Shown here: positions 1-64,000 of the stretch, piece by piece
Layout of the letters: each line of letters opens with the position of its first letter
Numbering within the stretch: position 1 is the first letter of the stretch
Assembly (NCBI RefSeq): GCF_000979455.1
Contig: NZ_JJOY01000006.1
Coordinates: 53,622 to 117,621 of the forward strand
Reading direction: 5' to 3'
From: Methanosarcina sp. 2.H.T.1A.6
GTDB taxonomy: Archaea; Halobacteriota; Methanosarcinia; Methanosarcinales; Methanosarcinaceae
Length of the DNA: 64,000 nucleotides
Notes under the pieces: generated by a model
The model's database searches: none
What the model was told of the DNA's origin: nothing
What the model saw: the letters and a program-made list of their open reading frames with translations, nothing else
Made by a program: the position numbers and the translations under genes

Positions 1-32
1 CGTCGGCAGCGTCAGATGTGTATAAGAGACAG
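1..32 (+). other. Illumina Nextera read-1 adapter (artefact)
   Basis: These bases match the Nextera transposase read-1 adapter from its second base onward. They end in the 19-base Tn5 mosaic end AGATGTGTATAAGAGACAG (14-32). This is library-preparation sequence left at a contig end, not archaeal DNA. The biological sequence starts at 33. Confidence 0.97.
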
Positions 33-512
33 GTCTGGAGGTTGCCTTTGAAGGCAACGAGTGAAAGAATCATGAGAAGGAGCATTAGCTACGTTTGGAT
101 AACATCTGGCAGCTTCAGTGCAACTAAAAACGTTAGAACCCGTAATGAGAATATCAATGTAGTTCAATGTAGTCAATGTCGTTACACCTGGGGGAATTTA
201 TGCCCCTAACTCCGTACGTTTTTGAGGATTACTACTATATAGTTATATTTTAAATGAAGTTGAACTTTCGGCATTTCAAGTGAGTAAGTCCGGTACGGTT
301 CTTTCTCACCAGAAAATCTATTTTGATCCATTTTTCGGGCACCTCCACCTTCATCAGCCTCAAAGCCGGCGGCTTTTTCTATAAAGTATACCGGGATACC
401 TAAAATATGCATCCGAATAACTGAAAAAATATAGTTAGGTGACTAAAAAGAGCATCAGGATGACTGGTGGGAGATATTGAAATAACTAAAAAGGGCATCC
501 GAATGACTGAAC
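33..512. other. Contig-end region without a supported gene
   Basis: No reading frame here looks like a real protein. There is a small hairpin (TTGCCTTTGAAGGCAA near 44-59). The phrase aaaagggcatc/aaaagagcatc followed by c/aggatgactg or cgaatgactg occurs about twice near 445-505. The short open frames have no recognisable domain or ribosome-binding site. Confidence 0.5.
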
Positions 513-1547
513 TCATCGGTTTCTCCCACAAAATTCATTCCGTGCTTCTACCAGGGCTTTCAGGTTCCTGAGTGGGGTTTCCGGGGCAAGCCCGCAGCCG
601 GGAGCAAGCACATCGACACCCATTCGCAGGCACTCAAAAGCTTCTCTCTTTACATCTTCCGGCCTGCCCCTGAAGAGGGTACTGGAGGTTGAAACGCTAC
701 CGATTACAGCTGTACCGGCTTCATGGGTGGTTTCCACAGCCTTTTTAAGGTCTTTTATGCCTTCTTCAAGGCTGAGCCCATCAAACCCGCACTCTGTCAT
801 ATCCGCAATTATCGGGTCGGCGGCGCCGCAGATGTGGAGCACGCTTTTGCCGCCCCCGAGGGCTTTAGGAATCCTTGACATGTCCGGTTTTATCAGAGTC
901 CGGAAGGAATCAGGAGAAATCATGTCCGGGGAGGAGACTGCATCTGCAATGACGACCACATCGGCTCCCCTTTTCAGGCACTCCCTTGCGTATATTATGC
1001 AGGCATCCGTGCAGAGTTCAACAAGCCTTTTCACAATATGAGGCTTATTTATGGTCCATTTCAGGAAACGGGTAGTCCCGCAAAGGGAAGCTGCAAGATC
1101 GGCAGGCCCTTCCATCCCCACAATAAGCGGGAGTTTCGAGCCGGCTTTTTCCCTGAGGATTTCAGTAGCTTTCAGGACAACCGGGATCCTGCCCCTTTCC
1201 AGAAGATCCTCAGGCAGTTCCGGAACTGCGGGAGAGAATTCCATAGGGCCCTTAAGTACAGCAGGGGTCCTGGCTTTCGTACCCGGATCAACAACACAGC
1301 CCAGGGCTTCTCCGAGCACAACCATATCAAAAGGATACCTGAGGGTTTCAAAAGAGGCGTTGACGTACTGGGAAAAAGCAAGCAGTGCCATTTTTTCGGG
1401 CTGGCTGTCAGCTTCGGGTCTGACTGCTCCGCTCAGATCCATAAGCTCGAGTACAGGCGCGGTTGTGAAAGTGCCAACCGATATCTGAGCAGGAGTTTTG
1501 CCTTCGAGGGTTCTGAGCATCTCTGTTCTGAAGTTCGGTTTTTCCAT
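513..1547 (-). CDS. Methylcobamide:CoM methyltransferase family protein (MtaA/MtbA/CmuA-like)
   Basis: A 344-residue protein of the uroporphyrinogen-decarboxylase-like methyltransferase family. Members such as MtaA and MtbA move a methyl group from a methylated corrinoid protein to coenzyme M in the cytoplasm. The expected zinc-ligand pattern is visible: H-x-C in VLHICGAAD around residue 240, and a distal Cys in APGCGL near residue 319. Length is normal for the family. The family contains many paralogues of unknown substrate, and the sequence does not show which methylamine, methanol, methylthiol or other corrinoid partner this one uses. It lies downstream of, and in the same direction as, a betaine-type ABC transporter, 280 bases away. 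No corrinoid protein gene is adjacent. Family confident; substrate unknown. Confidence 0.85.
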   Translation of the reverse strand: MEKPNFRTEMLRTLEGKTPAQISVGTFTTAPVLELMDLSGAVRPEADSQPEKMALLAFSQYVNASFETLRYPFDMVVLGEALGCVVDPGTKARTPAVLKGPMEFSPAVPELPEDLLERGRIPVVLKATEILREKAGSKLPLIVGMEGPADLAASLCGTTRFLKWTINKPHIVKRLVELCTDACIIYARECLKRGADVVVIADAVSSPDMISPDSFRTLIKPDMSRIPKALGGGKSVLHICGAADPIIADMTECGFDGLSLEEGIKDLKKAVETTHEAGTAVIGSVSTSSTLFRGRPEDVKREAFECLRMGVDVLAPGCGLAPETPLRNLKALVEARNEFCGRNR

Positions 1548-1598
1548 AAAAGTGACCCCGGATTATTTTCTTTTGCTTTTTCTGAAGCTATTAACTGT

Positions 1599-1690
1599 AC
1601 TGCTATTATACTGTGCAATGATACTGTATTATTATACTGTATTATTATACTGTACTGCTACTATACCATATTATACTGCTACTGTACCGG
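1599..1690. repeat. Low-complexity tandem TACTGTATTATTA-type repeat
   Basis: Imperfect 10-15 bp repeats built from 'tatactgtat', 'tattattatactg' and 'tactgctac' run through the upstream region of the methyltransferase gene. They lie between it and the end of the transporter operon. No coding potential is seen. Confidence 0.7.
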
Positions 1691-1828
1691 AGGCTGTGAC
1701 CTGTAGCTATTCGAACAAACCGCCCTGGAAAAGGATGAAAATAAAACAAAATGAAGACAGAAAGAAAAGACAGACAGTGAAAATAAAAAATTAGGCGAAA
1801 AAAGATAAATGGAAAATGGAAGAGAAAT

Positions 1829-2749
1829 TTACTTCTCTCCGATCCATTCATTGACTTTTTCAGGGTTACTCTTTACCCAGTTTGCTGCGGCTTCTTCAGG
1901 AGCAATTCCGTTTTCAATGTCCACCATTACTGCCTGGATATCGTCATGGGTCCACTGGAAGCGGGTCAGGATGCCGTAGAGATTGGGCTTATCTTCTTTG
2001 AGCCCAAGCCTTGCCAGGGTTTCAACGTGGTCAGCATCGCCGTAAACGCCTTTAGGGTCATCAAGGTACTTGAGGTCCCAGCGGTTAAAAGCCCAGTGGG
2101 GAGACCAGAGGGTCACAGCTACCCATTCTTCGGAGTCAATGGCTTTTTTCAAGGAAGCGGTCATCGCAGCACTGCTGCCTGAGACAAGCTCCATATCAAG
2201 GTCATACTCGGAAATTGCGTTTTCGGATACCTGCATGATGCCTGCTCCGGGGTCAATGCCGATGATCTTACCGTCAAATTTGTCCTTTTCGGAGTTGAGC
2301 TCTTCAATGGAGTCTATAGTTACATAGGAAGGCACAACAAGTCCTATCTTACAGTCTTCGAGGTTTGTCTGGACAGAGTCAAGCTGGTCTCCGTAAGTTT
2401 CCCAGTAATTCTGGTGGGTATAGGGAAGCCAGGCAGATGTGGTAAAATCAAACTGCCCGTCAGCGAGTCCCTGGTAAAGGGGACCTACATCAACTGCAAT
2501 GATTTCCACGTCTTCATACCCTGCCTGTTCGAGCACCTGCTGCATCACATTGGTACTTGCAATCTCACCGTCCCATAAGACATATCCTATTTTCACAGGC
2601 TCACTTAACTCTGATACCTCTGCTCCTTCTACAGCTTCATCTCCTTGTTCTGCACAGCCTGCCGCAAAGAGGGTAAGCCCTATGATCAGAACAATTGTAA
2701 AAATCGATCCGATCTTTTTTCCTTCAGGGTTTAGTTTTATACTGGTCAA
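1829..2749 (-). CDS. Glycine betaine/proline-type ABC transporter substrate-binding lipoprotein
   Basis: A 306-residue OpuAC-type binding protein that captures a quaternary-ammonium osmolyte outside the cell and passes it to the permease. It starts at a TTG codon. The N terminus is a lipoprotein signal: a basic stretch, a hydrophobic segment (FTIVLIIGLTLFAA), then the lipobox AAGC, followed by an acidic linker. The mature part has the OpuAC pattern KIGYVLWDGEIASTNVM...VGPLYQGLADGQFD, with several Trp residues (YWETY, SPHWAF, FQWTHDD) of the kind that form the aromatic cage for trimethylammonium groups. It is the last gene of a three-gene operon read right to left (ATPase, permease, binding protein). 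The Methanosarcina homologues are the Ota/Opu systems; the exact substrate here is inferred. Confidence 0.92.
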   Translation of the reverse strand: MTSIKLNPEGKKIGSIFTIVLIIGLTLFAAGCAEQGDEAVEGAEVSELSEPVKIGYVLWDGEIASTNVMQQVLEQAGYEDVEIIAVDVGPLYQGLADGQFDFTTSAWLPYTHQNYWETYGDQLDSVQTNLEDCKIGLVVPSYVTIDSIEELNSEKDKFDGKIIGIDPGAGIMQVSENAISEYDLDMELVSGSSAAMTASLKKAIDSEEWVAVTLWSPHWAFNRWDLKYLDDPKGVYGDADHVETLARLGLKEDKPNLYGILTRFQWTHDDIQAVMVDIENGIAPEEAAANWVKSNPEKVNEWIGEK

Positions 2750-2843
2750 AATATCTACAACCTATTTTTGAATTTCATTCTATTTTTGGTTTTTATTCTT
2801 ATTTTGGGATTATTTCAGGGGGATTGAAGTGAGTGATACACCT

Positions 2844-2884
2844 CTTCCAGACACTGTTTTACACTGTATGGTGCTGTCTGGAAG
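2844..2884 (-). promoter_or_regulatory. Intercistronic hairpin between permease and binding-protein genes
   Basis: A perfect 10 bp inverted repeat CTTCCAGACA / TGTCTGGAAG with a 21-base loop lies in the 209-base gap between the permease stop and the binding-protein start. No T-run follows directly. It may be a processing or stabilising structure that lets the binding protein be made in excess; that role is inference. Confidence 0.55.
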
Positions 2885-2958
2885 GAGTGGCCCTGTTAAA
2901 GTGAAGAGTTCTGAATCCAGAGTGCCGGTTTCAAGAAGGCATCAGGAGTGGAACGTTT

Positions 2959-3789
2959 TTACCTGGGGCTGAGTTTCTGGGTAATCCGGTCCAGGACAAC
3001 CGCTATTATGACAATAGCAAGCCCTGCTTCGAAGCCCATACTGATGTCCACCCGCTGGATCCCGAAAAGGACCTGGTACCCGAGTCCTCGGGCTCCGATC
3101 ATGGCTGCAATGACGACCATGGAAAGGGAGAGCATAATGCACTGGTTGACCCCGGCCATTATGGTCGGGAGAGCCACAGGCAGTTCCACCTTTGCAAGCT
3201 TCTGCCAGCCCGTGGAGCCGAAGGCGTCTGCGACTTCGATAAGCTCTTTTGGCACCTGCTTGATCCCCAGGTTAGTGAGCCTGATTGCAGGAGGCATGGC
3301 AAAGACAACCGTTGCGATCATGCCCGGGACGTTTCCGAGCCCGAAAAAGATCAGGGCGGGGATCAGATACACAAAAGACGGCATGGTCTGCATTAAGTCA
3401 AGCGAGGGCTTTACAACATGGTAAAGTACATCGTTTTTTGCAGAAAGGATCCCCACGGGAATCCCTATAAGCAGGGTCAGCAGGGCAGAGGAGAGCACGA
3501 GGGCGAGTGTCTCTATCGAGAGCACCCAGAGTCCCATATTATGGATAAGGAAAAAACCGAATGCAGTCCCTGCTGCAAGCTTGATATTGCGCTTCCCGGC
3601 AAAGTAGGCAAAAAGGGAAATTCCGAGGATGAAGAGTTCGGGAGGCAGGAAAAGAAGCGCGTCTTTCAAACCCGAGATAAGGAAATCAAGCTTATCGCTT
3701 GTGAGGTCAAGAAATGTGCCGAAATTGCCCTCGATCCAGTCAACAGCAAACTCGACTGTGTCTCCGATGGGGAGCCGGGGAATCAGCAT
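2959..3789 (-). CDS. Glycine betaine/proline-type ABC transporter permease
   Basis: A 276-residue membrane permease of the OpuAB/ProW type, forming the osmolyte channel through the cytoplasmic membrane. About six hydrophobic segments are visible (for example LFILGISLFAYFAG, LALVLSSALLTLLIGIPVG and MLSLSMVVIAAMIGA). The family coupling region is GLGNVPGMIATVVFAMPPAIRLTNLGI followed by EVADAFGSTGWQKLAKVELPVALP. The ATG lies inside the end of the ATPase gene: the two genes overlap by 7 bases, and GAGGTGA sits just upstream as the ribosome-binding site. This indicates translational coupling. The next gene downstream is the substrate-binding lipoprotein. Confidence 0.93.
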   Translation of the reverse strand: MLIPRLPIGDTVEFAVDWIEGNFGTFLDLTSDKLDFLISGLKDALLFLPPELFILGISLFAYFAGKRNIKLAAGTAFGFFLIHNMGLWVLSIETLALVLSSALLTLLIGIPVGILSAKNDVLYHVVKPSLDLMQTMPSFVYLIPALIFFGLGNVPGMIATVVFAMPPAIRLTNLGIKQVPKELIEVADAFGSTGWQKLAKVELPVALPTIMAGVNQCIMLSLSMVVIAAMIGARGLGYQVLFGIQRVDISMGFEAGLAIVIIAVVLDRITQKLSPR

Positions 3790-5252
3790 GTTTTCACCTC
3801 GGGACCCGGCATGGCATCAGACCTGGCAGGGGCTTTGGCAGGAGCTTCGTTCTTTGCTTCTGCCTCCACAGGCACAGGCCCACTGTCAATTCCGTTGTTA
3901 ATTATACTGCCAGGGCTACCTGAGCCTGCGGGCGGAGGTCCGGCTTCGCCTTCATTTTTGCCGATGAGGACCATTTTTTCAGGAGGCTTCTCTTCAGGAA
4001 TATTTTCTCCGGAGTCTCTTTCTTCTGAAGCTTTTCCGTCAGGAATCTCATCCTGCCCGATCTCTCCGGAAATTGCAAGAGCACCAAGCACACTGCCCCG
4101 GACTATAATTCCGAGCAGCTTTCCTGAATCATTGACTACTGCAAGAGGGTACTGGCTTTCCGCAATCAGAGGGATTACCTCATTGAGAGGCAGATCCGGA
4201 GCCACACGGGGGATGTCCGGAATCATCACTGCTTCAAGGCTCTTTCCTGTTTTCAGGGCTTCAAGGGCATCACCTATCATAAGTATGCCTTTCAGGCGCC
4301 TGTTCTTCCCCTCAACCACATAAATAGAGGAGATCCCATGGTCTTTCATCAACTGAATGGCAACCCTGGGCCCGGAATTGATGGGTACGAGCGGTTCAGG
4401 CCGTTTCATAACCGATTCAGCAACAAGGATTTTTGACCTGTCAACCCCTGCGACGAACTTCGAAACATAGGAATCTGCAGGCTCGGTCAGAATCTCTTCA
4501 GGGGTCCCTATCTGTACAACTTCCCCGTCTTTCATGAGTGCGATGCGGTCCCCGATTTTCAGGGCTTCATCCAGGTCGTGGGAGACAAAGATAATTGTCT
4601 TTTGCACCCTGTCCTCGAGGGCAAGCAGCTCGTCCTGCATATCGCCCCTGATAAGGGGATCAAGGGCACTGAAAGCCTCGTCCATAAGCAGGATGTCAGG
4701 GTCATTGGCAAGCGCTCTTGCAAGCCCTACCCTCTGCTTCATACCTCCGCTGAGCTGTGTTATCCTGCTATGCTCATGGCCTTTGAGCCCTACGGTTTCT
4801 ATGGCTTCAAGCGCCTGCGAATAGCGTTCTTCTTTAGGAATCCCCTGGATCTCAAGCCCGTAAGCCACGTTATCCAGGACAGACCTGTGAGGCAGCAGGG
4901 CAAAATTCTGAAAAACCATTCCAATCTTGTTCCTGCGGGCACTTCTCAGTTCCTGAGGGTCCATATCAGTAATGTTCTTCCCATCGATCAGAATATCTCC
5001 GCCCGTTGGTTCGATAAGGCGGTTCAAGCAGCGCAGGAGGGTGGATTTTCCGGAACCCGAAAGCCCCATTATTACGAAAATTTCTCCATCGTAGACCTCA
5101 AAGTTAACATTGTTGAGCCCTATGGTCTGTTTTGTCTTTTCAAAAATTTCATTTTTGGATAAACCTTTATTTAGAAGGGAAATTACTTTCTGGGGGTCCT
5201 TACCAAAAATTTTAGTAATGTTTCGTACTTCGAGTTTTATATTTTTGTTCAT
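3783..5252 (-). CDS. Glycine betaine/proline-type ABC transporter ATP-binding protein with CBS domains
   Basis: A 489-residue OpuAA/ProV-type ATPase that powers osmolyte uptake. The ABC domain carries Walker A (GLSGSGKST, about residue 63), the Q-loop (VFQNFALLPH), signature LSGGMKQR, Walker B (DILLMDEAFSALD) and the switch His (FVSHD). A tandem CBS pair follows (about residues 270-400: SVMKRPEPLVPI..., MIPDIPRVAPDLP...), known in this family as an ionic-strength or nucleotide sensor. The last 90 residues are an unusual Pro/Glu/Ala-rich tail with no recognised domain. It is the first gene of the operon and overlaps the permease gene by 7 bases. Upstream lies a long AT-rich region shared with the divergent carAB operon. 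Confidence 0.93.
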   Translation of the reverse strand: MNKNIKLEVRNITKIFGKDPQKVISLLNKGLSKNEIFEKTKQTIGLNNVNFEVYDGEIFVIMGLSGSGKSTLLRCLNRLIEPTGGDILIDGKNITDMDPQELRSARRNKIGMVFQNFALLPHRSVLDNVAYGLEIQGIPKEERYSQALEAIETVGLKGHEHSRITQLSGGMKQRVGLARALANDPDILLMDEAFSALDPLIRGDMQDELLALEDRVQKTIIFVSHDLDEALKIGDRIALMKDGEVVQIGTPEEILTEPADSYVSKFVAGVDRSKILVAESVMKRPEPLVPINSGPRVAIQLMKDHGISSIYVVEGKNRRLKGILMIGDALEALKTGKSLEAVMIPDIPRVAPDLPLNEVIPLIAESQYPLAVVNDSGKLLGIIVRGSVLGALAISGEIGQDEIPDGKASEERDSGENIPEEKPPEKMVLIGKNEGEAGPPPAGSGSPGSIINNGIDSGPVPVEAEAKNEAPAKAPARSDAMPGPEVKTC

Positions 5253-5904
5253 AATAATACCCGGTTTGACCGAATGCTTTTAAAAAACTATTAACAGTGA
5301 TTACTAAATGTAGAAAATTGCCACAAAAACCCGGTTAATAAGAACTATATTTTACTCGAATTAATTCGCGGTTTATAGAATGAAATTAAGACAGTTAAAA
5401 ATATAGATATGATATAGATTTAATAGAACTTTCTATTTTTCACAGATTAAATAGCTTATTATTCTTACCAATACTGTTGCCCCTATCATATATACTATTT
5501 TTGCGGAATATTTATATATAATAAATATTTCCACGGAATAAACTGGCATAAAGCACATATAAACGCAGGATCAAAAAGTATGATATTTACTTTTACTTTA
5601 GCATATTGTGGTTTCAAGTAACAACTATATTTTTATAAAAATGAATTATTTCCACGAGGATACAGTGGTAATTTACAGAAACTGTTTAACATTTCATTAA
5701 TGCATTTTGATTATATTATTGCGGAATACCGGATTTCCTGGGAGAGATTTTTATTTGTAGTTTGAAAGACGGAGTCTCGAAAGAAGATATTTAATTGAAA
5801 TATTTATATATTAAAAGATGGAACAAAATAGAAAAATAAGGTAATCAGAAAAATCATCGCAACACTTATACATGTCTTATGTCATTTACTCGCAGGTTCA
5901 GATG
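5253..5904. promoter_or_regulatory. AT-rich divergent intergenic region (transporter / carAB)
   Basis: About 650 bases with no gene separate the transporter operon (leftward) from carAB (rightward). A TATA-like ATATTTATATATT lies near 5799-5811 and is a plausible carA box. Around 5514-5541 there is an imperfect palindrome GGAATATTTATA...TAAATATTTCC followed by CACGGA, and the phrase TATTTCCACG recurs near 5646. Such symmetry may be an operator for the osmolyte operon, but no factor can be named. Confidence 0.45.
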
Positions 5905-7011
5905 ATGAAAGCAGTACTAGGATTAGAAGACGGAACTATTATTAAGGGCACCGGTTTTGGTGCCGAAGGCACAGCTTGCGGCGAACTTGTTTTTACCACT
6001 CAATTCACGGGATATGAGGAGGCTCTGACTGACCCTTCCTACAAGGGCCAGATTTTAATGTTCACCTACCCTCTTATAGGGAATTATGGTGTCAGCGGGG
6101 AGCGTTTCCAGTCCGACAACATCCACGCGGAGGGGCTTGTTGTCCGGGAAGCCTGCAAAAAACCCTATCACTACAAATCCGCTCGTTCTATCCACAAATT
6201 TTTAGAGGATGAAGGAAAACCAGGGATCGAAGGTGTGGACACCCGTATGCTCACCATAGGGGCAAGGGAGCGTGGGACTATGCGTGCAGCCCTGATCACT
6301 GGCAGTGACGATGGGGCAGAAGCCGTGGATGTGGCAAGGAATTTTCCACAGATGACGGATGAAGAACTTATCGCAAGTGTAACATGTAAGGAACCCCACT
6401 TTATCCCCGGAGCGGAAGGCGCCTGGAAGGGCAGCGGCAAACCCAAACATGCAGTTGTAGTTGACCTCGGGATAAAAAGGAACATCATAAACAACCTGCA
6501 TAAAAGGGGAATTGACCTTACACTGGTCCCTGCAACCACAAAACCCACAGAAATTGCAGGCTATGAGCCTGATCTTCTCTTTATCTCAAATGGTCCGGGA
6601 GATCCGGAAAAAGCAACAGACGCGATCAACGCCGTAAAGGCTTTTGCAGGCACAATTCCGGTCTGCGGGATCTGTTTCGGACACCAGATTATTTCCCTTG
6701 CAATGGGAGCCAGGACTTACAAGCTTAAGTTCGGGCACAGGGGAGGAAACCAGCCAGTAAAGGACCTTATTGAAAACAAGATTTTCATAAGCTCCCAGAA
6801 CCACGGGTATGCCGTGGATGCGGATTCCCTTGAAGGGACAGGGCTCTATGTGAAGTACCTGAACGCAAACGACAAAACCGTTGAAGGGGTCTCCCACAAA
6901 GACCTGGACATTTTCAGTGTGCAGTTCCACCCTGAAGCCCAGGCGGGGCCCATGGATACCGAGGAGACATTCTTCGGCAAGGTTGTAAAGGTCCTCGGAG
7001 GGGATCTCTGA
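5905..7011 (+). CDS. carA: Carbamoyl-phosphate synthase small (glutaminase) subunit
   Basis: CarA hydrolyses glutamine and channels ammonia to CarB for carbamoyl phosphate, the shared precursor of arginine and pyrimidines. The N-terminal CarA domain starts KAVLGLEDGTIIKGTGFG. The C-terminal class-I glutaminase has the nucleophile Cys in GICFGHQ and the His-Glu pair in QFHPEAQ. The frame is open from an ATG at 5872, but family similarity starts at the tandem ATGs at 5902/5905 with a weak AGGT just upstream, so the later start is preferred. The stop overlaps the carB ATG by one base, so the two are co-translated. Confidence 0.95.
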   Translation: MKAVLGLEDGTIIKGTGFGAEGTACGELVFTTQFTGYEEALTDPSYKGQILMFTYPLIGNYGVSGERFQSDNIHAEGLVVREACKKPYHYKSARSIHKFLEDEGKPGIEGVDTRMLTIGARERGTMRAALITGSDDGAEAVDVARNFPQMTDEELIASVTCKEPHFIPGAEGAWKGSGKPKHAVVVDLGIKRNIINNLHKRGIDLTLVPATTKPTEIAGYEPDLLFISNGPGDPEKATDAINAVKAFAGTIPVCGICFGHQIISLAMGARTYKLKFGHRGGNQPVKDLIENKIFISSQNHGYAVDADSLEGTGLYVKYLNANDKTVEGVSHKDLDIFSVQFHPEAQAGPMDTEETFFGKVVKVLGGDL

Positions 7012-10000
7012 TGCCAAAACGCGAGGACATAAAAAAAGTTTTGCTTATAGGCTCCGGGCCGATCACAATCGGACAGGCTGCAGAGTTCGACTTCTCAGGA
7101 AGCCAGGCCTGCAGGTCCTTAAAAGAAGAAGGCTTGCAGGTTGTGCTTGTAAACTCAAACCCTGCAACCATTATGACCGACCCCGAAATGGCTGATTCGG
7201 TCTATATCGAGCCCCTTGATGCCAGGATTGTGGAAAGAATAATAGAAAAAGAGCGCCCTGACGGGATCATTGCAGGCATTGGCGGGCAGACAGGCCTTAA
7301 TATTACCAGTGAACTTGCAGAAATGGGCGTCTTTGAAAAATACGGCGTCCGGATCCTGGGAACTCCTGTTGACGCTATCAAAAACACGGAAGACAGGGAA
7401 CTCTTCAAGGAAACTATGTTGAGTATCGGGGAAAAGGTTCCCTTAAGCCGCGCAGTCCATTCCTTAAAAGAAGCCGAAGAGGTTGTCGGGGAACTCGGCC
7501 TGCCCCTAATTGTCCGCCCGGCTTACACCCTCGGTGGCGCTGGCGGTGGAATTGCCCGCACAAAAGAAGAGCTCCTTGAGATTACGGAACGCGGGCTCAG
7601 GCGCAGCCGCATTAATCAGGTACTTATTGAAGAAAGCGTGCTCGGCTGGGCAGAGGTCGAGTATGAAGTCATGAGGGATGCCAATGATTCCTGTATCGTG
7701 ATCTGTAACATGGAAAACATTGATCCCATGGGCGTGCACACAGGAGAATCGGCAGTTGTTGCCCCCTCACAGACAATGACCGACGCAGAGCACCAGATGC
7801 TCAGGAGTGCCTCTATTAAGATCATACGTGCCCTCAAGATCGAAGGAGGGTGCAATATCCAGTACGCCTTAAAGGAAGGCGACTACCGCATTGTCGAGGT
7901 AAACCCGAGGGTTTCCAGGTCATCAGCCCTTGCATCCAAAGCTACAGGCTACCCGATTGCCCGTGTAACTGCAAAGATTGCAATCGGAATGACACTTGAC
8001 GAGATCATAAACAACGTTACCATGAGTACTCCTGCCTCTTTTGAGCCGGCTCTGGACTACGTGATCACAAAGATTCCCAGGTGGCCTTTTGACAAGTTTA
8101 CCACCGCAGACAAGACCCTGACCACAGCCATGAAAAGTACGGGGGAAATCATGGCAATAGGCAGGACAATTGAAGAGTCCCTCCTGAAGGCTTTCAAGTC
8201 TCTTGACATTGACTCCCAGCTGGGAATAAAACGCTGGGAAGAGCCTGAAATCAAAACTCTCCTCAAGACCCCCACAAGCGAACGCCTTTTTGTGATCTTC
8301 CACGCGCTTGAGAGAGGAATGCCGGTAAAGGAAATTGCCGAACTTTCGGGCATCAACCCCTTCTTCCTCTCAAAGATGAAGAATATCGTGGATATGGAAA
8401 AGCGCATCCGCGTAGAAGAACTCACTCCTGAATTCCTGCGCGAAGTAAAGAGGATGGGTTTCCCTGACAGCCGCCTTGCAGAGCTGACAGGAAAGACCAG
8501 GCAGGAAATAAGCGACCTCAGGCATGCAGCCGGAATTCTTGCTACCTTCAAGATGGTGGACACCTGTGCAGCCGAGTTCCAGGCAGCAACTCCCTACTAC
8601 TATTCCACTTACGAGGACACCTGCGAGACAACCCCAACCGACCGGAAGAAAATTCTCATCCTCGGAGCAGGGCCGATCAGGATCGGGCAGGGAATAGAGT
8701 TTGACTACTGTACCGTCCATGCAGTAACCGCACTCAGGGAAGAGGGCATAGAGACCCATATAATTAACAACAACCCTGAAACCGTGTCAACCGACTTTGA
8801 CACCTCGGACAAGCTCTTTTTTGAACCCCTCACCATGGAATACGTGATGAACGTAATCGAACGTGAGAAGCCTGACGGTGTTCTTGTGCAGTTCGGAGGG
8901 CAGACATCGGTGAACCTTGCAATCCCTCTGAAAAAGGAGTTAAAGCGCAGGGCAGACCTTGATACCGTGATCATGGGCACTGATCCGGAGGATATGGACC
9001 TTGCCGAAGACAGGGAAAAGTTCTACCTCCTTATGCAGAAGCTTGGCGTCCCCCAGCCGGAAGGCGGATATGCGACCTCGCAGCCGGAAGCAATCGAGGT
9101 TGCAAAAAGGATCGGGTTCCCGGTACTGGTGCGCCCCTCTTATGTGCTCGGCGGCAGGGCAATGGAAATCGTTTATGACGAAATCGACCTGGAACGCTAC
9201 ATGAAAGAGGCAGTCAGGGTCTCTCCGGAACACCCCATCCTTATCGATGACTTCCTGGAAGACGCTTGCGAAATCGATGTGGATGCGGTCTGCGACCGGA
9301 AAGATGTACTTATCGGGGCAATCATGGAGCACATTGAGGAAGCAGGCATACATTCAGGAGACTCGGCCTGTGTTATCCCGCCCCAGTCTCTCTCCCCCGA
9401 AGTGCTTAACCAGGTAAGGGACTACACCCGGAAGATTGCTCTGGGCCTCAGGGTCAAGGGCCTGATTAATATCCAGATGGCAGAGAAAGGCGGAAAGGTC
9501 TTTGTGCTTGAAGCAAACCCGCGTTCAAGCAGGACAATTCCTTTCGTCTCAAAAGCTGTCGGCCTCCCTCTTGCAAAGATTGCAGCCAAAGTGATTGCCG
9601 GGCACAGCTTAAAGAGCCTGGGCTACACGGACGAGCCAAAGCCCAAACATGTCTCGATCAAAGAAGTCCTCCTGCCCTTTGACAAACTGCCGGGAGCAGA
9701 TCCCGTACTCGGACCCGAGATGAAGAGTACCGGAGAGGTCATGGGCATTGACTACGATTTCGGAAGGGCATACTATAAGGCAGAGCTTGCAGCTGACAAC
9801 CTCCTGCCCCTTACAGGAAAGGTCTTCCTCTCTATCAGGGAAGCAGACAAACCCAAACTTGTGGAAGTTGCAAAGAAACTGCAAGCAGCAGGCCTTGAAC
9901 TCATGGGCACACGCGGTACTGTAAACTACCTTGCACAGCACGGGGTCTTCATGGACACTGTAAAGAAGATCCACGACGGAAGCCCGAATGTCATAGATAT

Positions 10001-10223
10001 GATGCGCAGGGACGAAGTAGACCTGATCATCAACACCCCCACAAGCAAGCAGTCACGTAAAGACGGCTCCAGAATCAGGCGGGCAGCTGTTGACTTCAAG
10101 GTCCCTTACATTACCACCATCCAGGCAGCAGTTGCTGCAGCCGATGCTATAGAGACCATGAAGAACGGACAGGACCTGACAATCAAATCCATCAACGAGT
10201 ATCATAAAGATATGGGGCAGTAA
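7011..10223 (+). CDS. carB: Carbamoyl-phosphate synthase large subunit
   Basis: A 1070-residue synthetase that makes carbamoyl phosphate from bicarbonate, ammonia and two ATP. Two homologous halves each begin with the same nucleotide-fold motif (VLLIGSGPITIGQAAEFD near residue 10; ILILGAGPIRIGQGIEFD near residue 550) and each contains an ATP-grasp domain (IVRPAYTLGGAGGG; LVRPSYVLGGRAME). Between them is the oligomerisation region, and at the end is the MGS-like allosteric domain (GLELMGTRGTVNYLAQHG; NTPTSKQSRKDGSRIRRAA). Length is standard. It directly follows carA with a one-base overlap, and argG lies 377 bases further on, so the carbamoyl-phosphate and arginine functions are clustered. Confidence 0.97.
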   Translation: MPKREDIKKVLLIGSGPITIGQAAEFDFSGSQACRSLKEEGLQVVLVNSNPATIMTDPEMADSVYIEPLDARIVERIIEKERPDGIIAGIGGQTGLNITSELAEMGVFEKYGVRILGTPVDAIKNTEDRELFKETMLSIGEKVPLSRAVHSLKEAEEVVGELGLPLIVRPAYTLGGAGGGIARTKEELLEITERGLRRSRINQVLIEESVLGWAEVEYEVMRDANDSCIVICNMENIDPMGVHTGESAVVAPSQTMTDAEHQMLRSASIKIIRALKIEGGCNIQYALKEGDYRIVEVNPRVSRSSALASKATGYPIARVTAKIAIGMTLDEIINNVTMSTPASFEPALDYVITKIPRWPFDKFTTADKTLTTAMKSTGEIMAIGRTIEESLLKAFKSLDIDSQLGIKRWEEPEIKTLLKTPTSERLFVIFHALERGMPVKEIAELSGINPFFLSKMKNIVDMEKRIRVEELTPEFLREVKRMGFPDSRLAELTGKTRQEISDLRHAAGILATFKMVDTCAAEFQAATPYYYSTYEDTCETTPTDRKKILILGAGPIRIGQGIEFDYCTVHAVTALREEGIETHIINNNPETVSTDFDTSDKLFFEPLTMEYVMNVIEREKPDGVLVQFGGQTSVNLAIPLKKELKRRADLDTVIMGTDPEDMDLAEDREKFYLLMQKLGVPQPEGGYATSQPEAIEVAKRIGFPVLVRPSYVLGGRAMEIVYDEIDLERYMKEAVRVSPEHPILIDDFLEDACEIDVDAVCDRKDVLIGAIMEHIEEAGIHSGDSACVIPPQSLSPEVLNQVRDYTRKIALGLRVKGLINIQMAEKGGKVFVLEANPRSSRTIPFVSKAVGLPLAKIAAKVIAGHSLKSLGYTDEPKPKHVSIKEVLLPFDKLPGADPVLGPEMKSTGEVMGIDYDFGRAYYKAELAADNLLPLTGKVFLSIREADKPKLVEVAKKLQAAGLELMGTRGTVNYLAQHGVFMDTVKKIHDGSPNVIDMMRRDEVDLIINTPTSKQSRKDGSRIRRAAVDFKVPYITTIQAAVAAADAIETMKNGQDLTIKSINEYHKDMGQ

Positions 10224-10600
10224 GGTAAAGAAAAAGACCTGAAAAAACCTGCCAGTAGAGTAACTGCTGAAGAAAAACCGTTGCGCTAACGGAAGAAATT
10301 ATGTGAGAATCGGAGCCGGCAGGGTGGCTTTCCATCCTCCGGCAAAAGATAATCAATATTTAAACTTACCAGCCCGTTAGCTGTCAAATTTATCCGGACT
10401 CAGCATATTGCTACCAAAATTATTATATTTATAAAACTTATTAAACTGATAAAACTTATCAAATTAATTAAACTTATTAAACTTATTAGTCCATTAACAC
10501 GTTAATCCATTGACTGTTAAACCCATTAACACGTTAATTCATTGACACGTTAATCATTTCGTTCTTATCACAAATCCGCCAGACAAGGGGTAGTAAAAGC
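10224..10600 (+). promoter_or_regulatory. carB-argG intergenic region with repeated TTAACACGTTAAT motif
   Basis: This 377-base gap contains two kinds of repeats. Near 10430-10490 are AT-rich direct repeats of the type 'aaacttatta'. From about 10493 to 10555 the motif CATTAACACGTTAAT or its shorter form GACACGTTAAT occurs three times, separated by ATCCATTGACTG-like sequence, immediately upstream of argG. A repeated motif right before a biosynthetic gene suggests an operator array, which is inference. No gene is seen. Confidence 0.5.
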
Positions 10601-11788
10601 ATGGTAAAGAAAGTTGCACTTGCGTATTCCGGTGGGCTTGACACCTCGGTGTGCATCCCCATCCTCAAGGAAAAGTACGGGTACGATGAAGTAGTTACAA
10701 TTTCGGTCGATGTAGGCCAGCCCGAAGAAGAGATCAGGAAAGCTGATGTGAAAGCCGAGAAGATCAGCAACAAGCACTATACTATTGATGCAAAGGAAGA
10801 GTTCGTAAGAGATTACATCTTCCCCCTGATCAAAGCCAACGGAAACTACGAAGGCTACGTCATGGGCACATCGGTAGCCCGCCCGCTGATCGCCAAGAAA
10901 GTGGTCGAAGCTGCCATTAAAGAAGGCGCAGTTGCCCTTGCTCACGGCTGTACCGGGAAAGGAAACGACCAGCTCCGCTTCGAAGCCGTTTTCCGCCAGA
11001 CCGACATGGACGTTATTGCCCCTATGCGTGAGATGAACCTGACCCGCGAATGGGAAATCAACTACGCAAAAGAGCACGGCATCCCTGTCGAAGCCACCAA
11101 ATCCAAGCCCTGGAGCGTTGACGAAAACATCTGGAGCCGCAGCATCGAAGGCGGCAGGCTTGAAGACCCATCCTTCGTCCCGCCGGAAGAGATCTTCGAG
11201 TGGACCAGATCCGCAGAAGATGCCCCGAACGAGCCCAGGATCGTTGACATCGACTTTGAAGCAGGAGTCCCTGTCGCTATTGACGGCGAAAAACTCGGCG
11301 GCTACGCCCTTGTCAAGAAGATGAACGGAATTGCAGGGGAGAACGGCGTCGGCAGGACAGACATGATTGAAGACCGTGTCCTTGGCTTAAAAGCCCGCGA
11401 GAATTACGAGCACCCGGCTGCAACCGTCCTCCTCGCAGCCCACGCCGACCTCGAAAAACTCGTCCTCACCCGCGGGGAACTGAAGTTCAAGAAGAGCGTT
11501 GAAGAGCAGTGGTCCGAACTTGCCTACTATGGCCTTGTAGACGAACCCCTCTATGCCGACCTCAATGCCTTTATCGACAAGTCCCAGGAAAGGGTCACAG
11601 GCACAGTGAAAGTGAAGCTCTACAAAGGCGCACTTACTATCCTTGCCCGCTACTCTCCAAATGCCCTGTATTCCGAAGACCTTGTCTCCTTTGACAGCCA
11701 GACCATCAACCAGCAGGATGCTGAAGGGTTTGCGAAGTATCACGGGTTCCAGGCGAGGATGTACAGGAAAGTAATGGATAAAAAGTGA
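10601..11788 (+). CDS. argG: Argininosuccinate synthase
   Basis: A 395-residue cytoplasmic enzyme that joins citrulline and aspartate using ATP, the penultimate step of arginine synthesis. The N-terminal ATP pyrophosphatase loop is [10 protein letters not shown] (about residues 8-17). Family signatures follow: [17 protein letters not shown], and the [24 protein letters not shown] region. Length is normal. The ATG at 10601 is preceded by GGGGTAG as a possible ribosome-binding site. It follows carAB and is followed by a hairpin with a T-run. Confidence 0.97.
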
Positions 11789-11802
11789 AGTTGGTTAATT
11801 TT

Positions 11803-11839
11803 GTCTGTTCCTTTTAGAGGGACGGACTTCTCTTTTTTT
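11803..11839 (+). terminator. Terminator-like hairpin after argG
   Basis: GTCTGTTCC pairs with GGGACGGAC (two G-T pairs) across a short loop and is followed by TTCTCTTTTTTT. It lies 14 bases after the argG stop. Confidence 0.65.
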
Positions 11840-11851
11840 AATTAAGAAAGA

Positions 11852-11885
11852 CTCTTCAGGTAGACACTTTAAGGTACCTGAAGAG
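11852..11885 (-). terminator. Hairpin downstream of the sacsin-like gene
   Basis: A perfect 11 bp inverted repeat CTCTTCAGGTA / TACCTGAAGAG with a 12-base loop lies 23 bases beyond the stop of the leftward gene. Reading leftward it is followed by T-rich sequence. It probably ends the helicase/sacsin transcript and separates it from convergent argG. Confidence 0.6.
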
Positions 11886-11908
11886 AATACATTTTAACTA
11901 TATTACAC

Positions 11909-14900
11909 TCATTGAACCTTTTCGTTGTTCCACTCTAGTAAAGACTGGAATTCTAAAAAGTGGCGCTGTTTGTATTTAATTACATACTCAGTATTTTCAT
12001 ATGATTCTTTTTTTTCATTGTATTCATCATAAACTTTGACAATTACTTCGTTTTTCTTCACATTATCAAGGTCAATATCTTTAAATCCATGTTTGAAAAT
12101 TGCTGCGTGGTAAGAACATAAACAAACCATATTTGAAATATCGGAGATCCCCTGATTTCTGATTTCATCTAATTTTGTGACTACACAAAAGTTTCTCATG
12201 CCATTCTTTTCTCTGAAAGTACGCCCACAAATCTGACATCTACCCTTATACCATTCTTTAATTTCATTTACTGCATCTTTGTCTTGCTCGTTAGGATCTA
12301 AGCGCTCACTTGTAGATCTTCTAATATTATTGGAACGTTCTCTTCTTATGCATTTTTTGAACCTTTCCTTTGCTTTTCTTTTTATTTGTTGAGTTTCTTC
12401 AAGGGGCAGAGGTTCCTCTTTCTCCTCAATAGCACCATTATTATTTTTTCCTCCCGTAGGTGAAGATGAATTATTTTCAATAATTTTTTCTTTAAAGTTT
12501 GTACCCATAGAGGGACTTGTTGTTTTCCCTTTTTTCACTTCTGAATATTCATCATCTTGCTCTTGTGGGCTTTTAGTTTTGTTCTGTTTATGTTGTTTTC
12601 CGATCTGTTCAGATCTCGAACTATCTGGGATCTTCCTATTACTGATATCCACATGATCAAGCTTAACAGGTCTTTTATTTACCTTTTCTTTCCCGAAATC
12701 AGCTCCATCATTTGAATTAGTATTTATTTTGTCATTTTGTTGGTTTTTGAAATTAATAGAACTTTCATCCGTTAGGCTAGTACTGCCATTATAATCTGTA
12801 ATTTTATTTTTTTGTGGAGAGTGTTTACTGATCGTATCTTCATCAAAAGTATTATTAATTGAGGCTGTCGAAGTATTAACAGAGTTAAAAACTTCATTTT
12901 TTGCGAGTTTTTCTTCTGTTTTGGAAGTTAAAATTTCTTTAGTATCATTGGCTTCAATGCATTCATCATTGCCAATATCTTTGCGACTATCTGTATAGTA
13001 GTCATCACTTTCATGATTCCCTTCATCCAGAAGTTCTTCACTTTCATCAGAGATGTTATCATCTATTTTTTTATCAACTTGCAGCAAAGTATCGTCTGAT
13101 TTTTCTACTTGTGTATAATTAAGGAAAGTTAAATACTCATCCATACCATTAGGAGAGCTTTTAGTTAAAAGTGTGTAAATGACAGATTTAAAATCTTTGC
13201 TGATGTTTGGATGGATATCTTCAAAAATTTCCTCTGCTAAGGATTCAAGTATTTCCTCATTGGATTCTTTTACATAGATTTCACTAAATACGTTACCATT
13301 CATTTCAATGTAACAATTTATCTCGTTGGCACATGAATTATGCTTTGTACCATCCCAAACAACGTACTTTAAAACAGACAAATCATCGAATTGATATACT
13401 TTTATTTCCGGACAGATTTCCGCCCACTCATCTTCCAAGTGTTCATTTTCTATTTTAATTCTGGGCAGTAATTCCGATATCCAGCGAACTTTGTATGTGT
13501 AATCTTCATTAATTTCCAATGAACTTACATCTGGCTTGAATTCGAGATCTTTTTCCACGAGTCTACTTAATCTTTTTATTTCTAATCGATTAATTAGATT
13601 TAAGTAGTCTGTGTTATATTTTACAAAATAAGTGCCGAGTTCTCCTCTAAATTGATCAGCTAGACTCGGATTATCTTCCAATATAGCCATATTTGGCTTT
13701 AACAATACGTTTTCATTGTTATAGAGAATGTGCAAAGTTTGTAACTCTGAGATCAAATCTGAACCGAAATTACAATCATCAATATTTTTATTTAGTTCTT
13801 TTAAACAATTAATTACAATATTTTTATCTTTTTCTGAAGAAATAAGATAATTATCTTTCTCATATTTGTCGTTGATATTCTTAAAAATCCCTTTAATAGT
13901 CCGACAATCAGGCGCTTCCAGAATATGCAAATAATTTATCAACTTTTCGCAATCGACAACAAACTTTCTGGTCAAATAGCCTATATATTCATTTCCATAT
14001 AACTCTACTGTGGAATCATTTTTAAATGTTCTACATGGTTCAAAAAATGAGAATTCGTCCTCATTCTGGTATTTGATGTAAATAGAAGGGAAGTCATTTA
14101 ACCTGTTAATGTCTTGAGCCCAAGAATTGTATGATTTATTATCAATCCTTCTATTAATCTCGCTGTAGATTTCAAGATAGTTTTTCAGAGGCTTATGTTT
14201 TTTGTTGGCTTGCTCTATGTTATCTATAATTAAACCCGTAGGAATTCTATGTACGTTTTTTAATTTAAGAACATTTACTAATTCAGCTTTAATAATTTGC
14301 TTATCTGTGACATCCAAATACCGTATATTATCAAGATAAATCAAATATTGTCTAGTGTTTTGAGCTTTGCTAACTTTGCTTTGCGTAAATAATGAAGATG
14401 GATTATACAATGTTTTGCTATCATCTGTAGCCGGTAACCATTTAATTTCAGCTAATTCTGAGAAATCTTCAAATGATCCCCAGTGATCATTTATATACAC
14501 AAAAATAGTTCTCATCTTGTTAATTAAATTTAAATCAATTTCTTCAAGAGATATTTTCTGTTTTACGTAATCGATAATTTCTCGTGGTGATAGTTGACTT
14601 TTAATTTCTAATATTTCATACATTCGCCTATAATCTTCGAAATCTTCCAGGCAAGGGAAAAGATAATCATCTTCAAAAATTTCATCAATTAACTCATTTT
14701 TAAAATATAGGTTTTCATGACTAGGGAAGTAAAAATTGCCATCTTGGCAATAGACTAACTTAATTCTTCTCAGAATATTTATATCAAAATTGGGATCATC
14801 ATTCAAATTAAGAAACTTCTTATTCAGTTCCTTAAGAAGTTCCAATTTTTTACTCTTTTCTATACTTTCATCATTAAATATTTCTGGAAAGTATCTCTCA

Positions 14901-17900
14901 ACAAACAACTTGAAATCAAGAGTCTTAATTCCCAAATACTCAGTAAGAACTACTTTTTTAAAATTATCTACCTTGTCAATCAAATCATTGCTTAAAATTT
15001 CATTGATACCAATAGGATCTCTATAATCACCCAGCAACATCATTTCTTTTCCATTGTTTTCCAGAGTACATGGTTTGCCTTGAGTATTTTTAAAAATAGG
15101 TAGTCTTCGGATTCTTGATTTCAACTCTTTATTAGATAAGCTGCTGCTATCATCAAAAATTAATTTATACAATAAAACTATATCTGAATCATTTAGAATT
15201 GAACCTTTATTTAAACCAGCCTCTGTATAATAAAAAATGTGATCCAACTCTAATTTCTTTATAAGGTTGTATTTAGAAACTATAATTTTGACATTAGGGT
15301 CCATTATTAGTAGATCATTTTTCGAAGCAAAAACTTCTTTCTCTTTTGGATTCAGATAAAAAATATCTCTTTCGTACGGATAATGGAATTCCTGATCATT
15401 ACAATAGATAAATTTTGTATTTTTTAAAATTTTTCCTACTTTTTCAGATTCCAAAGTGGTAGTGCTCAGATCTTTTATTAATTCCAATTTTTTGTCAGTA
15501 TCAACATCTGATTCATTAAAAATATCTTCTAAGTAATTTTCAACAAACAATTTAAAATCCAAAGTTTTTATTTTAAAGTGGTCTCTGAGAATTGATTTCT
15601 TGAACTCATCTACACTATCTATCATTTCATTATCTAATATTCGAGCAATGCCAGTATAGTCGTCGAATGATCCTTGCAAGAATATTTCTTTTTGTTCATT
15701 TTTCAAAGAACAGGTATTCCCTTTGTTATCAATGAATATTGGCAAATTCTCAATCAAATATTTAAGTTTACTGTTATCAATTAGCTGATTTTTCTTATCT
15801 ACCATTAACTGATATAATAATAAAAGAAAATTCTGTTCTAATGCGATGCCAGATTCACATTCTTGTTTTACATTGAAAAAAATACTTACAAGATCAAGCT
15901 CTTGAACAAAACCGAAACTTTTCAGCATAGATGCTATGTCTGGATCTATTGTTACCAGTTGATATCTGGAAGCAAAATCTTTTTCAAGCTGTGAAATCAG
16001 GTTGAATACTTTATTATTCTCTAATGAATATAAAGAACCTTCTTCACTTAATGAAAGTGGTAAATATTTAGTTCTCTCTAAATATTTTTCAAAATATAAT
16101 TCACAATCCCTATATTGGCGAGTATGAGGTCTAATAAACCCTTCCTCAAATGATTTATTTCCAAATTTATTTATTAAATCTGTGGAGATTGGTTGATTGG
16201 TTTTTAAGCATGCTATAATTTTTAAGAAGGGGTCAAGGAAGGTTATTATTGTAACAAGTTTTTCTTTTGTGTTCAAATAAGGCTTTGAATTAATCAAATC
16301 CAACGGAAAAGTCTGGGCTTCGAAGTCACTACTTAGTAACTCAATAATATCCCTAGGAGAAGTAACTGTAAATATATCCAGTCTTTCCAATAGTTCCTTA
16401 AAAATATGAAATAATTCATCATCTATCTTCGAGAAAGTCAAATCCCCTTTCAATGATTCAAGTTCTTTTGGGTACCGTGTGATTTTACCTATACTAAAAT
16501 TAATCAATTTTGAGTTATTAGTTAAAAAAATATTAATTCTTTTAATCGTTTCTTTATTTTCTTCTAATGTATCCCTATCTAAGTTTTCGAGATAATTGAA
16601 GATGCTTATTAATTCATCTTTTGACTCAAAAATCGATTCCTTAAATAATGTTTTCTCTGGAATATTCTCTTCTATCAAAGAAATTAAATCTTCAAGTTCA
16701 AACTCCTTTACACCCAATTTTTCGAATAAATCGTGATAAATGGAATGCTCTTCAGGAATTATGGGGTATTCAATCCTTTCTAAAAATGGAATTATCGTAG
16801 AATTCCTTGAGAATTTTACATCGTTTATGCAGTGCCACTCATTGTTTATAAAAATTACATCAGGATCAGAGTTAATAAGAACGTCAACGAAATCTTGGAA
16901 ATATGAACTTACTATAGTTTCATTATTCAAAAAAGAATTCAATAGCGTGTAGAAAGACTCTACTGTTAAAGTGTTTTTAAGGTCGTCTATTATAGAATCA
17001 AGAAGATTGGGGAGATATTCAAATATTTTTAAATTATATAGTCCCTTTTCATCGTCGGTTTTAGTAATTATTTGTCTTCTGTTAGGATCGGGCTGAAAAT
17101 CAGAATTTATATTAAGTGGAGAACCAGTGCACATTTCAGTAGGAAGAGTGCAAAAGATTCTTCCGTTTTCAAAGTTAGAACAGTCGAATGCTATGGAAAG
17201 TAAAATCGAACTATTTCTTGCAATTCCGGTGGCATATTCTTCGGAAAACTCATTTTCTAATTTGTAGTGATATAAATAAACAGTAGAAATGTTGTTATTT
17301 ATTGTAATTGTTTTTACTTCCTTCCAGAGGTTCACATATCCAATGACCAGAGATTTTCTGTCAATTTCAATACTCTTGAGGAGTTTTTCTCTTTCATAAA
17401 TCCTAATTCTTGTTATGTTTTTTAAAAAATGGAGATCGTTATCTATACACTTTATGACTCCATTTAGATACTCCTCTTTTTTTTTAGGTGTGACAATATC
17501 CCCATTAATTAATGTACGTACATTGGAATCTTCTGTCCTCCAGAAGAACTCAAACTCGGTAGTATTATTTTCAGAGTATTTTGGTTTTGTATATGCCCTC
17601 CATTTTTTTGATGTGTTGATCTTGCTCAAATCAGCTTTCTTTGATGCCCCTTTTGAATGGATATTCAAGGTATCGCAGATCTTAAACACCGAGGTAAATC
17701 CAATTCCAAATCTACCTGCCCTTTCGGAATCACTTTCCTTGTTTCTAGAACCAATTTTTTTAATGTGTTCCCAATCTCTATCCGTGAAAACCGTATTATT
17801 TTTCAGAACGAGAGCATCTTCGTTAAACAATATGTCCACATTAACATTTTGTCCATTTGCAGAATCATCCGAGTTTTGAATCAATTCCCTGAACAGTGAG

Positions 17901-17995
17901 TCAAAACCGGAATATGATCTTAGATTTCTCTCGATATCTGCATAGATGTCAACGATATACTCTTCACCTTCATCTAAAAATTCATCTTCTGACAT
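11909..17995 (-). CDS. Giant sacsin-like GHKL ATPase with C-terminal HNH-like zinc module
   Basis: About 2,028 residues. The N terminus is a Bergerat (HSP90/sacsin-type) ATPase: ELIQNSDDS (N-box, near residue 40), then GRFGIGFTSVF. Two imperfect internal repeats follow; each has a LPIF block, a KTLDFKLFVE block and then KLEL. A long charged, Asn/Ser/Lys-rich, probably disordered stretch covers about residues 1630-1890. A zinc module ends the protein: CQICG near 1925 and CLCSYH near 1965. In that module the usual HH of HNH nucleases is replaced (NFCVVTKLDE), so it may bind without cutting. The ATG at 17995 follows GTGGGGGAATTATTA; a GTG at 18010 is the alternative. The start lies inside the helicase gene. 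Base composition is far more AT-rich than carAB, suggesting transfer. Role inferred: partner of the helicase in DNA defence. Confidence 0.85.
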   Translation of the reverse strand: MSEDEFLDEGEEYIVDIYADIERNLRSYSGFDSLFRELIQNSDDSANGQNVNVDILFNEDALVLKNNTVFTDRDWEHIKKIGSRNKESDSERAGRFGIGFTSVFKICDTLNIHSKGASKKADLSKINTSKKWRAYTKPKYSENNTTEFEFFWRTEDSNVRTLINGDIVTPKKKEEYLNGVIKCIDNDLHFLKNITRIRIYEREKLLKSIEIDRKSLVIGYVNLWKEVKTITINNNISTVYLYHYKLENEFSEEYATGIARNSSILLSIAFDCSNFENGRIFCTLPTEMCTGSPLNINSDFQPDPNRRQIITKTDDEKGLYNLKIFEYLPNLLDSIIDDLKNTLTVESFYTLLNSFLNNETIVSSYFQDFVDVLINSDPDVIFINNEWHCINDVKFSRNSTIIPFLERIEYPIIPEEHSIYHDLFEKLGVKEFELEDLISLIEENIPEKTLFKESIFESKDELISIFNYLENLDRDTLEENKETIKRINIFLTNNSKLINFSIGKITRYPKELESLKGDLTFSKIDDELFHIFKELLERLDIFTVTSPRDIIELLSSDFEAQTFPLDLINSKPYLNTKEKLVTIITFLDPFLKIIACLKTNQPISTDLINKFGNKSFEEGFIRPHTRQYRDCELYFEKYLERTKYLPLSLSEEGSLYSLENNKVFNLISQLEKDFASRYQLVTIDPDIASMLKSFGFVQELDLVSIFFNVKQECESGIALEQNFLLLLYQLMVDKKNQLIDNSKLKYLIENLPIFIDNKGNTCSLKNEQKEIFLQGSFDDYTGIARILDNEMIDSVDEFKKSILRDHFKIKTLDFKLFVENYLEDIFNESDVDTDKKLELIKDLSTTTLESEKVGKILKNTKFIYCNDQEFHYPYERDIFYLNPKEKEVFASKNDLLIMDPNVKIIVSKYNLIKKLELDHIFYYTEAGLNKGSILNDSDIVLLYKLIFDDSSSLSNKELKSRIRRLPIFKNTQGKPCTLENNGKEMMLLGDYRDPIGINEILSNDLIDKVDNFKKVVLTEYLGIKTLDFKLFVERYFPEIFNDESIEKSKKLELLKELNKKFLNLNDDPNFDINILRRIKLVYCQDGNFYFPSHENLYFKNELIDEIFEDDYLFPCLEDFEDYRRMYEILEIKSQLSPREIIDYVKQKISLEEIDLNLINKMRTIFVYINDHWGSFEDFSELAEIKWLPATDDSKTLYNPSSLFTQSKVSKAQNTRQYLIYLDNIRYLDVTDKQIIKAELVNVLKLKNVHRIPTGLIIDNIEQANKKHKPLKNYLEIYSEINRRIDNKSYNSWAQDINRLNDFPSIYIKYQNEDEFSFFEPCRTFKNDSTVELYGNEYIGYLTRKFVVDCEKLINYLHILEAPDCRTIKGIFKNINDKYEKDNYLISSEKDKNIVINCLKELNKNIDDCNFGSDLISELQTLHILYNNENVLLKPNMAILEDNPSLADQFRGELGTYFVKYNTDYLNLINRLEIKRLSRLVEKDLEFKPDVSSLEINEDYTYKVRWISELLPRIKIENEHLEDEWAEICPEIKVYQFDDLSVLKYVVWDGTKHNSCANEINCYIEMNGNVFSEIYVKESNEEILESLAEEIFEDIHPNISKDFKSVIYTLLTKSSPNGMDEYLTFLNYTQVEKSDDTLLQVDKKIDDNISDESEELLDEGNHESDDYYTDSRKDIGNDECIEANDTKEILTSKTEEKLAKNEVFNSVNTSTASINNTFDEDTISKHSPQKNKITDYNGSTSLTDESSINFKNQQNDKINTNSNDGADFGKEKVNKRPVKLDHVDISNRKIPDSSRSEQIGKQHKQNKTKSPQEQDDEYSEVKKGKTTSPSMGTNFKEKIIENNSSSPTGGKNNNGAIEEKEEPLPLEETQQIKRKAKERFKKCIRRERSNNIRRSTSERLDPNEQDKDAVNEIKEWYKGRCQICGRTFREKNGMRNFCVVTKLDEIRNQGISDISNMVCLCSYHAAIFKHGFKDIDLDNVKKNEVIVKVYDEYNEKKESYENTEYVIKYKQRHFLEFQSLLEWNNEKVQ

Positions 17996-20900
17996 TAATA
18001 ATTCCCCCACAAATTAACTCATGACTAACTATTACTTTTTTGTTTGATTCCAGGATTTCCCTTTTGTTTTCATAATTACGTGCCAAATTGATTTTTTGTG
18101 ATTCTTTCATTTTTAAAATCTTCATTGATTTGTTATCTAGATGCTCTTTTATTTTTTCGATCGTTTCATCAATCTTGGCTGTATTTATATCGAATGTTTG
18201 TTTAAGGCTACTTAATTGATCATTGACAAGTGATTCATTAATTTCTTTTAATTCATTCTCACGGTGTCGTTTTTTCTCTATTACAAAATTCTCTGAAATT
18301 TCTTTGCATAAATTGATATCTTGTTCCGAAATATTGATATTATCCAACAAATCATTTGACTTTTTAAAAATTTCGAACAGATTTTCTGAATATTTGTCAT
18401 TTATTGTTTGTTCCAGAATATCAACAACAACCGGCACAAAAGTTAACGAGTTAGTAAAACTGGAAATTTCAAGGAGGTATATGAAAAACAGATAATCTCT
18501 TTCCTGAGTTGCTTCCTCATCGTAAAATTTGATTTTGGTTATCGCCTTAAACTCTTTATTTTTATAAAAACTGATGATCGCTTTTACCAGAGGATGCCTT
18601 AATGTAACAAATTCTATGGATTGATCTGTATTGGCAATTTTATAATCAAAAGTGATTTCAAAATCGTCTCGACTTGTTAAGTCTAGGAATCTTTCAATCA
18701 ATTCATTTTCGACATTTCCTCTTTTAAGGAACTCTCTGATGAAAGTTCTAAATTCGGGATCAGGACTTATCTGGAAAACTCCACCATTTTTCTTTGAAGC
18801 CCTAAATTTTGATTTAGGATAGTGATCATTTATAAAAGTGCTTATAAAGTTAATAATTTCAAGAGGTGTTATGAATTTTTCATTTTCTAAGATATCAGAA
18901 ACTTGCTCAGTGAAGTAATTATTTTGGCCAATGATTTTCTTTCTTTCCTTATCAAATAATTCAAGTTCTTGTCTCTTTTTTTCGATCACAAGTGCAACTT
19001 GATCTGCCTTTGTCTTTTGCTGCTCAAGAGTTAGTTTAGGATTTATAATTTCTCTAGTTAACTGATTTATCTGATTTCCTAAAATTGGCTCCAATTCCCC
19101 GATATATTGTTCAAAAACACCAATTCTATTGCATAGTCGAAGGAAAATATCAGATTCAATAGTTCGTTCAATAGAAAAATTATAAATGTGTATTTTGGGA
19201 CTTTTCTGTCCATATCGATCTAATCTACCAATCCTCTGTTCAATTTTCATTGGATTCCATGGTAAATCATAATTAAACATACAGTTGCAAAACTGCATGT
19301 CTAATCCTTCACCGCCCACGTCAGAAGATAGAAGGATCTGATAACCGTCAGCTTTAGCAAATTCATCAATTATTTTATCTCTTTCAATAAATGGTACATC
19401 CCCATCAATTCTAACAACTGACAATCCCAAAGTTTTTAGTTTTGTTTCGAGAAATTTTAATGTTCTTTTAAAAAAGGAAAAAATAATTATTTTCTTAATT
19501 TCATCATTACTTGTGGTTTCTTTAATCGTTTTTATAAAAGCAATTGTTTTTGAATCCAGTTCCGAGATGTTCTCTTCAGCGAACTTTATTAAATAACTAA
19601 TATTCTCAAGATCTGATTTTGTGAAAGTTATTTTTTGTATGCCAGAAATGTCTTCTTCATAATCTTCTTCGGATAAATCAAACATCCCTTTGCTATACAT
19701 ATCTCTTAGATACTCTACCGAAGCAGGGATACAACTAGCAACTTGTCTTAGTGGCATTTGTAATAAAAAGCCAGGAGGACAGCCTGGATGTAGATTCAAG
19801 AATAAATCTGAGATTCTTTCATAAAAAAAGCGTTCTACATCATTTAACTGTACATTTATAGTAACAGGTTCTCGAATTGGAAATTCTGTAGTTATTTCCT
19901 TCTTTTTTGTTCTCGTATACACTTGAGAAAGAACATTCAGATCACTAAGTTTTCTTTGCAAATGAGCTGTTTCTTCACTGTCAAGAAGTGTGTTTTTTGA
20001 CAATAATTTTATGCAGTAATTGTAATTAGGATTTGCTAAAAACCTTTCTCTTTGATTCGTTTGTTCAACTTTATTTAATGCATGTAAAATAGAATTTGGG
20101 GATTCTTTTCGGGAAAGCTTCAATAAAGCCAAATTTATGAATTCATTTGGCTTTACCTGTTCTTGAAATGTATCAAAATTATCAAAGTGCTCAGGAAGCA
20201 TTATGTTTAATAAATTAAATAAATCCTTATCTCCCAATTGGAGAGGCGTTGCTGATAACAAAATCATCCCGTCGGCAATTCCTGAGATTATTTTCCCCAA
20301 CGAATTGCTTTTTGTGCTTTCATTTCTCATATGATGAGCTTCGTCAATAATCACCAAATCAAAAGGAATCTGCAGTCTTTCGAATTCTTTCAAAATCTCT
20401 TCATTCCTTAACATCTGAATTGATGCTATACCCTTTAGAGATACTCCACTTGAATAACGTTCATATTTTCTAAAAAATATTTTCAAGGTATTTGAATCAA
20501 TAATTGAAAAATCCTCATCGAAACGTTTTTTCATCTCTTTTTGCCACTTATAATGTAAAGCAGAAGGACAAATAATCAATACATTTTTTAGATCATATCT
20601 CGATAACAATTCAGTATAAATGATTCCAGCTTCGATGGTTTTTCCAACACCAACCTCATCTGCAATTAATAGCCTCTGATAAGGAGAGTTAAGGTATTTT
20701 AGCACAGGTTTGAATTGATGAACTTGAAATTCAGTTCTTGATGATAAAAATGCATAAAGATTATTGGAAAGAGGTATTTCAATCTTGATGTAGGTAAGAT
20801 AACTCATAAAATCCTTCAATGGAACAAAATGATTTTCCCGAAACATTACATTTATATCCCTTTTTGTGACTTCGGCAGATTCCAAGCTTTCTTCAGAATA

Positions 20901-21035
20901 AGTTTTTTGAGAATTTTCAATAAAGAGAGTATAATAATATTCACCAGAAATAATCTTTGGATCTTCATAAATAAATCCAATCTTTTCTGTATTAACTAAT
21001 CTCACAATTTGTCCCTTGCTGAATATAGGATTCAT
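17982..21035 (-). CDS. SNF2/RapA-type superfamily II helicase
   Basis: About 1,017 residues. Motif I is ADEVGVGKTIEAG (about residue 127), motif II is IIDEAHH, motif III LLSATPLQL. The C-terminal helicase lobe carries SSDVGGEGLDMQ and QRIGRLDRYGQ, typical of the RapA-like SNF2 group of double-stranded DNA translocases. A HQFKPVLKYL block precedes the Walker motif. The C-terminal 350 residues are charged with coiled-coil-like helices and have no domain I recognise. The ATG at 21035 follows GGTGGGTATACCT; an upstream GTG at 21050 would add five residues. The stop overlaps the sacsin-like gene by 14 bases, so the two are translationally coupled. Same AT-rich composition as its partner. It resembles helicases of DISARM-like systems, but no methylase gene is present. 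Confidence 0.88.
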   Translation of the reverse strand: MNPIFSKGQIVRLVNTEKIGFIYEDPKIISGEYYYTLFIENSQKTYSEESLESAEVTKRDINVMFRENHFVPLKDFMSYLTYIKIEIPLSNNLYAFLSSRTEFQVHQFKPVLKYLNSPYQRLLIADEVGVGKTIEAGIIYTELLSRYDLKNVLIICPSALHYKWQKEMKKRFDEDFSIIDSNTLKIFFRKYERYSSGVSLKGIASIQMLRNEEILKEFERLQIPFDLVIIDEAHHMRNESTKSNSLGKIISGIADGMILLSATPLQLGDKDLFNLLNIMLPEHFDNFDTFQEQVKPNEFINLALLKLSRKESPNSILHALNKVEQTNQRERFLANPNYNYCIKLLSKNTLLDSEETAHLQRKLSDLNVLSQVYTRTKKKEITTEFPIREPVTINVQLNDVERFFYERISDLFLNLHPGCPPGFLLQMPLRQVASCIPASVEYLRDMYSKGMFDLSEEDYEEDISGIQKITFTKSDLENISYLIKFAEENISELDSKTIAFIKTIKETTSNDEIKKIIIFSFFKRTLKFLETKLKTLGLSVVRIDGDVPFIERDKIIDEFAKADGYQILLSSDVGGEGLDMQFCNCMFNYDLPWNPMKIEQRIGRLDRYGQKSPKIHIYNFSIERTIESDIFLRLCNRIGVFEQYIGELEPILGNQINQLTREIINPKLTLEQQKTKADQVALVIEKKRQELELFDKERKKIIGQNNYFTEQVSDILENEKFITPLEIINFISTFINDHYPKSKFRASKKNGGVFQISPDPEFRTFIREFLKRGNVENELIERFLDLTSRDDFEITFDYKIANTDQSIEFVTLRHPLVKAIISFYKNKEFKAITKIKFYDEEATQERDYLFFIYLLEISSFTNSLTFVPVVVDILEQTINDKYSENLFEIFKKSNDLLDNINISEQDINLCKEISENFVIEKKRHRENELKEINESLVNDQLSSLKQTFDINTAKIDETIEKIKEHLDNKSMKILKMKESQKINLARNYENKREILESNKKVIVSHELICGGIINVRR

Positions 21036-21072
21036 AGGTATACCCACCAATTTTTTATGAATTGATAATCTA

Positions 21073-21088
21073 AGCTATATATAAATGT
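21073..21088 (-). promoter_or_regulatory. TATA box of the helicase/sacsin operon
   Basis: Reading leftward, CACATTTATATATAGC lies about 45 bases before the helicase ATG. That would start transcription near 21050, giving a short leader. Typical archaeal box A sequence. Confidence 0.55.
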
Positions 21089-21339
21089 GCATCTAAAATA
21101 TATCGTCAGTGTTTATACATTAAGAATTTGTTATATTTTTATTTTCAATAAATTAGCCAAATGGGAAATATATAAAAGCCATTAAAAATCTTATTCTTAA
21201 CAAATATTCTCCAAATTAATGTTTTAACCTAAAATATTTTCATGTAATGGAAAATAAATCTATCTTTAATCAAGAGATCTATTATAAACAGCAATTCATT
21301 TTTCCCAAATATGAAAACTTATAACATTCGTTGCAATTA

Positions 21340-21652
21340 TGATGTCCGCCGGGCAGGAAAATTATATTTCAATTGAATTGGTGATGGGGGAAGAATTTTA
21401 TTTTGTATTCGGCGGTCCAGTTTCTGACAGCTTTCCTTGATCCATAATTCACTTGAAAAAATTCGCTTGAATCAGAAAAACCTCCCCACAGGAAAAAGAA
21501 TCGCTTAACCTAAAGAAGCCCTGCAGAGTACCCCTTCTAAAGATGCAAAAATCACGGGTTTTTCGATTTCGCTTTTCTGAACATTATCTTAACAAATGTA
21601 TTCGGGGTAGATTTAAGCAGACCGCCGGCAGGAAAAATATATTTCAAATGAA
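21340..21652 (+). repeat. Accessory-array repeat R, copy 1
   Basis: This is the best-preserved copy of a dispersed intergenic repeat, here about 245 bases plus the tail of a preceding copy (21340-21376). Landmarks in order are GTATTCGGCGGTCCAGTTTC, AAAGAATCGCTTAA, CTAAAGAAGCCCTGC, ATCACGGGTTTTTCGATTTC, ACAAATGTATTCGGGGTAGA, and the core GCAGACCGCCGGCAGG (21617-21632) followed by AAAAATATATTTCAAATGA. It fills the gap between the helicase operon and the next gene. No coding capacity is seen. Confidence 0.85.
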
Positions 21653-21737
21653 TTACTTGTGGGAAAAATTTTCACTTTTTGTCCAGAAGTCCGGTTTTTG
21701 ATATAATAAAAAACTTAAGGAGAAAGCAGGAGACTAT

Positions 21738-22313
21738 TTGGTCCTAAATAAAAAGGATGAAATTCTGCAAAGTTATGTTAATTGTATGTCACTTTTAGAA
21801 TCAATAGATAACTATTCTACATTAATTACAGCGCTTGCAACTGTAATCCTTGTAATTGTTACTGGATGGTATACCCATTTAACTCATCTGGCAGTAGACA
21901 AAACGGAGAAAATGATCCAACAATCGAGGAATGAACAAAAAATTGAATTAATTGAAAAAAGGCTTGAAAAACTATATGATCCTTTGATTATTGTGCTAAG
22001 TTCAAGAGTCCCTGTTTATTCTATAGAAGGAAATATCCCAATAAATGGTGATGAAAATAATATTGGCAATGCTGATATCAATAAGCACCCGATAGATGAA
22101 ATTTATAGGTATCAGTATTTAATACCTGAGAGAAACAATTTAAAGCAGTCTTTGGATCTATTTCTGAAAATGATGGATGCCACGAAAGGAAGAAATAAAA
22201 AAGTTGAGATAGGAAAAGAGGAGATAGTATCCTTTTGTAAGAATTTTCGAGAAGATATTACTCAAGATATTGAAAAATCTAGAGAAGAATTATATGAATT
22301 AATCCAGCAGTGA
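21738..22313 (+). CDS. Hypothetical membrane-anchored protein
   Basis: A 191-residue protein I do not recognise. Starting at TTG 21738 (AGGAGA lies just upstream) it has one transmembrane segment near residues 28-50 (LITALATVILVIVTGWYTHL). A long hydrophilic, probably coiled-coil region follows (MIQQSRNEQKIELIEKRLEKL), then a charged cytoplasmic domain ending in EELYELIQQ. The layout resembles small membrane-tethered effector or sensor proteins of accessory regions, but no catalytic motif is seen. It is AT-rich like its neighbours, and the DUF429 gene follows after 79 bases in the same direction, so the two may be co-transcribed. Confidence 0.6.
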   Translation: MVLNKKDEILQSYVNCMSLLESIDNYSTLITALATVILVIVTGWYTHLTHLAVDKTEKMIQQSRNEQKIELIEKRLEKLYDPLIIVLSSRVPVYSIEGNIPINGDENNIGNADINKHPIDEIYRYQYLIPERNNLKQSLDLFLKMMDATKGRNKKVEIGKEEIVSFCKNFREDITQDIEKSREELYELIQQ

Positions 22314-22392
22314 AGCTTAATAGACAATTTATAGAATTTTATAAGAACTAAAATTCCTTCCAATAGAGGGATATTAATACGGAAGTAAACAC

Positions 22393-23217
22393 ATGAAAAA
22401 TCTATTCCCCAAATCTACAATTTACGGCGTAGATTTTAGTGGCTCGAAAGAGGCCTGCAAGAAGATATGGGTTTGTGAATCAATTTCTACAGACAAGGGA
22501 CTTCTCGTTAAGGATTGCTGGAACTTAAAAGAAAAATATGGAAATCTCTCCCGTGACAGATCCTTTGAAATCTTAACTAAAGTTATTGCTTCCAGTCCAA
22601 GAGCCGCTTTTGGCCTTGATTTTCCTTTTGGGTTACCAAAAAGCATTATAGATGAAGATAACTGGATAGATTTCATAAAAAACTTTTCTAAAAATTACGG
22701 TGATCCTTATCAGTTTCGCCAAAGATGTCATGACAGAGCCTTAAAATTGACTGGAAAAAAAGAACTAAGAAGATATACAGATATAGAGAATGGTTCGCCG
22801 TTTCCCCCATGTAATCTTCGTCTTTTTAAACAAACTTACTATGGAATAAACAACGTACTCCGTCCCTTAGTAATGAGTAAATCAGCAAAAATATTACCTA
22901 TGGAAGATCAAGAAATTTCAAGTCCCTGGGTACTTGAAATTTGTCCAGCTTCTACACTCAAAGATTTAGACCTGTATTTTACTGGTTATAAAGGGAAAGA
23001 GAGCACTTCCAGTGAACTCCGAGAAACTATTTTGTCTAAGTTAAAGAAAAGTGAATTTGTAACAGGAATTGATTCAAAAGTGTGGAAAACCTCTGTTGAG
23101 AATGCAGAAGGAGATGCTTTGGATAGTGTAATAGCTGCAATAGCTACTTACAGAGGATTATACCCAGATCTCAATTTAGATGATATTTACAAATTGGAAG
23201 GTTACATTTATGTGTAA
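22393..23217 (+). CDS. DUF429 family protein (RNase H-like fold)
   Basis: A 274-residue protein of the DUF429 family. Recognisable blocks are YGVDFSGSKEA (residues 12-22), a first acidic strand; GLDFPFGLP near residue 77; ICPASTLKDL near 185; and EGDALDSVIAAIATY near 240. Together they match the acidic-residue pattern of an RNase H-like fold, which is why the family is described as predicted nucleases. Its biochemical role is not established. It follows the membrane protein by 79 bases and is followed by repeat R copy 2. AT-rich, accessory context. Confidence 0.8.
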   Translation: MKNLFPKSTIYGVDFSGSKEACKKIWVCESISTDKGLLVKDCWNLKEKYGNLSRDRSFEILTKVIASSPRAAFGLDFPFGLPKSIIDEDNWIDFIKNFSKNYGDPYQFRQRCHDRALKLTGKKELRRYTDIENGSPFPPCNLRLFKQTYYGINNVLRPLVMSKSAKILPMEDQEISSPWVLEICPASTLKDLDLYFTGYKGKESTSSELRETILSKLKKSEFVTGIDSKVWKTSVENAEGDALDSVIAAIATYRGLYPDLNLDDIYKLEGYIYV

Positions 23218-23249
23218 TTTTCAATTTTTCTGGTAGTTCCTAAAACAAA

Positions 23250-23450
23250 GATTCATCTGAAAAAGTATCGCTTTAATCAGAAAATTCCCCAAAGAAAAAA
23301 GAATCGATTAATCTAAAGAAGCCCGGCAAAGTGCCCCTTATAAAGCTGAAAAAATCACGGGTTTTTCGACTTCACTTTTCTAACTTTATCTTAACAAACG
23401 TATTCGGGGTAGATTTAAGCAGACCGCCGGCAGGAAAAATATATTTAAAC
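23250..23450 (+). repeat. Accessory-array repeat R, copy 2
   Basis: Same element as at 21.4 kb and same orientation. It carries AAAGAATCGATTAATCTAAA, GCCCGGCAAAGTGCCCC, ATCACGGGTTTTTCGACTTC and the core GCAGACCGCCGGCAGG at 23419-23434. It separates the DUF429 gene from the MntA/HepT pair. Confidence 0.85.
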
Positions 23451-23558
23451 TGATTTTGATTCAAGACACAGATTCCAATTTTCCTCTTTAGTAATTATAA
23501 ATACTACAACAGCAAATTACTATAATATACCAGAAAAGAAAACAACGAGCCTGAATAA

Positions 23559-23864
23559 ATGCCTGAAAACCAAAAAAAAGTTGAAGTCTACATTCAAAAA
23601 CTCCACGAAATGCTCCCGGAGCTTAGAGAGAGATACCACGTCAGTTACCTGGGGGTTTTTGGGTCCTATATTCGGGAAGAACAGAAACCAGAAAGCGATC
23701 TGGACGTGCTTGTGGAATTCAGTAAGACTCCTACTATTTTTAAATTTGTCAACCTTGAAAACTACCTTTCGGAATCTCTCGGCGTTAAGGTAGATCTGGT
23801 TATGAAAGATGCCTTAAAACCAAATATAGGCAAACACATCCTGAGAGAAGTTGAAGCCGTCTGA
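23559..23864 (+). CDS. mntA: MNT-domain nucleotidyltransferase, MntA-type antitoxin
   Basis: A 101-residue minimal nucleotidyltransferase. The GSYIREEQKPESDLDVLVEF block supplies the GS-x(10)-DxD catalytic pattern (about residues 40-59). In characterised MntA/HepT pairs, MntA neutralises the HEPN toxin by adding AMP groups to a tyrosine near the toxin active site. The ATG lies upstream of a typical MNT start (PENQKKVEVYIQKL). Its TGA at 23862 is followed directly by the HepT frame in the same register. Flanked on the left by repeat R copy 2 and on the right, beyond hepT, by a truncated repeat R. Confidence 0.88.
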   Translation: MPENQKKVEVYIQKLHEMLPELRERYHVSYLGVFGSYIREEQKPESDLDVLVEFSKTPTIFKFVNLENYLSESLGVKVDLVMKDALKPNIGKHILREVEAV

Positions 23865-23870
23865 AGAGGG

Positions 23871-24212
23871 ATTGAGATCCGCGAAGTAAAAGATTATGTC
23901 CAGGATATTTATGATGCAATGGAAGCAGCAGAAGAGTTTGTCAACAACTTGACATTCGATGATTTTGCTGCCGACCGTAAAACCCAATTTGCAGTAATCA
24001 GAGCTCTGGAAATTATTGGCGAAGCAACAAAGAACATCCCCTCTGAAGTACGTGAAAAATACCTGTCCGTACCCTGGAAAGATCTTGCAGGCATACGGGA
24101 CAAGTTGATCCATGCTTATTTTGGAGTGAATTTGAAGGTAGTCTGGTTATCCGTTAAAGAAGGTATTCCAGAAGCAAAACCGGATATCAAACGCATACTG
24201 GATGAAATGTGA
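23871..24212 (+). CDS. hepT: HEPN-domain toxin, HepT type (non-AUG start or damaged start)
   Basis: A roughly 112-residue HEPN protein. The RNase motif R-x(4)-H is present as RDKLIH, followed by AYFG; the family block AVIRALEIIGEATKNIP precedes it. The known role is a ribonuclease toxin silenced by MntA. The frame is open and family-like from just after the mntA stop (EIREVKDYVQDIYDAMEAAEEF), but between that stop and an internal ATG at 23919 there is no ATG, GTG or TTG. Candidate starts are ATT 23871 or ATC 23877; beginning at 23919 would remove part of the first helix. Either an isoleucine codon initiates, or the start has been lost. Confidence 0.75.
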   Translation: MEIREVKDYVQDIYDAMEAAEEFVNNLTFDDFAADRKTQFAVIRALEIIGEATKNIPSEVREKYLSVPWKDLAGIRDKLIHAYFGVNLKVVWLSVKEGIPEAKPDIKRILDEM

Positions 24213-24267
24213 ATCAGAAAACTCTCCCCAGTAGAAAAGAATCGCTTAATCTAAAGAGGCCCTGCAA
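24211..24267 (+). repeat. Accessory-array repeat R, truncated copy
   Basis: Only the middle of the repeat is present (CAGTAGAAAAGAATCGCTTA, ATCTAAAGAGGCCCTGCAA). It stops abruptly where hicA-like sequence begins, so the junction joins the repeat to a broken gene. Confidence 0.7.
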
Positions 24268-24376
24268 TTGTCACCCTGCCGGGTTTAGTAGGGGGCTTAT
24301 ATTGCCGGTGGCTACCTTTTGTTGCAACCAGATACCAGCCATCGGCTTCAAGAAGTTTTATGACCTCACGTACTTT
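24251..24376 (-). pseudogene. hicA: hicA toxin remnant
   Basis: Reading leftward, the frame gives KVREVIKLLEADGWYLVATK, then GSHRQYKPPTKPGRVTIAG, then stops at TAG inside the repeat. This is the first two-thirds of a HicA mRNA interferase, including the conserved GSH histidine. The start codon position holds ACA instead of ATG, and the C-terminal third is missing. No hicB antitoxin is next to it. The gene is dead by truncation, and the break coincides with the edge of a repeat R fragment. Confidence 0.75.
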
Positions 24377-24438
24377 TGTCTTTTAACTGATTTTGTTTTT
24401 AGACGAATTCCGAAGCCAATAGTTAATCTGCTATCTTT

Positions 24439-24569
24439 GAGCCTATTCGAAAAGTGGGTAACTATGCAACTTTTGCAATGTATTAAATGCAAAACCGGAA
24501 TGGATATTCTTATATTATATACTTATTATGACTTTTCAATATGTTGATATTGACTTTTCGGATAGGATC
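24439..24569. mobile_element. MITE with GAGCCTATYCGAAAAGT inverted ends
   Basis: A 131-base element bounded by GAGCCTATTCGAAAAGT and the inverted ACTTTTCGGATAGGATC (17 bp, three mismatches). The inside is AT-rich and non-coding. The size and ends fit a miniature inverted-repeat element mobilised by a transposase elsewhere. No clear target duplication is visible. Confidence 0.6.
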
Positions 24570-24591
24570 TAAGCTTTATGTAACTAATTAC

Positions 24592-25140
24592 TCATTGAGT
24601 TTCTATTTGTTCGGATAAATATTCTGTCATTCCCAGAAGCACAAATGCCCTCGTTACCAATCCGAAGAATGCGCTGTAGAATATTAAAAAAAGGATGTCA
24701 ACAAATACAAAAATAGGATCATCGCTTGTCCAGCCAAAGAGGGAGTGAAAGTCCATGTGAGTAATAGAAAAATATACAAGCAGAGCTAAAATTCCCAAGA
24801 AGAAGGAAATAACCGAATTTTGTTGCATTCGTTTCTCAAATGAAATACCTTTGAATTCCTTTTGACTCATTTCCCATTCAGCTTTCAGGAGGCGGCGTTT
24901 GCAAAATATATGGAACATTACAAACAAGCAAATAAGCATGGTTACAACGGTAACCTGCTCCGGAGAGAAATACTTCAAAGCACCTTCATCAGGCCATTCT
25001 CCCAGAGGAATTATCTTTATTAAAGCATTGGAAAGAGGAAACAGAACGGACACTCCTGCAAGGATGCCCCATAAAGTTTGAAGAAAAGAAGTAAACTCTT
25101 TAAATTCCGTTATAACTCTTGAAGTCCCCATATTTTCCAT
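24592..25140 (-). CDS. Hypothetical four-helix membrane protein
   Basis: About 182 residues with four hydrophobic segments (LQTLWGILAGVSVLFPLSNALI, VVTMLICLFVMFHIF, VISFFLGILALLVYFSI, VDILFLIFYSAFFGLVTRAFVLLG). No catalytic motif or known family is recognised. ATGs at 25140 and 25131 and a TTG at 25149 are possible starts; AAAGGG precedes the ATGs. It stands alone between a MITE and a repeat R copy, in the opposite direction to most neighbours. Confidence 0.6.
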   Translation of the reverse strand: MENMGTSRVITEFKEFTSFLQTLWGILAGVSVLFPLSNALIKIIPLGEWPDEGALKYFSPEQVTVVTMLICLFVMFHIFCKRRLLKAEWEMSQKEFKGISFEKRMQQNSVISFFLGILALLVYFSITHMDFHSLFGWTSDDPIFVFVDILFLIFYSAFFGLVTRAFVLLGMTEYLSEQIETQ

Positions 25141-25312
25141 CCCTTTCAATTCTTTTTCTCTTTTGTTGTACTGTTAATATTTACCTATCCCAGGATGTCT
25201 TCCTCCTTTTAATAATATACATTAGAATAGATAATAGTTATTAATGAAAATTTGTTATTTCTTTCAAGGTTTTAATGGCAAAACTGAAAATTATTAGCGG
25301 CAACCGTTAATT

Positions 25313-25540
25313 TTCAATTTCACTTTTCTTAACATTATCTTAACAAACGTATTCGTGGTAGATTTAAGCAGACCGCCGGCAGGAAAAAGATATTTTAAAT
25401 AAATTGCTTTGAGGGAAGGTTTTCAGTTCGTATTCGGCGGTCCAGTTTCAGATGGCTCCTATGAAAACAAGACTCGGTTAACAGATTTTCAACTTAATCT
25501 GAAAACTGCCCAAAAAAGAAAAAATCAATTTTAAAGGATT
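25313..25540 (+). repeat. Accessory-array repeat R, copy 3 (rearranged)
   Basis: It contains the 3' part of the repeat first (ATCTTAACAAACGTATTCGT, core GCAGACCGCCGGCAGG at 25368-25383) and then the beginning of another unit (CGTATTCGGCGGTCCAGTTT). So two adjacent partial units meet here. It separates the membrane protein from the prenyltransferase homologue. Confidence 0.8.
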
Positions 25541-25561
25541 GGTAAAAGGCAAGAAAGTCAA

Positions 25562-26270
25562 TTATCCACCCAGCGTAATATCCTGATCTTGATAAAACTC
25601 CAGTGCATTGAATAAGTGTTCTGGCTTAAAATCTGGCCACATTTCGTCAACCACGTATATATCCGAATATACCGTTTGAACTGGAAGCATTCCACTAAGT
25701 CTGTGTCTTCCTCCCCAACGAATAAGTAAATCTATTCTTGGAATGTCTGCTGATGCAATATTTTCTATCATTTTTTTACTATCTGAAGAGTTCTCAAATG
25801 CAGACGTTAAATCCCAATACCAGCCATAATTTACCAAAAAATTTATCCTTACTTTACCTTTCCCAAATTTAGTCCTGTTTGTATATGCAAGTAACTCTTT
25901 TGGAAACATGTCCGAATTGGTATTCCCTACTACAAGAAGTTCAGCATCACGTTTTGAAAGTTCTTTAACTGACTTTATACAGGCATCTACAAACGCTTTT
26001 CTTTGAATTTGAGGTCTTTTTGTGTTATCCTGAGTGAATCCAAAAAAAGTAATTTCGCATATTCCTGTTTTTACGCATATATCATATAGCTCTAGGCCTG
26101 GAACTATTCCATATTTATATCCTTCATGCTTTTCTAAGCCTCTATCTAGAGCCCATCTCCTGTTTCCATCCGGTATTATAGCTATGTGTCCTGGTAGTCT
26201 TTTAAATTTAGGTATATCCAGAAAATAACCCCCTATTTCTTTGCTTAAAAATGCTATAAATAATCTTCAT
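25562..26270 (-). pseudogene. cis-Prenyltransferase (UppS-like) gene with N-terminal frameshift
   Basis: Reading leftward, the frame encodes a complete Z-type prenyl diphosphate synthase homologue: HIAIIPDGNRRWALDRG (catalytic Asp and phosphate-binding Arg), ITFFGFTQDNTKRP, then RIDLLIRWGGRHRLSG and YVVDEMWPDF. No usable start precedes it in frame. A correct-looking start, ATG at 26270 (MKIIYSIF), lies in another frame and would join if the five-A run at 26247-26251 (T-run on the coding strand) had six bases. So this is either a one-base deletion or a sequencing error. The metal-ligand Glu of RTxGExR is replaced by Arg, marking a divergent subfamily. A Methanosarcina cis-prenyltransferase with non-head-to-tail activity is known; whether this is its orthologue is unproven. 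Confidence 0.72.
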
Positions 26271-26317
26271 TGAACTCAGCTAATGAATTTTATGCGTAGA
26301 ATTTAGTTGGAAGTCTT

Positions 26318-26505
26318 ACTTTAATCAAAAACCTCCCCCAGAGGAAAAGAATCGCTTAATCTAAAGAAGCCCTGCAAAGTGCCCCTTATAAAGCTGCAAA
26401 AATCGCGGGTTTTTCAATTTCGCTTTTCTGAACATTATCTCAACAAACGTGTTCTGGGTAGATTTAAGCAGACCGCCGGCAGGAAAAATATATTTCAAAT
26501 GAATT
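26318..26505 (+). repeat. Accessory-array repeat R, copy 4
   Basis: Well-preserved copy: AGAGGAAAAGAATCGCTTAA, GAAGCCCTGCAAAGTGCCCC, CAACAAACGTGTTCTGGGTA, core GCAGACCGCCGGCAGG at 26468-26483, then AAAAATATATTTCAAATGAA. It lies between the prenyltransferase homologue and the AAA ATPase. Confidence 0.85.
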
Positions 26506-26585
26506 GAAAGACAAAATAAGAAATCTCTTTTCTTTGTTAATACCCCGACATCATAAGGCTCAAATTCACTTTCATTTAAATAATC

Positions 26586-26643
26586 GTCATTATAATGATG
26601 ATTATGGCTTCAAATATCGTCATTGTAATGAAAGATATAAATA
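26586..26643 (+). promoter_or_regulatory. Two TCATTRTAATGA palindromes and TATA box upstream of the AAA ATPase
   Basis: TCATTATAATGA (26586-26597) is a perfect 12-base palindrome. TCATTGTAATGA (26619-26630) is the same with one change, and both are preceded by CG. Their centres are 33 bases apart. AAGATATAAATAC (26631-26643) directly after the second looks like the TATA box. A repressor bound at both sites would cover the promoter. The regulator is unknown. Confidence 0.6.
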
Positions 26644-26664
26644 CTCTACACCCAAATATTCCCT

Positions 26665-27951
26665 ATGAAACAGCTCATGAAAATGTGGAACCCCTGGTGG
26701 ACAGAAGGAAAAGTCCCTGCTTCTAAAAAGAGGATCTCACGCCCCGAGACCCTTGAAACAATCCTGAAGCTTCTGGATATCAGGGAGGTTATCTGCATTA
26801 CCGGGGTCAGGAGATGTGGTAAGTCTACTGTGATGTACCAGGCAATAGATCATCTTATAAGAAAAGGAGTGGAACCTGAAAATATCCTTTACTTCAACCT
26901 CGATGAACCTTTTGAAGACAAAAACATAGGACTGCTCGACAGAATATTTGGGGAATACATAGAGCTTCATGTGCCGAAAGGGAGAAAATATATCTTCCTT
27001 GATGAAATCCAGAATATAAAGGATTGGGAACAGTGGGTCAAAAAGTTCTATGACCTTTATGGGGAAGATATCAAGTTTGTGCTTACGGGTTCGAATAGCA
27101 GTATGCTTTCTGACCAGCTCTCTACTCTTTTGACCGGCAGGATGATCACGCAACATGTGTTTCCCCTTTCGTTTAAAGAGTATCTTGATTTTGAGGGTTT
27201 TAAATTAAAAGATCCTGACATTCAGAGAAACGAAATTCTGCACTATTTTAACAAATATCTCTTCAAAGGAGGTTTTCCCGAAGTTGTCCTGGAAGAGGAT
27301 ATGGATATAAACCACCTCCGGCTAACCGAGTACTTCAACAGCATTCTCCTTCGGGACATAGTGGTGGGTCGGAATATCCGGGAAAGTGCAAAACTTATCG
27401 AACTTGCGAATTATTCCCTATCAAACATCTCTACCCTCCTGAGCTATTCAAAAATTTCAAACGCAACAGGGCTATCGGTTAACAGCCTTAAAGAATACTT
27501 GCTTTACCTGGAACAGGCCTACCTGATATACCAGTTAAACTTCTTTTCATATTCAGTTAAAGATTCAATCTCAATCAAAATGCCCAGGAAGGTTTACTGC
27601 ATCGACAATGGACTCCGAAATTCAACAGCATTCACCTTTTCTGCCGATGAAGGAAGGCTTGCAGAGAACCTGACATTTGTAGAGTTGAAACGGAGAAAAG
27701 TAGAATTCTTTTACTGGAAAGAAAAAAAAGAAGTGGATTTTGTGATAAAAGGTATAGATGGAGCGCTCACAGGTATAAACTGCACCTATACAGATCACAT
27801 AAGACAGGGAGAAATCAATGCTCTTCTGGAATTCAAGGAACATTTTGGGGAAAAGGTTTCCAGGTTAATCTTGCTCACAAAGAATCTCGAAAAAGAGGAA
27901 AATGATATTATCTATGTTCCTCTCTGGAAATGGGTTCTTGGAACCAGATGA
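26665..27951 (+). CDS. AAA+ ATPase with C-terminal DUF4143 domain
   Basis: A 428-residue protein of the archaeal/bacterial AAA_14-DUF4143 family. Walker A is GVRRCGKST (residues 47-55); Walker B is YIFLDE (109-114), followed by the sensor block FVLTGSNSSMLS. The C-terminal DUF4143 part has a PD-(D/E)xK-like signature: FSADEGRLAENLTFVELKRR followed by WKEKKEVDFVI. These proteins are common, multi-copy and poorly characterised. Putative operator palindromes lie upstream. A 5'-truncated, closely similar copy lies at 36.5 kb. It is bounded on both sides by repeat R copies. Confidence 0.88.
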   Translation: MKQLMKMWNPWWTEGKVPASKKRISRPETLETILKLLDIREVICITGVRRCGKSTVMYQAIDHLIRKGVEPENILYFNLDEPFEDKNIGLLDRIFGEYIELHVPKGRKYIFLDEIQNIKDWEQWVKKFYDLYGEDIKFVLTGSNSSMLSDQLSTLLTGRMITQHVFPLSFKEYLDFEGFKLKDPDIQRNEILHYFNKYLFKGGFPEVVLEEDMDINHLRLTEYFNSILLRDIVVGRNIRESAKLIELANYSLSNISTLLSYSKISNATGLSVNSLKEYLLYLEQAYLIYQLNFFSYSVKDSISIKMPRKVYCIDNGLRNSTAFTFSADEGRLAENLTFVELKRRKVEFFYWKEKKEVDFVIKGIDGALTGINCTYTDHIRQGEINALLEFKEHFGEKVSRLILLTKNLEKEENDIIYVPLWKWVLGTR

Positions 27952-28059
27952 TTGAAATAGTTTAAAATTCCTGCTAAGGCTATTGGTTCAGGAAGATGAT
28001 TTAGAGTTACCTAAAAAGGATATAGAAGAATTTTTACCTCGTATAAAGTGATCCATTTT

Positions 28060-28330
28060 CTGACGAATTCCTTAATCCATAACTCCCCTGAAAAATGTCT
28101 CTTGAATCGAAAACTCTCACCAGAGGAAAAGAATCGATTAATCTAAAGAAGCCCGGCAAAATGCCCCTTTTAAAGCTGCAAAAATCACGGGTTTTTCAAT
28201 TTCGCTTTTCTTAACTTTACCTTAACAAACGTATTCGGGGTAGATTCCAGCAGACCGCCGGCAGGAAAAAATATATTTCAATTGAATTGGAATTATAAGA
28301 AGAGGTTTCATTCCAGATTCAGCGGTCCAG
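28060..28330 (+). repeat. Accessory-array repeat R, copy 5
   Basis: Nearly complete unit: GACGAATTCCTTAATCCATA, AGAGGAAAAGAATCGATTAA, ATCACGGGTTTTTCAATTTC, core at 28250-28265, AAAAATATATTTCAATTGAA, and then the next unit's AGCGGTCCAGTTTCGGA. It follows the AAA ATPase gene. Confidence 0.85.
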
Positions 28331-28699
28331 TTTCGGATACTTCTGAATACTTAAAACTGGGAAAATGTTTAAAAAATATTAGTGGAAAGACACTAAATAT
28401 TAGTTTCTAATGAGTTCATGCTTATTTATCTGAATTTTAAATTGCCATGTATCGGTCTCAGAATTAGGAGTTTATAACAGGTAATACCCATTTTACCAAA
28501 ATTGTGAGAATAGCAAATATAATAATAAGCCAAATTACCCAACCGGGCAAATTTTCGGGTGTGTCAACCATAATAACAGATATTTCTGAATCATATAAAA
28601 AGACATATAGATGGACGACTCCAACTTACCTTTTTCGAATCAATTTTGAGTTACTTGGAAAGGATAAAGAGAACTTTTCACCTCTTATTAAGCGATCCT
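28331..28699. other. Stretch between two repeat R copies
   Basis: A 75-codon open frame with GTG start at 28504 begins RIANIIISQITQPGKFSGVS, faintly like a glycosyltransferase N terminus. Its end runs into sequence also seen beside repeat R (TTGAGTTACTTGGAAAGGAT resembles 27990-28010). It has no convincing ribosome-binding site. I treat it as debris rather than a gene. Confidence 0.4.
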
Positions 28700-28925
28700 T
28701 TTTCGGGCTCCTTTCTTTAGTCTATAATTAACTTGAAAAAGTCCCTTAAATCAAAAAATCTCCCCGAGAGGTAAAGGATCGCTTAATCTAAAGAAGCCCC
28801 GCAAAGTGACCCTTATAATACTGCAAAAATCACGGGTTTTTGGTTCACTTTTCTTAACATTATCTCAACAAACGTATTCGGGGAAGATTTAAGCAGACCG
28901 CCGGCAGGAAAAATATATTTTAACT
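28700..28925 (+). repeat. Accessory-array repeat R, copy 6
   Basis: Same order of landmarks: AAGGATCGCTTAATCTAAAG, GCCCCGCAAAGTGACCC, ATCTCAACAAACGTATTCGG, core GCAGACCGCCGGCAGG at 28893-28908, AAAAATATATTTTAAC. It precedes the DUF1699 locus. Confidence 0.85.
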
Positions 28926-29206
28926 TACTTAAAAAAGAGGTTTAAAATAAGAAATGTGACTCAAACCACTTCAGAATTGGCAGATGATTTTTCAATAATA
29001 TCAATAGTAGAGGCCTTACTGATGTCTAATGATACTGTTATCAACCTCAAGTTCTCGATCTAAAAGTTGAAACCCTTTCAGCAGTAATTTTCCCGATTTT
29101 CCTCTAAAATATTAAGTTAGAGATCAGGGACCGGAAGACTCAACCCCTTTCTATCCGATCTAATCTCCAGCAAAACACCTACCAAAATGTTTTATATTAT
29201 TTGAAT

Positions 29207-29614
29207 TCAGGCAGGAATTTCCTTGTTCAGGATATAATCTACCATTCCAGGGTTCAGCTTGCTTTCCCTTGAAACCTTTTTCTCAATTTCCTCAGTGGAT
29301 TTACCTTCGATTTTCATTTCTTTAATCTTTTCAATCACTGAAGAGGAAATTGCGTAATATTCGTTTATATCCTTCCTGTGCCCCCAGACATCTCCTTCGA
29401 TAAGCTGGATTCTCTGCATCTGAAGGAACATTTCTATGGATTTTGAAACTGTACGCATGTAAGATTTAGGTAACTGGATTACCTCAATCTTCGGGCAGGT
29501 TTCAACCAATCCAAAGATGTCTTTGTTGGATGGCCGGAAAGCCAGGTGAACAAGGCGCTCATTCGGATTAAGTGTAAAGATCTCTTCTCTGGAACTAACT
29601 ACTCTTATTCTCAT
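29207..29614 (-). CDS. DUF1699 family protein
   Basis: About 135 residues, beginning MRIRVVSSREEIFTLNPNER from the ATG at 29614. It is preceded by GTGGGGGAGAAAAAA, which could serve as the ribosome-binding site; a GTG at 29629 would add five residues. DUF1699 proteins are found in Methanosarcina and relatives and have no established function. The mid-region HLAFRPSNKDIFGLVETCPK suggests a Rossmann-like alpha/beta N-terminal part. The C-terminal half is helical (EIEKKVSRESKLNPGMVDYIL), perhaps a small winged or helical module. A close paralogue lies at 47.3 kb and a broken third copy at 29.9-30.1 kb. Confidence 0.8.
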   Translation of the reverse strand: MRIRVVSSREEIFTLNPNERLVHLAFRPSNKDIFGLVETCPKIEVIQLPKSYMRTVSKSIEMFLQMQRIQLIEGDVWGHRKDINEYYAISSSVIEKIKEMKIEGKSTEEIEKKVSRESKLNPGMVDYILNKEIPA

Positions 29615-29731
29615 TTTTTTCTCCCCCACTGTTAAGTTCTTTCTTGATTTAAGTTGGTTTTAGTTTTTAATTGCTTTAGATTAAAGGGAATAAGTAAAGA
29701 AATTATACTGTTTACGCTGAAACGGAATAAT

Positions 29732-29887
29732 TTATGCAGACATGAACGAGGAAACTTTCTCCCTCTTCACCTTTTTCTGAGCAGCTGAAAGGCATTCAAG
29801 TTTACAGTAAATTGCCTTTTCCTCCACATTTTTCAGGACTATAAACTCACTCCCACAAATTGGACATGTTTTTCTTACATACTCCAC
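29732..29887 (-). CDS. Small CxxC zinc-finger protein
   Basis: A 51-residue protein with GTG start at 29887, supported by a strong ribosome-binding site (GGGTGATG, about five bases upstream on the coding strand). Four cysteines are arranged C8-P-I-C11 and C28-x3-C32, a zinc-ribbon-like pair, followed by a basic helix (SAAQKKVKREKVSSFMSA). It lies between the intact and the broken DUF1699 copies, all leftward. The size and basic tail would suit nucleic-acid or protein binding; function unknown. The good Shine-Dalgarno and the paired cysteines make chance unlikely. Confidence 0.65.
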   Translation of the reverse strand: MEYVRKTCPICGSEFIVLKNVEEKAIYCKLECLSAAQKKVKREKVSSFMSA

Positions 29888-29940
29888 AAAACATCACCCA
29901 CTTGGTTTACTTGTTTTTTAAATTCGTTTTGATTGTATTC

Positions 29941-30091
29941 ATATAAGATTTAGGTAACTGGATTACCTCAATCTTCGGGCAGGTTTCTACCATTCCAAAG
30001 CTGTCCTTATTTGAAGGCCTGAAAACCAGGTGAACAAGGCGTTCATCAGACCGAGTATAAAGATCTCTTCCCCGGAACTAACCACTCTTAG
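29941..30091 (-). pseudogene. DUF1699 remnant (N-terminal part)
   Basis: About 150 bases align with the start of the DUF1699 gene at 29.4-29.6 kb, including TAAGATTTAGGTAACTGGAT and CCTCAATCTTCGGGCAGGTT. A leader like CCCCACTGTTAAGTTCTTTT lies at 30119-30138. The remainder is missing and the frame is broken near the start. It looks like a partial local duplication. Confidence 0.7.
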
Positions 30092-30414
30092 CCAGGTATC
30101 AGCTTCATGTTTCCATTCCCCACTGTTAAGTTCTTTTTTAATTGTGGTTACTATAAACTACATATACTTATTATATATAGTTATCTCATTAAGCTAATAT
30201 TATTTAGATAGTATTCAGAGAATACTAGTTATATCATATTTGCTGAATGGGCCTAAAAAAGTCATAAACGAAATAAAAACGGGTTTTAGAAATTATATTT
30301 TCTATTGATACTTTTAATGGTACTCTATTTCATATCAAAGTTTATTTCAAATACTGACTGAACTATTTTAATCAAAGTTGCGCTGGCGCACCCCGCAACA
30401 AGTTAGAGGAGCAT

Positions 30415-30610
30415 TCGATTGAAAAATCAGAAAAAAGCCCTTCACCAGAAAAAATCACTTTGATCTAAAAGATCGACCCTGCAAAGTGCCCCTTTTAAAT
30501 CTGCAAAATCTCATGGGTTTTTTAGTTATCTTTTCTTAACCCTTTTCTTCAATAAACGTGTTCAGGGGAGATTAAAGCAGACCACTGGCAGAAAAAATAT
30601 ATTTTAACTG
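30415..30610 (+). repeat. Accessory-array repeat R, copy 7 (diverged)
   Basis: Diverged copy with ACCCTGCAAAGTGCCCCTTT, TCATGGGTTTTTTAG, AATAAACGTGTTCAGGGGAG and a degenerate core GCAGACCACTGGCAG at 30577-30591, followed by AAAAAATATATTTTAACTGA. Rightmost copy before the surface-protein gene. Confidence 0.75.
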
Positions 30611-30654
30611 AAGTTGAATGAGTGAAGAAAGTAAGTTTATTTAAAGGAATGCCT

Positions 30655-30804
30655 GAAGCTGAACTTGAGCTGATCCCAAAACTCAAAAATCACTTATTTG
30701 AACTCGATTTTGAAATAATTATTGGAGCTGCTGATCAGAAAATTGGTTCTGATACTTATGAGTTTAGAAATAAAAGTTGGTTTTGGGATAGGCTCCTTAT
30801 ATAA
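30655..30804 (+). pseudogene. Fragment of an unknown gene also present at 43.4-43.7 kb
   Basis: The frame contains ELIPKLKNHLFELDFEIII, then GAADQKIGSDTYEF and NKSWFWDRL. All three recur nearly identically in the leftward ORF at 43431-43699. After WDRL the frame ends at once. I do not recognise the family. Two fragments of the same gene in one window suggest it travels with, or is a target of, mobile elements. Confidence 0.5.
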
Positions 30805-30867
30805 ACGTAAAAGCTTTATTAAAAATCATACTCTGATAAAAAAATAAATGAAAAGATGGAATAATTC

Positions 30868-30982
30868 GGCTCTGTAGAAACCTTCCGAAACTACTGATCC
30901 TCATCGACTTAAACTGAATGTCATGAATTTATTTATCTATTTTAGCCTCTTGAAGCTGGTATAGATAGGTTTCTACAAAGCT
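30868..30982. mobile_element. MITE M1, copy 1 (GGCTYTGTAGAAACC ends)
   Basis: A 115-base element with ends GGCTCTGTAGAAACCT and inverted AGGTTTCTACAAAGCT. It shares internal phrases TTAACTGAATGTC-type and GCCTCTTGAAGCTGG with the second copy at 36.3 kb, in the same orientation. It sits 21 bases beyond the stop of the surface-protein gene. Confidence 0.75.
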
Positions 30983-31003
30983 GTTTTTTTCGATCCGGGA
31001 TAT

Positions 31004-34000
31004 TTACTTACTAACTACAATATATCTGGATCTGGTTTCAGTACTAATACTTCCTGAATTATTTACTGTTAAACTAACCGTATATTGCCCTGTTTTATTG
31101 TATACGTGTACAGGATTCTTTTCTGTTGAAGTATTTCGATCTCCAAAAGCCCATTTCCATGAATCAGGTGATCCTGTGCTGTTATCAGTAAAACTGACAC
31201 CAAGCGGTGCAGCCCCTGAAGTTGGAGATGCAGTAAAGGCAGCGACAAGGGAGTTTGAAACCGCAATATGACCGGTTTTAGACAACGTGTTACTGCCGTT
31301 TGCATTACTTGCTGTCAATGTAACAGAGTATAGTCCTGATTTATTGTATGTGTGTACAGCATTCTTTTCTGTAGAAACGTTGCCATCTCCAAAAGTCCAT
31401 CTCCATGCAGTTGGCGACTCTGTGCTCTCGTCAGTAAAATGAACTGTAAGAGGCATGCTTCCTGAAGTAGGGGATGCAGAGAATTTGGTAACAGGAGTAT
31501 TTAAAACGCTTGAGACAGCAATATAGCCGGTTTTTGTCAGCACATTACTGCCATCTGCATTACTTGCTGTCAGTGTAACAGAATAAAGGCCTGATTTATT
31601 GTATGTATGCACAGGATTCTTTTCTGTTGAATCACTTCTATCTCCAAAAGTCCATCTCCATGCAGTTGGCGATCCTGTGCTCTCATCAGTAAATCTGATA
31701 GTAAGAGGCGCTTTTCCTGCAGTAGAAGACGCAGAGAAGCTGGCGACAGGACCATTTAAAGCGTTTGAAACAACAATATAGCCGGATTTTGTTAACGTAT
31801 TGCTGCCGTCTGCATTACTTGCTGTTAATGTAACAGTGTATCGTCCTGATTTATTGTATGTGTGTGCAGGACTCTTTTCTGTAGAAAAGTTTCCATCTCC
31901 GAAAATCCATCTCCATGAAGTTGGCGACCCTGTGCTCTCATCAGTAAATCTAATATTAAGAGGCGCTTTTCCAGAAGTAGGAGACGCAGAGAAACTGGTG
32001 ACAGGACCATTTAAAGTGTTTGAAACAACAATATAGCCGGTTTTTGTCAACGCATTACTGCCATCTGCATTACTTGCTGTCAATGTAACAGAATATTTTC
32101 CGGATTTATTGTATGTGTGTACAGGATTTTTTTCTATTGAATTAGTTCCATCTCCAAAAGTCCATTTCCATGCAGCTGGCGACCCTGTGCTCTTGTCAGT
32201 AAAACTAACAGTAAGAGGCATACTTCCTGCAGTGGGGGTTGCTAAAAAAACGGCGGCAGGGACAATAGAGTCTGGATTCGACGTCACAGTACCGCTGTCA
32301 GAAACTACAATATAGTTTGATTTTTGCACCTTACTACTGCCTCCGGCATTAGTCGTTGTCAGAGAAACAGTATAATTTCCTGATTTATTGTATTTGTGTA
32401 CAGGATTTTTTTCTGTTGAATCACTTCCATCTCCAAAAGTCCATTTCCATGCAGCTGGCGATCCTGTGCTCTTGTCAGTAAAACTAACAGTAAGAGGCGC
32501 TTTTCCTGAAGTCTGAGATGCAGAAAAGCTGGTAACAGGCGTATCTAAGAAGTTTGAGACTGCAATATAGCCGGTTTTAGACAACGTGTTACTGCCGTTT
32601 GCATTACTTACTGTCAATCTAACAGCATATAGTCCTGATTCATTATATGTATGTACAGGATTTTTATCTGTTGAATTGCTTCCATCTCCGAAAAACCATT
32701 TCCATGCCGTTGGCGACCCTGTGCTCTGGTCAGTAAAATGGACGGTAAGAGGCGGTTTTCCGGAAGTTGGGGATGCAGAGAATTTGGATACAGGAGCAGC
32801 TAAAATGTTTGGGACAGCAATATAGCCGGTTTTTTTCAACGAATTACTGCCTTTTTCGTTACTTGCTGTCAATGTAACAGAATAAAGTCCTGATTTATTG
32901 TATGTATGTGCAGGATTCTTTTCTGTTGAAGTATCCCCATCTCCGAAAGACCATTTCCATGAATCTGGTGATCCTTTGCCCTGGTCTGTAAAATCAACAG
33001 TAAAAGGAGCTTTTCCTGAAGTAAGAGACGCAGAGAAGCTGGTGACAGGGCCATTTAAAACGTTTGAAACAACAATATACCTGGATTTTGTTAACGTATT
33101 GCTGCCGTCTGTATTACTTACTGTTAATGTAACAGAGTATAATCCTGCTTTGCTGTATGTATGTACAGGGTTCTCCCCGGTTGAATGAGTACCGTCTCCA
33201 AACGTCCACTTCCTTGAGGTTGGAGCTCCCGTACTCTGGTCGGTAAAACTAACAGTAAGAGGCGATTTTCCTGAAGCTGGAGATGCAGAAAAAGCAGCAA
33301 CAGGGGCTTCATTCCCGTTTGAAACAATAATATAGCTGGATTTTGTTACTGCACTCTTGTTCCCCGTTTCGTTTAATGTCAACGTAACAGAATATTTTCC
33401 TGATTTTCTATAGATGTGTACAGGATTCTTTTCCGTTGAATAAGTTCCATCTCCAAAAGTCCAGTTCCATGAAGCTGGAAATCCTGTGCTCTGGTCAGTA
33501 AAACTAACACTAAACGGCGTTTTTCCTGAAGTTGAGGCTGCAGAAAATACTGGCTGTGCCAGAACAGTTACTGTGGCAAATTTCAAATCAGTGCCGTTTG
33601 TATTGTTTACTGTAAGCGTTACTTTGTAATTCCCTGCCCTGGAGTAAGTATGTGCTTGATTTTGCTGTGTTGAACCGGATCCGTCTCCAAAGTTCCAGTT
33701 CCACCCATCCACATTCTTCGAGAAATCCGTAAACTGGACAGAAAGAGGAGCATAACCGAATGTGAGATTGCTGCTGAAGTTTGCAGCAGGAAGTACTGGT
33801 TGTGCCGGGAGAGGACTTATAAACTGACCGAAAGCAACAGGACTGAAACCTGTATTTACCTTGGCTGTAACCTTGTTTGTGGCTGTGTCAATTATAGAGA
33901 CAGTTTTTCCTAGATTATCGTCGTCGCCGCAGTTCGCTACATATACCTTTGTTCCATCCGGTGTGACTGCAATTCCGTAAGGATTATTTCCGACTTTCAA

Positions 34001-35998
34001 AGCAGCTATAACAGTTTTTGTTGCGGTGTCAATTACGGAGACATTGTTACTGCGTTGATTTGCCACATATACTTTTGTTCCATCCGGACTGACTGCAACT
34101 CCCATAGGCCATTCTTCTACAGGCACCGTGGCTGTAACAGTGTTTGAACTAGTGTCAATTACAGAAATAGTGTTACTTTCACAATTCGTCACATATAGTT
34201 TTGTTCCCGCCTGGTTAACTGTAATTCCACAGGAGCCAGGTTCAGCTTTCACAGTCGCTATAACAGTGTTTGTGGCTGTGTCAATTACAGAAACAGTGCT
34301 GCTATAACGGTTCGTCACATATATTTTTGTCCCATCCGGTGTGACTGCAACTCCCATAGGCCATTTTCCTGCAGGCACCGTGGCTGTAACAGTGTTTGTG
34401 GCTGTGTCAATTACAGAAACAGCGTTGATATCACGACTCGCAACATATAGTTTTTTTCCATCCGGTGTGACTGCAATTCCACAGGGATAGTATTTATCTC
34501 CTACATCCACGGTGGCTGTAACCCTGTTCATAGCTGTGTCAATTACAGAAACAGTGCCGCGGCGGCCGTAGTTAGCATTCGTCACGTATATCCTTGTTCC
34601 ATCCGGGCTGACTGCAACCCCCAATGGGTTAATTCCTGCGGGCACCGTGGTTGTAAAGGTGTTGTTTCCTGTGTTAATTACAGAAACAGTGTTGCTGTTG
34701 ATGTTCGTAATAAATGCATATGAAGGCGCAGGAGAACCTTTTGGTACAACATTTACTGTAGCAAGCTTTGAATCTGTGCCGTTTGAATTGCCTACTGTCA
34801 GGCTAACAGTATAGATTCCTGCTGCAGAATAGGTATGCGTGGGATTCTGCTTTGTTGAACCAGACCCATCTCCAAAGTCCCAGGTCCAACCGGTTGCATT
34901 CTCCGATAGATCTGTAAACTGCACAGGTACGGAAAGGAAAACATAATCTGATGTGATGTTGCTGCTGAAGTTCGCTAAAGGATAAACTGGTTGTACCGGG
35001 ATAGAACCTATAAACTGGCCTGAAGCATGAGGACCGTTTCCTACAAGCATCGTGGCTGTAACGGTGTTGGTAGCAGTGTCAATCACAGAGACGGTGTTAC
35101 AGAGGTTGATTGTTACATACACTTTTTTTCCGTCCGGTGTGACTGCAACTCCCACAGGATTGGGTCCTACAGGTATTGTGGCTGTAACTTTGTTTGTAGA
35201 AACGTCAATTACAGAAACATTGCTGAAATATTTTCCATTATCAGTCACATATGCCTTTGTTCCCTCCGGGTTGAATGCAACTCCAGAAGGGGCTCCCTCG
35301 ACCTTCACAGTGGCTGTAACGGTGTTGGTAGCAGTGTCAATTACAGAAATGATCCCACTATCGGAGTTCGCTACGTACACCTTGGTTCCATCTGGTGTGA
35401 CCGCAATCTCCTTAGGACCTTTTCCCACGGATACCGTGCTTATAACAGCTTTTGTGGCAGTGTCAATTATAGAGACAGTGTTGTCGCCTTCGTTTGTCAC
35501 ATATGCTTTTTTTCCATCCGGACTTACCGCTACTCCCGCAGGAGATTTTCCTACATTCACTGTACTTACAACAGTATTTATGGTGGCATCAATTACAGAA
35601 ACAGTGTTACTGGCCCTGTTTGCCACATATACCTTTTTTCCATCCGGGCTGATTGCAACCCCTTGAGGAGAACGTCCTACAGGCACAGTAGCTTTAACAT
35701 TATTTGTTGCCGTGTCAATTATAGATACATCGTTACTATGAGAATTTGCTACGTATACCTTTGTCCCACTTGGATTAATTGCAACTCCAATAGGATTGGA
35801 TCCTACAGATATCGTAGCTGTAACTTTGTTTGTGGTTGTGTCGATTACAGAGATACTGTTACTCTCTTCATTTGCAATGTATGCAAATGGCGAGGCGCCT
35901 GCGATACTCACCAACATTAAAAAAGCAAGTACTGTTACCCCCAAAGTTTTATTGAAGGTTTGCCCCCTAAATATTTTATTACATTTCGTTCCTTTCAT
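31004..35998 (-). CDS. Giant cell-surface protein: two YVTN beta-propellers and twelve PKD domains
   Basis: About 1,664 residues, probably starting at ATG 35998 (MKGTKCNK) with AAGGGG upstream; the frame is open to 36094. A signal peptide follows (TLGVTVLAFLMLVSIAGA). The mature protein has seven YVTN repeats (type PNPVGVAVTPDGKKVYVT), one PKD domain, seven more YVTN repeats, a second PKD, and then ten PKD domains in tandem (core WTFGDGxxSTEKNPVHTYNK). It ends right after the last PKD with no transmembrane or sorting segment, so its attachment is unclear. The propellers and PKD arrays of Methanosarcina surface proteins are thought to serve adhesion or S-layer functions. The tandem DNA repeats invite recombination. 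Flanked by two MITEs. Confidence 0.93.
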   Translation of the reverse strand: MKGTKCNKIFRGQTFNKTLGVTVLAFLMLVSIAGASPFAYIANEESNSISVIDTTTNKVTATISVGSNPIGVAINPSGTKVYVANSHSNDVSIIDTATNNVKATVPVGRSPQGVAISPDGKKVYVANRASNTVSVIDATINTVVSTVNVGKSPAGVAVSPDGKKAYVTNEGDNTVSIIDTATKAVISTVSVGKGPKEIAVTPDGTKVYVANSDSGIISVIDTATNTVTATVKVEGAPSGVAFNPEGTKAYVTDNGKYFSNVSVIDVSTNKVTATIPVGPNPVGVAVTPDGKKVYVTINLCNTVSVIDTATNTVTATMLVGNGPHASGQFIGSIPVQPVYPLANFSSNITSDYVFLSVPVQFTDLSENATGWTWDFGDGSGSTKQNPTHTYSAAGIYTVSLTVGNSNGTDSKLATVNVVPKGSPAPSYAFITNINSNTVSVINTGNNTFTTTVPAGINPLGVAVSPDGTRIYVTNANYGRRGTVSVIDTAMNRVTATVDVGDKYYPCGIAVTPDGKKLYVASRDINAVSVIDTATNTVTATVPAGKWPMGVAVTPDGTKIYVTNRYSSTVSVIDTATNTVIATVKAEPGSCGITVNQAGTKLYVTNCESNTISVIDTSSNTVTATVPVEEWPMGVAVSPDGTKVYVANQRSNNVSVIDTATKTVIAALKVGNNPYGIAVTPDGTKVYVANCGDDDNLGKTVSIIDTATNKVTAKVNTGFSPVAFGQFISPLPAQPVLPAANFSSNLTFGYAPLSVQFTDFSKNVDGWNWNFGDGSGSTQQNQAHTYSRAGNYKVTLTVNNTNGTDLKFATVTVLAQPVFSAASTSGKTPFSVSFTDQSTGFPASWNWTFGDGTYSTEKNPVHIYRKSGKYSVTLTLNETGNKSAVTKSSYIIVSNGNEAPVAAFSASPASGKSPLTVSFTDQSTGAPTSRKWTFGDGTHSTGENPVHTYSKAGLYSVTLTVSNTDGSNTLTKSRYIVVSNVLNGPVTSFSASLTSGKAPFTVDFTDQGKGSPDSWKWSFGDGDTSTEKNPAHTYNKSGLYSVTLTASNEKGSNSLKKTGYIAVPNILAAPVSKFSASPTSGKPPLTVHFTDQSTGSPTAWKWFFGDGSNSTDKNPVHTYNESGLYAVRLTVSNANGSNTLSKTGYIAVSNFLDTPVTSFSASQTSGKAPLTVSFTDKSTGSPAAWKWTFGDGSDSTEKNPVHKYNKSGNYTVSLTTTNAGGSSKVQKSNYIVVSDSGTVTSNPDSIVPAAVFLATPTAGSMPLTVSFTDKSTGSPAAWKWTFGDGTNSIEKNPVHTYNKSGKYSVTLTASNADGSNALTKTGYIVVSNTLNGPVTSFSASPTSGKAPLNIRFTDESTGSPTSWRWIFGDGNFSTEKSPAHTYNKSGRYTVTLTASNADGSNTLTKSGYIVVSNALNGPVASFSASSTAGKAPLTIRFTDESTGSPTAWRWTFGDRSDSTEKNPVHTYNKSGLYSVTLTASNADGSNVLTKTGYIAVSSVLNTPVTKFSASPTSGSMPLTVHFTDESTESPTAWRWTFGDGNVSTEKNAVHTYNKSGLYSVTLTASNANGSNTLSKTGHIAVSNSLVAAFTASPTSGAAPLGVSFTDNSTGSPDSWKWAFGDRNTSTEKNPVHVYNKTGQYTVSLTVNNSGSISTETRSRYIVVSK

Positions 35999-36141
35999 TT
36001 TAGACCCCTTAATATATGGATAATTAAATTTGTTGAGAATTTTGAAAAAACTTGAAATTTGACAGGTTTTTATTACGATAATATAGCAATTCATTGAAGT
36101 AAGAGTTTTTTCGGGTTAAGCTGGTTATCATAACCGAATGC

Positions 36142-36231
36142 GATTATAAGTGAGATTATAAGTGAGATTATAAGTGAGATTATAAGTGTGATTATAAGTG
36201 AGACTATAAGTGCAACTATAAGTGCGACTAT
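36142..36231. repeat. 12-bp tandem repeat GATTATAAGTGA
   Basis: About eight contiguous, slightly diverged units of GATTATAAGTGA lie in the upstream region of the surface-protein gene. They create an open frame rich in I-I-S-L that I do not take as a gene. They could tune promoter spacing by length change. Confidence 0.75.
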
Positions 36232-36310
36232 AAAAATGACTGGATGAATAAGATTCCCCCGAACTACACAAAATAATTGTAAACTATAAGATAATAATCT
36301 TTCTTTTATT

Positions 36311-36427
36311 GGCTTTATAGAAATCCTCCGAAATGACCCTTCTTTATTAATTTTAACTGAATGTCCCGGAATCATTATATCTATTTCTGGCCTCTTGAAG
36401 CTGGCATAGATGGGTTTCTACAAAGCC
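36311..36427. mobile_element. MITE M1, copy 2
   Basis: A 117-base element with ends GGCTTTATAGAAATCC and inverted GGGTTTCTACAAAGCC, same orientation as copy 1 at 30.9 kb. Together they bracket the surface-protein gene. The truncated ATPase gene starts 48 bases to its right. Confidence 0.75.
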
Positions 36428-36474
36428 ACAAAATTTTGATTATAAAAGTGCTCCTTCTCAATTTGCAAAAATAA

Positions 36475-37446
36475 GGGAGAAAATACATCTTCCTGGATGA
36501 AATCCAGAACATCAAAGGCTGGGAACAGTGGATCAAGAAGTTCTACGACCTCTACGGGGAAGAACTCAAGTTCGTGCTCACGGGTTCGAACAGCTCCCTG
36601 CTCTCTGACCAGCTCGCAACTCTTTTGACCGGGAGGATGATCACGCAGCACGTCTTTCCTATTTCCTTCAGGGAATACCTGGATATTGAAGGTTTTGAAC
36701 TAAAAGACCCCGACGTCCAGAGAAACGAGATTCTGCACCATTTCAACAAATACCTCTTTAAAGGGGGCTTTCCTGAAGTTGTCCTGGAAAAGTATATGGT
36801 TATCAATCACCTGCGGCTAACAGAATACTTCAACAGCATCCTCCTTCGGGACATAGTTGTTGGTCGAAAGATCCAAGAAAGTGCGAAACTGATTGAACTT
36901 GCAAATTATTCCCTCTCAAACATTTCTACCCTCCTCAGCTACTCAAAAATTTCAAACGCTACAGGACTTTCAATCAACAGCCTGAAAGAGTACCTGCTTT
37001 ACCTGAAACAGGCCTACCTCATATATCAGCTGAACTTCTTTTCATACTCGGTTAAAGATTCGACCTCAATCAAAATGCCCAGGAAGGTCTACTGCATCGA
37101 CAATGGACTCCGAAATTCGGTGTCATTCACCTTTTCTGCCGATGAAGGGAGACTTGCAGAAAACCTTGCCTTTATAGAGTTGAAGCGGAGGAAAGTAGAA
37201 TTTTTTTTCTGGAAAGAAAAAAGAGAAGTGGATTTTGTCATCAAAGGCAGGGATGGAACGCTTACAGGTATAAACTGCACCTATACAGACCACGTAAGAG
37301 AAGGAGAAATTAATGCTCTTCTGGGATTCAAAGAGCATTTCGGGGAGAAAGTTTCCAGGTTGATCATGCTTACGAAGAATCTCGAAAAAGAGGAAGATGA
37401 GATCAGTTATGTTCCACTATAGAAATGGATTCTGGAAATCGAATAA
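36475..37446 (+). pseudogene. AAA+ ATPase/DUF4143 pseudogene (5' truncated, internal TAG)
   Basis: From 36475 the frame matches residues 106 onward of the intact ATPase at 26.7 kb (GRKYIFLDEIQNIKGWEQW), so the first third, including Walker A, is gone. Near the end, VPLWKW of the intact copy reads VPL-TAG-KW (37420-37422), followed by a homologous tail to TAA at 37446. Amber can encode pyrrolysine in Methanosarcina, but here TAG replaces a Trp TGG codon in an already truncated gene, so a nonsense mutation is simpler. The left break lies next to MITE M1 copy 2. Confidence 0.85.
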
Positions 37447-37469
37447 TTGAAATGGCTCAAGTTCCTGAT

Positions 37470-37740
37470 GCAAACCACCGACAGGAAAAAATATGTTAAT
37501 TGATTCGAAAAGAATTAAGGAGAAACTTTATTTTGAATTCAGCGACCCATTTTCTGACGACTTTCCTTAATCCATAATTCACTTGAAAAAATGTCACTTC
37601 AACCCGAAAACAACCATCTCAAGAAAAAATGTGTTGATGAAGTTAAAAAAGCCCCAATGGAGACTTATAGATAAAGCAAAACTTATCGTCTCTGTAAAGT
37701 GAGACTTCTCAAGTTGCAAAAGATCACAGGTAAAGAGAAA
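37470..37740 (+). repeat. Repeat R, diverged copy
   Basis: Starts with a degenerate core end (CCACCGACAGGAAAAAATAT), then CAGCGACCCATTTTCTGACG, ACTTTCCTTAATCCATAATT and ACTTGAAAAAATG. The later part is replaced by related sequence (AAAGCAAAACTTATC, CTGTAAAGTGAGACTTCTCA). It links the decayed ATPase to the first CxxC gene. Confidence 0.65.
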
Positions 37741-37840
37741 AAGTAATTCCGGACCTAAGTATATTAAAAAAGTGGAAAAGAAATAAGTGTTGATGTAACT
37801 CAGTTAAGTGTTAATGTAAACTCAGTTACACAAATAACAC

Positions 37841-38026
37841 TTAGTATCTGTTTTCTCTGGGTTTCCTGTGGTTAGGAAGACACTCTCTGCAGTAAACAGG
37901 TCTTTCTGGGTCAGGTTTGAAAGGCACTTCGGTTTCAACACCGCAATCAGAACAGGTTGTCTTGTGCATTTCTCTGGGAGCGCCGAAATTAGAATTTCCT
38001 CTGAAGTTTCTGTCATTAAAAGCCAT
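37841..38026 (-). CDS. CxxC-x17-CxxC mini-protein, copy 1
   Basis: A 61-residue protein of the CxxC-x17-CxxC type. The cysteines are C25, C28, C46 and C49 in TTCSDCGVETEVPFKP and PVYCRECLPNHR, a single zinc site expected. The N terminus (MAFNDRNFRGNS) is Arg/Asn/Gly-rich, as in RNA-binding tails. Ribosome-binding site AAAGGTGAAAC lies just upstream. It is the first of four paralogues within 5 kb, all leftward and all with the same leader. The conserved leader and the presence of aIF-1A in the cluster make a role in translation or cold adaptation possible, but this is inference. Confidence 0.82.
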   Translation of the reverse strand: MAFNDRNFRGNSNFGAPREMHKTTCSDCGVETEVPFKPDPERPVYCRECLPNHRKPRENRY

Positions 38027-38195
38027 ATTTGTTTCACCTTTGGTTTTAGTTGTTAGATAATTGTTTTAAAATAAGATTGTATAGAACTCTTTGATTAAAA
38101 ACAAAAATTGGTTTTTAATAACAGATGAGTATACGTCTCTTTATTTATCAACATGCATACATAGCATTTATAATATATAAAGGTATCCATATAAA
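38027..38195 (-). promoter_or_regulatory. Conserved leader and promoter of CxxC gene, copy 1
   Basis: Reading leftward: TATA-like TTTATATATTATAAATG (about 38166-38182), a leader of about 120 bases with a perfect hairpin TTAAAAAC-N8-GTTTTTAA (38095-38118), AGTTCTATACAATCTTATTT, and the AAAGGTGAAAC ribosome-binding site. The same elements recur in copies 2-4, more conserved than expected for non-coding DNA. Confidence 0.7.
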
Positions 38196-38439
38196 TGAAA
38201 GCACACTCATTCAAATGAGAGAACAACTTCCAGACATGATAACTTCCAGACATGGTTTGAAGAGGATATAACAGCCCATTTTCTGAGAGCTCCCGAAAAT
38301 AGGCTTCGCCTGAAAAACCTGCCATTATAATTTGAAAACAGTTCTCTAAAGCCAAAAATATGATTGATTATCTAAAAAATAGCCTTGAGGGAACCGATAT
38401 ATGAAGTAAATAGCCTTGAGGGAACCGATATATGAAGTG

Positions 38440-38580
38440 CAAAACTGATAGGGCTGGAAACTACTCTTTCTAAAGCTGCAAAAGGTAATAGGTTTTCGAT
38501 TTCTCCAAATATCTGCAAAAGGATTCCGGGAAGATTCCAGCAGACTGCCACCAGGAGAAATATATTTCAATTGGATTAAC
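38440..38580 (+). repeat. Repeat R, strongly diverged copy
   Basis: Recognisable only by its order: GCTGCAAAAGGTAATAGGTT, TTCGATTTC, GGGAAGATTCCAGCAGAC, and the tail GCCACCAGGAGAAATATATT. It lies upstream of the Fic gene. Confidence 0.5.
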
Positions 38581-38619
38581 CAGGAAAAAAGATCCAACTA
38601 TCGGATAACTCAAAAATCT

Positions 38620-38684
38620 GCCGATACCGATATATAACACAGGATATATATCGGAGATGTAAAATTATGGCCGATACCGATATA
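38620..38684 (+). promoter_or_regulatory. CCGATATATA inverted repeat and repeated CCGATACCGATATA upstream of fic
   Basis: CCGATATATA (38627-38636) and TATATATCGG (38645-38654) form a perfect 10 bp inverted repeat with an 8-base spacer, ending 12 bases before the Fic ATG. The phrase GCCGATACCGATATA occurs at 38620 and again inside the first codons at 38670. ACCGATATATGAAGT occurs twice more near 38393 and 38424. This looks like an operator cluster for autoregulation. Confidence 0.6.
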
Positions 38685-39599
38685 CCCCTGATTCAAGAAG
38701 AACTTCTTGCACGAATAGATGAAAAAATGAAGCGGCTAAACTCCATGAGGCCAATTCCGGCAGATGCTTTAGGAAGGCTTCATGAATATATGAGGTTGGT
38801 GCATACCTATCACTCCAATGCAATAGAAGGGAATACACTAACACTCCAGGAAACAAAACTTATTCTGGAAGAAGGGCTGACAATTGGCGGAAAATCACTC
38901 AGAGGACATCTTGAGGTGAGCAATAACGCAAAAGCTTTTGACCGGGTGGAAGAGCTAGCACAGAAAAAACACGCTATAGACCATGTTACAATTCAGGAGA
39001 TCCATGAAATTGTAACCAGAGGTATACTTGAGGATGCCGGAAGATACCGCACCAGAAATATGAGGATAACAGGTGCAGTAAAGACTCCGCCCGATTGGTC
39101 GAAGATAGTGGAACTGATGGATGAACTGATTGAAAATATTGCTGAAAGCAAGGAGCATCCCATTAAAACAGCTTCAGCCCTGCATCACAGATTTGTTGAG
39201 ATTCATCCTTTCAATGACGGAAACGACAGAGTAGCCCGACTCCTCACAAACCTGTATTTGATTGCAAGGGATTATCCTCCTGTTGTGCTCAAAAAAGAGG
39301 ATAGAGGAAAATACTACAAATCCCTTAAAGCTGCAGATGCAGGAAACCTCGGACCATTTACCAATTTCATTGCAAAAGCCGTGGATGAAAACCTGACCCT
39401 GTATCTCTCCATCTCAGGAGGAAACGACGAACTGCTGCCTCTAAAAGAACTTGCCCTGGAAACCCCTTATTCTCAGGAATATCTCAGCCTGAGGGCTAGA
39501 CAGGGACTCCTTGATGCAGTAAAAATAGGAAAAACATGGCATAGTCCAAAACGTGCGGTTGAGCAATATCTATCCGAGCATGGGAAAAAAGATGTTTGA
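38667..39599 (+). CDS. Fic-domain protein, class II, with variant active-site motif
   Basis: A 310-residue Fic protein; the family transfers AMP or related groups from nucleotides to target hydroxyls. An inhibitory helix motif S-x3-E-G is visible as SNAIEGN (S50, E54), typical of class II enzymes with an N-terminal brake. The catalytic motif reads HPFNDGNDRVAR (180-191): His180, Asp184 and Arg188 are kept, but the second Gly of the usual GNGR is Asp187, in the anion hole that holds the nucleotide phosphates. This may weaken or change activity. A C-terminal helical DNA-binding-like domain (EYLSLRARQGLLDAVKIGKT) ends the protein, fitting autoregulation through the palindrome upstream. Confidence 0.88.
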   Translation: MADTDIPLIQEELLARIDEKMKRLNSMRPIPADALGRLHEYMRLVHTYHSNAIEGNTLTLQETKLILEEGLTIGGKSLRGHLEVSNNAKAFDRVEELAQKKHAIDHVTIQEIHEIVTRGILEDAGRYRTRNMRITGAVKTPPDWSKIVELMDELIENIAESKEHPIKTASALHHRFVEIHPFNDGNDRVARLLTNLYLIARDYPPVVLKKEDRGKYYKSLKAADAGNLGPFTNFIAKAVDENLTLYLSISGGNDELLPLKELALETPYSQEYLSLRARQGLLDAVKIGKTWHSPKRAVEQYLSEHGKKDV

Positions 39600-39604
39600 T
39601 GTGA

Positions 39605-39790
39605 TTTCATTGGTCATCGGTTAAGGAATTTTCTTGCCTGTATGCTATCGATTTTAGAGCAAAAATTAGTCTCAAATTTCGAACACCGAAACTAAAATCG
39701 ATACCCTGTTTCAACTCAGATCAATATATGTTTTCGAGATATGTCGCAGAAATAGGGCAATTTACCATGATTCCTCTCTTAGCCAAAGAC
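39605..39790 (+). repeat. Repeated segment shared with 43.85-44.04 kb
   Basis: Phrases ATTGGTCATCGGTTAAGGAA, TATCGATTTTAG and ATTTACCATGATTCCT recur, diverged, at 43.85-44.04 kb directly before the IS66-like remnant. Here TATCGATTTTAG (39646) and CTAAAATCGATA (39692) form a perfect 12 bp inverted repeat. It is probably the edge of a decayed mobile element. Confidence 0.55.
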
Positions 39791-39826
39791 ACATGGATGT
39801 TATTTTAAGAAAAAATCCTATTGATA

Positions 39827-39945
39827 CCAGGACTTACGCACTTGAGAGATAAAAATCAAGTACAAAAGACGTTGAAGTTTAATATATTTTAAATAGTTGA
39901 AAGTTTAATGCTATTGAGTTCCAGTTCAACCGCGTAAGTCCTGGA
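39827..39945. mobile_element. MITE with CCAGGACTTACGC ends
   Basis: A 119-base AT-rich element with perfect 13 bp inverted ends CCAGGACTTACGC / GCGTAAGTCCTGG, flanked on both sides by ATA as a possible target duplication. Ends of this type occur on insertion sequences; I think of the IS5 group but am not certain. Non-coding inside. Confidence 0.75.
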
Positions 39946-40164
39946 TACATAAAAAATAGCCCTGAAGAAAATCTATTGATAAAGCAAAACTAATCAGCCC
40001 TGCAAAGTGCTCCTTCTCAAGCTGCAAATATTCACAAGATGTAAAAGATCAGAAGTTAAGAAAAAGTAATTCCGGTTTTATAAAGTACTAAAAAAGTGGA
40101 AAAGAAATAAGTGTTGATGTAACTCAGTTAAGTGTTAATGTAAACTCAGTTACACAAATAACAC

Positions 40165-40350
40165 TTAGTATCTGTTTTCTCTGGGTGTCCTGTGGTTAGG
40201 AAGACAATCCCTGCAGTAAACAGGTCTTTCCGGGTCAGGTTTGAAAGGCACTTCTGTCTCAGCTTTACAGTCTGAACAGGTTGTCTTGTGCATTTCTCTG
40301 GGAGCGCCGAAATTAGAATTTCCTCTGAAGTTTCTGTCATTAAAAGCCAT
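40165..40350 (-). CDS. CxxC-x17-CxxC mini-protein, copy 2
   Basis: A 61-residue paralogue nearly identical to copy 1; the difference is mainly CSDCKAETEVPFKP in place of CSDCGVETEVPFKP, plus CRDC in the second pair. The whole segment around it (about 40040-40560) is a near copy of 37740-38260, including the 3' region GTTAAGTGTTAATGTAAACT and the leader, so the gene was duplicated as a block of about 500 bases. Same zinc-binding cysteines and RNG-rich N terminus. Confidence 0.82.
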   Translation of the reverse strand: MAFNDRNFRGNSNFGAPREMHKTTCSDCKAETEVPFKPDPERPVYCRDCLPNHRTPRENRY

Positions 40351-40515
40351 ATTTGTTTCACCTTTGGTTTTAGTTGTTAGTTAATTGTTTAAAAAAAAGA
40401 TTGTATAGAACTCTTTGATTAAAAACAAAAATTGGTTTTTAATAACAGATGAGTATACGTCTCTTTATTTATCAACACACATACATAGCATCTATAATAT
40501 ATAAATATATCCATA
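40351..40515 (-). promoter_or_regulatory. Conserved leader and promoter of CxxC gene, copy 2
   Basis: It contains the same hairpin (TTAAAAAC...GTTTTTAA at 40419-40442), the TATA-like TTTATATATTATAGATG (about 40490-40506 reading leftward) and AAAGGTGAAAC. It is almost identical to copy 1. Confidence 0.7.
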
Positions 40516-40609
40516 CAAATGAAAGCACACTCATTCAAATGAGAGAACAACTTCCAGACCTTGCTCTGGAACAGATAAAAGTGCTGAAATTCTAATTCTG
40601 GCTGATTAT

Positions 40610-40750
40610 GGATAAAGGACAAAGCTTATCGGGCCTGCGAAGTGCTTCTTCTAAATCTAAAAAAGCTTGCAGGTTTTCGAGATCTCAATACCTACAAAAG
40701 GCTTAGGGAAAGAGTGAGGCAGACCACCGGCAGGAAAAATATATTCGTAT
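40610..40750 (+). repeat. Repeat R, diverged copy
   Basis: CGGGCCTGCGAAGTGCTTCT, TTGCAGGTTTTCGAGATCTC, and a well-kept end AGGCAGACCACCGGCAGGAA followed by AAATATATTCG. It lies between CxxC copy 2 and aIF-1A. Confidence 0.6.
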
Positions 40751-40831
40751 AGAAATAAGAGAGAATAACAAAAATTTCAGCGTCCTTCTTTATTAATAAT
40801 AAATATAACAGAGTGGAATATAGAAATAAGT

Positions 40832-41002
40832 TGTCGTTAAATAAGTTGTCGTTAAATAAGTTGTCGTCTATAGGACCTTGTCCGTTTCAACATAGACGCG
40901 CTCCTGCAGAAAAGTAAAATATGGATTTCAGGTATCTTTTTCAGACACCTTTTTCAGACACCTTTTTCAGACACCTTTTTCAGGCATCTTTATTCTGATG
41001 CC
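40832..41002 (-). repeat. Two tandem arrays and terminator hairpin downstream of aIF-1A
   Basis: AAATAAGTTGTCGTT is repeated three times (40832-40876 approx.). TTTTTCAGACACC is repeated about four times (40936-40981). GGCATC/GATGCC (40983-41002) forms a hairpin right after the aIF-1A stop; reading leftward the A/T-rich tandem units follow. This is probably the aIF-1A terminator region. Confidence 0.6.
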
Positions 41003-41008
41003 TTTAAA

Positions 41009-41362
41009 TCAGTACTTAATGTAGCCTTTCCGCTCAAGCCATTCAACCTGGGGCCTTGTGTATTTCCAGGTTACTTCGGCTTTGGAGTCCTGGACTTCCC
41101 AGGGATTGGCTATAACAACATCACCTTCACGGATCCACATTCTCTTCTTTTTAGACCCCGGAATCCGGCCCATACGGACAATGCCGTCCATACACTGAAG
41201 TGTTACCCTTTTCGAGCCAAGTAAACTCGCAACCGTTGCCAGGACTTCATTTCTGTCCTTGCGGGGGGTTCGTACCCTGGATACTTCAGAGGTATCTCCT
41301 GAGTTTACTGGTTTTGTGGTTCCTAATTTTCTTTTTCTAATTGTGCTTCTGTAGTTTGCCAA
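41009..41362 (-). CDS. eif1A: Translation initiation factor aIF-1A
   Basis: A 117-residue archaeal IF-1A, a ribosomal A-site binding factor in translation initiation. The basic N terminus ([14 protein letters not shown]) precedes the OB-fold: [62 protein letters not shown]. The start is TTG at 41362 with GAGGAATTAA just upstream. It is a housekeeping gene in the middle of the CxxC cluster, in the same direction, but its leader lacks the hairpin of the CxxC genes. Confidence 0.93.
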
Positions 41363-41598
41363 ATTAATTCCTCTTTAATGGATTTTTATTTTTGTATAGT
41401 TCAATATTGAATAATTAGTACAGGTTCTCATTCTCAATGCTGGTTTATTCTTACTTTCCCCTACCGCACGAGGTGGAAATAAGTAAAGAAACAAAGAGAA
41501 TAAACCAAAAAAACAAAAAGATGAATCAGGCGTTAATATAAAATTAATTAAAAAAATATAAAATTAATTACAAAATTAACACCCGATGCAGATTATTT

Positions 41599-41781
41599 TT
41601 AGAATTTCCTGTGGTTAGGAAGACATTCCCTGCAGTATACTGGCCTGCCTTCGGTGGGTTTGAACGGTACTTCAGTCTCAACACCGCAGTCAGAACAGGT
41701 TACTTTAGTCATCTCCCTTGGTCCGCTGTTACCGCGGAAACCTCCGGAATTTCCCCTGAAATTTCTGTCATTAAAAGCCAT
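41599..41781 (-). CDS. CxxC-x17-CxxC mini-protein, copy 3
   Basis: A 60-residue paralogue, the most diverged of the four: a longer Gly/Arg-rich N terminus (FRGNSGGFRGNSGPREM), VTCSDCGVETEVPFKPTEGR, and an end truncated to CLPNHRKF. The four cysteines and the 17-residue spacing are kept. The start is ATG 41781, with GAGGTGAAACGAA upstream as a stronger ribosome-binding site than in the other copies. Confidence 0.82.
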   Translation of the reverse strand: MAFNDRNFRGNSGGFRGNSGPREMTKVTCSDCGVETEVPFKPTEGRPVYCRECLPNHRKF

Positions 41782-41950
41782 TTTCGTTTCACCTCCGCTT
41801 TAGCGGATAGTCAATAATTTAAAAATAAGATTGTATAGACCCTTAGATTAAAAACAAAAATTGGTTTTTAATAACAGATTATACGTCTCTTTATTTTCAC
41901 TACATATACTACACAGTCAAATTATATAAATACATCTATACAAATATGTA
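41782..41950 (-). promoter_or_regulatory. Conserved leader and promoter of CxxC gene, copy 3
   Basis: The hairpin TTAAAAAC...GTTTTTAA at 41848-41871 and CTATACAATCTTATTTTTAA are conserved; the TATA-like ATTTATATAATTTG lies near 41920-41935 (reading leftward). Sequence outside the hairpin is more diverged than between copies 1 and 2, which highlights what is kept. Confidence 0.7.
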
Positions 41951-42129
41951 TACACTCTCTCAAATGAGATGACTCTTTTTAGACATGGATTTCAGAGGAG
42001 ATAACAGCCCATTTTTTGATAACTTTTGAAACCAGGATTACTTGAAAAATTTTCAATATGATTTGAAAACAGCTATTCCATGCCACAAATCATATTGATT
42101 ATCTAAAAAACAACCCAGAGGGAAATCTA

Positions 42130-42262
42130 TCTATGAAGGGCAAAAATGATCAGGTCTGAAAATTGCTACTTCTAGACCTGCAAAGGCTCTCAGATTTTTA
42201 AAACAGATTCGAGGAATATTGGGGCAAACCGTCGGTAGGAAAAATATATTTTAATTGAATTG
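42130..42262 (+). repeat. Repeat R, diverged copy
   Basis: CAGGTCTGAAAATTGCTACT, GGCTCTCAGATTTTT and the tail GGGGCAAACCGTCGGTAGGA with AAAATATATTTTAATTGA. It lies between CxxC copies 3 and 4. Confidence 0.55.
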
Positions 42263-42512
42263 AAAAGAGAGGAAGTTTCATTTATTATATAGCAATCCAT
42301 TGTCGGATATATCCAATGAAAAAAGAATTTGGCTAACAGTTTTTAACTTTAACTCGGAAACAGCACCTCAATGAAGACTTACGATAAGCAAAACTTATCG
42401 GCCCTGTAAAGTGCTAATTCTCAAGCTGCAAATCTTCAAAGCTGCAAAAGATTACAGGTAAAGAGAAAAAGTACATTCCGACTATAGTGTATTTTAAAAA
42501 AGTAAAAGAATT

Positions 42513-42615
42513 AGTCCGCTTGAACAAAGCGAAACGGACCTCATGCGGTTGCGATTACATCGCAACTCCCAGGAAATTTCAAATTTCCTGTGATCCCAAT
42601 ATGAAATTTGGGCGC
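42513..42615 (+). ncRNA. Multi-hairpin element H, copy A
   Basis: Consecutive stems: GTCCG/CGGAC (42514-42539), GTTGCGAT-TAC-ATCGCAAC (42548-42566), AGGAAATTT-C-AAATTTCCT (42571-42589), CCCAA/TTGGG (42595-42612). The first three also occur on the minus strand at 59.33-59.41 kb with compensatory changes in two stems. It may be a structured RNA or a REP-like palindromic element; no promoter is evident. It abuts the end of CxxC copy 4. Confidence 0.55.
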
Positions 42616-42804
42616 TTAATATCTGCGGTTTTCTCTGGGTGTCCTGTGGTTAGGAAGACAGTCCCTGCAGTAAACAGGTCTTTCTGGGTCAGGTTTGAAA
42701 GGCACTTCTGTCTCAGCTTTACAGTCTGAACAGGTTGTCTTGTGCATTTCTCTAGGAGCGCCGAAATTGTTACCACCGAAGTTATTTCTGTCATTAAAAG
42801 CCAT
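42616..42804 (-). CDS. CxxC-x17-CxxC mini-protein, copy 4
   Basis: A 62-residue paralogue: MAFNDRNNFGGNNFGAPREM, TTCSDCKAETEVPFKP, VYCRDCLPNHRTPRENRRY. It keeps the four cysteines with 17-residue spacing. AAAGGTGAAACAAG lies upstream of the ATG. Its stop is right beside the multi-hairpin element H copy A, and its promoter side borders an IS1634 transposase fragment. Confidence 0.82.
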   Translation of the reverse strand: MAFNDRNNFGGNNFGAPREMHKTTCSDCKAETEVPFKPDPERPVYCRDCLPNHRTPRENRRY

Positions 42805-42970
42805 TCTTGTTTCACCTTTGTTTTAGTTTTTGTTAATAGTTTAAAAATAAGATTGTATAGAGCTCTTTGTTTAAAAACAAAAATTGGTTTTTTAACAACA
42901 GATGAGTATACTTCTCTTTATTTTCAATACATCTACATCGCACTTCTAATATATAACTATATCTATTCAA
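42805..42970 (-). promoter_or_regulatory. Conserved leader and promoter of CxxC gene, copy 4
   Basis: The hairpin has one extra T (TTAAAAAC...GTTTTTTAA, 42871-42895). Also kept are CTATACAATCTTATTTTTAA and TATA-like ATATAGTTATATATTAGAAG (about 42945-42965 reading leftward). Further upstream, homology to the other leaders ends near the transposase fragment. Confidence 0.68.
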
Positions 42971-42984
42971 ATGATGACACACTC

Positions 42985-43428
42985 TCAACTAAAAGAACAC
43001 TTTATATCCAGAGGTTGCAGAAGAGATTTCTGAAAACCGCCTAAACGGGGGTTAATAGGAATGTGTTTCATAGCTTGCAGAATTATATGGTTGAAGAGTT
43101 CGGTTGCTCCGTATTCATGGATTTTGTCCAAAGTTCTGCCAAAAACGTCATCATTAAGGTGTTCCGGGAGAACACCTTCTCCCAGTAACCTTTCAGTGGG
43201 TAAGTTTTCAAAAAAAGCAGGAAATAGGTAAAGACGACGTTCAGTAAATCCTAAACCGTTGATACACATTGCCTTAAGAACAGTAGAATAAGGGAGGGTA
43301 TGACCACTTTTCTTGGGAAGGAGAGTGTCAATCAAATCTGAAATTCCAAGTTCGTCAAATACGCCAGCAATAAGGCCATAATGACCAAGGGAAGTTGTGG
43401 ATTCAGAGCCGGGGGAGAGAGTCATCAT
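42985..43428 (-). pseudogene. IS1634-family transposase fragment (DUF4277 N-terminal domain)
   Basis: About 147 residues matching the N-terminal DUF4277 region of IS1634-type transposases: SLGHYGLIAGVFDELGISDL, LLPKKSGHTLPYSTVLKAM, GFTERRLYLFPAFFENLP, HLNDDVFGRTLDKIHEYGA. The catalytic DDE part is absent: after MKHIPINPRL the frame leaves the family and stops. Dead element. Confidence 0.82.
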
Positions 43429-43430
43429 GG

Positions 43431-43699
43431 CAAAATGCAGTAGTTCCGAATATCCTTAGTTCCAAACCCCATTTTTTACAAATGAAGGCATAATCAAAAA
43501 AGGTATTGAGGATCATGGAGTCGTTTGTTATGACATCGAGCCTATCCCAAAACCAACTTTTATTTCCAAACTCATAAGTATCAGAACCAATTTTCTGATC
43601 AGCAGCTCCAATAATTATTTCAAAATCGAGTTCAAATAAGTGATTTTTGAGTTTTGGGATCAGCTCATCAAAAAACGACTCCATGTCTGATATAGACAC
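43431..43699 (-). pseudogene. Unknown gene fragment interrupted at the IS1634 junction
   Basis: Reading leftward from GTG/ATG near 43699/43684 the frame gives DELIPKLKNHLFELDFEIII, GSDTYEFGNKSWFWDRLDVI, then TNDSMILNTFFDYAFICKKW. It runs into transposase sequence and ends. About 45 residues recur at 30.65-30.80 kb. Family unknown. The junction with the IS1634 fragment suggests insertion into this gene or a chimera left by decay. Confidence 0.5.
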
Positions 43700-43847
43700 A
43701 GCCAGTTTACTGGCAGTGTCTTCTGAATTCCTTAGTATCGTTATATAATATCTTTACCCGATGAATCAAATTACAGCTATCAAGAGTTTCTTAATGTTTC
43801 ACTTCATGCGGCAACATCTTCTACTGATTCTCTTGAATCTGCAAGTA

Positions 43848-44375
43848 ATGATCCATTGGTCATCGGTAAAGGAATTTTCTTGCCCTAAAGCTATCGATTT
43901 TGCACCAGAAGCCTGCCTTAAGTTTTGGCATATTAACATGAAATCGACACCATGTTCCAGCTTACAATATGATCAAATATTTGAAAACTGTTGGGGAGTG
44001 GAGGCAATTTATCATGATTCCTCACTTAACCGAAGACGCATGAAAAATAGTGTAATTAATGGTGACGAAACTGGAATTAACGTTGGTGGTCAGAGGGAAC
44101 AATGCCATTTAATCTCTACAAAAAAATATACCTACTATTTCCATCACGAGGGTAGAGGTTTTAAAGCAATGAATAAAATGGGAGTGTTGCCTAAGTATAG
44201 AGGAATAATAGTCCACGACTTTTGGAAATCTTATTTCAAATACAAATGTGAACATGCATTATGTAATGTCCATATTCAAAGGGAACTTAAACAAATATAT
44301 GAAAAACACAAGCAAGAGTGGGCTAAGGAGATGTCTGATCTCCTATATGAAATTAAAGAACACGCTGATTGTGTT
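43848..44375 (+). pseudogene. IS66-family transposase remnant
   Basis: From about 44030 the frame reads SVINGDETGINVGGQREQCH, YYFHHEGRGFKAMNKMGVLP, RGIIVHDFWKSYFKYKCEHA, LCNVHIQRELKQIYEKH: the IS66 DDE domain with its first two acidic residues (DETG, HDFW). The third (Glu) region and the C terminus are missing. The 43848-44040 part lacks IS66 similarity but is shared with 39.6-39.8 kb. The right end fuses in another frame to an acetyltransferase fragment. Confidence 0.75.
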
Positions 44376-44576
44376 CCGGGGAAAAGGAATCGGAAAGGCA
44401 ATGTTTCTGCACTGCGTAAAGCTTGCAAAAGAAAGGAACTGCGGGAGAATGGAGTGGACAGTGCTTGACTGGAACCCTGCAAGGAGTTCTACGAATACTT
44501 TGGGGCTGGGCCTGTTGACGGCTGGCACATTTACAGGATGGGTGCGGAAAAATTCGAAGATGCGCTTGAAAAATAA
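44372..44576 (+). pseudogene. GNAT acetyltransferase C-terminal remnant
   Basis: Joined directly to the IS66 remnant: RGKGIGKAMFLHCVKLAKER (acetyl-CoA loop of GNAT enzymes), NCGRMEWTVLDWN, then after a frameshift EPCKEFYEYFGAGPVDGWHI and EKFEDALEK to TAA at 44576. The N-terminal half is absent. The gene was broken by the mobile element. Confidence 0.72.
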
Positions 44577-44666
44577 GCTTGAGAGAGTTGACTTACTCTC
44601 CTCTCCGCCCCTTTGATGCCCAGCTCTTGAAATATGACCCCCTTCCCTGATTACGCATCAGGGGGT

Positions 44667-45077
44667 TCAGGTCGTGTCTTCTTGCTGGATAAAAGAGTGG
44701 TGTTCCAGGCGGTAGATTCTCTTTTCAAGGTTCTCTATTTGCGTCCGGATTTCTTCTCCTGCGGCTCCTTCCCCCAGTGCCTCAACTTCAACCCCTTTCC
44801 CTCCAGATTTTTCAGCAAGTTCTTGGGCCAGCTGCATGTATTTTTCTGCCTTCATGACCGGGAAGGTCTCGAACCTGCAGAGCCCTATAAATGGAAGGTT
44901 TGCAGCCGCATAAGCTTTCTCGTCGTCAGCCTCATAAATCAGGAACATGCGGTAGCCTGTAAGGTCTATCCACTCGTCGATTACTTTCAAGCCCTTCGGG
45001 TATTCGTAGTTCATGTAGCAGTTCTTGACCTTTTCAGAGTCTTTCGGCTCCCAGGTTACGATATCCATCAATAACAT
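44667..45077 (-). CDS. DUF3303 family protein
   Basis: About 136 residues. The N-terminal domain (MLLMDIVTWEPKDSEKVKNC, GYRMFLIYEADDEKAYAAAN) matches DUF3303, a ferredoxin-like fold family of unknown function frequent in methanogens. The C-terminal helix is coiled-coil-like (EEIRTQIENLEKRIYRLEHH). ATG 45077 is preferred, with GGTGTC upstream; a GTG at 45089 would add four residues. It marks the return to ordinary chromosomal genes after the accessory region. Confidence 0.75.
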   Translation of the reverse strand: MLLMDIVTWEPKDSEKVKNCYMNYEYPKGLKVIDEWIDLTGYRMFLIYEADDEKAYAAANLPFIGLCRFETFPVMKAEKYMQLAQELAEKSGGKGVEVEALGEGAAGEEIRTQIENLEKRIYRLEHHSFIQQEDTT

Positions 45078-45384
45078 TGTGCCTGACACCCCCTAGATTA
45101 AATATGGGTCCGAATCCTGTTCAATCTAACTTGAAGCGGATTCAAAAATATATTTAGCAAAGTTTAGTATTGTTTCTCTTCAAATGGGCATAAACTTTCA
45201 GGAAGAAATGTTCAGAAAAAAAGGTTCGGAAAAAGACCTGAAATTGGATCTCTCCTGAAAAATCACGTAATTATCTGGAGAATTCCACCTTCCTGATCTA
45301 AAAGATAATCTTTTATGATACGGAGGCAATCATATTTTACAGAATTTTCGGTACGTTGCCGACATGTCTATGGGGGAAAATTGT

Positions 45385-46830
45385 ATGCAAATAACTCCAT
45401 TTTTTGTGAGGGGCATAGCACACAGTTCATATATTCTTGCAGGGAAGCAAAGCTGTGCGGTCATTGACCCACAAAGGGATATGGATGTCTATATCAAAGA
45501 GGCAAAATCCAGGGGCCTGAAAATTACTCACATCCTGGAGACCCATCTGCACGCAGATTTTGTCTCCGGGCATATGGATCTTGCTGAGCTTACGGGAGCA
45601 CCTATCTACGCCCCGAAAGCTGCTAACTGTGAGTTTGAACATGTAGGGCTCATTGAAGGGAATACTTTTGAAATCGAGGACACGATTGTAAGGATACTGG
45701 AAACGCCGGGGCATACCCCTGAACACATCTGCTATGTGGTTTCGGATACTTCCCGAGGTCCTGATCCGGCTGCTGTTTTTTGCGGAGATGCACTTTTAGT
45801 CGGGGATGTGGGCAGACCAGACCTTTTCCCCGGAAAAGCCAGGGAACTGGCTTCCATGCTTTATGACAGCCTGCACAAAAAATTGCTTTCCCTTCCCGAC
45901 TCCTGTGAGGTCTATCCTGCACATGGGGAAGGCTCTCTCTGCGGAAGGGCTATGGGAGCTAAACGTTCGAGTACAATCGGATATGAACGCAAATACAACT
46001 ATGCTCTCCGGATCCCTGATAGGGAAGGGTTCATAGAAAACCTTACAACAAATATGCCTCCCGCGCCGGACCATTTTAGCCGTTGCACCGAAATCAACCG
46101 GAAAGGGCCCACAAAACTCAAAGAAATTCCGCCTCTCAGGGAGATCCCCCCAGGGGAGTTTTTCAAATTTGCCGGAAGGGAGGATACAGCAATTCTTGAC
46201 ACCCGCCATTACGAAAGTTTCGGAGGAGAGCATGTCCCCGGTTCCTGGTGCATCGATCTCCGGAGCAACTTTGCTACCTACGCAGGCTGGCTCCTGCCTC
46301 CGGATAAGCAGATCCTGCTTGTCTCAGATAGTGAGGAAAATGCAAGGAAATCTGCGGTCTGGCTGCGCAGGGTTGGGCTTGACAATATTGTCGGTTTTTT
46401 GGCAGGGGAAATGTTTGCCTGGGTAACTGTCGGATTAAGGGCTGCCCATGTGCCACAGCTATCGATTCCTGAGCTCTATGAATGGGTCCGAAGTAAAAAC
46501 CCTCCTGTAATTTTAGATGTCAGGGCTCCTTCCGAGTTTGAGAGTTTCCATATAGAACATGCAGTAAATATTCCGGTCCAGGAACTGAGGGAAAGGCACA
46601 GGGAACTTGACCCTGAAGCCGAGTATGCAGTAATTTGCAGCACAGGGCACAGGTCAGGTATGGGGTGCAGCATTCTCAAAAAACACGGATTTTCCGGGGT
46701 GAATAACGCTGCAGGCGGAATGACAGGATACAATGCTGCGGGTTTCGGGCCTGAGTGTCCGATGTGCGCTCTTTCCTGGGCTGGAAAAGCAGGCAGGAAA
46801 GAGGCAGAGGTCTTCCCGAAAGGAAAATGA
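45385..46830 (+). CDS. Metallo-beta-lactamase fold / double rhodanese sulfur-handling protein
   Basis: About 481 residues. An MBL domain of the persulfide dioxygenase-like group (HILETHLHADFVSGHMDLAE, HTPEHICYVV, FCGDALLVGDVGRPDLFPG, VYPAHGEGS) is followed by two rhodanese domains. The first (TAILDTRHYESFGGEHVPGS) lacks a catalytic Cys. The second has it in the loop ICSTGHRSG. Such fusions act on persulfides or thiosulfate-type sulfur in the cytoplasm. The third His of the HxHxDH motif is Phe here (HADF), as in many of these fusions. ATG 45385 is preferred, as ATGGGGGAAAATTGT precedes it; the frame is open from 45364. Confidence 0.88.
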   Translation: MQITPFFVRGIAHSSYILAGKQSCAVIDPQRDMDVYIKEAKSRGLKITHILETHLHADFVSGHMDLAELTGAPIYAPKAANCEFEHVGLIEGNTFEIEDTIVRILETPGHTPEHICYVVSDTSRGPDPAAVFCGDALLVGDVGRPDLFPGKARELASMLYDSLHKKLLSLPDSCEVYPAHGEGSLCGRAMGAKRSSTIGYERKYNYALRIPDREGFIENLTTNMPPAPDHFSRCTEINRKGPTKLKEIPPLREIPPGEFFKFAGREDTAILDTRHYESFGGEHVPGSWCIDLRSNFATYAGWLLPPDKQILLVSDSEENARKSAVWLRRVGLDNIVGFLAGEMFAWVTVGLRAAHVPQLSIPELYEWVRSKNPPVILDVRAPSEFESFHIEHAVNIPVQELRERHRELDPEAEYAVICSTGHRSGMGCSILKKHGFSGVNNAAGGMTGYNAAGFGPECPMCALSWAGKAGRKEAEVFPKGK

Positions 46831-47297
46831 ATATATGAGCGTCATTTCCTTTATTAAGCCGCTCTTCTCAGTTCCTGTGGCCGTCTGCAGAAGAACTTCC
46901 ATAGAATTCCCTGTCGCGTATCCTGTAATTTTTGAGGGCAGGGCATCTGTTGAACTGTATCGTAAGTTAAAGGGCAAGCTCCTGAAAATAGTAATTCATG
47001 GACTCCGGATTTTACCGGATGGTTTTAATTACTTAGTCCAATTGCATTTTTTTCTTGTTTTACCTCTTCAGGGAGGCTCGCCGGAAGGGCTGAAGATCTC
47101 TTGATTCCGAATACTTCAGTCCTGTTTTTATTTCCTTTCCGATATTTACCTGTCACTTTTATAATTAATACAAAGGGCTGAAAATAAACGAAACTTTCTA
47201 AAAATTAACGGGTGTGGTAGATAAATATTTATAATAAGTATAAGTAGTTTATAATGAGGTAAAAACAAAAAAGAACTTTATAGTGGGGGAAGACATA
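46831..47297. other. Intergenic region before DUF1699
   Basis: No gene is supported; an open frame from about 46834 to 47104 has no family likeness. TATA-like TAAATATTTATAATAAG lies at 47220-47236. The leader TAGTGGGGGAAGACATA directly before the ATG at 47298 contains the G-rich ribosome-binding site. Confidence 0.5.
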
Positions 47298-47705
47298 ATG
47301 AAAATTAGAGTAGTTAGTTCCAGGGAAGAAATTTTTACACTTAACCCTAATGAGCGCGTTGTTCATCTTGCCTTCAGGCCTTCGAACAAGGACATCTTTG
47401 CACTGGTGGAAACCTGCCCGAAGATTGAAGTTATTCAGTTGCCTAAATCTTACAGACGCACGGTTTCAAAGTCCATAGAAATGTTCCTTGAGATGCAGAG
47501 AATCCAGCTTATCGAAGGAGATGTCTGGGGGCACAGGAAAGACATTAATGAATATTACAGTATCCCGTCCTCAGTGATTGAGAAGATAAGAGAACTGAAG
47601 ATGGAGGGTACACCTGCTGAGAGAATCGAAGAAAAGGTTTCAAGGGAAAGCAAACTGAACCCTGAAATGATTGCTTATATCCTGACCAAGGAAGCCCCTG
47701 CCTGA
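47298..47705 (+). CDS. DUF1699 family protein (second copy)
   Basis: About 135 residues, strongly similar to the protein at 29.2-29.6 kb (KIRVVSSREEIFTLNPNERV, VETCPKIEVIQLPKSYRRTV, LIEGDVWGHRKDINEYY). Function unknown. ATG 47298 is preceded by GTGGGGGAAGACATA, the same unusual leader as its paralogue. This copy sits in the core part of the window; the island copy may be the derived one. It is followed by a regulator gene in the same direction after 513 bases. Confidence 0.82.
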   Translation: MKIRVVSSREEIFTLNPNERVVHLAFRPSNKDIFALVETCPKIEVIQLPKSYRRTVSKSIEMFLEMQRIQLIEGDVWGHRKDINEYYSIPSSVIEKIRELKMEGTPAERIEEKVSRESKLNPEMIAYILTKEAPA

Positions 47706-48218
47706 AAATCTTATCGGGGCAGGATTTTCCTACAGGAGTTTCCTACAGGATTTTCGTATCCTCTTCAATGTAGATAAGGTAATGTTGAAATATTCAAAAT
47801 ATTTCAAGAATCCTTGTTTGCGATACAATCTCCAGTTTAAAACTTTAAGTTTAAGGACTCTGGAAGGTACCCTGACTTGAGATAATAGTGAACATCTATC
47901 TAGCGAAAGCTATCAGGTCAGGGGGACTCCGGGGAGACTCCATCAGTTTTTCCGGTAAATGTTTAATTTTCAAAAATCTTTTTTAGTAGTTTTTTATAGT
48001 TTTTCAGATCCAGTTTATACTTTTTGCTAATCAGAATCAAGTTTAAACTTTTTGCTAATGTTTAATCTGATTAATCCGGACTTATTAAAAGACTCTGCTT
48101 TTTCCCAGATAAGATGGGCAAGGGAAGGTAATAACTTATATATTTTAGGCGGCTGTAACCTTTTTAGTCTTATCTGTAATTTTTTTTAGTTATTATAACA
48201 CTAATAGGAGACTGAAGG
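47706..48218 (+). promoter_or_regulatory. Intergenic region with promoter of the FilR1-type regulator
   Basis: Short direct repeats (TTTCCTACAGGA twice, 47727-47752; TTTAAACTTTTTGCTAA-like at 48010-48060). TATA-like AACTTATATATTTTAGG lies at 48131-48147, about 70 bases before the GTG start, and AGGAG (48206-48210) is the ribosome-binding site. No gene is seen. Confidence 0.5.
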
Positions 48219-49016
48219 GTGAAACTGGAACTTATAGAGCTGATTTTTCTTTCCGATAAGCGAAAACAGTTATTGCTTTTTCTGAAAAGCGGGCCCAAAA
48301 ATATGGATGAAATTACGGAAGCCTTTCAGGCAACTTCCACTTCTATCCTTCCCCAGATTAAAAAATTAAAAGATATGTCTCTGGTTGTTCAGGAGGACAA
48401 AACCTATATTCTTTCTCTGATAGGAAAGGTTCTCGTTGAAAAAATGCAGCCCCTTGTTAGCACTATAGAACTTTTTGAAGGTAACTTTGAGTACTGGTCG
48501 GAAAAGGACCTGCAGGGGACACCTTCTTCTTTTCGGAAGAGGCTGGGAGAACTTGGTAAATGTAAACTGATTCAGCCTGACCTGGACCGCATGTTCGAAC
48601 TCGACCCGGAAGTTGTGAAAAATCTGTCTAAGTCCAGCCATGTTCTTGAAGCCATAGCCTACTTTCATCAGCCTATGATTTATCTCTGCCAGGAGCTTGC
48701 AAAAAAGGGAGTTGAATTCTCTTTTCTAATGCCGGAGTCTGTTCTTCAGCGGTATTATACTGACTATATGGAGGACTTCCGAATTATGATGTCTCTTGAT
48801 AATGTGAAATTTTTCCGGTATTCGGGAGAACTGAAGATTGCAAATCTTGCCGTTAGTGATAAGTTTTTCCTGATATCTCTTTTCCCGAAGAATCAGAGGC
48901 ACTTTGAAAGAGAGAGCCTTATATGCTACGAACCCTCTTCCAGGCACCTGGGTACCGAACTTTTCAACGAGCTACTGCTGGATTCGACCCCTGTTACCGA
49001 AATTCCCCAGGAATAA
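48219..49016 (+). CDS. Winged-helix transcriptional regulator with FilR1 middle domain
   Basis: A 265-residue cytoplasmic regulator starting at GTG with AGGAG eight bases upstream. The N-terminal ArsR-like winged helix (KRKQLLLFLKSGPKNMDEIT, STSILPQIKKLKDMSLVVQE) is followed by the methanogen-specific FilR1/DUF1724 effector region (VEFSFLMPESVLQRYYTDYM, LDNVKFFRYSGELKIANLAV). Relatives include the Msr regulators of methyltransferase genes and FilR1 of Methanosaeta. The target here is unknown. The next gene, a small membrane protein, is in the same direction. Confidence 0.87.
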   Translation: MKLELIELIFLSDKRKQLLLFLKSGPKNMDEITEAFQATSTSILPQIKKLKDMSLVVQEDKTYILSLIGKVLVEKMQPLVSTIELFEGNFEYWSEKDLQGTPSSFRKRLGELGKCKLIQPDLDRMFELDPEVVKNLSKSSHVLEAIAYFHQPMIYLCQELAKKGVEFSFLMPESVLQRYYTDYMEDFRIMMSLDNVKFFRYSGELKIANLAVSDKFFLISLFPKNQRHFERESLICYEPSSRHLGTELFNELLLDSTPVTEIPQE

Positions 49017-49052
49017 TTAAAACTCGGGTCATAAAAAGATACTGTACAGGAC

Positions 49053-49114
49053 TACTTATACAAATACCTCTACTACTTATACAAATACCTCTACTACTTA
49101 TACAAATACCTTCT
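49053..49114. repeat. 21-bp tandem repeat, three units
   Basis: CTACTTATACAAATACCTCTA is repeated three times in direct contact between the regulator stop and the next gene. It would encode a seven-residue repeat if read, but there is no gene here. Confidence 0.85.
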
Positions 49115-49169
49115 ACCGAAAAACTCGGCATAGAAATATTGCAAATCCTTTCATACAGGAGGTAGTATC

Positions 49170-49643
49170 ATAATAGGTTTTTACGAACAGAGGGCAGCCT
49201 ACGGTAAACAAATAAGATTGCTTAATTTTGCAGGTCTGCTGCTTATCCTGACATTTTACATTTTATCTCTCACAGGGCTTTTTGGTTTTGGTACTGATCC
49301 TGAGGAGAAGTACGCTCTGCCTCTTATCCTTCTCATTTACCTTGCTGCAATGTGGGGCTTTTTTGGCATGAGATTCCTGATAACTTCCGACAGCGTGGTT
49401 GCAGTTTTTCCACCATTCAGGTACAACATTCCCTTTTCAGATATCAGCTCTGTGGAGATCATGGACAAATTCCCGTGGTATATGGGGTGGGGAGTCAGAA
49501 TACAGGGGCGCAGGCTAATTTTTGCGGGAAAACACGCAAAAGCCGTAGCAATCAGAAAAGATAAGGGTTTTTTCAGGACTGTTGTACTGGTTTCTGAAAG
49601 CCCTGATGAATTCAGGAAACGAGTGGAAATGGCCATGAAATAA
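49170..49643 (+). CDS. Small membrane protein with PH-like domain (AUA start inferred)
   Basis: About 157 residues: a short cytoplasmic start (GFYEQRAAYGKQIRLLNFAG), two membrane segments (LLLILTFYILSLTGLFG, ALPLILLIYLAAMWGFFG), then a bacterial PH-like domain (ITSDSVVAVFPPFRYNIPFS, VRIQGRRLIFAGKHAK). An excellent ribosome-binding site AGGAGGT lies at 49157-49163, but in the matching frame the codons 4-10 bases downstream are ATC, ATA, ATA. The first canonical codon is TTG 49218, inside the sequence and without a ribosome-binding site. I therefore infer initiation at ATA 49170. Function unknown. Confidence 0.6.
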   Translation: MIGFYEQRAAYGKQIRLLNFAGLLLILTFYILSLTGLFGFGTDPEEKYALPLILLIYLAAMWGFFGMRFLITSDSVVAVFPPFRYNIPFSDISSVEIMDKFPWYMGWGVRIQGRRLIFAGKHAKAVAIRKDKGFFRTVVLVSESPDEFRKRVEMAMK

Positions 49644-49698
49644 TTCAGGCCACTCTTTTTTTAACAGTCCAGGCTGGTTTACTTTATTGCTGCTTTTG

Positions 49699-50148
49699 TT
49701 ACTCTGCCTTTTTGCTTTTATGCTTCAGTTTTTCTGCAATGTCAATTCCGAGCCGTTTGCATTCCTGCAGGTCCTTGTCCGTGGGCTTATGAAGGATCCG
49801 GAGTACGGGGTCCACAACACTCATTCCCATTTCCCGCATTTTTTCGGCTATCAATATGGGTGCTTCTCCACTCCACCCGTAAGACCCGAAAGCAGCCCCT
49901 ATCTTGCCATGTGGGCTTGTGGAAACAAGGGTCTCATCCATGAACTTTTCCATGGGCAGCAGCATTTTGTAGTAAAACGTCGAAGAGCCAACTGCAATTG
50001 CTTCTGCTTCATCGAGTTCTTCGGGCTTTACATCATAGAAACTGACAACCTTTACATCCACATTCTTTGACTCAATCCCGTTCCCTATTGCCTCGGCCAT
50101 AGCTTTTGTATTCCCTGAGGTACTGAGATAGACTACTATTGCTTTCAA
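49699..50148 (-). CDS. Flavodoxin family protein
   Basis: A 149-residue FMN-binding electron carrier. The phosphate-binding loop is YLSTSGNTKAMAEAI (residues 7-21); the second and third flavin loops are AVGSSTFYYKM and AAFGSYGWSGEA. Length is normal for short-chain flavodoxins. Methanosarcina uses such proteins beside ferredoxins. It stands alone; tandem GTCTAATAAA repeats lie just upstream of its start. Confidence 0.9.
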   Translation of the reverse strand: MKAIVVYLSTSGNTKAMAEAIGNGIESKNVDVKVVSFYDVKPEELDEAEAIAVGSSTFYYKMLLPMEKFMDETLVSTSPHGKIGAAFGSYGWSGEAPILIAEKMREMGMSVVDPVLRILHKPTDKDLQECKRLGIDIAEKLKHKSKKAE

Positions 50149-50167
50149 CCTGTATCCCCCTAGCGAT

Positions 50168-50216
50168 CTAATAAAGTCTAATAAAGTCTAATTAAGTCTG
50201 ATAAAGTCTGATAATG
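50168..50216. repeat. Tandem AGTCTAATAA repeat upstream of flavodoxin
   Basis: Four to five units of about ten bases (AATAAAGTCT, with TTAAGTCT and GATAAAGTCT variants) lie 20-70 bases before the leftward flavodoxin start. Possibly in its promoter. Confidence 0.7.
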
Positions 50217-50387
50217 CAAACACCGGAAAAATGAGAGCAAAAACCGGTAGTTGCGTATCTGAAGCTCAGAGCTTGAAGGCGTAACCCTGGGGCTTTCCTC
50301 GCTCCCCAATCCAGCATTATTTATAAAAATTATTTTAAATAAGGGTTTCGTCGTCCGGATATAGTTCGAGCTTCAGATTGGTTGCCT

Positions 50388-52154
50388 TTATAAAAGGTCT
50401 GCCTCTATGCGGATAGGGGCTATATGGGTAACTACCTGGAGGGCAACGCTCTCAAGGAAATCGCGGATGTTCTGGGGAATACTGTCCACAGTGTGGGAAG
50501 CAAAGTTCAGGCTGCCTATTATCTCTCCCCTGTGCATCATAGGGATTACTGCAACTGCAGTGATCTTTTCTTTATTTAGCAGATCTGCCATCTCTTCAGC
50601 AAAAAAGTCCAGTTTGTAAATAGGTTTCTCGGTCCAGACCTGCTTTGCTTCCGGGGAGTCTGCCCTGTATGCAGAAACACTTTTCACAAATTCGGAGGAG
50701 AGCCCTCTGTGCGCTACCAGGTTAATCTGGTCCAGAAGCTCGTCTTTCAGGTATATGCCTCCGGCATCTATCTCTTTTATTTTCAGGCAGGCATCAAGGA
50801 TACGGGAAAGCATGGTCTGGAGATTCCAGGTGGTACTCAGGGACATCCCGAGTTCTCGCTGAATCTCGAGCATTTCCTGTGCTTCTTTTCTTTCGGTAAC
50901 ATCAACAATTATTCCTTGAAAGTAAACCGGGATACCTTCCTTATTTCGCTTGATATACGTTCTCTCTTCAACCCAGCGAATATTGCCATCTGCGGTGAAA
51001 ATTCTATACTCCATCTCAAAAGAGTCACACCCTTCTCGAATTGAGTGTGCAAGGTTTTCAGAGACCGAATTGATGTCCTCTTTATGAATTATGTCTCCAT
51101 AAAGGATTCTACCCGAAGTGAAGTCTTCTACAGTATATCCAAACTGCGTTACATTTTCTGAAACGAACTCTACAGGCCAGTTTTCCACAGTTTTCCACAG
51201 GAAAGCTACTGCTGAGCTTTTGTTGATTATCGTTTTCAGCAATTTCTGCATTTCGAGAGATTTTCTCAGGGCTTCTTCAATTTTTTTCCGGGGGGTTATG
51301 TCCAGCACTATCCCCTGAAAACCGGTTACGTTTCCATCTCCTTCTCTCTGGATAAAAGTCCTTTCGTTTACCCAGCGCAGGTCTCCGGCTTTTGTAAAAA
51401 TCCTGTATTCTGAATTAAAGCTTACTTCCCCTTTCTGGACGTGTCTTTCGAGTTCTTCTTCAACCTTTTTCAGGTCATCGGGATGTATTATCTTTCCGTA
51501 CAGGATTTTCTGTGATAGAAAATCGTCAACTGTATATCCAAATTGTATCACATTCTCCGAGACAAAAGCTGCAGGCCAGTAGTCTTCATCCCTCCACAGA
51601 AATACCACTGCCGGGCTGTTGTTGATTATTGTTTTCAACAGTTTCTGAATCTTAAGGACTCTTTCCAGTTTTTCTTCACTTTTCTTCCGCTCGGTGATGT
51701 CGAGAACCACTCCCTGAAAGTGGGTTACCTCTCCTTCCGGGTTTCTCTGGATGAAGGTCCTTTCGTTTACCCAGCGCAGGTCTCCGGCTTTTGTAATAAT
51801 CCTGTATTCCATATTGAAATCCGGAGCTCCACTCCGTATTCTTTTTTCAAGCTCCTCTTCAACTTTTCCAAGGTCATCAGGGTGTATAATATCCCCGTAC
51901 AGTACCCTGCCCGAGATAAAATCCTCTACCGTATATCCAAAGTTCCCCACATTTTCGGAAACAAATTCCGCAGGCCACTTTTCTTCGTTTTTCCAGAGAA
52001 ATACCACTGCCGGGCTGTTATTGATTATAGTTTTCAGGGCTTCTTCTCTTTCCAGAGCTGCATGAAGAGCTTTTCCCCTTTCGCCATTTGCAGCATCTGC
52101 TACATGGGGATAAGTATCTGGTTCTTCTCTGTTTTCAGAAGTCTCGCTGTCCAT
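50388..52154 (-). CDS. PAS-PAS-PAS-GAF sensor protein without a kinase domain
   Basis: A 588-residue soluble sensor. Three PAS/PAC units in tandem share the block FLWK/R...WPxEFVSENVxxFGYTVEDF (about residues 55, 180 and 305), each ending in a PAC motif (FQGVVLDITERKKSEEKL). A GAF domain follows (GMSLSTTWNLQTMLSRILDA to SLNFASHTVDSIPQNIRDFL). The protein stops directly after it with no histidine kinase or other output domain, and no missing kinase is visible downstream in any frame. It may act through a partner protein. No signal peptide or membrane segment. Ligands unknown. Confidence 0.87.
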   Translation of the reverse strand: MDSETSENREEPDTYPHVADAANGERGKALHAALEREEALKTIINNSPAVVFLWKNEEKWPAEFVSENVGNFGYTVEDFISGRVLYGDIIHPDDLGKVEEELEKRIRSGAPDFNMEYRIITKAGDLRWVNERTFIQRNPEGEVTHFQGVVLDITERKKSEEKLERVLKIQKLLKTIINNSPAVVFLWRDEDYWPAAFVSENVIQFGYTVDDFLSQKILYGKIIHPDDLKKVEEELERHVQKGEVSFNSEYRIFTKAGDLRWVNERTFIQREGDGNVTGFQGIVLDITPRKKIEEALRKSLEMQKLLKTIINKSSAVAFLWKTVENWPVEFVSENVTQFGYTVEDFTSGRILYGDIIHKEDINSVSENLAHSIREGCDSFEMEYRIFTADGNIRWVEERTYIKRNKEGIPVYFQGIIVDVTERKEAQEMLEIQRELGMSLSTTWNLQTMLSRILDACLKIKEIDAGGIYLKDELLDQINLVAHRGLSSEFVKSVSAYRADSPEAKQVWTEKPIYKLDFFAEEMADLLNKEKITAVAVIPMMHRGEIIGSLNFASHTVDSIPQNIRDFLESVALQVVTHIAPIRIEADLL

Positions 52155-53575
52155 TATCTTCTAACCGCCTTCACAGGGATGTTTTCAATAGCTTCTTCCG
52201 GGATAATGCGTTGGAAACTGTTGGTATGCCTGATCGCAAATTCTTCTGCATTCTAATTTACCGATCTGTTTTACCGATCTGTTGATTAGCCGTTGACAAG
52301 TTTGCCTGTAATTTTCTGTCCGCTTTCTATTATATAATTGTGTTTTTATCGAATATCAGTTTTTTTGATCCCGGAATCTCTTTTTCCAGTTTAGCTGCAC
52401 TCTGTAAAGTTGAAAACTATTTATTCATAAATCTCCGGGCTCTCTCAAAACTGTCTCTGCCATACATATTCGTTTTTGAAAAACGATGGAAATCTATATA
52501 TATTATTTTAACGGTAATAAGATTCCGTATTCCGCGTTTGTACTAATGACCGGCTGGAGAAAACTGTGAACCCGCATGATCTTTCATGAACCCTTCACGA
52601 ACCCCTACAGAAGAATAGTAGAACCGACCAAACATAAAGCTAAAACGGGTTTCAGGAAACCACGCACAGTACAGTAAAGACCCACGAATACGGAATACCT
52701 AAAATGGCAAAACTAAATGGCTAAAATCAAAAATGGCTAAAATCTAAAAAAGGCTAGAGTGGCAAAATAGTCCAAAAAACATAAAACCTCCATAAAAGGA
52801 TCTGCGGTACGGTTTTGAGGGAAGCCTTACTGCGATTCCTTTGTTTCTCAAACTCTTTTGTCCGATCAGCTTACTTATTTCTGTTCTTCTTATTCCTATC
52901 TCTTTACTTTGGCTCTTTTACTTCAGGTCTGCTTACCCTGTGCCGAAATAAAACTCTGAATTTTTAACGAAAAGAAAAAGGAAGGGGGAAGGGAAAAAGG
53001 AAGGGGGAAGGGAAAAAGGAAACAGAAAGGAAAAAGGATGTATAAGTGAGAAAAAGAATTAGTGAGAAAAAGAATTAGTGAGAAAAATAATCTGGTGAAC
53101 GGGTGCGACCCTGTTGTAGTTAAATTTTTTGTGGTGTGTTGCTTGGATGTGATCTTGTAGATATAGTCCAGGGCAGGTCCGTTCACTATGCTAAACTCAA
53201 AATCTCTGACTGGTTATATAAATATTTGGATACTATTATATTAAATTGCCTTTTTGTGATATTATTTATCGGTTTTAATGGTTCAAAGGGAGGGTTTTGT
53301 CCCGATTTAATCCTTCTATTGCCAGAAGGCAGTTGTCATTCTTTCCATAAACCATTCCTGCCTATTTTTTTGATAGATCTTTTTTCACTGCTGTTTTCTG
53401 TACTTTTATTACCAACCTTTCTATAAGTTTTTGTAGATTTTCAGCATTTTTCTATATGGCTTTTTTACAGTTTTTTCGTCCCCAACCTGTTTATACTATG
53501 AAGTTTTTTCCTATCTATACATTATAACAAATTACACTGATCGTTTTCAATATCAAGATCATAAGGAGACTTGCA
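52155..53575. other. 1.4-kb gene-free region with polypurine and other tandem repeats
   Basis: No gene is supported. It holds tandem ATGGCTAAAATC-type repeats (52716-52775), a long polypurine tract built on GGAAGGGGGAAGGGAAAAA (52967-53078), then three units of AGTGAGAAAAAGAATT (53047-53090). Unusual density of simple repeats. The ilvD promoter is expected near its right end; AAGGAGACTTGCA precedes the ilvD ATG. Confidence 0.6.
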
Positions 53576-55237
53576 ATGAGAAGCGCCATTATCAAAGAGG
53601 GGCCTGAACGTGCCGCCAACCGTTCCCTCCTTAAAGCAACGGGGGTTACGGATTCTGAAATGAAGAAGCCGTTCATCGCAGTTGTCAATTCCTGGAATGA
53701 CATAATCCCTGGCCACATTCACCTGAATAAACTTGCTGAGGCTGTAAAAGCCGGAATCAGGAACGCTGGGGGAGTTCCTTTTGAGTTCCATACCATAGGG
53801 GTCTGCGATGGGATTGCAATGGGGCATGAGGGTATGAAATATTCCCTCCCGAGCAGAGAGGTTATAGAGGACACGATCGAGCTGATGGTCAGAGCCCACC
53901 AGTTTGACGGTATGGTCCTAATCCCTACCTGTGATAAGATCGTGCCAGGACACCTTATGGCAGCAGGCAGGCTTGATATCCCTGCCATTGTTGTGACAGG
54001 GGGGCCAATGCTTCCGGGATACGTGGACGATAAATACACTGATCTGATCTCAGTCTTTGAAGGGGTCGGAGCCTACCGGGCAGGCAAAATTTCCGAAGCC
54101 GAACTTAAAAGGCTTGAAGATCTTTCCTGTGCAGGGGCAGGGTCCTGTGCCGGAATGTTTACCGCAAACACAATGGCGTGCATGACTGAAGCCCTCGGGC
54201 TGAGCCTTCCTGGCTGCGCAACTGCCCATGCAGTGGATGCAAAAAAGACGCGCATTGCCAAGGAATCCGGAGAGCGCATTGTAGAGCTTGTAAAAGAGAA
54301 CATCACCCCAAGAAAGATTGTTACTCAAAGGTCCTTTGAGAACGCCATAATGGTTGATATGGCAGTCGGAGGAAGCACAAATACTACCCTGCACCTTCCT
54401 GCCCTTGCCCATGAGTTCGGGCTTGAGCTGCCCCTTGAGGCCTTCGACGAATTGAGCAGGACAACCCCCCATCTGATTTCCCTCAGACCCGGCGGCCCGA
54501 ATTTCATGCTGCACTTTGACAGGGCAGGCGGGGTCGAGGCAGTCATGCAGAGGCTTGCTTCAAAACTCCACCTTGACCAGCTTACAGTTAACGGTAAAAC
54601 TATCGGGGAAAACCTGAATGAGCTTGACATAGTTAACCCGAAGCTGAATAAGGAGATCATTACAACCCTTGAGAATCCAGTCCATGCCGAAGGAGGAATT
54701 GCAGTTCTCAAAGGCAGCCTTGCCCCTGATGGCTCGGTTGTAAAGCAAACCGCAGTTGACCCCAGGATGCGTGTCCATACAGGCCCTGCAAGAGTGTATG
54801 ATTGTGAAGAAGACGCCATGCAGAGCATTCTTGCAGGAGATGTGAAGCCCGGAGACATTATCGTTATCCGTTATGAAGGCCCCAAAGGAGGACCCGGAAT
54901 GCGCGAAATGCTTGCAGCCACAGCCGCAATCGGAGGTATGGGCCTGCTCGAGTCCGTGGCTCTGATCACTGACGGGCGTTTCTCCGGAGGGACTCGCGGG
55001 CCATGTATAGGGCACGTCTCTCCTGAAGCCAGTGAAGGGGGACCAATAGGTCTCGTAAAAGAGGGGGACCTTATAGAAATCAACATTCCTGAAAGGGTCC
55101 TGAACCTGAAAGTCTCTGAAGAAGAGCTCCAGAAGCGGAAAGCTGCCTTTGTGCCCCCGAAAAAGGAAGTTACAGGTTACCTTGCCAGGTACCAGCGGTC
55201 CGTCCATTCCGCAAACACTGGCGGGATAGTGGACTGA
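53576..55237 (+). CDS. ilvD: Dihydroxy-acid dehydratase
   Basis: A 553-residue iron-sulfur enzyme that dehydrates dihydroxyacids in isoleucine, valine and (via pantoate) coenzyme A synthesis. Cluster-ligand and family motifs are visible: [60 protein letters not shown], and the C-terminal [11 protein letters not shown]-type block ([20 protein letters not shown]). Length is standard. ATG 53576 follows AAGGAGACTTGCA. Monocistronic, with a clean terminator after it. Confidence 0.97.
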
Positions 55238-55259
55238 AACCGTTTAATACTCTATTTTC

Positions 55260-55284
55260 AAGGAGGTCTTTTCCTCCTTTTTTT
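55260..55284 (+). terminator. Terminator of ilvD
   Basis: AAGGAGG-TCTTTT-CCTCCTT followed by TTTTT. A textbook stem and T-run 23 bases after the ilvD stop. Confidence 0.8.
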
Positions 55285-55437
55285 CTTTGTTTGGATTCAG
55301 GTATTTTCTTTCAGGATTTCATTGTTTTTCCTATCTTTGAACTGCACCTGCTGGAAGAGCATCCTTAGAAGTTTCCAGATACAGCCCTCCGGGAAACGTT
55401 TATAGTGCCCAAAAACGATCTTTTATGCAGCCTTAAT

Positions 55438-55508
55438 TACTCAAAACCATTTATTCAAAACCATTCATTCAAATCCATTTATTCAAAACCATTTATTCAA
55501 AACTATTT
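55438..55508. repeat. 14-bp tandem repeat AAAACCATTTATTC
   Basis: Five contiguous, slightly varied units lie just before the small zinc-finger gene. Confidence 0.85.
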
Positions 55509-55535
55509 TTTTATTGAGAAATTCAGGAGGCTGAA

Positions 55536-55718
55536 ATTCTGGAAGTAGAGGGGTTATGTTCAATCTGCGGGCGCCCGGCTAAACTTCATACCTGCCATTT
55601 ATGCGGAAAACTTGTATGCGACCAGTGCATGGACCGTAGAAAAGGTGTCTGTGTCAGGTGTGCGGGTGGGAGGGAAGGTTCTGCACCAGATTCAGGAGAC
55701 ACCGGGTTATTTAAGTAA
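55536..55718 (+). CDS. Small four-CxxC zinc-finger protein (AUU start inferred)
   Basis: A 60-residue protein with eight cysteines in four CxxC pairs: LCSICGRPAKLHTC, HLCGKLVCDQC, GVCVRC. This is a compact two-zinc treble-clef/B-box-like module, followed by a flexible tail. The ribosome-binding site AGGAGG (55525-55530) is strong, but the frame has no ATG, GTG or TTG after the preceding in-frame TGA: the best-placed codon is ATT 55536, or CTG 55539. Family similarity is expected from LEVEGLCSICG onward, so the protein appears intact. Function unknown; size suits protein or nucleic-acid binding. Confidence 0.6.
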   Translation: MLEVEGLCSICGRPAKLHTCHLCGKLVCDQCMDRRKGVCVRCAGGREGSAPDSGDTGLFK

Positions 55719-55820
55719 ATCAATCAAAAGTAAATAAGTCTAAAAAATAGATTTTCGAAAGGAGTAGCCAGAAATCTTGACGTTTTTCCGGCTTACAAGC
55801 TTACTCATATTAGCTTACGC

Positions 55821-56180
55821 TTACCAGCCGTGGATTTCTCCTTCAGGTTCATCCTCATCAAGGTAAAAACGAAACTCTTTTTTTTCGGTATCTTCCACGA
55901 ACACGAACTTCTCTTCAACCCCCACTTTAGCAAAAGAAAGGGCGTCGTCCCCATCTCTTACAGCCGGCAGGATGTCTACATCTACATGGTCATAGATCTC
56001 GCTCTCCGGCAGAAATGCTGTGATGATAAACCAGTCAATGTCCCCTGCATAATCCTTACTTACATAGCGGCTCTGATCAGGTGGAATTTTGGTAGCTTTC
56101 TGGTGCATCTGGGCTCCGTCAGCCCTGTAAGCTACAAAACGGACGGTATGTCTTGTTTTATTTTTGATTATAGCCAGTAT
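55821..56180 (-). CDS. Hypothetical protein (AUA start inferred)
   Basis: About 119 residues. From an internal ATG (56108) it reads MHQKATKIPPDQSRYVSKDY, GDIDWFIITAFLPESEIYDH, EEKFVFVEDTEKKEFRFYLD: a beta-rich acidic protein of no family I recognise. The frame continues upstream in protein-like sequence (LAIIKNKTRHTVRFVAYRAD) to a ribosome-binding site GGGGAGTGAG immediately before the codon ATA at 56180. No ATG, GTG or TTG lies in that 24-codon stretch. Either the gene starts at ATA or at the internal ATG; the upstream start is preferred because of the Shine-Dalgarno. Confidence 0.55.
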   Translation of the reverse strand: MLAIIKNKTRHTVRFVAYRADGAQMHQKATKIPPDQSRYVSKDYAGDIDWFIITAFLPESEIYDHVDVDILPAVRDGDDALSFAKVGVEEKFVFVEDTEKKEFRFYLDEDEPEGEIHGW

Positions 56181-56666
56181 CTCACTCCCCTATCTTTTAA
56201 ATTTTTTAAAATAATCCCATTTCAAGGAAATTTATATTATGGATTAAATTCTGCCGAGTAAATACTTTTGGAAGCAGAGTTTCTGAAAAGTGTTTTGTTG
56301 CTTAAAAGTGGATGCTGTTTTCACCTGTTAATAAATTACTAATGACATGGATGTTAATTGCAAGTTAAAGTCTACTAAAGCCATGGATGTTAACTTTGAA
56401 TGGAAATCTTCTGGATAAAAGCTGGAAATGAAACCCGAAAATGAAACATGAAAATGGGGGTCTGAAAACAGGAGTCTGAAAATGAGGGTCTGAAAACAGG
56501 AATCTGATAATAAGGGTTGAAGTGGATTAATAAGGGTTAAAATAGGGCTGGAAGCAAGAAGCTCTACGAATCAAATTTTTAAAAGGCAACCCGAAGGCTG
56601 CCATAATTTCGCTTAAACTGGTGGTTTCTTAAATAGTAAAAGGCGAAACCTGCAGTTTTGAAGAAA
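56181..56666. other. Gene-free region with tandem GGGTCTGAAAACAGGA repeats
   Basis: It holds units of GGGTCTGAAAACAGGA / GAGTCTGAAAATGA (56456-56512), then AATAAGGGTTGAAGTGGATT and AATAAGGGTTAAAATAGGG. Earlier, CATGGATGTTAAYT occurs twice (56346, 56381). No gene is supported. Confidence 0.6.
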
Positions 56667-57599
56667 TCAGACCAGCAGGTTAATCGGGTGCCTGGCTGCA
56701 GGTTCGATATCAAGGTCAGCTACTGACTCTGCAATCATTATGTCGCTCATGGCAGCCATGGGAAAAACGTATGGGGCATATTCTATGGGGCCGTAGAGAA
56801 TAAAATCCCCCCCTGCCGCCTGTTGCAGGCAGGTTGAGCCTATATCGCAGATTTTATACAGGACCGGGTCTTTTTCTTTCTGCCGGGTCAGCCAGTTCCA
56901 GGCTGAGGGAGCGTTATGAATTCCAGAGCCTGTAGGATGCCCCCATTTTGCTTTTGCGGTAATGGTCATTCTGAGAGCTATTCCGGCTCCGTTTCCCATA
57001 GGGGTGATGCTCGGATCGATAAGCTTGTTAACTATTCCACACCTGTCTGCAATTGAGAGAAGGCCCTCTTCTAACAGGCCTGCACCTGTTTCGAGCATTT
57101 CCATCCTGCCCTGGAGGGAGGAGTCCATTGCATTAAAACCCAGGATAATAGAACTGTCAATATCGGACTGCGCAAGAGCCTCTATTTCAGAAGCATTTAT
57201 GCTCATGTTTATGGAGTTATAGACTGCTCTATCTGCAAGCCCTATTTCACTCACATACTGTGCTGCATGTGCACGTACGGTCCCTTCGGGGGAATCGATG
57301 AGAAAAGGAGAATCCGAGATCTCTGCAATAAAATCAATATAGCGCGTGATGCTTTCGTTGGTAGTGCCAAAGATATGGACTATATGGGGATTTCCGGTAG
57401 TATCCGAACCCGACTCCTGCAGGTTTACAAGTTTTTCGGCAGCGGCCCTATCAAAAAGTCCTTTTGCCGCGTCTTCTACGATTTCGTGTTTATTATAAAA
57501 AATAGTCCCTGCAAGTACGGTAGGTAGTTCTCCAGGCTGTCCGCCTACCTTTACCCCTGCAATGTTAACAATTTCCTGTTCTTTCTGGAACTTAAACAT
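56667..57599 (-). CDS. mtxH: MtrH-like methyltransferase subunit, MtxH
   Basis: About 310 residues, homologous to MtrH, the subunit of Na+-translocating methyl-tetrahydromethanopterin:CoM methyltransferase that loads the methyl group from methyl-H4MPT onto the corrinoid of MtrA. Start chosen at ATG 57599 (MFKFQKEQEIVNIAGVKVGG), ten codons inside the open frame and preceded by GAGGGCGTAAAG. Family blocks: TVLAGTIFYNKHEIVEDAAK, DTTGNPHIVHIFGTTNESIT, KWGHPTGSGIHNAPSAWNWL. Found with mtxX and an MtrA homologue rather than in a full mtr operon, so this is the mtx paralogous locus; its physiological methyl donor and acceptor are not established. Confidence 0.87.
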   Translation of the reverse strand: MFKFQKEQEIVNIAGVKVGGQPGELPTVLAGTIFYNKHEIVEDAAKGLFDRAAAEKLVNLQESGSDTTGNPHIVHIFGTTNESITRYIDFIAEISDSPFLIDSPEGTVRAHAAQYVSEIGLADRAVYNSINMSINASEIEALAQSDIDSSIILGFNAMDSSLQGRMEMLETGAGLLEEGLLSIADRCGIVNKLIDPSITPMGNGAGIALRMTITAKAKWGHPTGSGIHNAPSAWNWLTRQKEKDPVLYKICDIGSTCLQQAAGGDFILYGPIEYAPYVFPMAAMSDIMIAESVADLDIEPAARHPINLLV

Positions 57600-57769
57600 C
57601 TTTACGCCCTCAAAATCCACATTTTTCAAAATACACTTATTTCTTATGATTAATTCACTTACTTCTTATGATTTCAGGATTCGAATTGAATCTCTTAATT
57701 ATGAAACATCCATATAAAACATACTGATTCTAAATATATATTCAAATCAATATATCTCGGATTGAAGGA

Positions 57770-58363
57770 TCAGAGATTTTCTGCCAGGCAGATAATTCCT
57801 GCCATTGAATCCATTACGAATTCTCCTGAGATTATTACATCTCCTGAAGTGGGAACTGCAAAAGAGGACTGCCTCTTTTTCGGGGCACAGACAACCATGG
57901 GTTCTTCAGGGTATGCTTCTCCCCTATCCTTATAATCTTCAACGAGCTTCCGGATCTCTTCTGTGTCGTTCAACCCAATTCTGTCCAGGAGTGTAACCTG
58001 CTGCTGGAAGCGTTCGACTGCGTCTCTGGAGATATTTTCTATAAAGGGAATTGCACCCTGCGAACCTATGATCCTGCCTTTTTCGTCAATCCCATTTGCG
58101 TGGATTGCAAGCAGGGAGTGGCCTGCCAGATGTCCCCTTGACTCGGTCCCGCAGATCAGGACATACCGGATATTGGAATTTGAAATTACATTTACAATTA
58201 TTTTTTCTACGCCCAGGTTTTCGGTCTTTGAACTCCCCCAGATGGCAGCATCAGGGCAGGCATCAAAGTGGCTTGCAAGGGTTACGACTGCGATCCTGGA
58301 ATCCGGTTTTCCTGTGACGTAGTCCCCTTTTAAAGGGGGCCAGCTATCTGCAATGGTCTTCAG
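57770..58363 (-). CDS. mtxA: MtrA-like corrinoid protein, MtxA (CTG start inferred)
   Basis: 197 residues homologous to MtrA, the corrinoid-carrying subunit of the H4MPT:CoM methyltransferase: [78 protein letters not shown]. It lacks the C-terminal membrane helix of true MtrA, so it is probably soluble. No canonical start precedes the conserved region. The mtxX stop and this gene overlap as CTGA (58360-58363), exactly like an ATGA coupling with ATG changed to CTG, and AAGGTGAT lies just upstream. A later TTG (57973) would cut off most of the protein. Second gene of the mtxX-A-H operon. Confidence 0.8.
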
Positions 58364-59223
58364 TGAATCACCTTTTTTCTTTCCTTGTGAAGGTAGGATA
58401 GTGCACTTGCAAGCATGATAGCTTTTGTGAAATGCCCGCCTACTCTTGATGTGTCTACAAACACATAATCGTCCATTAATACCGGAGCTCCGAGTCCGTC
58501 ACCTCCGCCAAGGAAGGCAATGGTCCGGAAAATAAGGTTGCCGGATATCCCGTCAGGGGCAACAATGAAGTTCGATTCTTTTATGGCGTCTTCAATAAGA
58601 ATGGTATAGTGCCTGGTATCAATTCCGAGCTCCAGAGCTCGTCCTGTTACAAATTCCCCATCTGCGAGGGTTCTGTCCACGCGCCTGTCTCTTCCTATAT
58701 CCCCTATCCTGCCTCCGGAAAGCACTCCGACTACAGGCTCGACTCCTAACCTCCTTATATACTCTGCACCAAGGGTAATCATACGGAGCTTATCTGCGAT
58801 CGTGTTTCCTTCATCGATTCCAACAGGAGCGAGGAAGAAAGGTGTGCCGTCCGCTGTCAGAAGGAGGGCAAGTCTGCAAACCCTTTTCATGCCAAGGGCT
58901 TCTTTCAGGTTTGAGATAGTTCCTGATGCCTTTGCAGTGCCTCTTATAGCTGCATCCACCTTTCTTGAAACCAGGAGTTCCGAAAGGACTTTTTCGGGGT
59001 CGTCGGTATCCACAACCTCAAGTTCTGTCCCGATCTCGTCAATTTCTTTTTTGTTCCCTACAAGGACAACCTGTGCATATCCCAGTTCCTGGGCTTTCCA
59101 GGCACTCTCAAGAGTTTTGGGATTCGGTTCCCTTATTCCCATAGCTACCCTTGCCCTGTTCGTCCGGGCTCTTGCTTCGATAGCTTCAAGGAGGGCGTAC
59201 ATGCCGTTCTTTTCCATATCCAT
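58360..59223 (-). CDS. mtxX: Methanogenesis marker protein Mmp4/MtxX
   Basis: About 287 residues, related to phosphate acetyl/butyryltransferase-type folds and conserved in methanogens as marker protein 4. Blocks: [80 protein letters not shown]. The frame is open to 59364, but the extra N terminus is translation of a structured repeat (59.32-59.46 kb), so ATG 59223 (MDMEKNG) or 59217 is the likely start. It is the first gene of the mtxXAH operon. The reaction is not known. Confidence 0.85.
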
Positions 59224-59319
59224 CCAGACTTTTATGTAAGATTTGAAGTAGTTCAAAGAAAAACAAACACACACATTAATTAATTTTGCCCTACCCGCCC
59301 GAGTTGCGCCATCCGAATT

Positions 59320-59460
59320 GCGCCTCGGGATCTCAGGAAATCGGAGATTTTCTGGGAGTTGCACTGCAAGTGCAACAGTACGCGGTCCTTTTCGCTGCGC
59401 TCAAGAGGACTACTTGATGGGTTTTAGCTGAGCTTCGCTCAAGCAAACTAACTTATGGGC
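59320..59460 (-). ncRNA. Multi-hairpin element H, copy B, in the mtxX leader
   Basis: Reading leftward: GTTTGCTTGAGCGAAGCTCA (hairpin TGAGC-GAA-GCTCA), GTCCT/AGGAC (59385-59410), GTTGCACT-TGC-AGTGCAAC (59358-59376), AGAAAAT/ATTTCCT (59334-59354). It matches copy A at 42.5 kb with compensatory changes in the first and second shared stems. On the minus strand it would lie about 100 bases before mtxX, as a leader RNA. Confidence 0.55.
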
Positions 59461-59619
59461 AATTAACGTTGTTTAGATAGGGGGACTGATTTATGAGTGA
59501 TGTTTTATTCTAAAAAGGGGTGCTGGGAAAAATTGTAGGAGTACAGGCGGGGAACTCATTAAAAAAATTAAAACATATAAAGTTAATAATGAGTTCCTTT
59601 TTTATTGGTATGGTTTAAG

Positions 59620-61449
59620 ATGATGTCGGCGATCGAATGGGCTGAAAAATACCGACCCCGGACCCTTGAAGATGTCGTGGGGAACAAGAAGGCAGTGCAG
59701 GATTTCAGGGCATGGGCTGAGGAATGGCAATCCGGGACCCCTGAGAGAAGGGCAGTTATTCTCTATGGACCTGCAGGGATAGGGAAGACTTCAAGTGCTC
59801 ATGCACTTGCTAGGAACATGGACTGGGAGGTTATTGAACTCAATGCAAGCGACCAGAGGACTGCAGGTGTTATTGAGAAGGTTGCTGGCTCTGCAGCGTC
59901 AATGAATACCTTTTTTGGTGGAAAGCGTCTTATTATCCTTGATGAGGCGGACAATATACATGGGACTTCGGACAGGGGCGGAATGAGGGCTATTGCCGGG
60001 ATCATAAAGGCCACACTCCAGCCGATCGTGCTTATTGCAAATGACATTTACGGGCTAACACCCACAATCAGGAACCTGTGCCTGGAAATTAAGTTCGGGT
60101 CCGTGCAGAGCCGTTCAATGGTCCCTGCTTTGAAGAAGGTTTGTGAGGCTGAGGGAATTTATTGCAGCCAGGAAGCTGTCCTGCAGATTGCAGAAAATGC
60201 GGGTGGAGATTTCAGGAGTGCCATGAATGATCTCCAGGCTGCAGCGAGCGGGAAAGAAGCGCTCGAAGTTGAGGATATCGGTACTGCAGGCAGGGATGTC
60301 AAGGAGAACATCTTTAAGGCGATGCAGAAGATCTTTAAAAGCACTGACTGTAAAAGGGCTCTTGAATCTGCACGCGGGCTTGATGAAAGCCCTGAAGATC
60401 TCGTGCACTGGATCGATGAAAACCTGCCTATCCAGTATGCCCGCAAGGACGGTGACCTTGAAGATATAAGGACGGGTTTTGAATATATTTCAAAGGCTGA
60501 CCTTTATCTGGGGCGTGTAAAAAAGCGCCAGAATTACAGGATGTGGAGGTATGCCAGCATGCTTATGGTCTGCGGAGCTGCCCTTTCAAAGACAAGACCG
60601 TATCCCGGCTTTATCAAATACCAGCAGCCATCACTCTGGAGAAGGCTCGGGCAGACGCGTTCGAAGCGGGACATGCGGGACAATATCGCTTCAAAAATCG
60701 GGGAGCACAGCTTTGAATCAATGCATTATTCGAGGAACAACCTTCTCGGGTTTTATTCGCGAATGCTGAAAGATGAGGAATCTGCAGTTGAAGTTACTGC
60801 AAATCTCGAGCTTGAGCTTGAAGAGTTGATGTACCTCTCAGGAAGCGCAAAGGCAAGTAAAAAGCTGCAGAAAATTTACGACGATGCACAGAAACTTCTC
60901 GATGAAAGAAGAAATAAAACCGGAAAGCCGGAATTTTTTAAGGTCTCTGCCCCTGCACTAGACAATAAGCAGAGAACCCTCAGCTGCCCTGTAATAATTC
61001 CGGAGGAAGAAAAGGAGATTCAAAAGGAGACTCAAAAGGAGACTCAAAAGGAGGTTCCCGCCTGCAAATCTGAAGCTTCTGATTCTCATCCTTCGGAAGA
61101 CAAGCAGAAAACCCTTATCATGGGATTTGACACACAGCCAGAGATTCCCGAAAAAAAAGAGACTTCAGGAAAGATACTGTCTGATTGGCCGGAACCTGTA
61201 GAAAATAATTTATTCTCTTTTTCCGCTCCTCTGCCTGAAAATAAATCCCTTTCTGAATCTGTAGAGAAGGAAGCTTCCTCTATACCTTCAAAAAAGAAAG
61301 TTACGACTAACAGCGACCTATCAAAACAAAGGATATCTGACCAAAGGATATCTGACGAAATTTCGTCCTCCACAGGCACTCAGGATAATACGGGAGAGGT
61401 TTTGAAAAAAGCTGAGCCTAAAACCCAGAAAACACTTTTCGACTTTTAA
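59620..61449 (+). CDS. rfcL: Replication factor C large subunit
   Basis: About 609 residues; the large subunit of the archaeal clamp loader that opens PCNA onto primed DNA. The AAA+ domain has [20 protein letters not shown], Walker A ([14 protein letters not shown]), Walker B (LIILDEADN) and sensor 2 region [12 protein letters not shown]. The C-terminal third is charged and low-complexity, with KETQK repeats, and ends in a PCNA-interacting peptide: QKTLFDF are the last residues. The frame opens at TTG/ATG 59605; the tandem ATGs at 59620/59623 ([13 protein letters not shown]) agree with the family start. The small subunit is not in the window. Confidence 0.95.
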
Positions 61450-62010
61450 ATTTTTGTAGAGCGTGAATCGTTCATTTTGTTCCATTCTGGATTTCCCAAT
61501 CCAGAAAAGTTCTTTTTTATTTCCCCTAAATATTTTTTAAATTTTCAGGTCTTCTGACAGTCGGTTTATGTATGCCGAATTTTCGTACTTCCCACTTTCC
61601 GCAGATGTCTGTTCATTTTTCATAATTTTTCCTGCTCTCGTTTTTCTGAAAACCGCTTTAGTTACTCAAACACGTATTTTTGAAATTTTCCAAAGTTTTC
61701 AACCTTTTGCCTTCATTGAAAACTTCCAGCAGCCATTTTCCGAAGTTTCAGTTGAGATAATAACTGCAGATTTTCGAATAATTCTCTAAAAACGATATCA
61801 AGAAAAATGTTATTTTTTTGAAGACATCTGCGGAAGGTCGGGTACTTTATCTCGTTCAGTTTCAAAAGGATGCCGACACATGTTTTTTGTGGGTTTGACA
61901 GCATGTGTATTTGAAACTATTATACACAAATAAGCAACCATACACAAATAAACAACCCGACTAAACAAATACACAATCCTGGCTACTGCAAAAGAGGAAC
62001 TGAGGTTTTA
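61450..62010. other. Gene-free region after rfcL
   Basis: T-rich sequence with no supported gene. CTTCCGCA/CCACTTTCCGCAGATGTC-like phrases recur near 61590-61610 and, inverted, near 61825-61840. ACACATG...CATGTGT (61877-61908) is a 7 bp inverted repeat. The phrase CCATACACAAATAA-like occurs twice at 61920-61955. Confidence 0.45.
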
Positions 62011-62095
62011 TGTGAGCGGAACCAACTGGGTTGACTTTGAATTAAAGAAGAAGTTGTTGGTGTGTTTGGGAAGTTTGGATTGGAATCCGCTCACA
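62011..62095 (-). ncRNA. Candidate small RNA s1 (GUGAGCGG stem family)
   Basis: On the minus strand, TGTGAGCGGA pairs perfectly with TCCGCTCACA (10 bp) around a 65-base interior that is poor in G and rich in CCAA (TTCCAATCCAAACTTCCCAA). A TATA box TATTTATAAC (62117-62126) lies about 27 bases upstream of the stem's first base, so transcription should start at the stem. First of three relatives. Confidence 0.6.
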
Positions 62096-62269
62096 AATGC
62101 AAGTATACAACTTTAGTTATAAATACTTATTTAATATATTTAGTATATTCTCTTGCCTGCCTGATTCAGTGTTCCTTTACATGTAAAACTCTTTTTATTT
62201 TATTCTTTCGAGTTACAGTTATTTCAAAAGGTTCCCAGGTATTAAACCTGTAATCCGTATGATAACAGT

Positions 62270-62356
62270 TAAGATTAGTTAAGATAAGTTGAGATAAATT
62301 GAGATAAGCTGGGATAAGTTATGATAAGTTAAGATAAGTTAAGATAAATTGAGATA
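62270..62356. repeat. Tandem AAGATAAGTTG repeat
   Basis: About eight units of ten to eleven bases (TTAAGATAAG / TTGAGATAAA) lie between candidate RNAs s1 and s2. Similar phrases continue to 62425. Non-coding. Confidence 0.8.
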
Positions 62357-62477
62357 ATGCAGGCCTTATTGAGATCACATATGGTAAAGTTAAGAAAAGT
62401 CTAAAAAAGTTAAGAACTGTTAAGATAATTATCTTATTTTTAAATAAAGTTGAGAGAAAAAATCGTGAGAAAAGTTT

Positions 62478-62568
62478 GTGAGCGGGCTTGGGGAGTTGGG
62501 GGAATAGTTGGGGGAATAGTTGGGGGATATGGGTTTGGGGTTATACTATGGAAAAGAGGCCCGCTCAC
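62478..62568 (-). ncRNA. Candidate small RNA s2, C-rich
   Basis: On the minus strand, GTGAGCGGGC pairs perfectly with GCCCGCTCAC. The interior carries three UCCCCCAACU units plus further CCCCAA. A TATA box CTATTTATAG (62591-62600) lies 28 bases upstream, and GATTTTTTCTC follows 15 bases after the stem. On the plus strand the same segment has five runs of four or more G and could fold as a G-quadruplex. Confidence 0.68.
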
Positions 62569-63181
62569 TTAGCATGAGTAATATTACATCCTATAAATAG
62601 CTTTCTATAATATACATTATAATTTATAATTACAGTTTTATAGTTACTAATTTCTCAAACTGTTCTTCTCAATAATGTTTTTCTGGAACCTGTGCAGTCA
62701 GATAATGGGTCTCAGGGTAAAAATATGTGCAAAATAAGAAATATAAAGCCTTTAACAAAAAGAGTAAATTAAGTTATTACTTGTAGTAATTGTTGGACAG
62801 TCTGGCTCGTTCAAGCAGATTAATTTACGGGCAATTAACAATGCTTTTCGGTCGGAGGTTGATTTATTATCTTATTTCCGTGACAGCATTTCCATTATTA
62901 ATAGAGTTTAAAATAGAGTTTATTAATAGAGTTTAAAATAGAGTTTATTAATAGAGTTTAAAATAGAGTTTATTAATAGAGTTTATTAATAGAGTTTAAA
63001 ATAGAGTATTACCTGGTATTATCCTGAAATACGCCTGAATCGCCCTGCAAAACTGGCTTGACTTCTATGGTCATTTTTTACAAGCCTATCAATAGTATCC
63101 TGATAATAGTATCTTATTGACAGTATCCTGATGATAGCATAATATGATAAGATCACATAAACAGGTAGCAATATAATTCGT
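62569..63181. repeat. Region with ATAGAGTTTAAAATAGAGTT tandem repeats
   Basis: Between s2 and s3 no gene is seen. ATAGAGTTTATTA / ATAGAGTTTAAA units repeat about nine times at 62900-63008; TATCCTGATRATAG repeats at 63096-63140. Near 62798-62850 a fragment related to element H (TTCAAGCAGATTAATTTACG, GGGCAATTAACAATG) matches 59437-59470. Confidence 0.7.
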
Positions 63182-63254
63182 ATGAGCGGGTTGGGGAGTA
63201 TGAATTGGGGTGTTGGGGGGTTGGGGTTATCTTACAAAAGAGAGACCCGCTCAC
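63182..63254 (-). ncRNA. Candidate small RNA s3, C-rich
   Basis: On the minus strand, TGAGCGGGT pairs perfectly with ACCCGCTCA. The interior has four CCCCAA-type units (AACCCCAACCCCCCAAC, ACCCCAATTC, TCCCCAAC). A TATA box TATTTATA (63277-63284) lies about 26 bases upstream of the stem. The 5' part GTGAGCGGGTCTCTCTTTTG resembles s2. The terminator is less clear. Confidence 0.65.
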
Positions 63255-63357
63255 ATATTACATCATGTTAATCTCGTATAAATATATTTTGCTTGTATGA
63301 ATTCTGATACAAAAAATGCCGAAAGAATACCTGTAAACGGTGGGGATTTTCATACTT

Positions 63358-63681
63358 TCAAAGCAGTAACTTTATATTTTCCATTTCAGTTGTTTCCAGT
63401 TCTCTCTCCGAAAAATATAGGTCAATAATCCCCCTAAAGTGGGAGGCCTGTTTCCGCAAGCCTTGATTGATCAGCCAAAGTCTGAAATCAAAAGTCCTGA
63501 GAGGTAGGGGCGACGTGTTACACACAAGAAGCATGTCCAACATTGACAAGATGAGACGTTTTTCCAAAACCGTGTTACTTGCTACGGAAACTCGTTTCCA
63601 AATCAGAGTGAATAAATCCAATAAAGTGGAATAAATGCCAGAAAGTTGACGGAATCCCTCCTTAACTGAAGTAATGGGCAT
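63358..63681 (-). CDS. Hypothetical 107-residue ORF
   Basis: An open frame beginning MPITSVKEGFRQLSGIYSTL and ending ERELETTEMENIKLLL. It has no motif I recognise, no clear ribosome-binding site and no neighbours in an operon. Amphipathic helices dominate. It could be a real small protein, a fragment of an old gene or a chance frame. Reported with low confidence because it fills an otherwise empty stretch. Confidence 0.3.
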   Translation of the reverse strand: MPITSVKEGFRQLSGIYSTLLDLFTLIWKRVSVASNTVLEKRLILSMLDMLLVCNTSPLPLRTFDFRLWLINQGLRKQASHFRGIIDLYFSERELETTEMENIKLLL

Positions 63682-63821
63682 CCAACCTTAGAGATTGTGA
63701 AATTATAGGTGTATATAAATATCATCCGTCTAAATAAATTTTCAAACCCTTCTCCGAACAAAAGACATATATATTACTAGTGACTTGTTGACTCTGCATT
63801 TCAAGCAACTGCTTGTAAGGC

Positions 63822-63840
63822 AAGCATTTAAATGATGTAA
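63822..63840 (+). promoter_or_regulatory. Promoter of tRNA-Val
   Basis: CATTTAAATG (63827-63836) lies about 20-26 bases before the tRNA 5' end, the expected place for an archaeal TATA box. Confidence 0.55.
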
Positions 63841-63852
63841 ATGTAGCAAACT

Positions 63853-63926
63853 GGGCTCGTGGTCTAGTCGGTCATGACATCGCCTTTACACGGCGGGGAT
63901 CCTGAGTTCGAATCTCAGCGGGCCCA
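63853..63926 (+). tRNA. tRNA-Val (anticodon UAC)
   Basis: The full cloverleaf can be drawn: acceptor GGGCTCG / CGGGCCC (one G-U pair), D arm with TCTAGTCGGTCATGA, anticodon stem CGCC/GGCG around the loop TTTACAC (anticodon TAC), and T arm CTGAG-TTCGAAT-CTCAG. The discriminator base is A and CCA is not encoded. T-rich sequence (TCTTTTTT) follows and may end transcription. It is the last feature in the window. Confidence 0.95.
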
Positions 63927-64000
63927 CTAATCTTTTTTAAGTTTACTCAGATTTTAAAACTGGGTAGTTTTTTTATATAGTAACGTTCATGTTTGTATAA

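Follow-up and report, generated by a model that had tools for sequence, protein, structure and literature searches.

The window analyzed here, a stretch of 64,000 nucleotides from Methanosarcina sp. 2.H.T.1A.6, contains two translationally coupled genes, one for an SNF2 helicase (HEL) and one for a giant sacsin-type ATPase (SAC), that probably act together as a system against viruses or plasmids, each being an obligate component. Drawn from sequence comparison, this two-component defense reading follows from the conserved linkage of the genes, their correlated divergence, their location in defense hot-spots, and the nuclease and RNase domains fused to the helicases of relatives. A preliminary description of this DNA had proposed that the pair could be a stand-alone defense system, and the linkage, the co-varying sequences, the argG defense hot-spot and the defense genes in the flanks all support that proposal. 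In the best reading the HEL-SAC unit is a new combination of known parts. The pair had also been called uncharacterised, which holds for the combination to the extent that no description of it was found in the literature searched for defense systems with a sacsin/Hsp90-like ATPase and a helicase, a search of partial coverage and so weak evidence; it does not hold for SAC by itself, which already falls within the PADLOC models for TmtA (Tiamat). Such a unit is easily missed because database models match HEL, as a relative of DrmD, and SAC, as a relative of Tiamat, separately.

Organization of the locus and its genomic slot

The pair and its borders are arranged as follows.

10601..11788, plus strand: argG, a host gene with a cargo hot-spot on its 3′ side
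11909..18010, minus strand: SAC, giant sacsin/Hsp90-type ATPase; open reading frame of 2033 aa, likely start ATG 17995
17982..21035, minus strand: HEL, RapA/DrmD-type SNF2 helicase; about 1017 aa from ATG 21035, helicase core only
17982-21050, minus strand: HEL open reading frame as called; 1022 aa, open to TTG 21050
21346..30629: dispersed-repeat array including MntA/HepT toxin-antitoxin genes; far border of the cargo slot

Both open reading frames were recovered on the minus strand at 11909-18010 and 17982-21050, in agreement with the coupled gene order first described, and if SAC starts at ATG 17995 its start overlaps the HEL stop by 14 nt. The starts at ATG 21035 and ATG 17995 are likely because the start codons are accompanied by a purine-rich ribosome-binding-like sequence (GGTGGG/GTGGGGG). 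The same kind of helicase/sacsin gene overlap occurs in a relative (L033). The contrast in composition noted earlier is borne out as well: GC content is 0.28-0.33 in the pair versus 0.45-0.53 in carAB-argG, and 0.33-0.39 in the accessory array beyond the pair, which was correctly described as its border and holds dispersed repeats and the MntA/HepT genes.

The pair sits between argG and the repeat array; related species have the array behind argG but lack the pair. In the ten species from which regions were compared, this position is nearly always filled by another low-GC cargo. Elsewhere in the genus this cargo includes Gabija (PADLOC matches to GajA, 9e-246, and GajB, 3e-193), a PDC-S65-family SIR2 gene (9e-50, PADLOC), HEAT/PIN-type effector genes, and also genes that have no PADLOC match. 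Since the slot exchanges known defense systems between species, the window pair occupies a genus-wide defense hot-spot.

Several features of the surrounding DNA deserve record in their own right. In one related species (G132, locus L178) the 3′ end of argG is partially copied three more times behind the intact gene, at 891-1242, 9873-10090 and 12667-13016 (350, 218 and 350 bp); these copies were possibly left by elements that target the end of argG and re-duplicate it on insertion. The dispersed repeats of the window, of about 200-350 bp and mostly 80-90% alike, lie at 21346, 23251, 25311, 26318, 28025, 28675 and 30425, and repeats of this type recur in the same neighborhood of many related species. 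Within the array, 23559-24212 encodes an MntA nucleotidyltransferase and a HepT-like protein (1e-26) of the type VII toxin-antitoxin kind, the HepT open reading frame being short (97 aa). At 25562-25909 there is a 115-aa remnant of undecaprenyl diphosphate synthase comprising only the C-terminal half, and a similar remnant is found at L183 (11794-12141).

The flanks of 16 pairs elsewhere match, among the families listed, JetA and JetB (Wadjet), MzaC, a type I restriction enzyme and a type III methylase, together with HEC-01A, SngC (Shango), PtuA (Septu) and GajB-like families. Control flanks, taken around housekeeping-type SNF2 genes, show one methyltransferase alone among the families listed; the comparison covers the 25 commonest families per set and is a lower bound, not a formal enrichment. 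In M. hollandica the HEL-SAC genes reside on plasmid pMETHO01, with a restriction endonuclease, Csa3 and toxin-antitoxin genes nearby, and further annotated plasmid neighbors of pairs include a dsDNA nuclease and ABC-three component genes.

Conservation of the pair

A search for HEL that was blind to its partner, run over 393 genomes of the phylum at E <= 1e-60, returned ten matches, nine of them outside the window, and in all nine SAC lies immediately downstream on the same strand. For a wider scan the helicase alignment was run against one genome per species across bacteria and archaea, followed by gene calling. SAC is downstream in 16 of the 17 new loci scoring at least 1018 bits, the seventeenth (L087) stopping at a contig end, and the truncated helicases L108 and L122 likewise have SAC, so that the partner is present in 18 of 18 testable new loci. 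Because known pairs supplied the profile, the bit-score threshold favors SAC-linked helicases; the new loci themselves were absent from the profile. At the other end of the scale, SAC is adjacent to none of the 35 more distant full-length helicases that carry the SAC-less label on the tree, all scoring below 800 bits; in one of these loci (L089) a fragment of sacsin type lies at a distance of 2.3 kb. The proposition that all SNF2/DrmD relatives are SAC-linked was accordingly rejected, given the helicases under about 800 bits that lack SAC.

The hosts of the pair include Methanosarcinaceae, Thorarchaeota, Deltaproteobacteria, Rhizobium, Lachnospiraceae, Poribacteria and Vibrio. Distribution is very patchy: within the order, SAC was found in 2 of 150 genomes, and within the phylum HEL was found in 9 of 393; some sacsin ATPases occur without a helicase, and no SAC relative was found in viral contigs. 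On the helicase tree the SAC-linkage label changes twice, compared to about 21 times when shuffled, and a single origin of the SAC-linked helicases is not rejected (AU test, p 0.24; the free tree has 2 changes). The divergences of HEL and SAC are correlated over 25 pairs (Spearman 0.53, equaled in 3 of 5000 permutations), a correlation that could come in part from shared host ancestry. The preliminary description had looked to co-occurrence in defense islands as the test of its proposal, and had named unlinked genes or core-genome contexts as what would speak against it. Across the 9 of 9 and 18 of 18 testable loci the two genes are linked, and the neighborhoods hold defense genes.

Three arrangements seen among the relatives bear mention. 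In L065 (11247-12788) and L100 (12943-14214) the gene next to a SAC-less helicase encodes an actin/Hsp70-like ATPase with a GxDFGTxxTKV start, a candidate parallel partner of chaperone type. L075 (6216-14882) has a SAC-less DrmD-type helicase inside a BREX-like operon with BrxC upstream. In two archaea (L056, 11690-16128; L057, 3375-7813) sequence inspection shows an SbcD/SbcC-like pair that immediately precedes the helicase and sacsin genes, giving a four-gene run.

The helicase and its relatives

HEL matches the Pfam families SNF2-rel_dom (E 1.8e-25) and Helicase_C (E 2.2e-24), and its best PADLOC model is DrmD, matched over the full length at 1.9e-156. It falls below the NCBIfam equivalog cut-offs both for DrmD (NF038317, 369.8 bits against 610) and for RapA (NF003426, 227 bits against 576). 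The nearest solved helicase structures are RapA and eukaryotic remodelers. The initial assignment to a RapA-type SNF2 protein is therefore retained for the SNF2 core and withdrawn for RapA itself, the DrmD profile being closer and both equivalog cut-offs missed.

Some relatives of HEL carry additional domains. Among eight helicases scanned, five have an N-terminal HEPN_Swt1 domain and two a PLDc_2 domain, all above the Pfam cut-offs. The window HEL has neither an N-terminal HEPN nor a PLD domain, and no nuclease or RNase domain was recognized in either protein of the window pair. Fusions of HEPN domains with SWI2/SNF2 helicases have been recorded by Anantharaman et al. (2013, PMC3710099).

A DISARM-like cluster is present elsewhere in the same genome (G000 contig 13, L188, 2404-10218), where a C5 methylase, a 1281-aa protein and a 600-aa MZB/DUF1998 protein are encoded and no PLD gene was found by motif.

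Domain structure of SAC

SAC is divided into the following regions.

17411..17938, minus strand: Bergerat-fold (GHKL) ATPase domain, residues ~25-200
16421..17410, minus strand: Hsp90-like middle region, residues ~201-530; model pLDDT mostly 80-93
15377..16009, minus strand: internal repeat copy 1, residues 668-878
14723..15364, minus strand: internal repeat copy 2, residues 883-1096
12371..13063, minus strand: low-complexity hydrophilic linker, residues ~1650-1880
11912..12268, minus strand: zinc domain of McrA/TagI HNH fold, CQIC ... CSYH; catalytic His replaced by Lys

The N-terminal portion matches the Pfam family SACS (E 7.6e-22). Residues 11-870 were modeled from 20 sequences, one plasmid-derived row having been left out of the structure-prediction input; the model is confident over the first ~530 residues and has pLDDT below 50 across much of 560-811. 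The modeled N-terminal domain alone is closest to crystal structures of sacsin SR1, and together with the middle region it is closest to Hsp90/TRAP1, so that the HSP90/sacsin Bergerat ATPase read from the sequence at the outset is confirmed by profile and by fold. The N-box E and N and the GxxGxGF motif are invariant across the SAC family, and the window protein keeps ELIQN and GRFGIGFTSVF. In the DxG motif, the residue that contacts adenine, canonically Asp, is either Asp or Asn across the family and is Asn in the window (KNN). The corresponding Asp to Asn change in yeast Hsp90 abolishes ATP binding, and for this reason ATP binding by SAC is regarded as putative. Downstream, the internal repeats and the disordered linker of the preliminary description were both found: the repeat copies share 38% identity (668-878 versus 883-1096, E 2e-45), and hydrophobic fraction drops from ~0.40 to 0.15 over the disordered stretch at ~1650-1900.

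The C-terminal 150 residues were modeled at pLDDT 81. The model matches the HNH domain of TagI (Foldseek 9e-4; Z 9.6, rmsd 3.0, 100 residues aligned) and that of EcoKMcrA by fold, and a profile of the SAC tail detects EcoKMcrA by sequence as well (hmmsearch, E 1.8e-9). The zinc ligands, C-x2-C ... C-x2-C/H, are retained in nearly all aligned tails. Of 20 aligned tails, 2 have the catalytic His that acts as general base and 18 lack it, the window having Lys. An active HNH nuclease was considered for the tail and rejected, since this His is missing; the domain is better regarded as a pseudo-nuclease from which no cleavage is expected. The HNH-like zinc end proposed earlier thus stands as a zinc domain with an HNH fold and falls as a nuclease active site. 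All 26 full-length SACs that are linked to a helicase have the domain, whereas among 12 unlinked SACs it was detected in 2, and weakly.

A proposed mechanism

We propose that HEL would act as a double-strand DNA translocase that recognizes or tracks along invading DNA, and that SAC would form a dimeric, ATP-gated Hsp90/MutL-type clamp which HEL loads, or by which HEL is licensed. The McrA-fold zinc tail may bind DNA, perhaps modified DNA or DNA ends, and would not cut it, and the long linker could give the tail its reach. The meeting of HEL and SAC on foreign DNA would block expression or replication, or release an effector, which in relatives would be the HEPN RNase or PLD nuclease carried on the helicase and would be optional. 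Because no nuclease active site was recognized in the window pair, blocking or silencing, or recruitment of a host nuclease, is a more likely outcome for this version than cutting, and this is the least certain step of the scheme. The broader claim, that archaea and bacteria share a widespread, so far unnamed immune system of two genes, combining an SNF2 motor and an Hsp90/sacsin clamp with a dead McrA-type tip, and with interchangeable HEPN or PLD effectors on the motor, the window version clamping and silencing foreign DNA without cutting it, is tentative and is held with somewhat less than even confidence.

If the pair is a system of this kind, it would add a chaperone-type GHKL clamp joined to an SNF2 translocase to prokaryotic immunity, and natural variants with an RNase, a nuclease or no effector could be used to dissect sensing from killing. 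Sacsin is mutated in ARSACS, a human ataxia, and its prokaryotic relatives would gain a testable function.

Alternative explanations

Parts of the unit resemble established systems closely enough that the simpler assignments must be weighed. HEL could be a DrmD that works in a reduced or derived DISARM with components encoded elsewhere in the genome, as the full-length PADLOC match and the DISARM-like cluster on another contig would allow. That cluster, however, lies off the window contig; the genome has two MZB/DUF1998 genes, located on contigs 7 and 13, and the window is on contig 52. HEL misses the NCBIfam DrmD cut-off (370 versus 610 bits), DrmD-model scores are higher for some SAC-less helicases (760-789 bits) than for SAC-linked ones (342-520), and the partner within the HEL clade is always SAC and never a linked drmABC set. 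Scanning of window proteins next to the pair and inspection of the pair loci turned up no drmA (helicase), drmB (DUF1998/MZB) or drmC (PLD), and no DNA methylase (DrmMI or DrmMII) matched among the proteins scanned beside the pair. We therefore conclude, as did the preliminary description, that the pair is not DISARM, and consider the reduced form very unlikely. SAC could alternatively be sufficient alone, with the helicase as an optional neighbor. Tiamat is a single-gene system; several TmtA models match SAC, PDLC03969 (E 1e-124) among them, the SACs of other pairs likewise match TmtA, and the helicase is absent beside some other sacsin ATPases. Yet SAC adjoins the helicase in every testable case of the HEL clade, with genes overlapping or near-contiguous and divergence correlated, and the pseudo-HNH end is common to linked SACs and undetected in most unlinked ones. 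The fixed helicase partner and the different end domain argue that the pair is not plain Tiamat, and a single-gene system is improbable here.

Two further explanations place the pair outside host immunity. SNF2 helicases and GHKL ATPases also serve chromatin and repair roles, and the pair could be a host DNA-repair or chromatin module in which an SNF2 remodeler and an Hsp90/MutL/MORC-like clamp act on stalled forks or transcription complexes and not on invaders. The similarity of HEL to RapA and eukaryotic remodelers and the SbcC/SbcD-like genes upstream in L056 and L057 are consistent with such a role, which is nevertheless unlikely in view of the very patchy distribution given above (SAC 2/150, HEL 9/393), the low GC content and plasmid carriage, the exchange with Gabija at the argG hot-spot, and the RNase and nuclease fusions on helicase relatives. 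An addiction or element-protection module borne by a mobile element would account for the toxin-like HEPN domains of relatives, the adjoining MntA/HepT pair, and the hint of element insertion in the partial argG copies of G132. Against it, the pair has no small antitoxin-like partner, no integrase was identified beside it, and addiction modules do not typically consist of two large ATPases, which leaves this explanation highly improbable.

Comparison with known systems

The two-component defense system proposed here shares at least one element with each of several known systems and departs from each in composition. Class 1 DISARM has a DrmD SNF2 helicase that is distantly homologous to HEL over its full length; its drmA, drmB, drmC and DrmMI are without a linked counterpart here, and the partner of HEL is instead a sacsin-type ATPase. 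The TmtA models of Tiamat cover sacsin/Hsp90-like ATPases including SAC, but the best of them continues into a tail (positions 1383-1490) to which SAC has no match, SAC ending in the pseudo-HNH domain, and a single gene contrasts with the helicase linked to SAC in every testable case. Hma (helicase, methylase, ATPase) and Mza (MutL-like, Z1, AIPR) are alike in the idea of a helicase with a further ATPase, although SAC matches no HmaC or Mza model in the PADLOC scan and no linked methylase was found. With the type IV restriction endonucleases McrA and TagI the SAC tail has the HNH fold and zinc site in common, and it differs in the catalytic His, which is missing from 18 of 20 tails. Five HEL relatives share the architecture of the Swt1-HEPN proteins with SWI2/SNF2 domains, for which the parts of that account consulted (PMC3710099) describe no sacsin ATPase partner, unlike the relatives of HEL. 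Human sacsin and Hsp90 resemble SAC in the N-terminal domain and middle region; the J domain of sacsin has no match in prokaryotic SAC, which has instead a zinc tail and an SNF2 helicase as its partner.

Follow-up and report, generated by a model that had tools for sequence, protein, structure and literature searches.

Candidate clamp-and-loop small RNAs downstream of rfcL in Methanosarcina and their probable relatives across the class

Three candidate genes in one intergenic stretch

Does the intergenic stretch between rfcL and a tRNA gene in Methanosarcina sp. 2.H.T.1A.6 encode small RNAs and, if so, of what kind? A preliminary description of the 64,000-nucleotide stretch of DNA analysed here (the window) had pointed to three units on the minus strand there, each closed by a perfect stem of 9-10 bp, and had proposed them as small-RNA genes starting at the stem. 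All three are present, at 62011..62095 (s1), 62478..62568 (s2) and 63182..63254 (s3), and each is closed by a 10-bp stem: UGUGAGCGGA/UCCGCUCACA in s1, GUGAGCGGGC/GCCCGCUCAC in s2 and GUGAGCGGGU/ACCCGCUCAU in s3, the last being not strictly perfect since its outermost pair is G-U. The enclosed loops are 53-71 bases long and poor in G. The predicted folds consist of a single closing stem, with an extra inner hairpin in s1, and none of 200 shuffles of each unit folded as well (z-scores of -5.6, -6.9 and -4.6 for s1, s2 and s3). Interiors rich in C with CCCCAA units, as first described, are found in s2, whose loop repeats CCCCCAACUAUU, and in s3; s1, the most diverged of the three, has a C-rich loop with neither CCCC nor UUUU. 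The G-runs that had been seen on the plus strand of s2 and s3 are indeed there, as the unavoidable complement of C-rich loops. The site is marked by the convergent neighbour rfcL (replication factor C large subunit, a gene name taken over from the preliminary description), an ORF on the plus strand at 59605..61449.

A TATTTATA box precedes each stem on the minus strand, at 62118..62125 for s1, 62592..62599 for s2 and 63277..63284 for s3, starting at -30, -31 and -30 from the first stem base, respectively. About 30 bases is the usual distance from TATA box to transcription start in Archaea. The spacing of 26-28 bases given previously applies to the middle of the box, its start lying 30-31 and its end 22-23 bases off. 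There are 11 occurrences of TATTTATA on the minus strand of the whole window; in the intergenic region 61451-63800 it occurs four times on the minus strand and never on the plus strand. Downstream of s2, a T6 tract on the minus strand (62457..62462) is a likely terminator.

How much weight can this arrangement bear by itself? Finding the box in place three times out of three had been judged hard to get by chance. A bare 9-bp inverted repeat with such a spacing is not rare, with 25 placements in the window (overlapping ones counted apart) against 3-20 in each of ten block shuffles. The case draws its strength from the repetition of one GC-rich stem and its box three times and, above all, from conservation.

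The same intergenic region holds repeats of other kinds. Between s1 and s2, at 62257-62367 and 62388-62428, a 10-base unit similar to AGTTAAGATA recurs about ten times head to tail, and between s2 and s3, at 62895-63010, a 25-base unit, TTATTAATAGAGTTTAAAATAGAGT, is repeated in tandem. Just past rfcL, at 61591-61841, an inverted repeat of 20 bases, 90% complementary and 211 bases apart, is possibly the remnant of a small mobile element.

Conservation within Methanosarcina

DNA matches to s2 were found in 27 of 30 Methanosarcina genomes, although in G011 and G018 only through a 30-base piece that belongs to an unlinked copy (group D below). We gathered family members by the exact pattern GAGCGG...CCGCTC, which makes the stem invariant by construction in this set; two pattern matches, on L092 and L112, did not resemble the family when inspected by eye and were left out, the former lying at another place on its contig than the L092 match near rfcL. 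The 65 distinct sequences fall into groups A (s2-like, 29 sequences), B (s3-like, 19), C (s1-like, 10 including the window's own s1), D (the unlinked copy, 2) and E (a short Methanolobus-type form, 5).

Groups A to C were aligned together with their flanks, using the 27, 20 and 10 sequences, respectively, that had enough of them. Two sequences, L013 and L052, had been scripted into group A although their sequence places them in B; we moved them for this profile only, and they stay in A for the loop-motif counts and the TATA count of groups A-E given below. Conservation of the TATA region reaches 0.90 in group A, 0.96 in B and 0.87 in C, that of the stems 0.96-0.99 and that of the loops 0.83-0.92, against 0.48-0.64 over the 50-150 bases upstream and 0.40-0.57 over the 30-120 bases downstream. 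In group C the flanks stand at 0.46-0.79 beside its TATA region. Since conservation peaks on box, stem and loop but not on the flanks, each Methanosarcina member seems to be kept for its own sake. Copies of s1 are degraded in L010, L011 and L033, where the 5' stem arm is lost; judged from these copies, s1 is the least stable of the three genes and under loss in some Methanosarcina.

The genome that contains the window carries at least five members, namely s1, s2, s3 and two unlinked ones, L001 and L230. The preliminary description, in proposing a small-RNA family, was right about the family and drew it too narrowly, as these additional members and the distribution below indicate.

A family of the whole class

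We built a covariance model, R1, on 40 sequences; its E-values are rough. The top match in the window's own genome is s3 (93.5 bits). R1 matches 29 of 30 Methanosarcina genomes and, at an E-value of 0.01, 171 of the 185 genomes of the order, including 115 of the 117 good-quality ones. When applied to a sample of 392 genomes from the phylum (E 0.001), it matches 79, which comprise all 69 genomes of the order and 10 of 14 from a sister order, these 14 being a single family in a different order of the class. None of the 309 genomes outside the order and this sister-order family was matched at that threshold; the counts come from a listing ordered by kinship, on which order 293 non-matching genomes were taken to lie outside the class. 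With a more sensitive search, all 14 sister-order genomes match at E 0.05, with 24 matches in total. Genomes typically have two to five R1 matches (range 1-10 across the order at E 0.01), and another, more sensitive search counted 13 in one genome of family f5. Among the groups known to us by working labels, genus g11, with two to four matches per genome, is presumably Methanolobus, and we take family f6 to be Methanotrichaceae and genus g25 to be Methanoperedens; evidence from contigs that bear the name Methanoperedens comes from L084 and L097.

The promoter travels with the stem. A TATA core starting at -35 to -26 is present in 43 of 56 distinct upstream stretches across the order. Random positions have one in 78 of 2847 cases and shuffled upstream stretches in 9%, and each of four other windows gave 4-5 of the 56. 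The core is in place in 63 of the 65 members of groups A-E and in 19 of the 20 sister-order members examined (20 of the 24 matches). Group D has its box about 9 bases farther from the stem than usual, and the RNA there probably starts upstream of the stem. On the 3' side, the order-wide sequence is rich in T and C and poor in G (T frequency 0.48 at +5 to +10), which would fit termination on T-tracts. That related genomes conserve stem and TATA box, as the preliminary description had anticipated, is thereby borne out by both the model and the TATA counts; its reading of the units as putative small-RNA genes starting at the stem is backed by box placement and conservation.

The rfcL site itself recurs, in agreement with an earlier suggestion that conservation be sought downstream of this gene. 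Of 80 rfcL loci, several of them cut off where the contig ends, 37 have a member on the opposite strand, 71-852 bases past the aligned end of rfcL (the tblastn end). The 37 belong to Methanosarcina, Methanolobus and other Methanosarcinaceae, with two Methanoperedens contigs (L084 and L097). Only 2 of the 22 loci named Methanoperedens or Methanoperedenaceae have a member there, so the site is kept just patchily in that group, while the Methanosarcina line has two or three tandem genes at it. Taken together, the clamp-and-loop RNAs predicted here almost certainly constitute a multi-copy family of the whole class, methanogens and Methanoperedens methane oxidisers alike, and there is very little doubt in our minds that s1, s2 and s3 would belong to a real RNA family of this kind.

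A constant loop on free stems

Which part of these RNAs is held constant? Across the order the stems differ on both sides, as in GTGGGCAGG/CCTGCCCAC, ATAAGCGGG/CCCGCTTAT, TTGCGCGGG/CCCGCGCAA and GCGAGCGGG/CCCGCTCGC. In the model-based set (83 distinct rows), which we used for covariation, double changes occur at 9 of the 10 stem pairs, and doubly changed cells number 73 against 10.4 +/- 7.4 after shuffling, a value that none of 500 shuffles reached. Because this alignment is fitted to the stem, we also shifted the partner by 1-3 columns, which left at most 7 such cells.

The loops behave in the opposite way. Among 54 order-wide loops, CACTCCC is found in 49, the exact CCCCCACTCCCC in 36 and TTTT in 53, and the loops are almost bare of G (1.7% order-wide, 1.7-5.5% by group). 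Most loops of the class keep a U-tract and CCCCCACUCCCC. Methanosarcina departs from this rule: CACTCCCC occurs in 0 of 29 group A, 0 of 19 group B, 2 of 10 group C and 2 of 2 group D sequences, and s1, s2 and s3 have no class-wide CACUCCCC. By comparison with their relatives' loops, these three members appear to have drifted away from the CCCCCACUCCCC motif. The earlier picture of interiors that diverge towards different targets while the stem is kept holds at most inside Methanosarcina; class-wide, it is the loop that is constant and the stem that varies.

When 16 genomes were searched by the loop alone (TTTTN{2,26}CCCCACTCCC), the pattern had 130 placements and its reversed control 15, with overlaps counted separately for each. 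We evaluated 29 distinct loop-motif sites, 27 from the 30 loci returned by this search and two from the shared-partner-site search described below; L208, L212 and L214 stand outside the 29, having no TTTT shortly 5' of the motif or being unscored. A clear stem of 8-14 bp encloses 22 of these sites, while five have a weak stem and two have none, and these seven were excluded from the members. Some of the stems are unrelated to GAGCGGG and carry the same loop motif, such as TAGCGCCCTTTCAA/TTGAAAGGGCGCTA (L210), CGAGACGTGTG/CGCACGTCTCG (L209) and, in the window's own genome, TGAACGAGCGAG/CTCGCTCGTTCA (L230). A loop motif that stays constant while stems vary throughout the class suggests that a partner or a seed is shared.

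Comparison with known RNAs

Rfam 15 recognises only the tRNA in the whole window at gathering scores, with no match on the locus up to E 5 and none overlapping the RNAs in 14 relatives up to E 1. The 6C RNA of actinobacteria also has C-rich loops; it is among the families without a match at the locus up to E 5. The relatives gave a sub-threshold RUF20 match in L197 and, away from the RNA, an M-box (magnesium) riboswitch match of 137 bits at 2849-3022 of L203, in genome G177 of the same family.

In the literature, supplementary transcript lists (which may hold single members) being outside the scope of our search, we found no description of the clamp-and-loop family. Its closest parallel is bacterial. 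The alpha-r14/NfeR1 or 'cuckoo' RNAs of alpha-proteobacteria, present in six copies in S. meliloti, have an ultraconserved C-rich motif (PMC10746234, PMC7143759). According to the portions of these reports that we compared, the two sets share a plan: both are multi-copy, with a C-rich motif unpaired in loops, constant while the stems differ highly in sequence. The alpha-r14 RNAs are described, however, as three hairpins with the anti-Shine-Dalgarno CCUCCUCCC in each loop, whereas the archaeal RNAs would have one closing clamp stem, one big loop with CCCCCACUCCCC or CCCCAA units, and a U-tract. By this analogy the family may work like bacterial C-loop RNAs, yet it lacks the features that define alpha-r14. 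The sX13 RNA of Xanthomonas is likewise C-rich in its loops, and its targets have GGGG near the start codon (PMC3771888); it differs, as described there, in being a single studied bacterial gene with three apical loops, and has no known kinship with the family.

Nearer to hand, about 200 small RNAs were detected in M. mazei by RNA-seq, and in the accounts compared sRNA41, sRNA154 and sRNA162 of that species, which are archaeal, intergenic and from the same genus, are reported or proposed to mask ribosome-binding sites (PMC5867862, PMC3510493). Of these, sRNA162 is described as a 191-nt RNA with three stem-loops, whose authors detected it in close relatives only (PMC3510493). Methanolobus psychrophilus has 195 small RNAs, including nine that are conserved and cold-induced (PMC5378194); these resemble our family in being several conserved small RNAs per genome, a likeness drawn from their published description only. 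Single family members are probably present among the small RNAs of both species.

Tests of pairing and targets

Does the loop pair with ribosome-binding sites in general? GGGG occurs at the start regions of 21 of 282 genes, against 5 and 7 in two control windows, and of 31 of 261 genes in a second set, against 12 and 18. With G-runs commoner at start regions, pairing of a C-rich loop there would be natural, in the manner of sX13 and alpha-r14. On these start regions, however, CCCCCACUCCCC has no advantage over its shuffles (-5.08 vs -5.02 +/- 0.37 and -5.61 vs -5.38 +/- 0.39 in the two sets), while an anti-Shine-Dalgarno sequence used as positive control has one (-5.33 vs -4.18 +/- 0.37 and -5.55 vs -4.50 +/- 0.47). 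The s2 loop falls behind its shuffles (-5.53 vs -6.52 +/- 0.27 and -6.08 vs -7.01 +/- 0.35), and the s1 and s3 loops show no gain over theirs in either the 282 or the 261 genes. We therefore rejected generic anti-Shine-Dalgarno mimicry as the reason for the letter order of the motif. That the order brings no gain suggests either that particular mRNAs are targeted or that a protein reads the motif.

Individual targets gave one lead. The s1 loop pairs with GGGAAG and GGAUUGGA over the start site of a transporter-like gene in G000, G007 and G009, a result matched by 0.3% of 300 shuffled loops; from its protein sequence we take the gene to be a GPR1/FUN34-like acetate transporter. Pairing is better than shuffles in three of the eight species tested and not clearly so in the other five (a ninth, G024, was omitted, the gene being only partly found there). 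This candidate was picked post hoc at rank 2 of 261 genes in species that are related, and we count it merely as a lead. The cdh/ACDS genes, an idea taken from sRNA41, received no support, with percentiles of 10-73 for cdhA- and cdhB-like start sites at two loci.

A search of nine genomes for a shared G-rich partner site, GGGGAGTGGGG with at most one mismatch, gave many scattered sites among the matches listed. Of the sites retrieved, L209 and L210 are family members; L208 and L211, from genome G168, hold another structured element, which is repeated, contains twin hairpins of the form CACCTGA.AAACCACCACGC as well as a stretch of CCCCACTCCCC, and is distinct from the family. Carriage by viruses was also considered. 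The one exact-pattern match in the viral collection, L311, lies between two phage-like ORFs, and its surroundings, on reading, show neither a U-tract nor a TATA box nor a matching stem; we judged it to be a chance match.

What might these RNAs do?

The best explanation, which we hold to be evenly poised between right and wrong, is action in trans, with the C-rich loop of each RNA pairing with G-rich sites of mRNAs. Under this model s1, s2 and s3 would be three independently transcribed genes, each RNA having its 5' end at the first stem base or within a few bases of it, and the stem would clamp the 5' and 3' ends together. The clamp would hold open a loop of about 25-85 nt, in which poverty in G may have been selected so that the loop stays single-stranded. 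The loop would present the U-tract and a C-rich motif, ancestrally probably CCCCCACUCCCC, which may have given way to the repeated CCCCAA units of s2 and s3, s1 having drifted furthest. The C-rich strand would then pair with sites near the translation starts of particular mRNAs, and the U-tract might perhaps be bound by an Lsm protein.

Pairing has a serious rival in a common protein partner, because a generic anti-Shine-Dalgarno role is unsupported. U-tract and CCCCCACUCCCC would then dock one class-specific protein or Lsm, and the several copies would form a scaffold or a titrating sponge, for which CsrB-type RNAs offer a comparison. We regard this as possible, at a probability clearly below that of pairing. 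A loop motif kept class-wide on free stems suggests one common partner, the motif units are duplicated and variable in number in groups A and B, and their order is untuned to ribosome-binding sites; a docking site would have to tolerate change, however, since the CACUCCCC form is lost from both these groups (0/29 and 0/19). Two Lsm-like proteins of M. mazei, moreover, are reported to have no significant effect on the in vitro binding of sRNA162, a different RNA (PMC3510493). A bolder version, a class-defining system in which a single dedicated protein binds the shared U-tract and CCCCCACUCCCC and many mRNAs are thereby controlled together, strikes us as rather unlikely. It is improbable that each Methanosarcina member has instead a private antisense seed for its own target, with s1 controlling the acetate transporter. 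The loops of groups A, B and C differ and yet are each well conserved, and the start-site pairing of s1 in three species would be of this kind; the rank of that transporter, the negative species, the kinship of the species and the degradation of s1 in some of them all weigh against it.

Two readings would do away with regulatory RNA altogether. Inverted repeats, G-runs and several copies per genome could be those of a DNA element without functional RNA (a mobile-element remnant, a quadruplex site or a terminator cluster), which we deem most improbable in view of the fixed distance and strand of the TATA box, compensatory stem changes, wide conservation and recurrence at the rfcL site. Fainter still is the prospect of a housekeeping guide or processing RNA (C/D, H/ACA or CRISPR-like): small, structured and class-wide as the RNAs would be, neither the locus nor the 14 relatives match the guide-RNA families of Rfam, and we saw no C/D or ACA box pairs, which were judged by eye alone.

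Significance for archaeal regulation

The genes with their promoter and stem are real and conserved and, as far as we searched, undescribed as a family; a function in trans is what we infer for them. In the portions of the literature compared, archaeal regulatory RNAs are described singly and in narrow groups, whereas the clamp-and-loop family spans a class. Its design is simple and recognisable and is absent from Rfam; a ready covariance model and several tractable Methanosarcina genes are at hand. Unexplained intergenic transcripts in RNA-seq data from methanogens might be grouped under one name. If the RNAs did form a class-defining system with a dedicated protein, it would be the counterpart in Archaea to Csr/Rsm or cuckoo regulation, and no homologue of it is known. 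The family offers a test of how an archaeon uses multi-copy C-loop RNAs.
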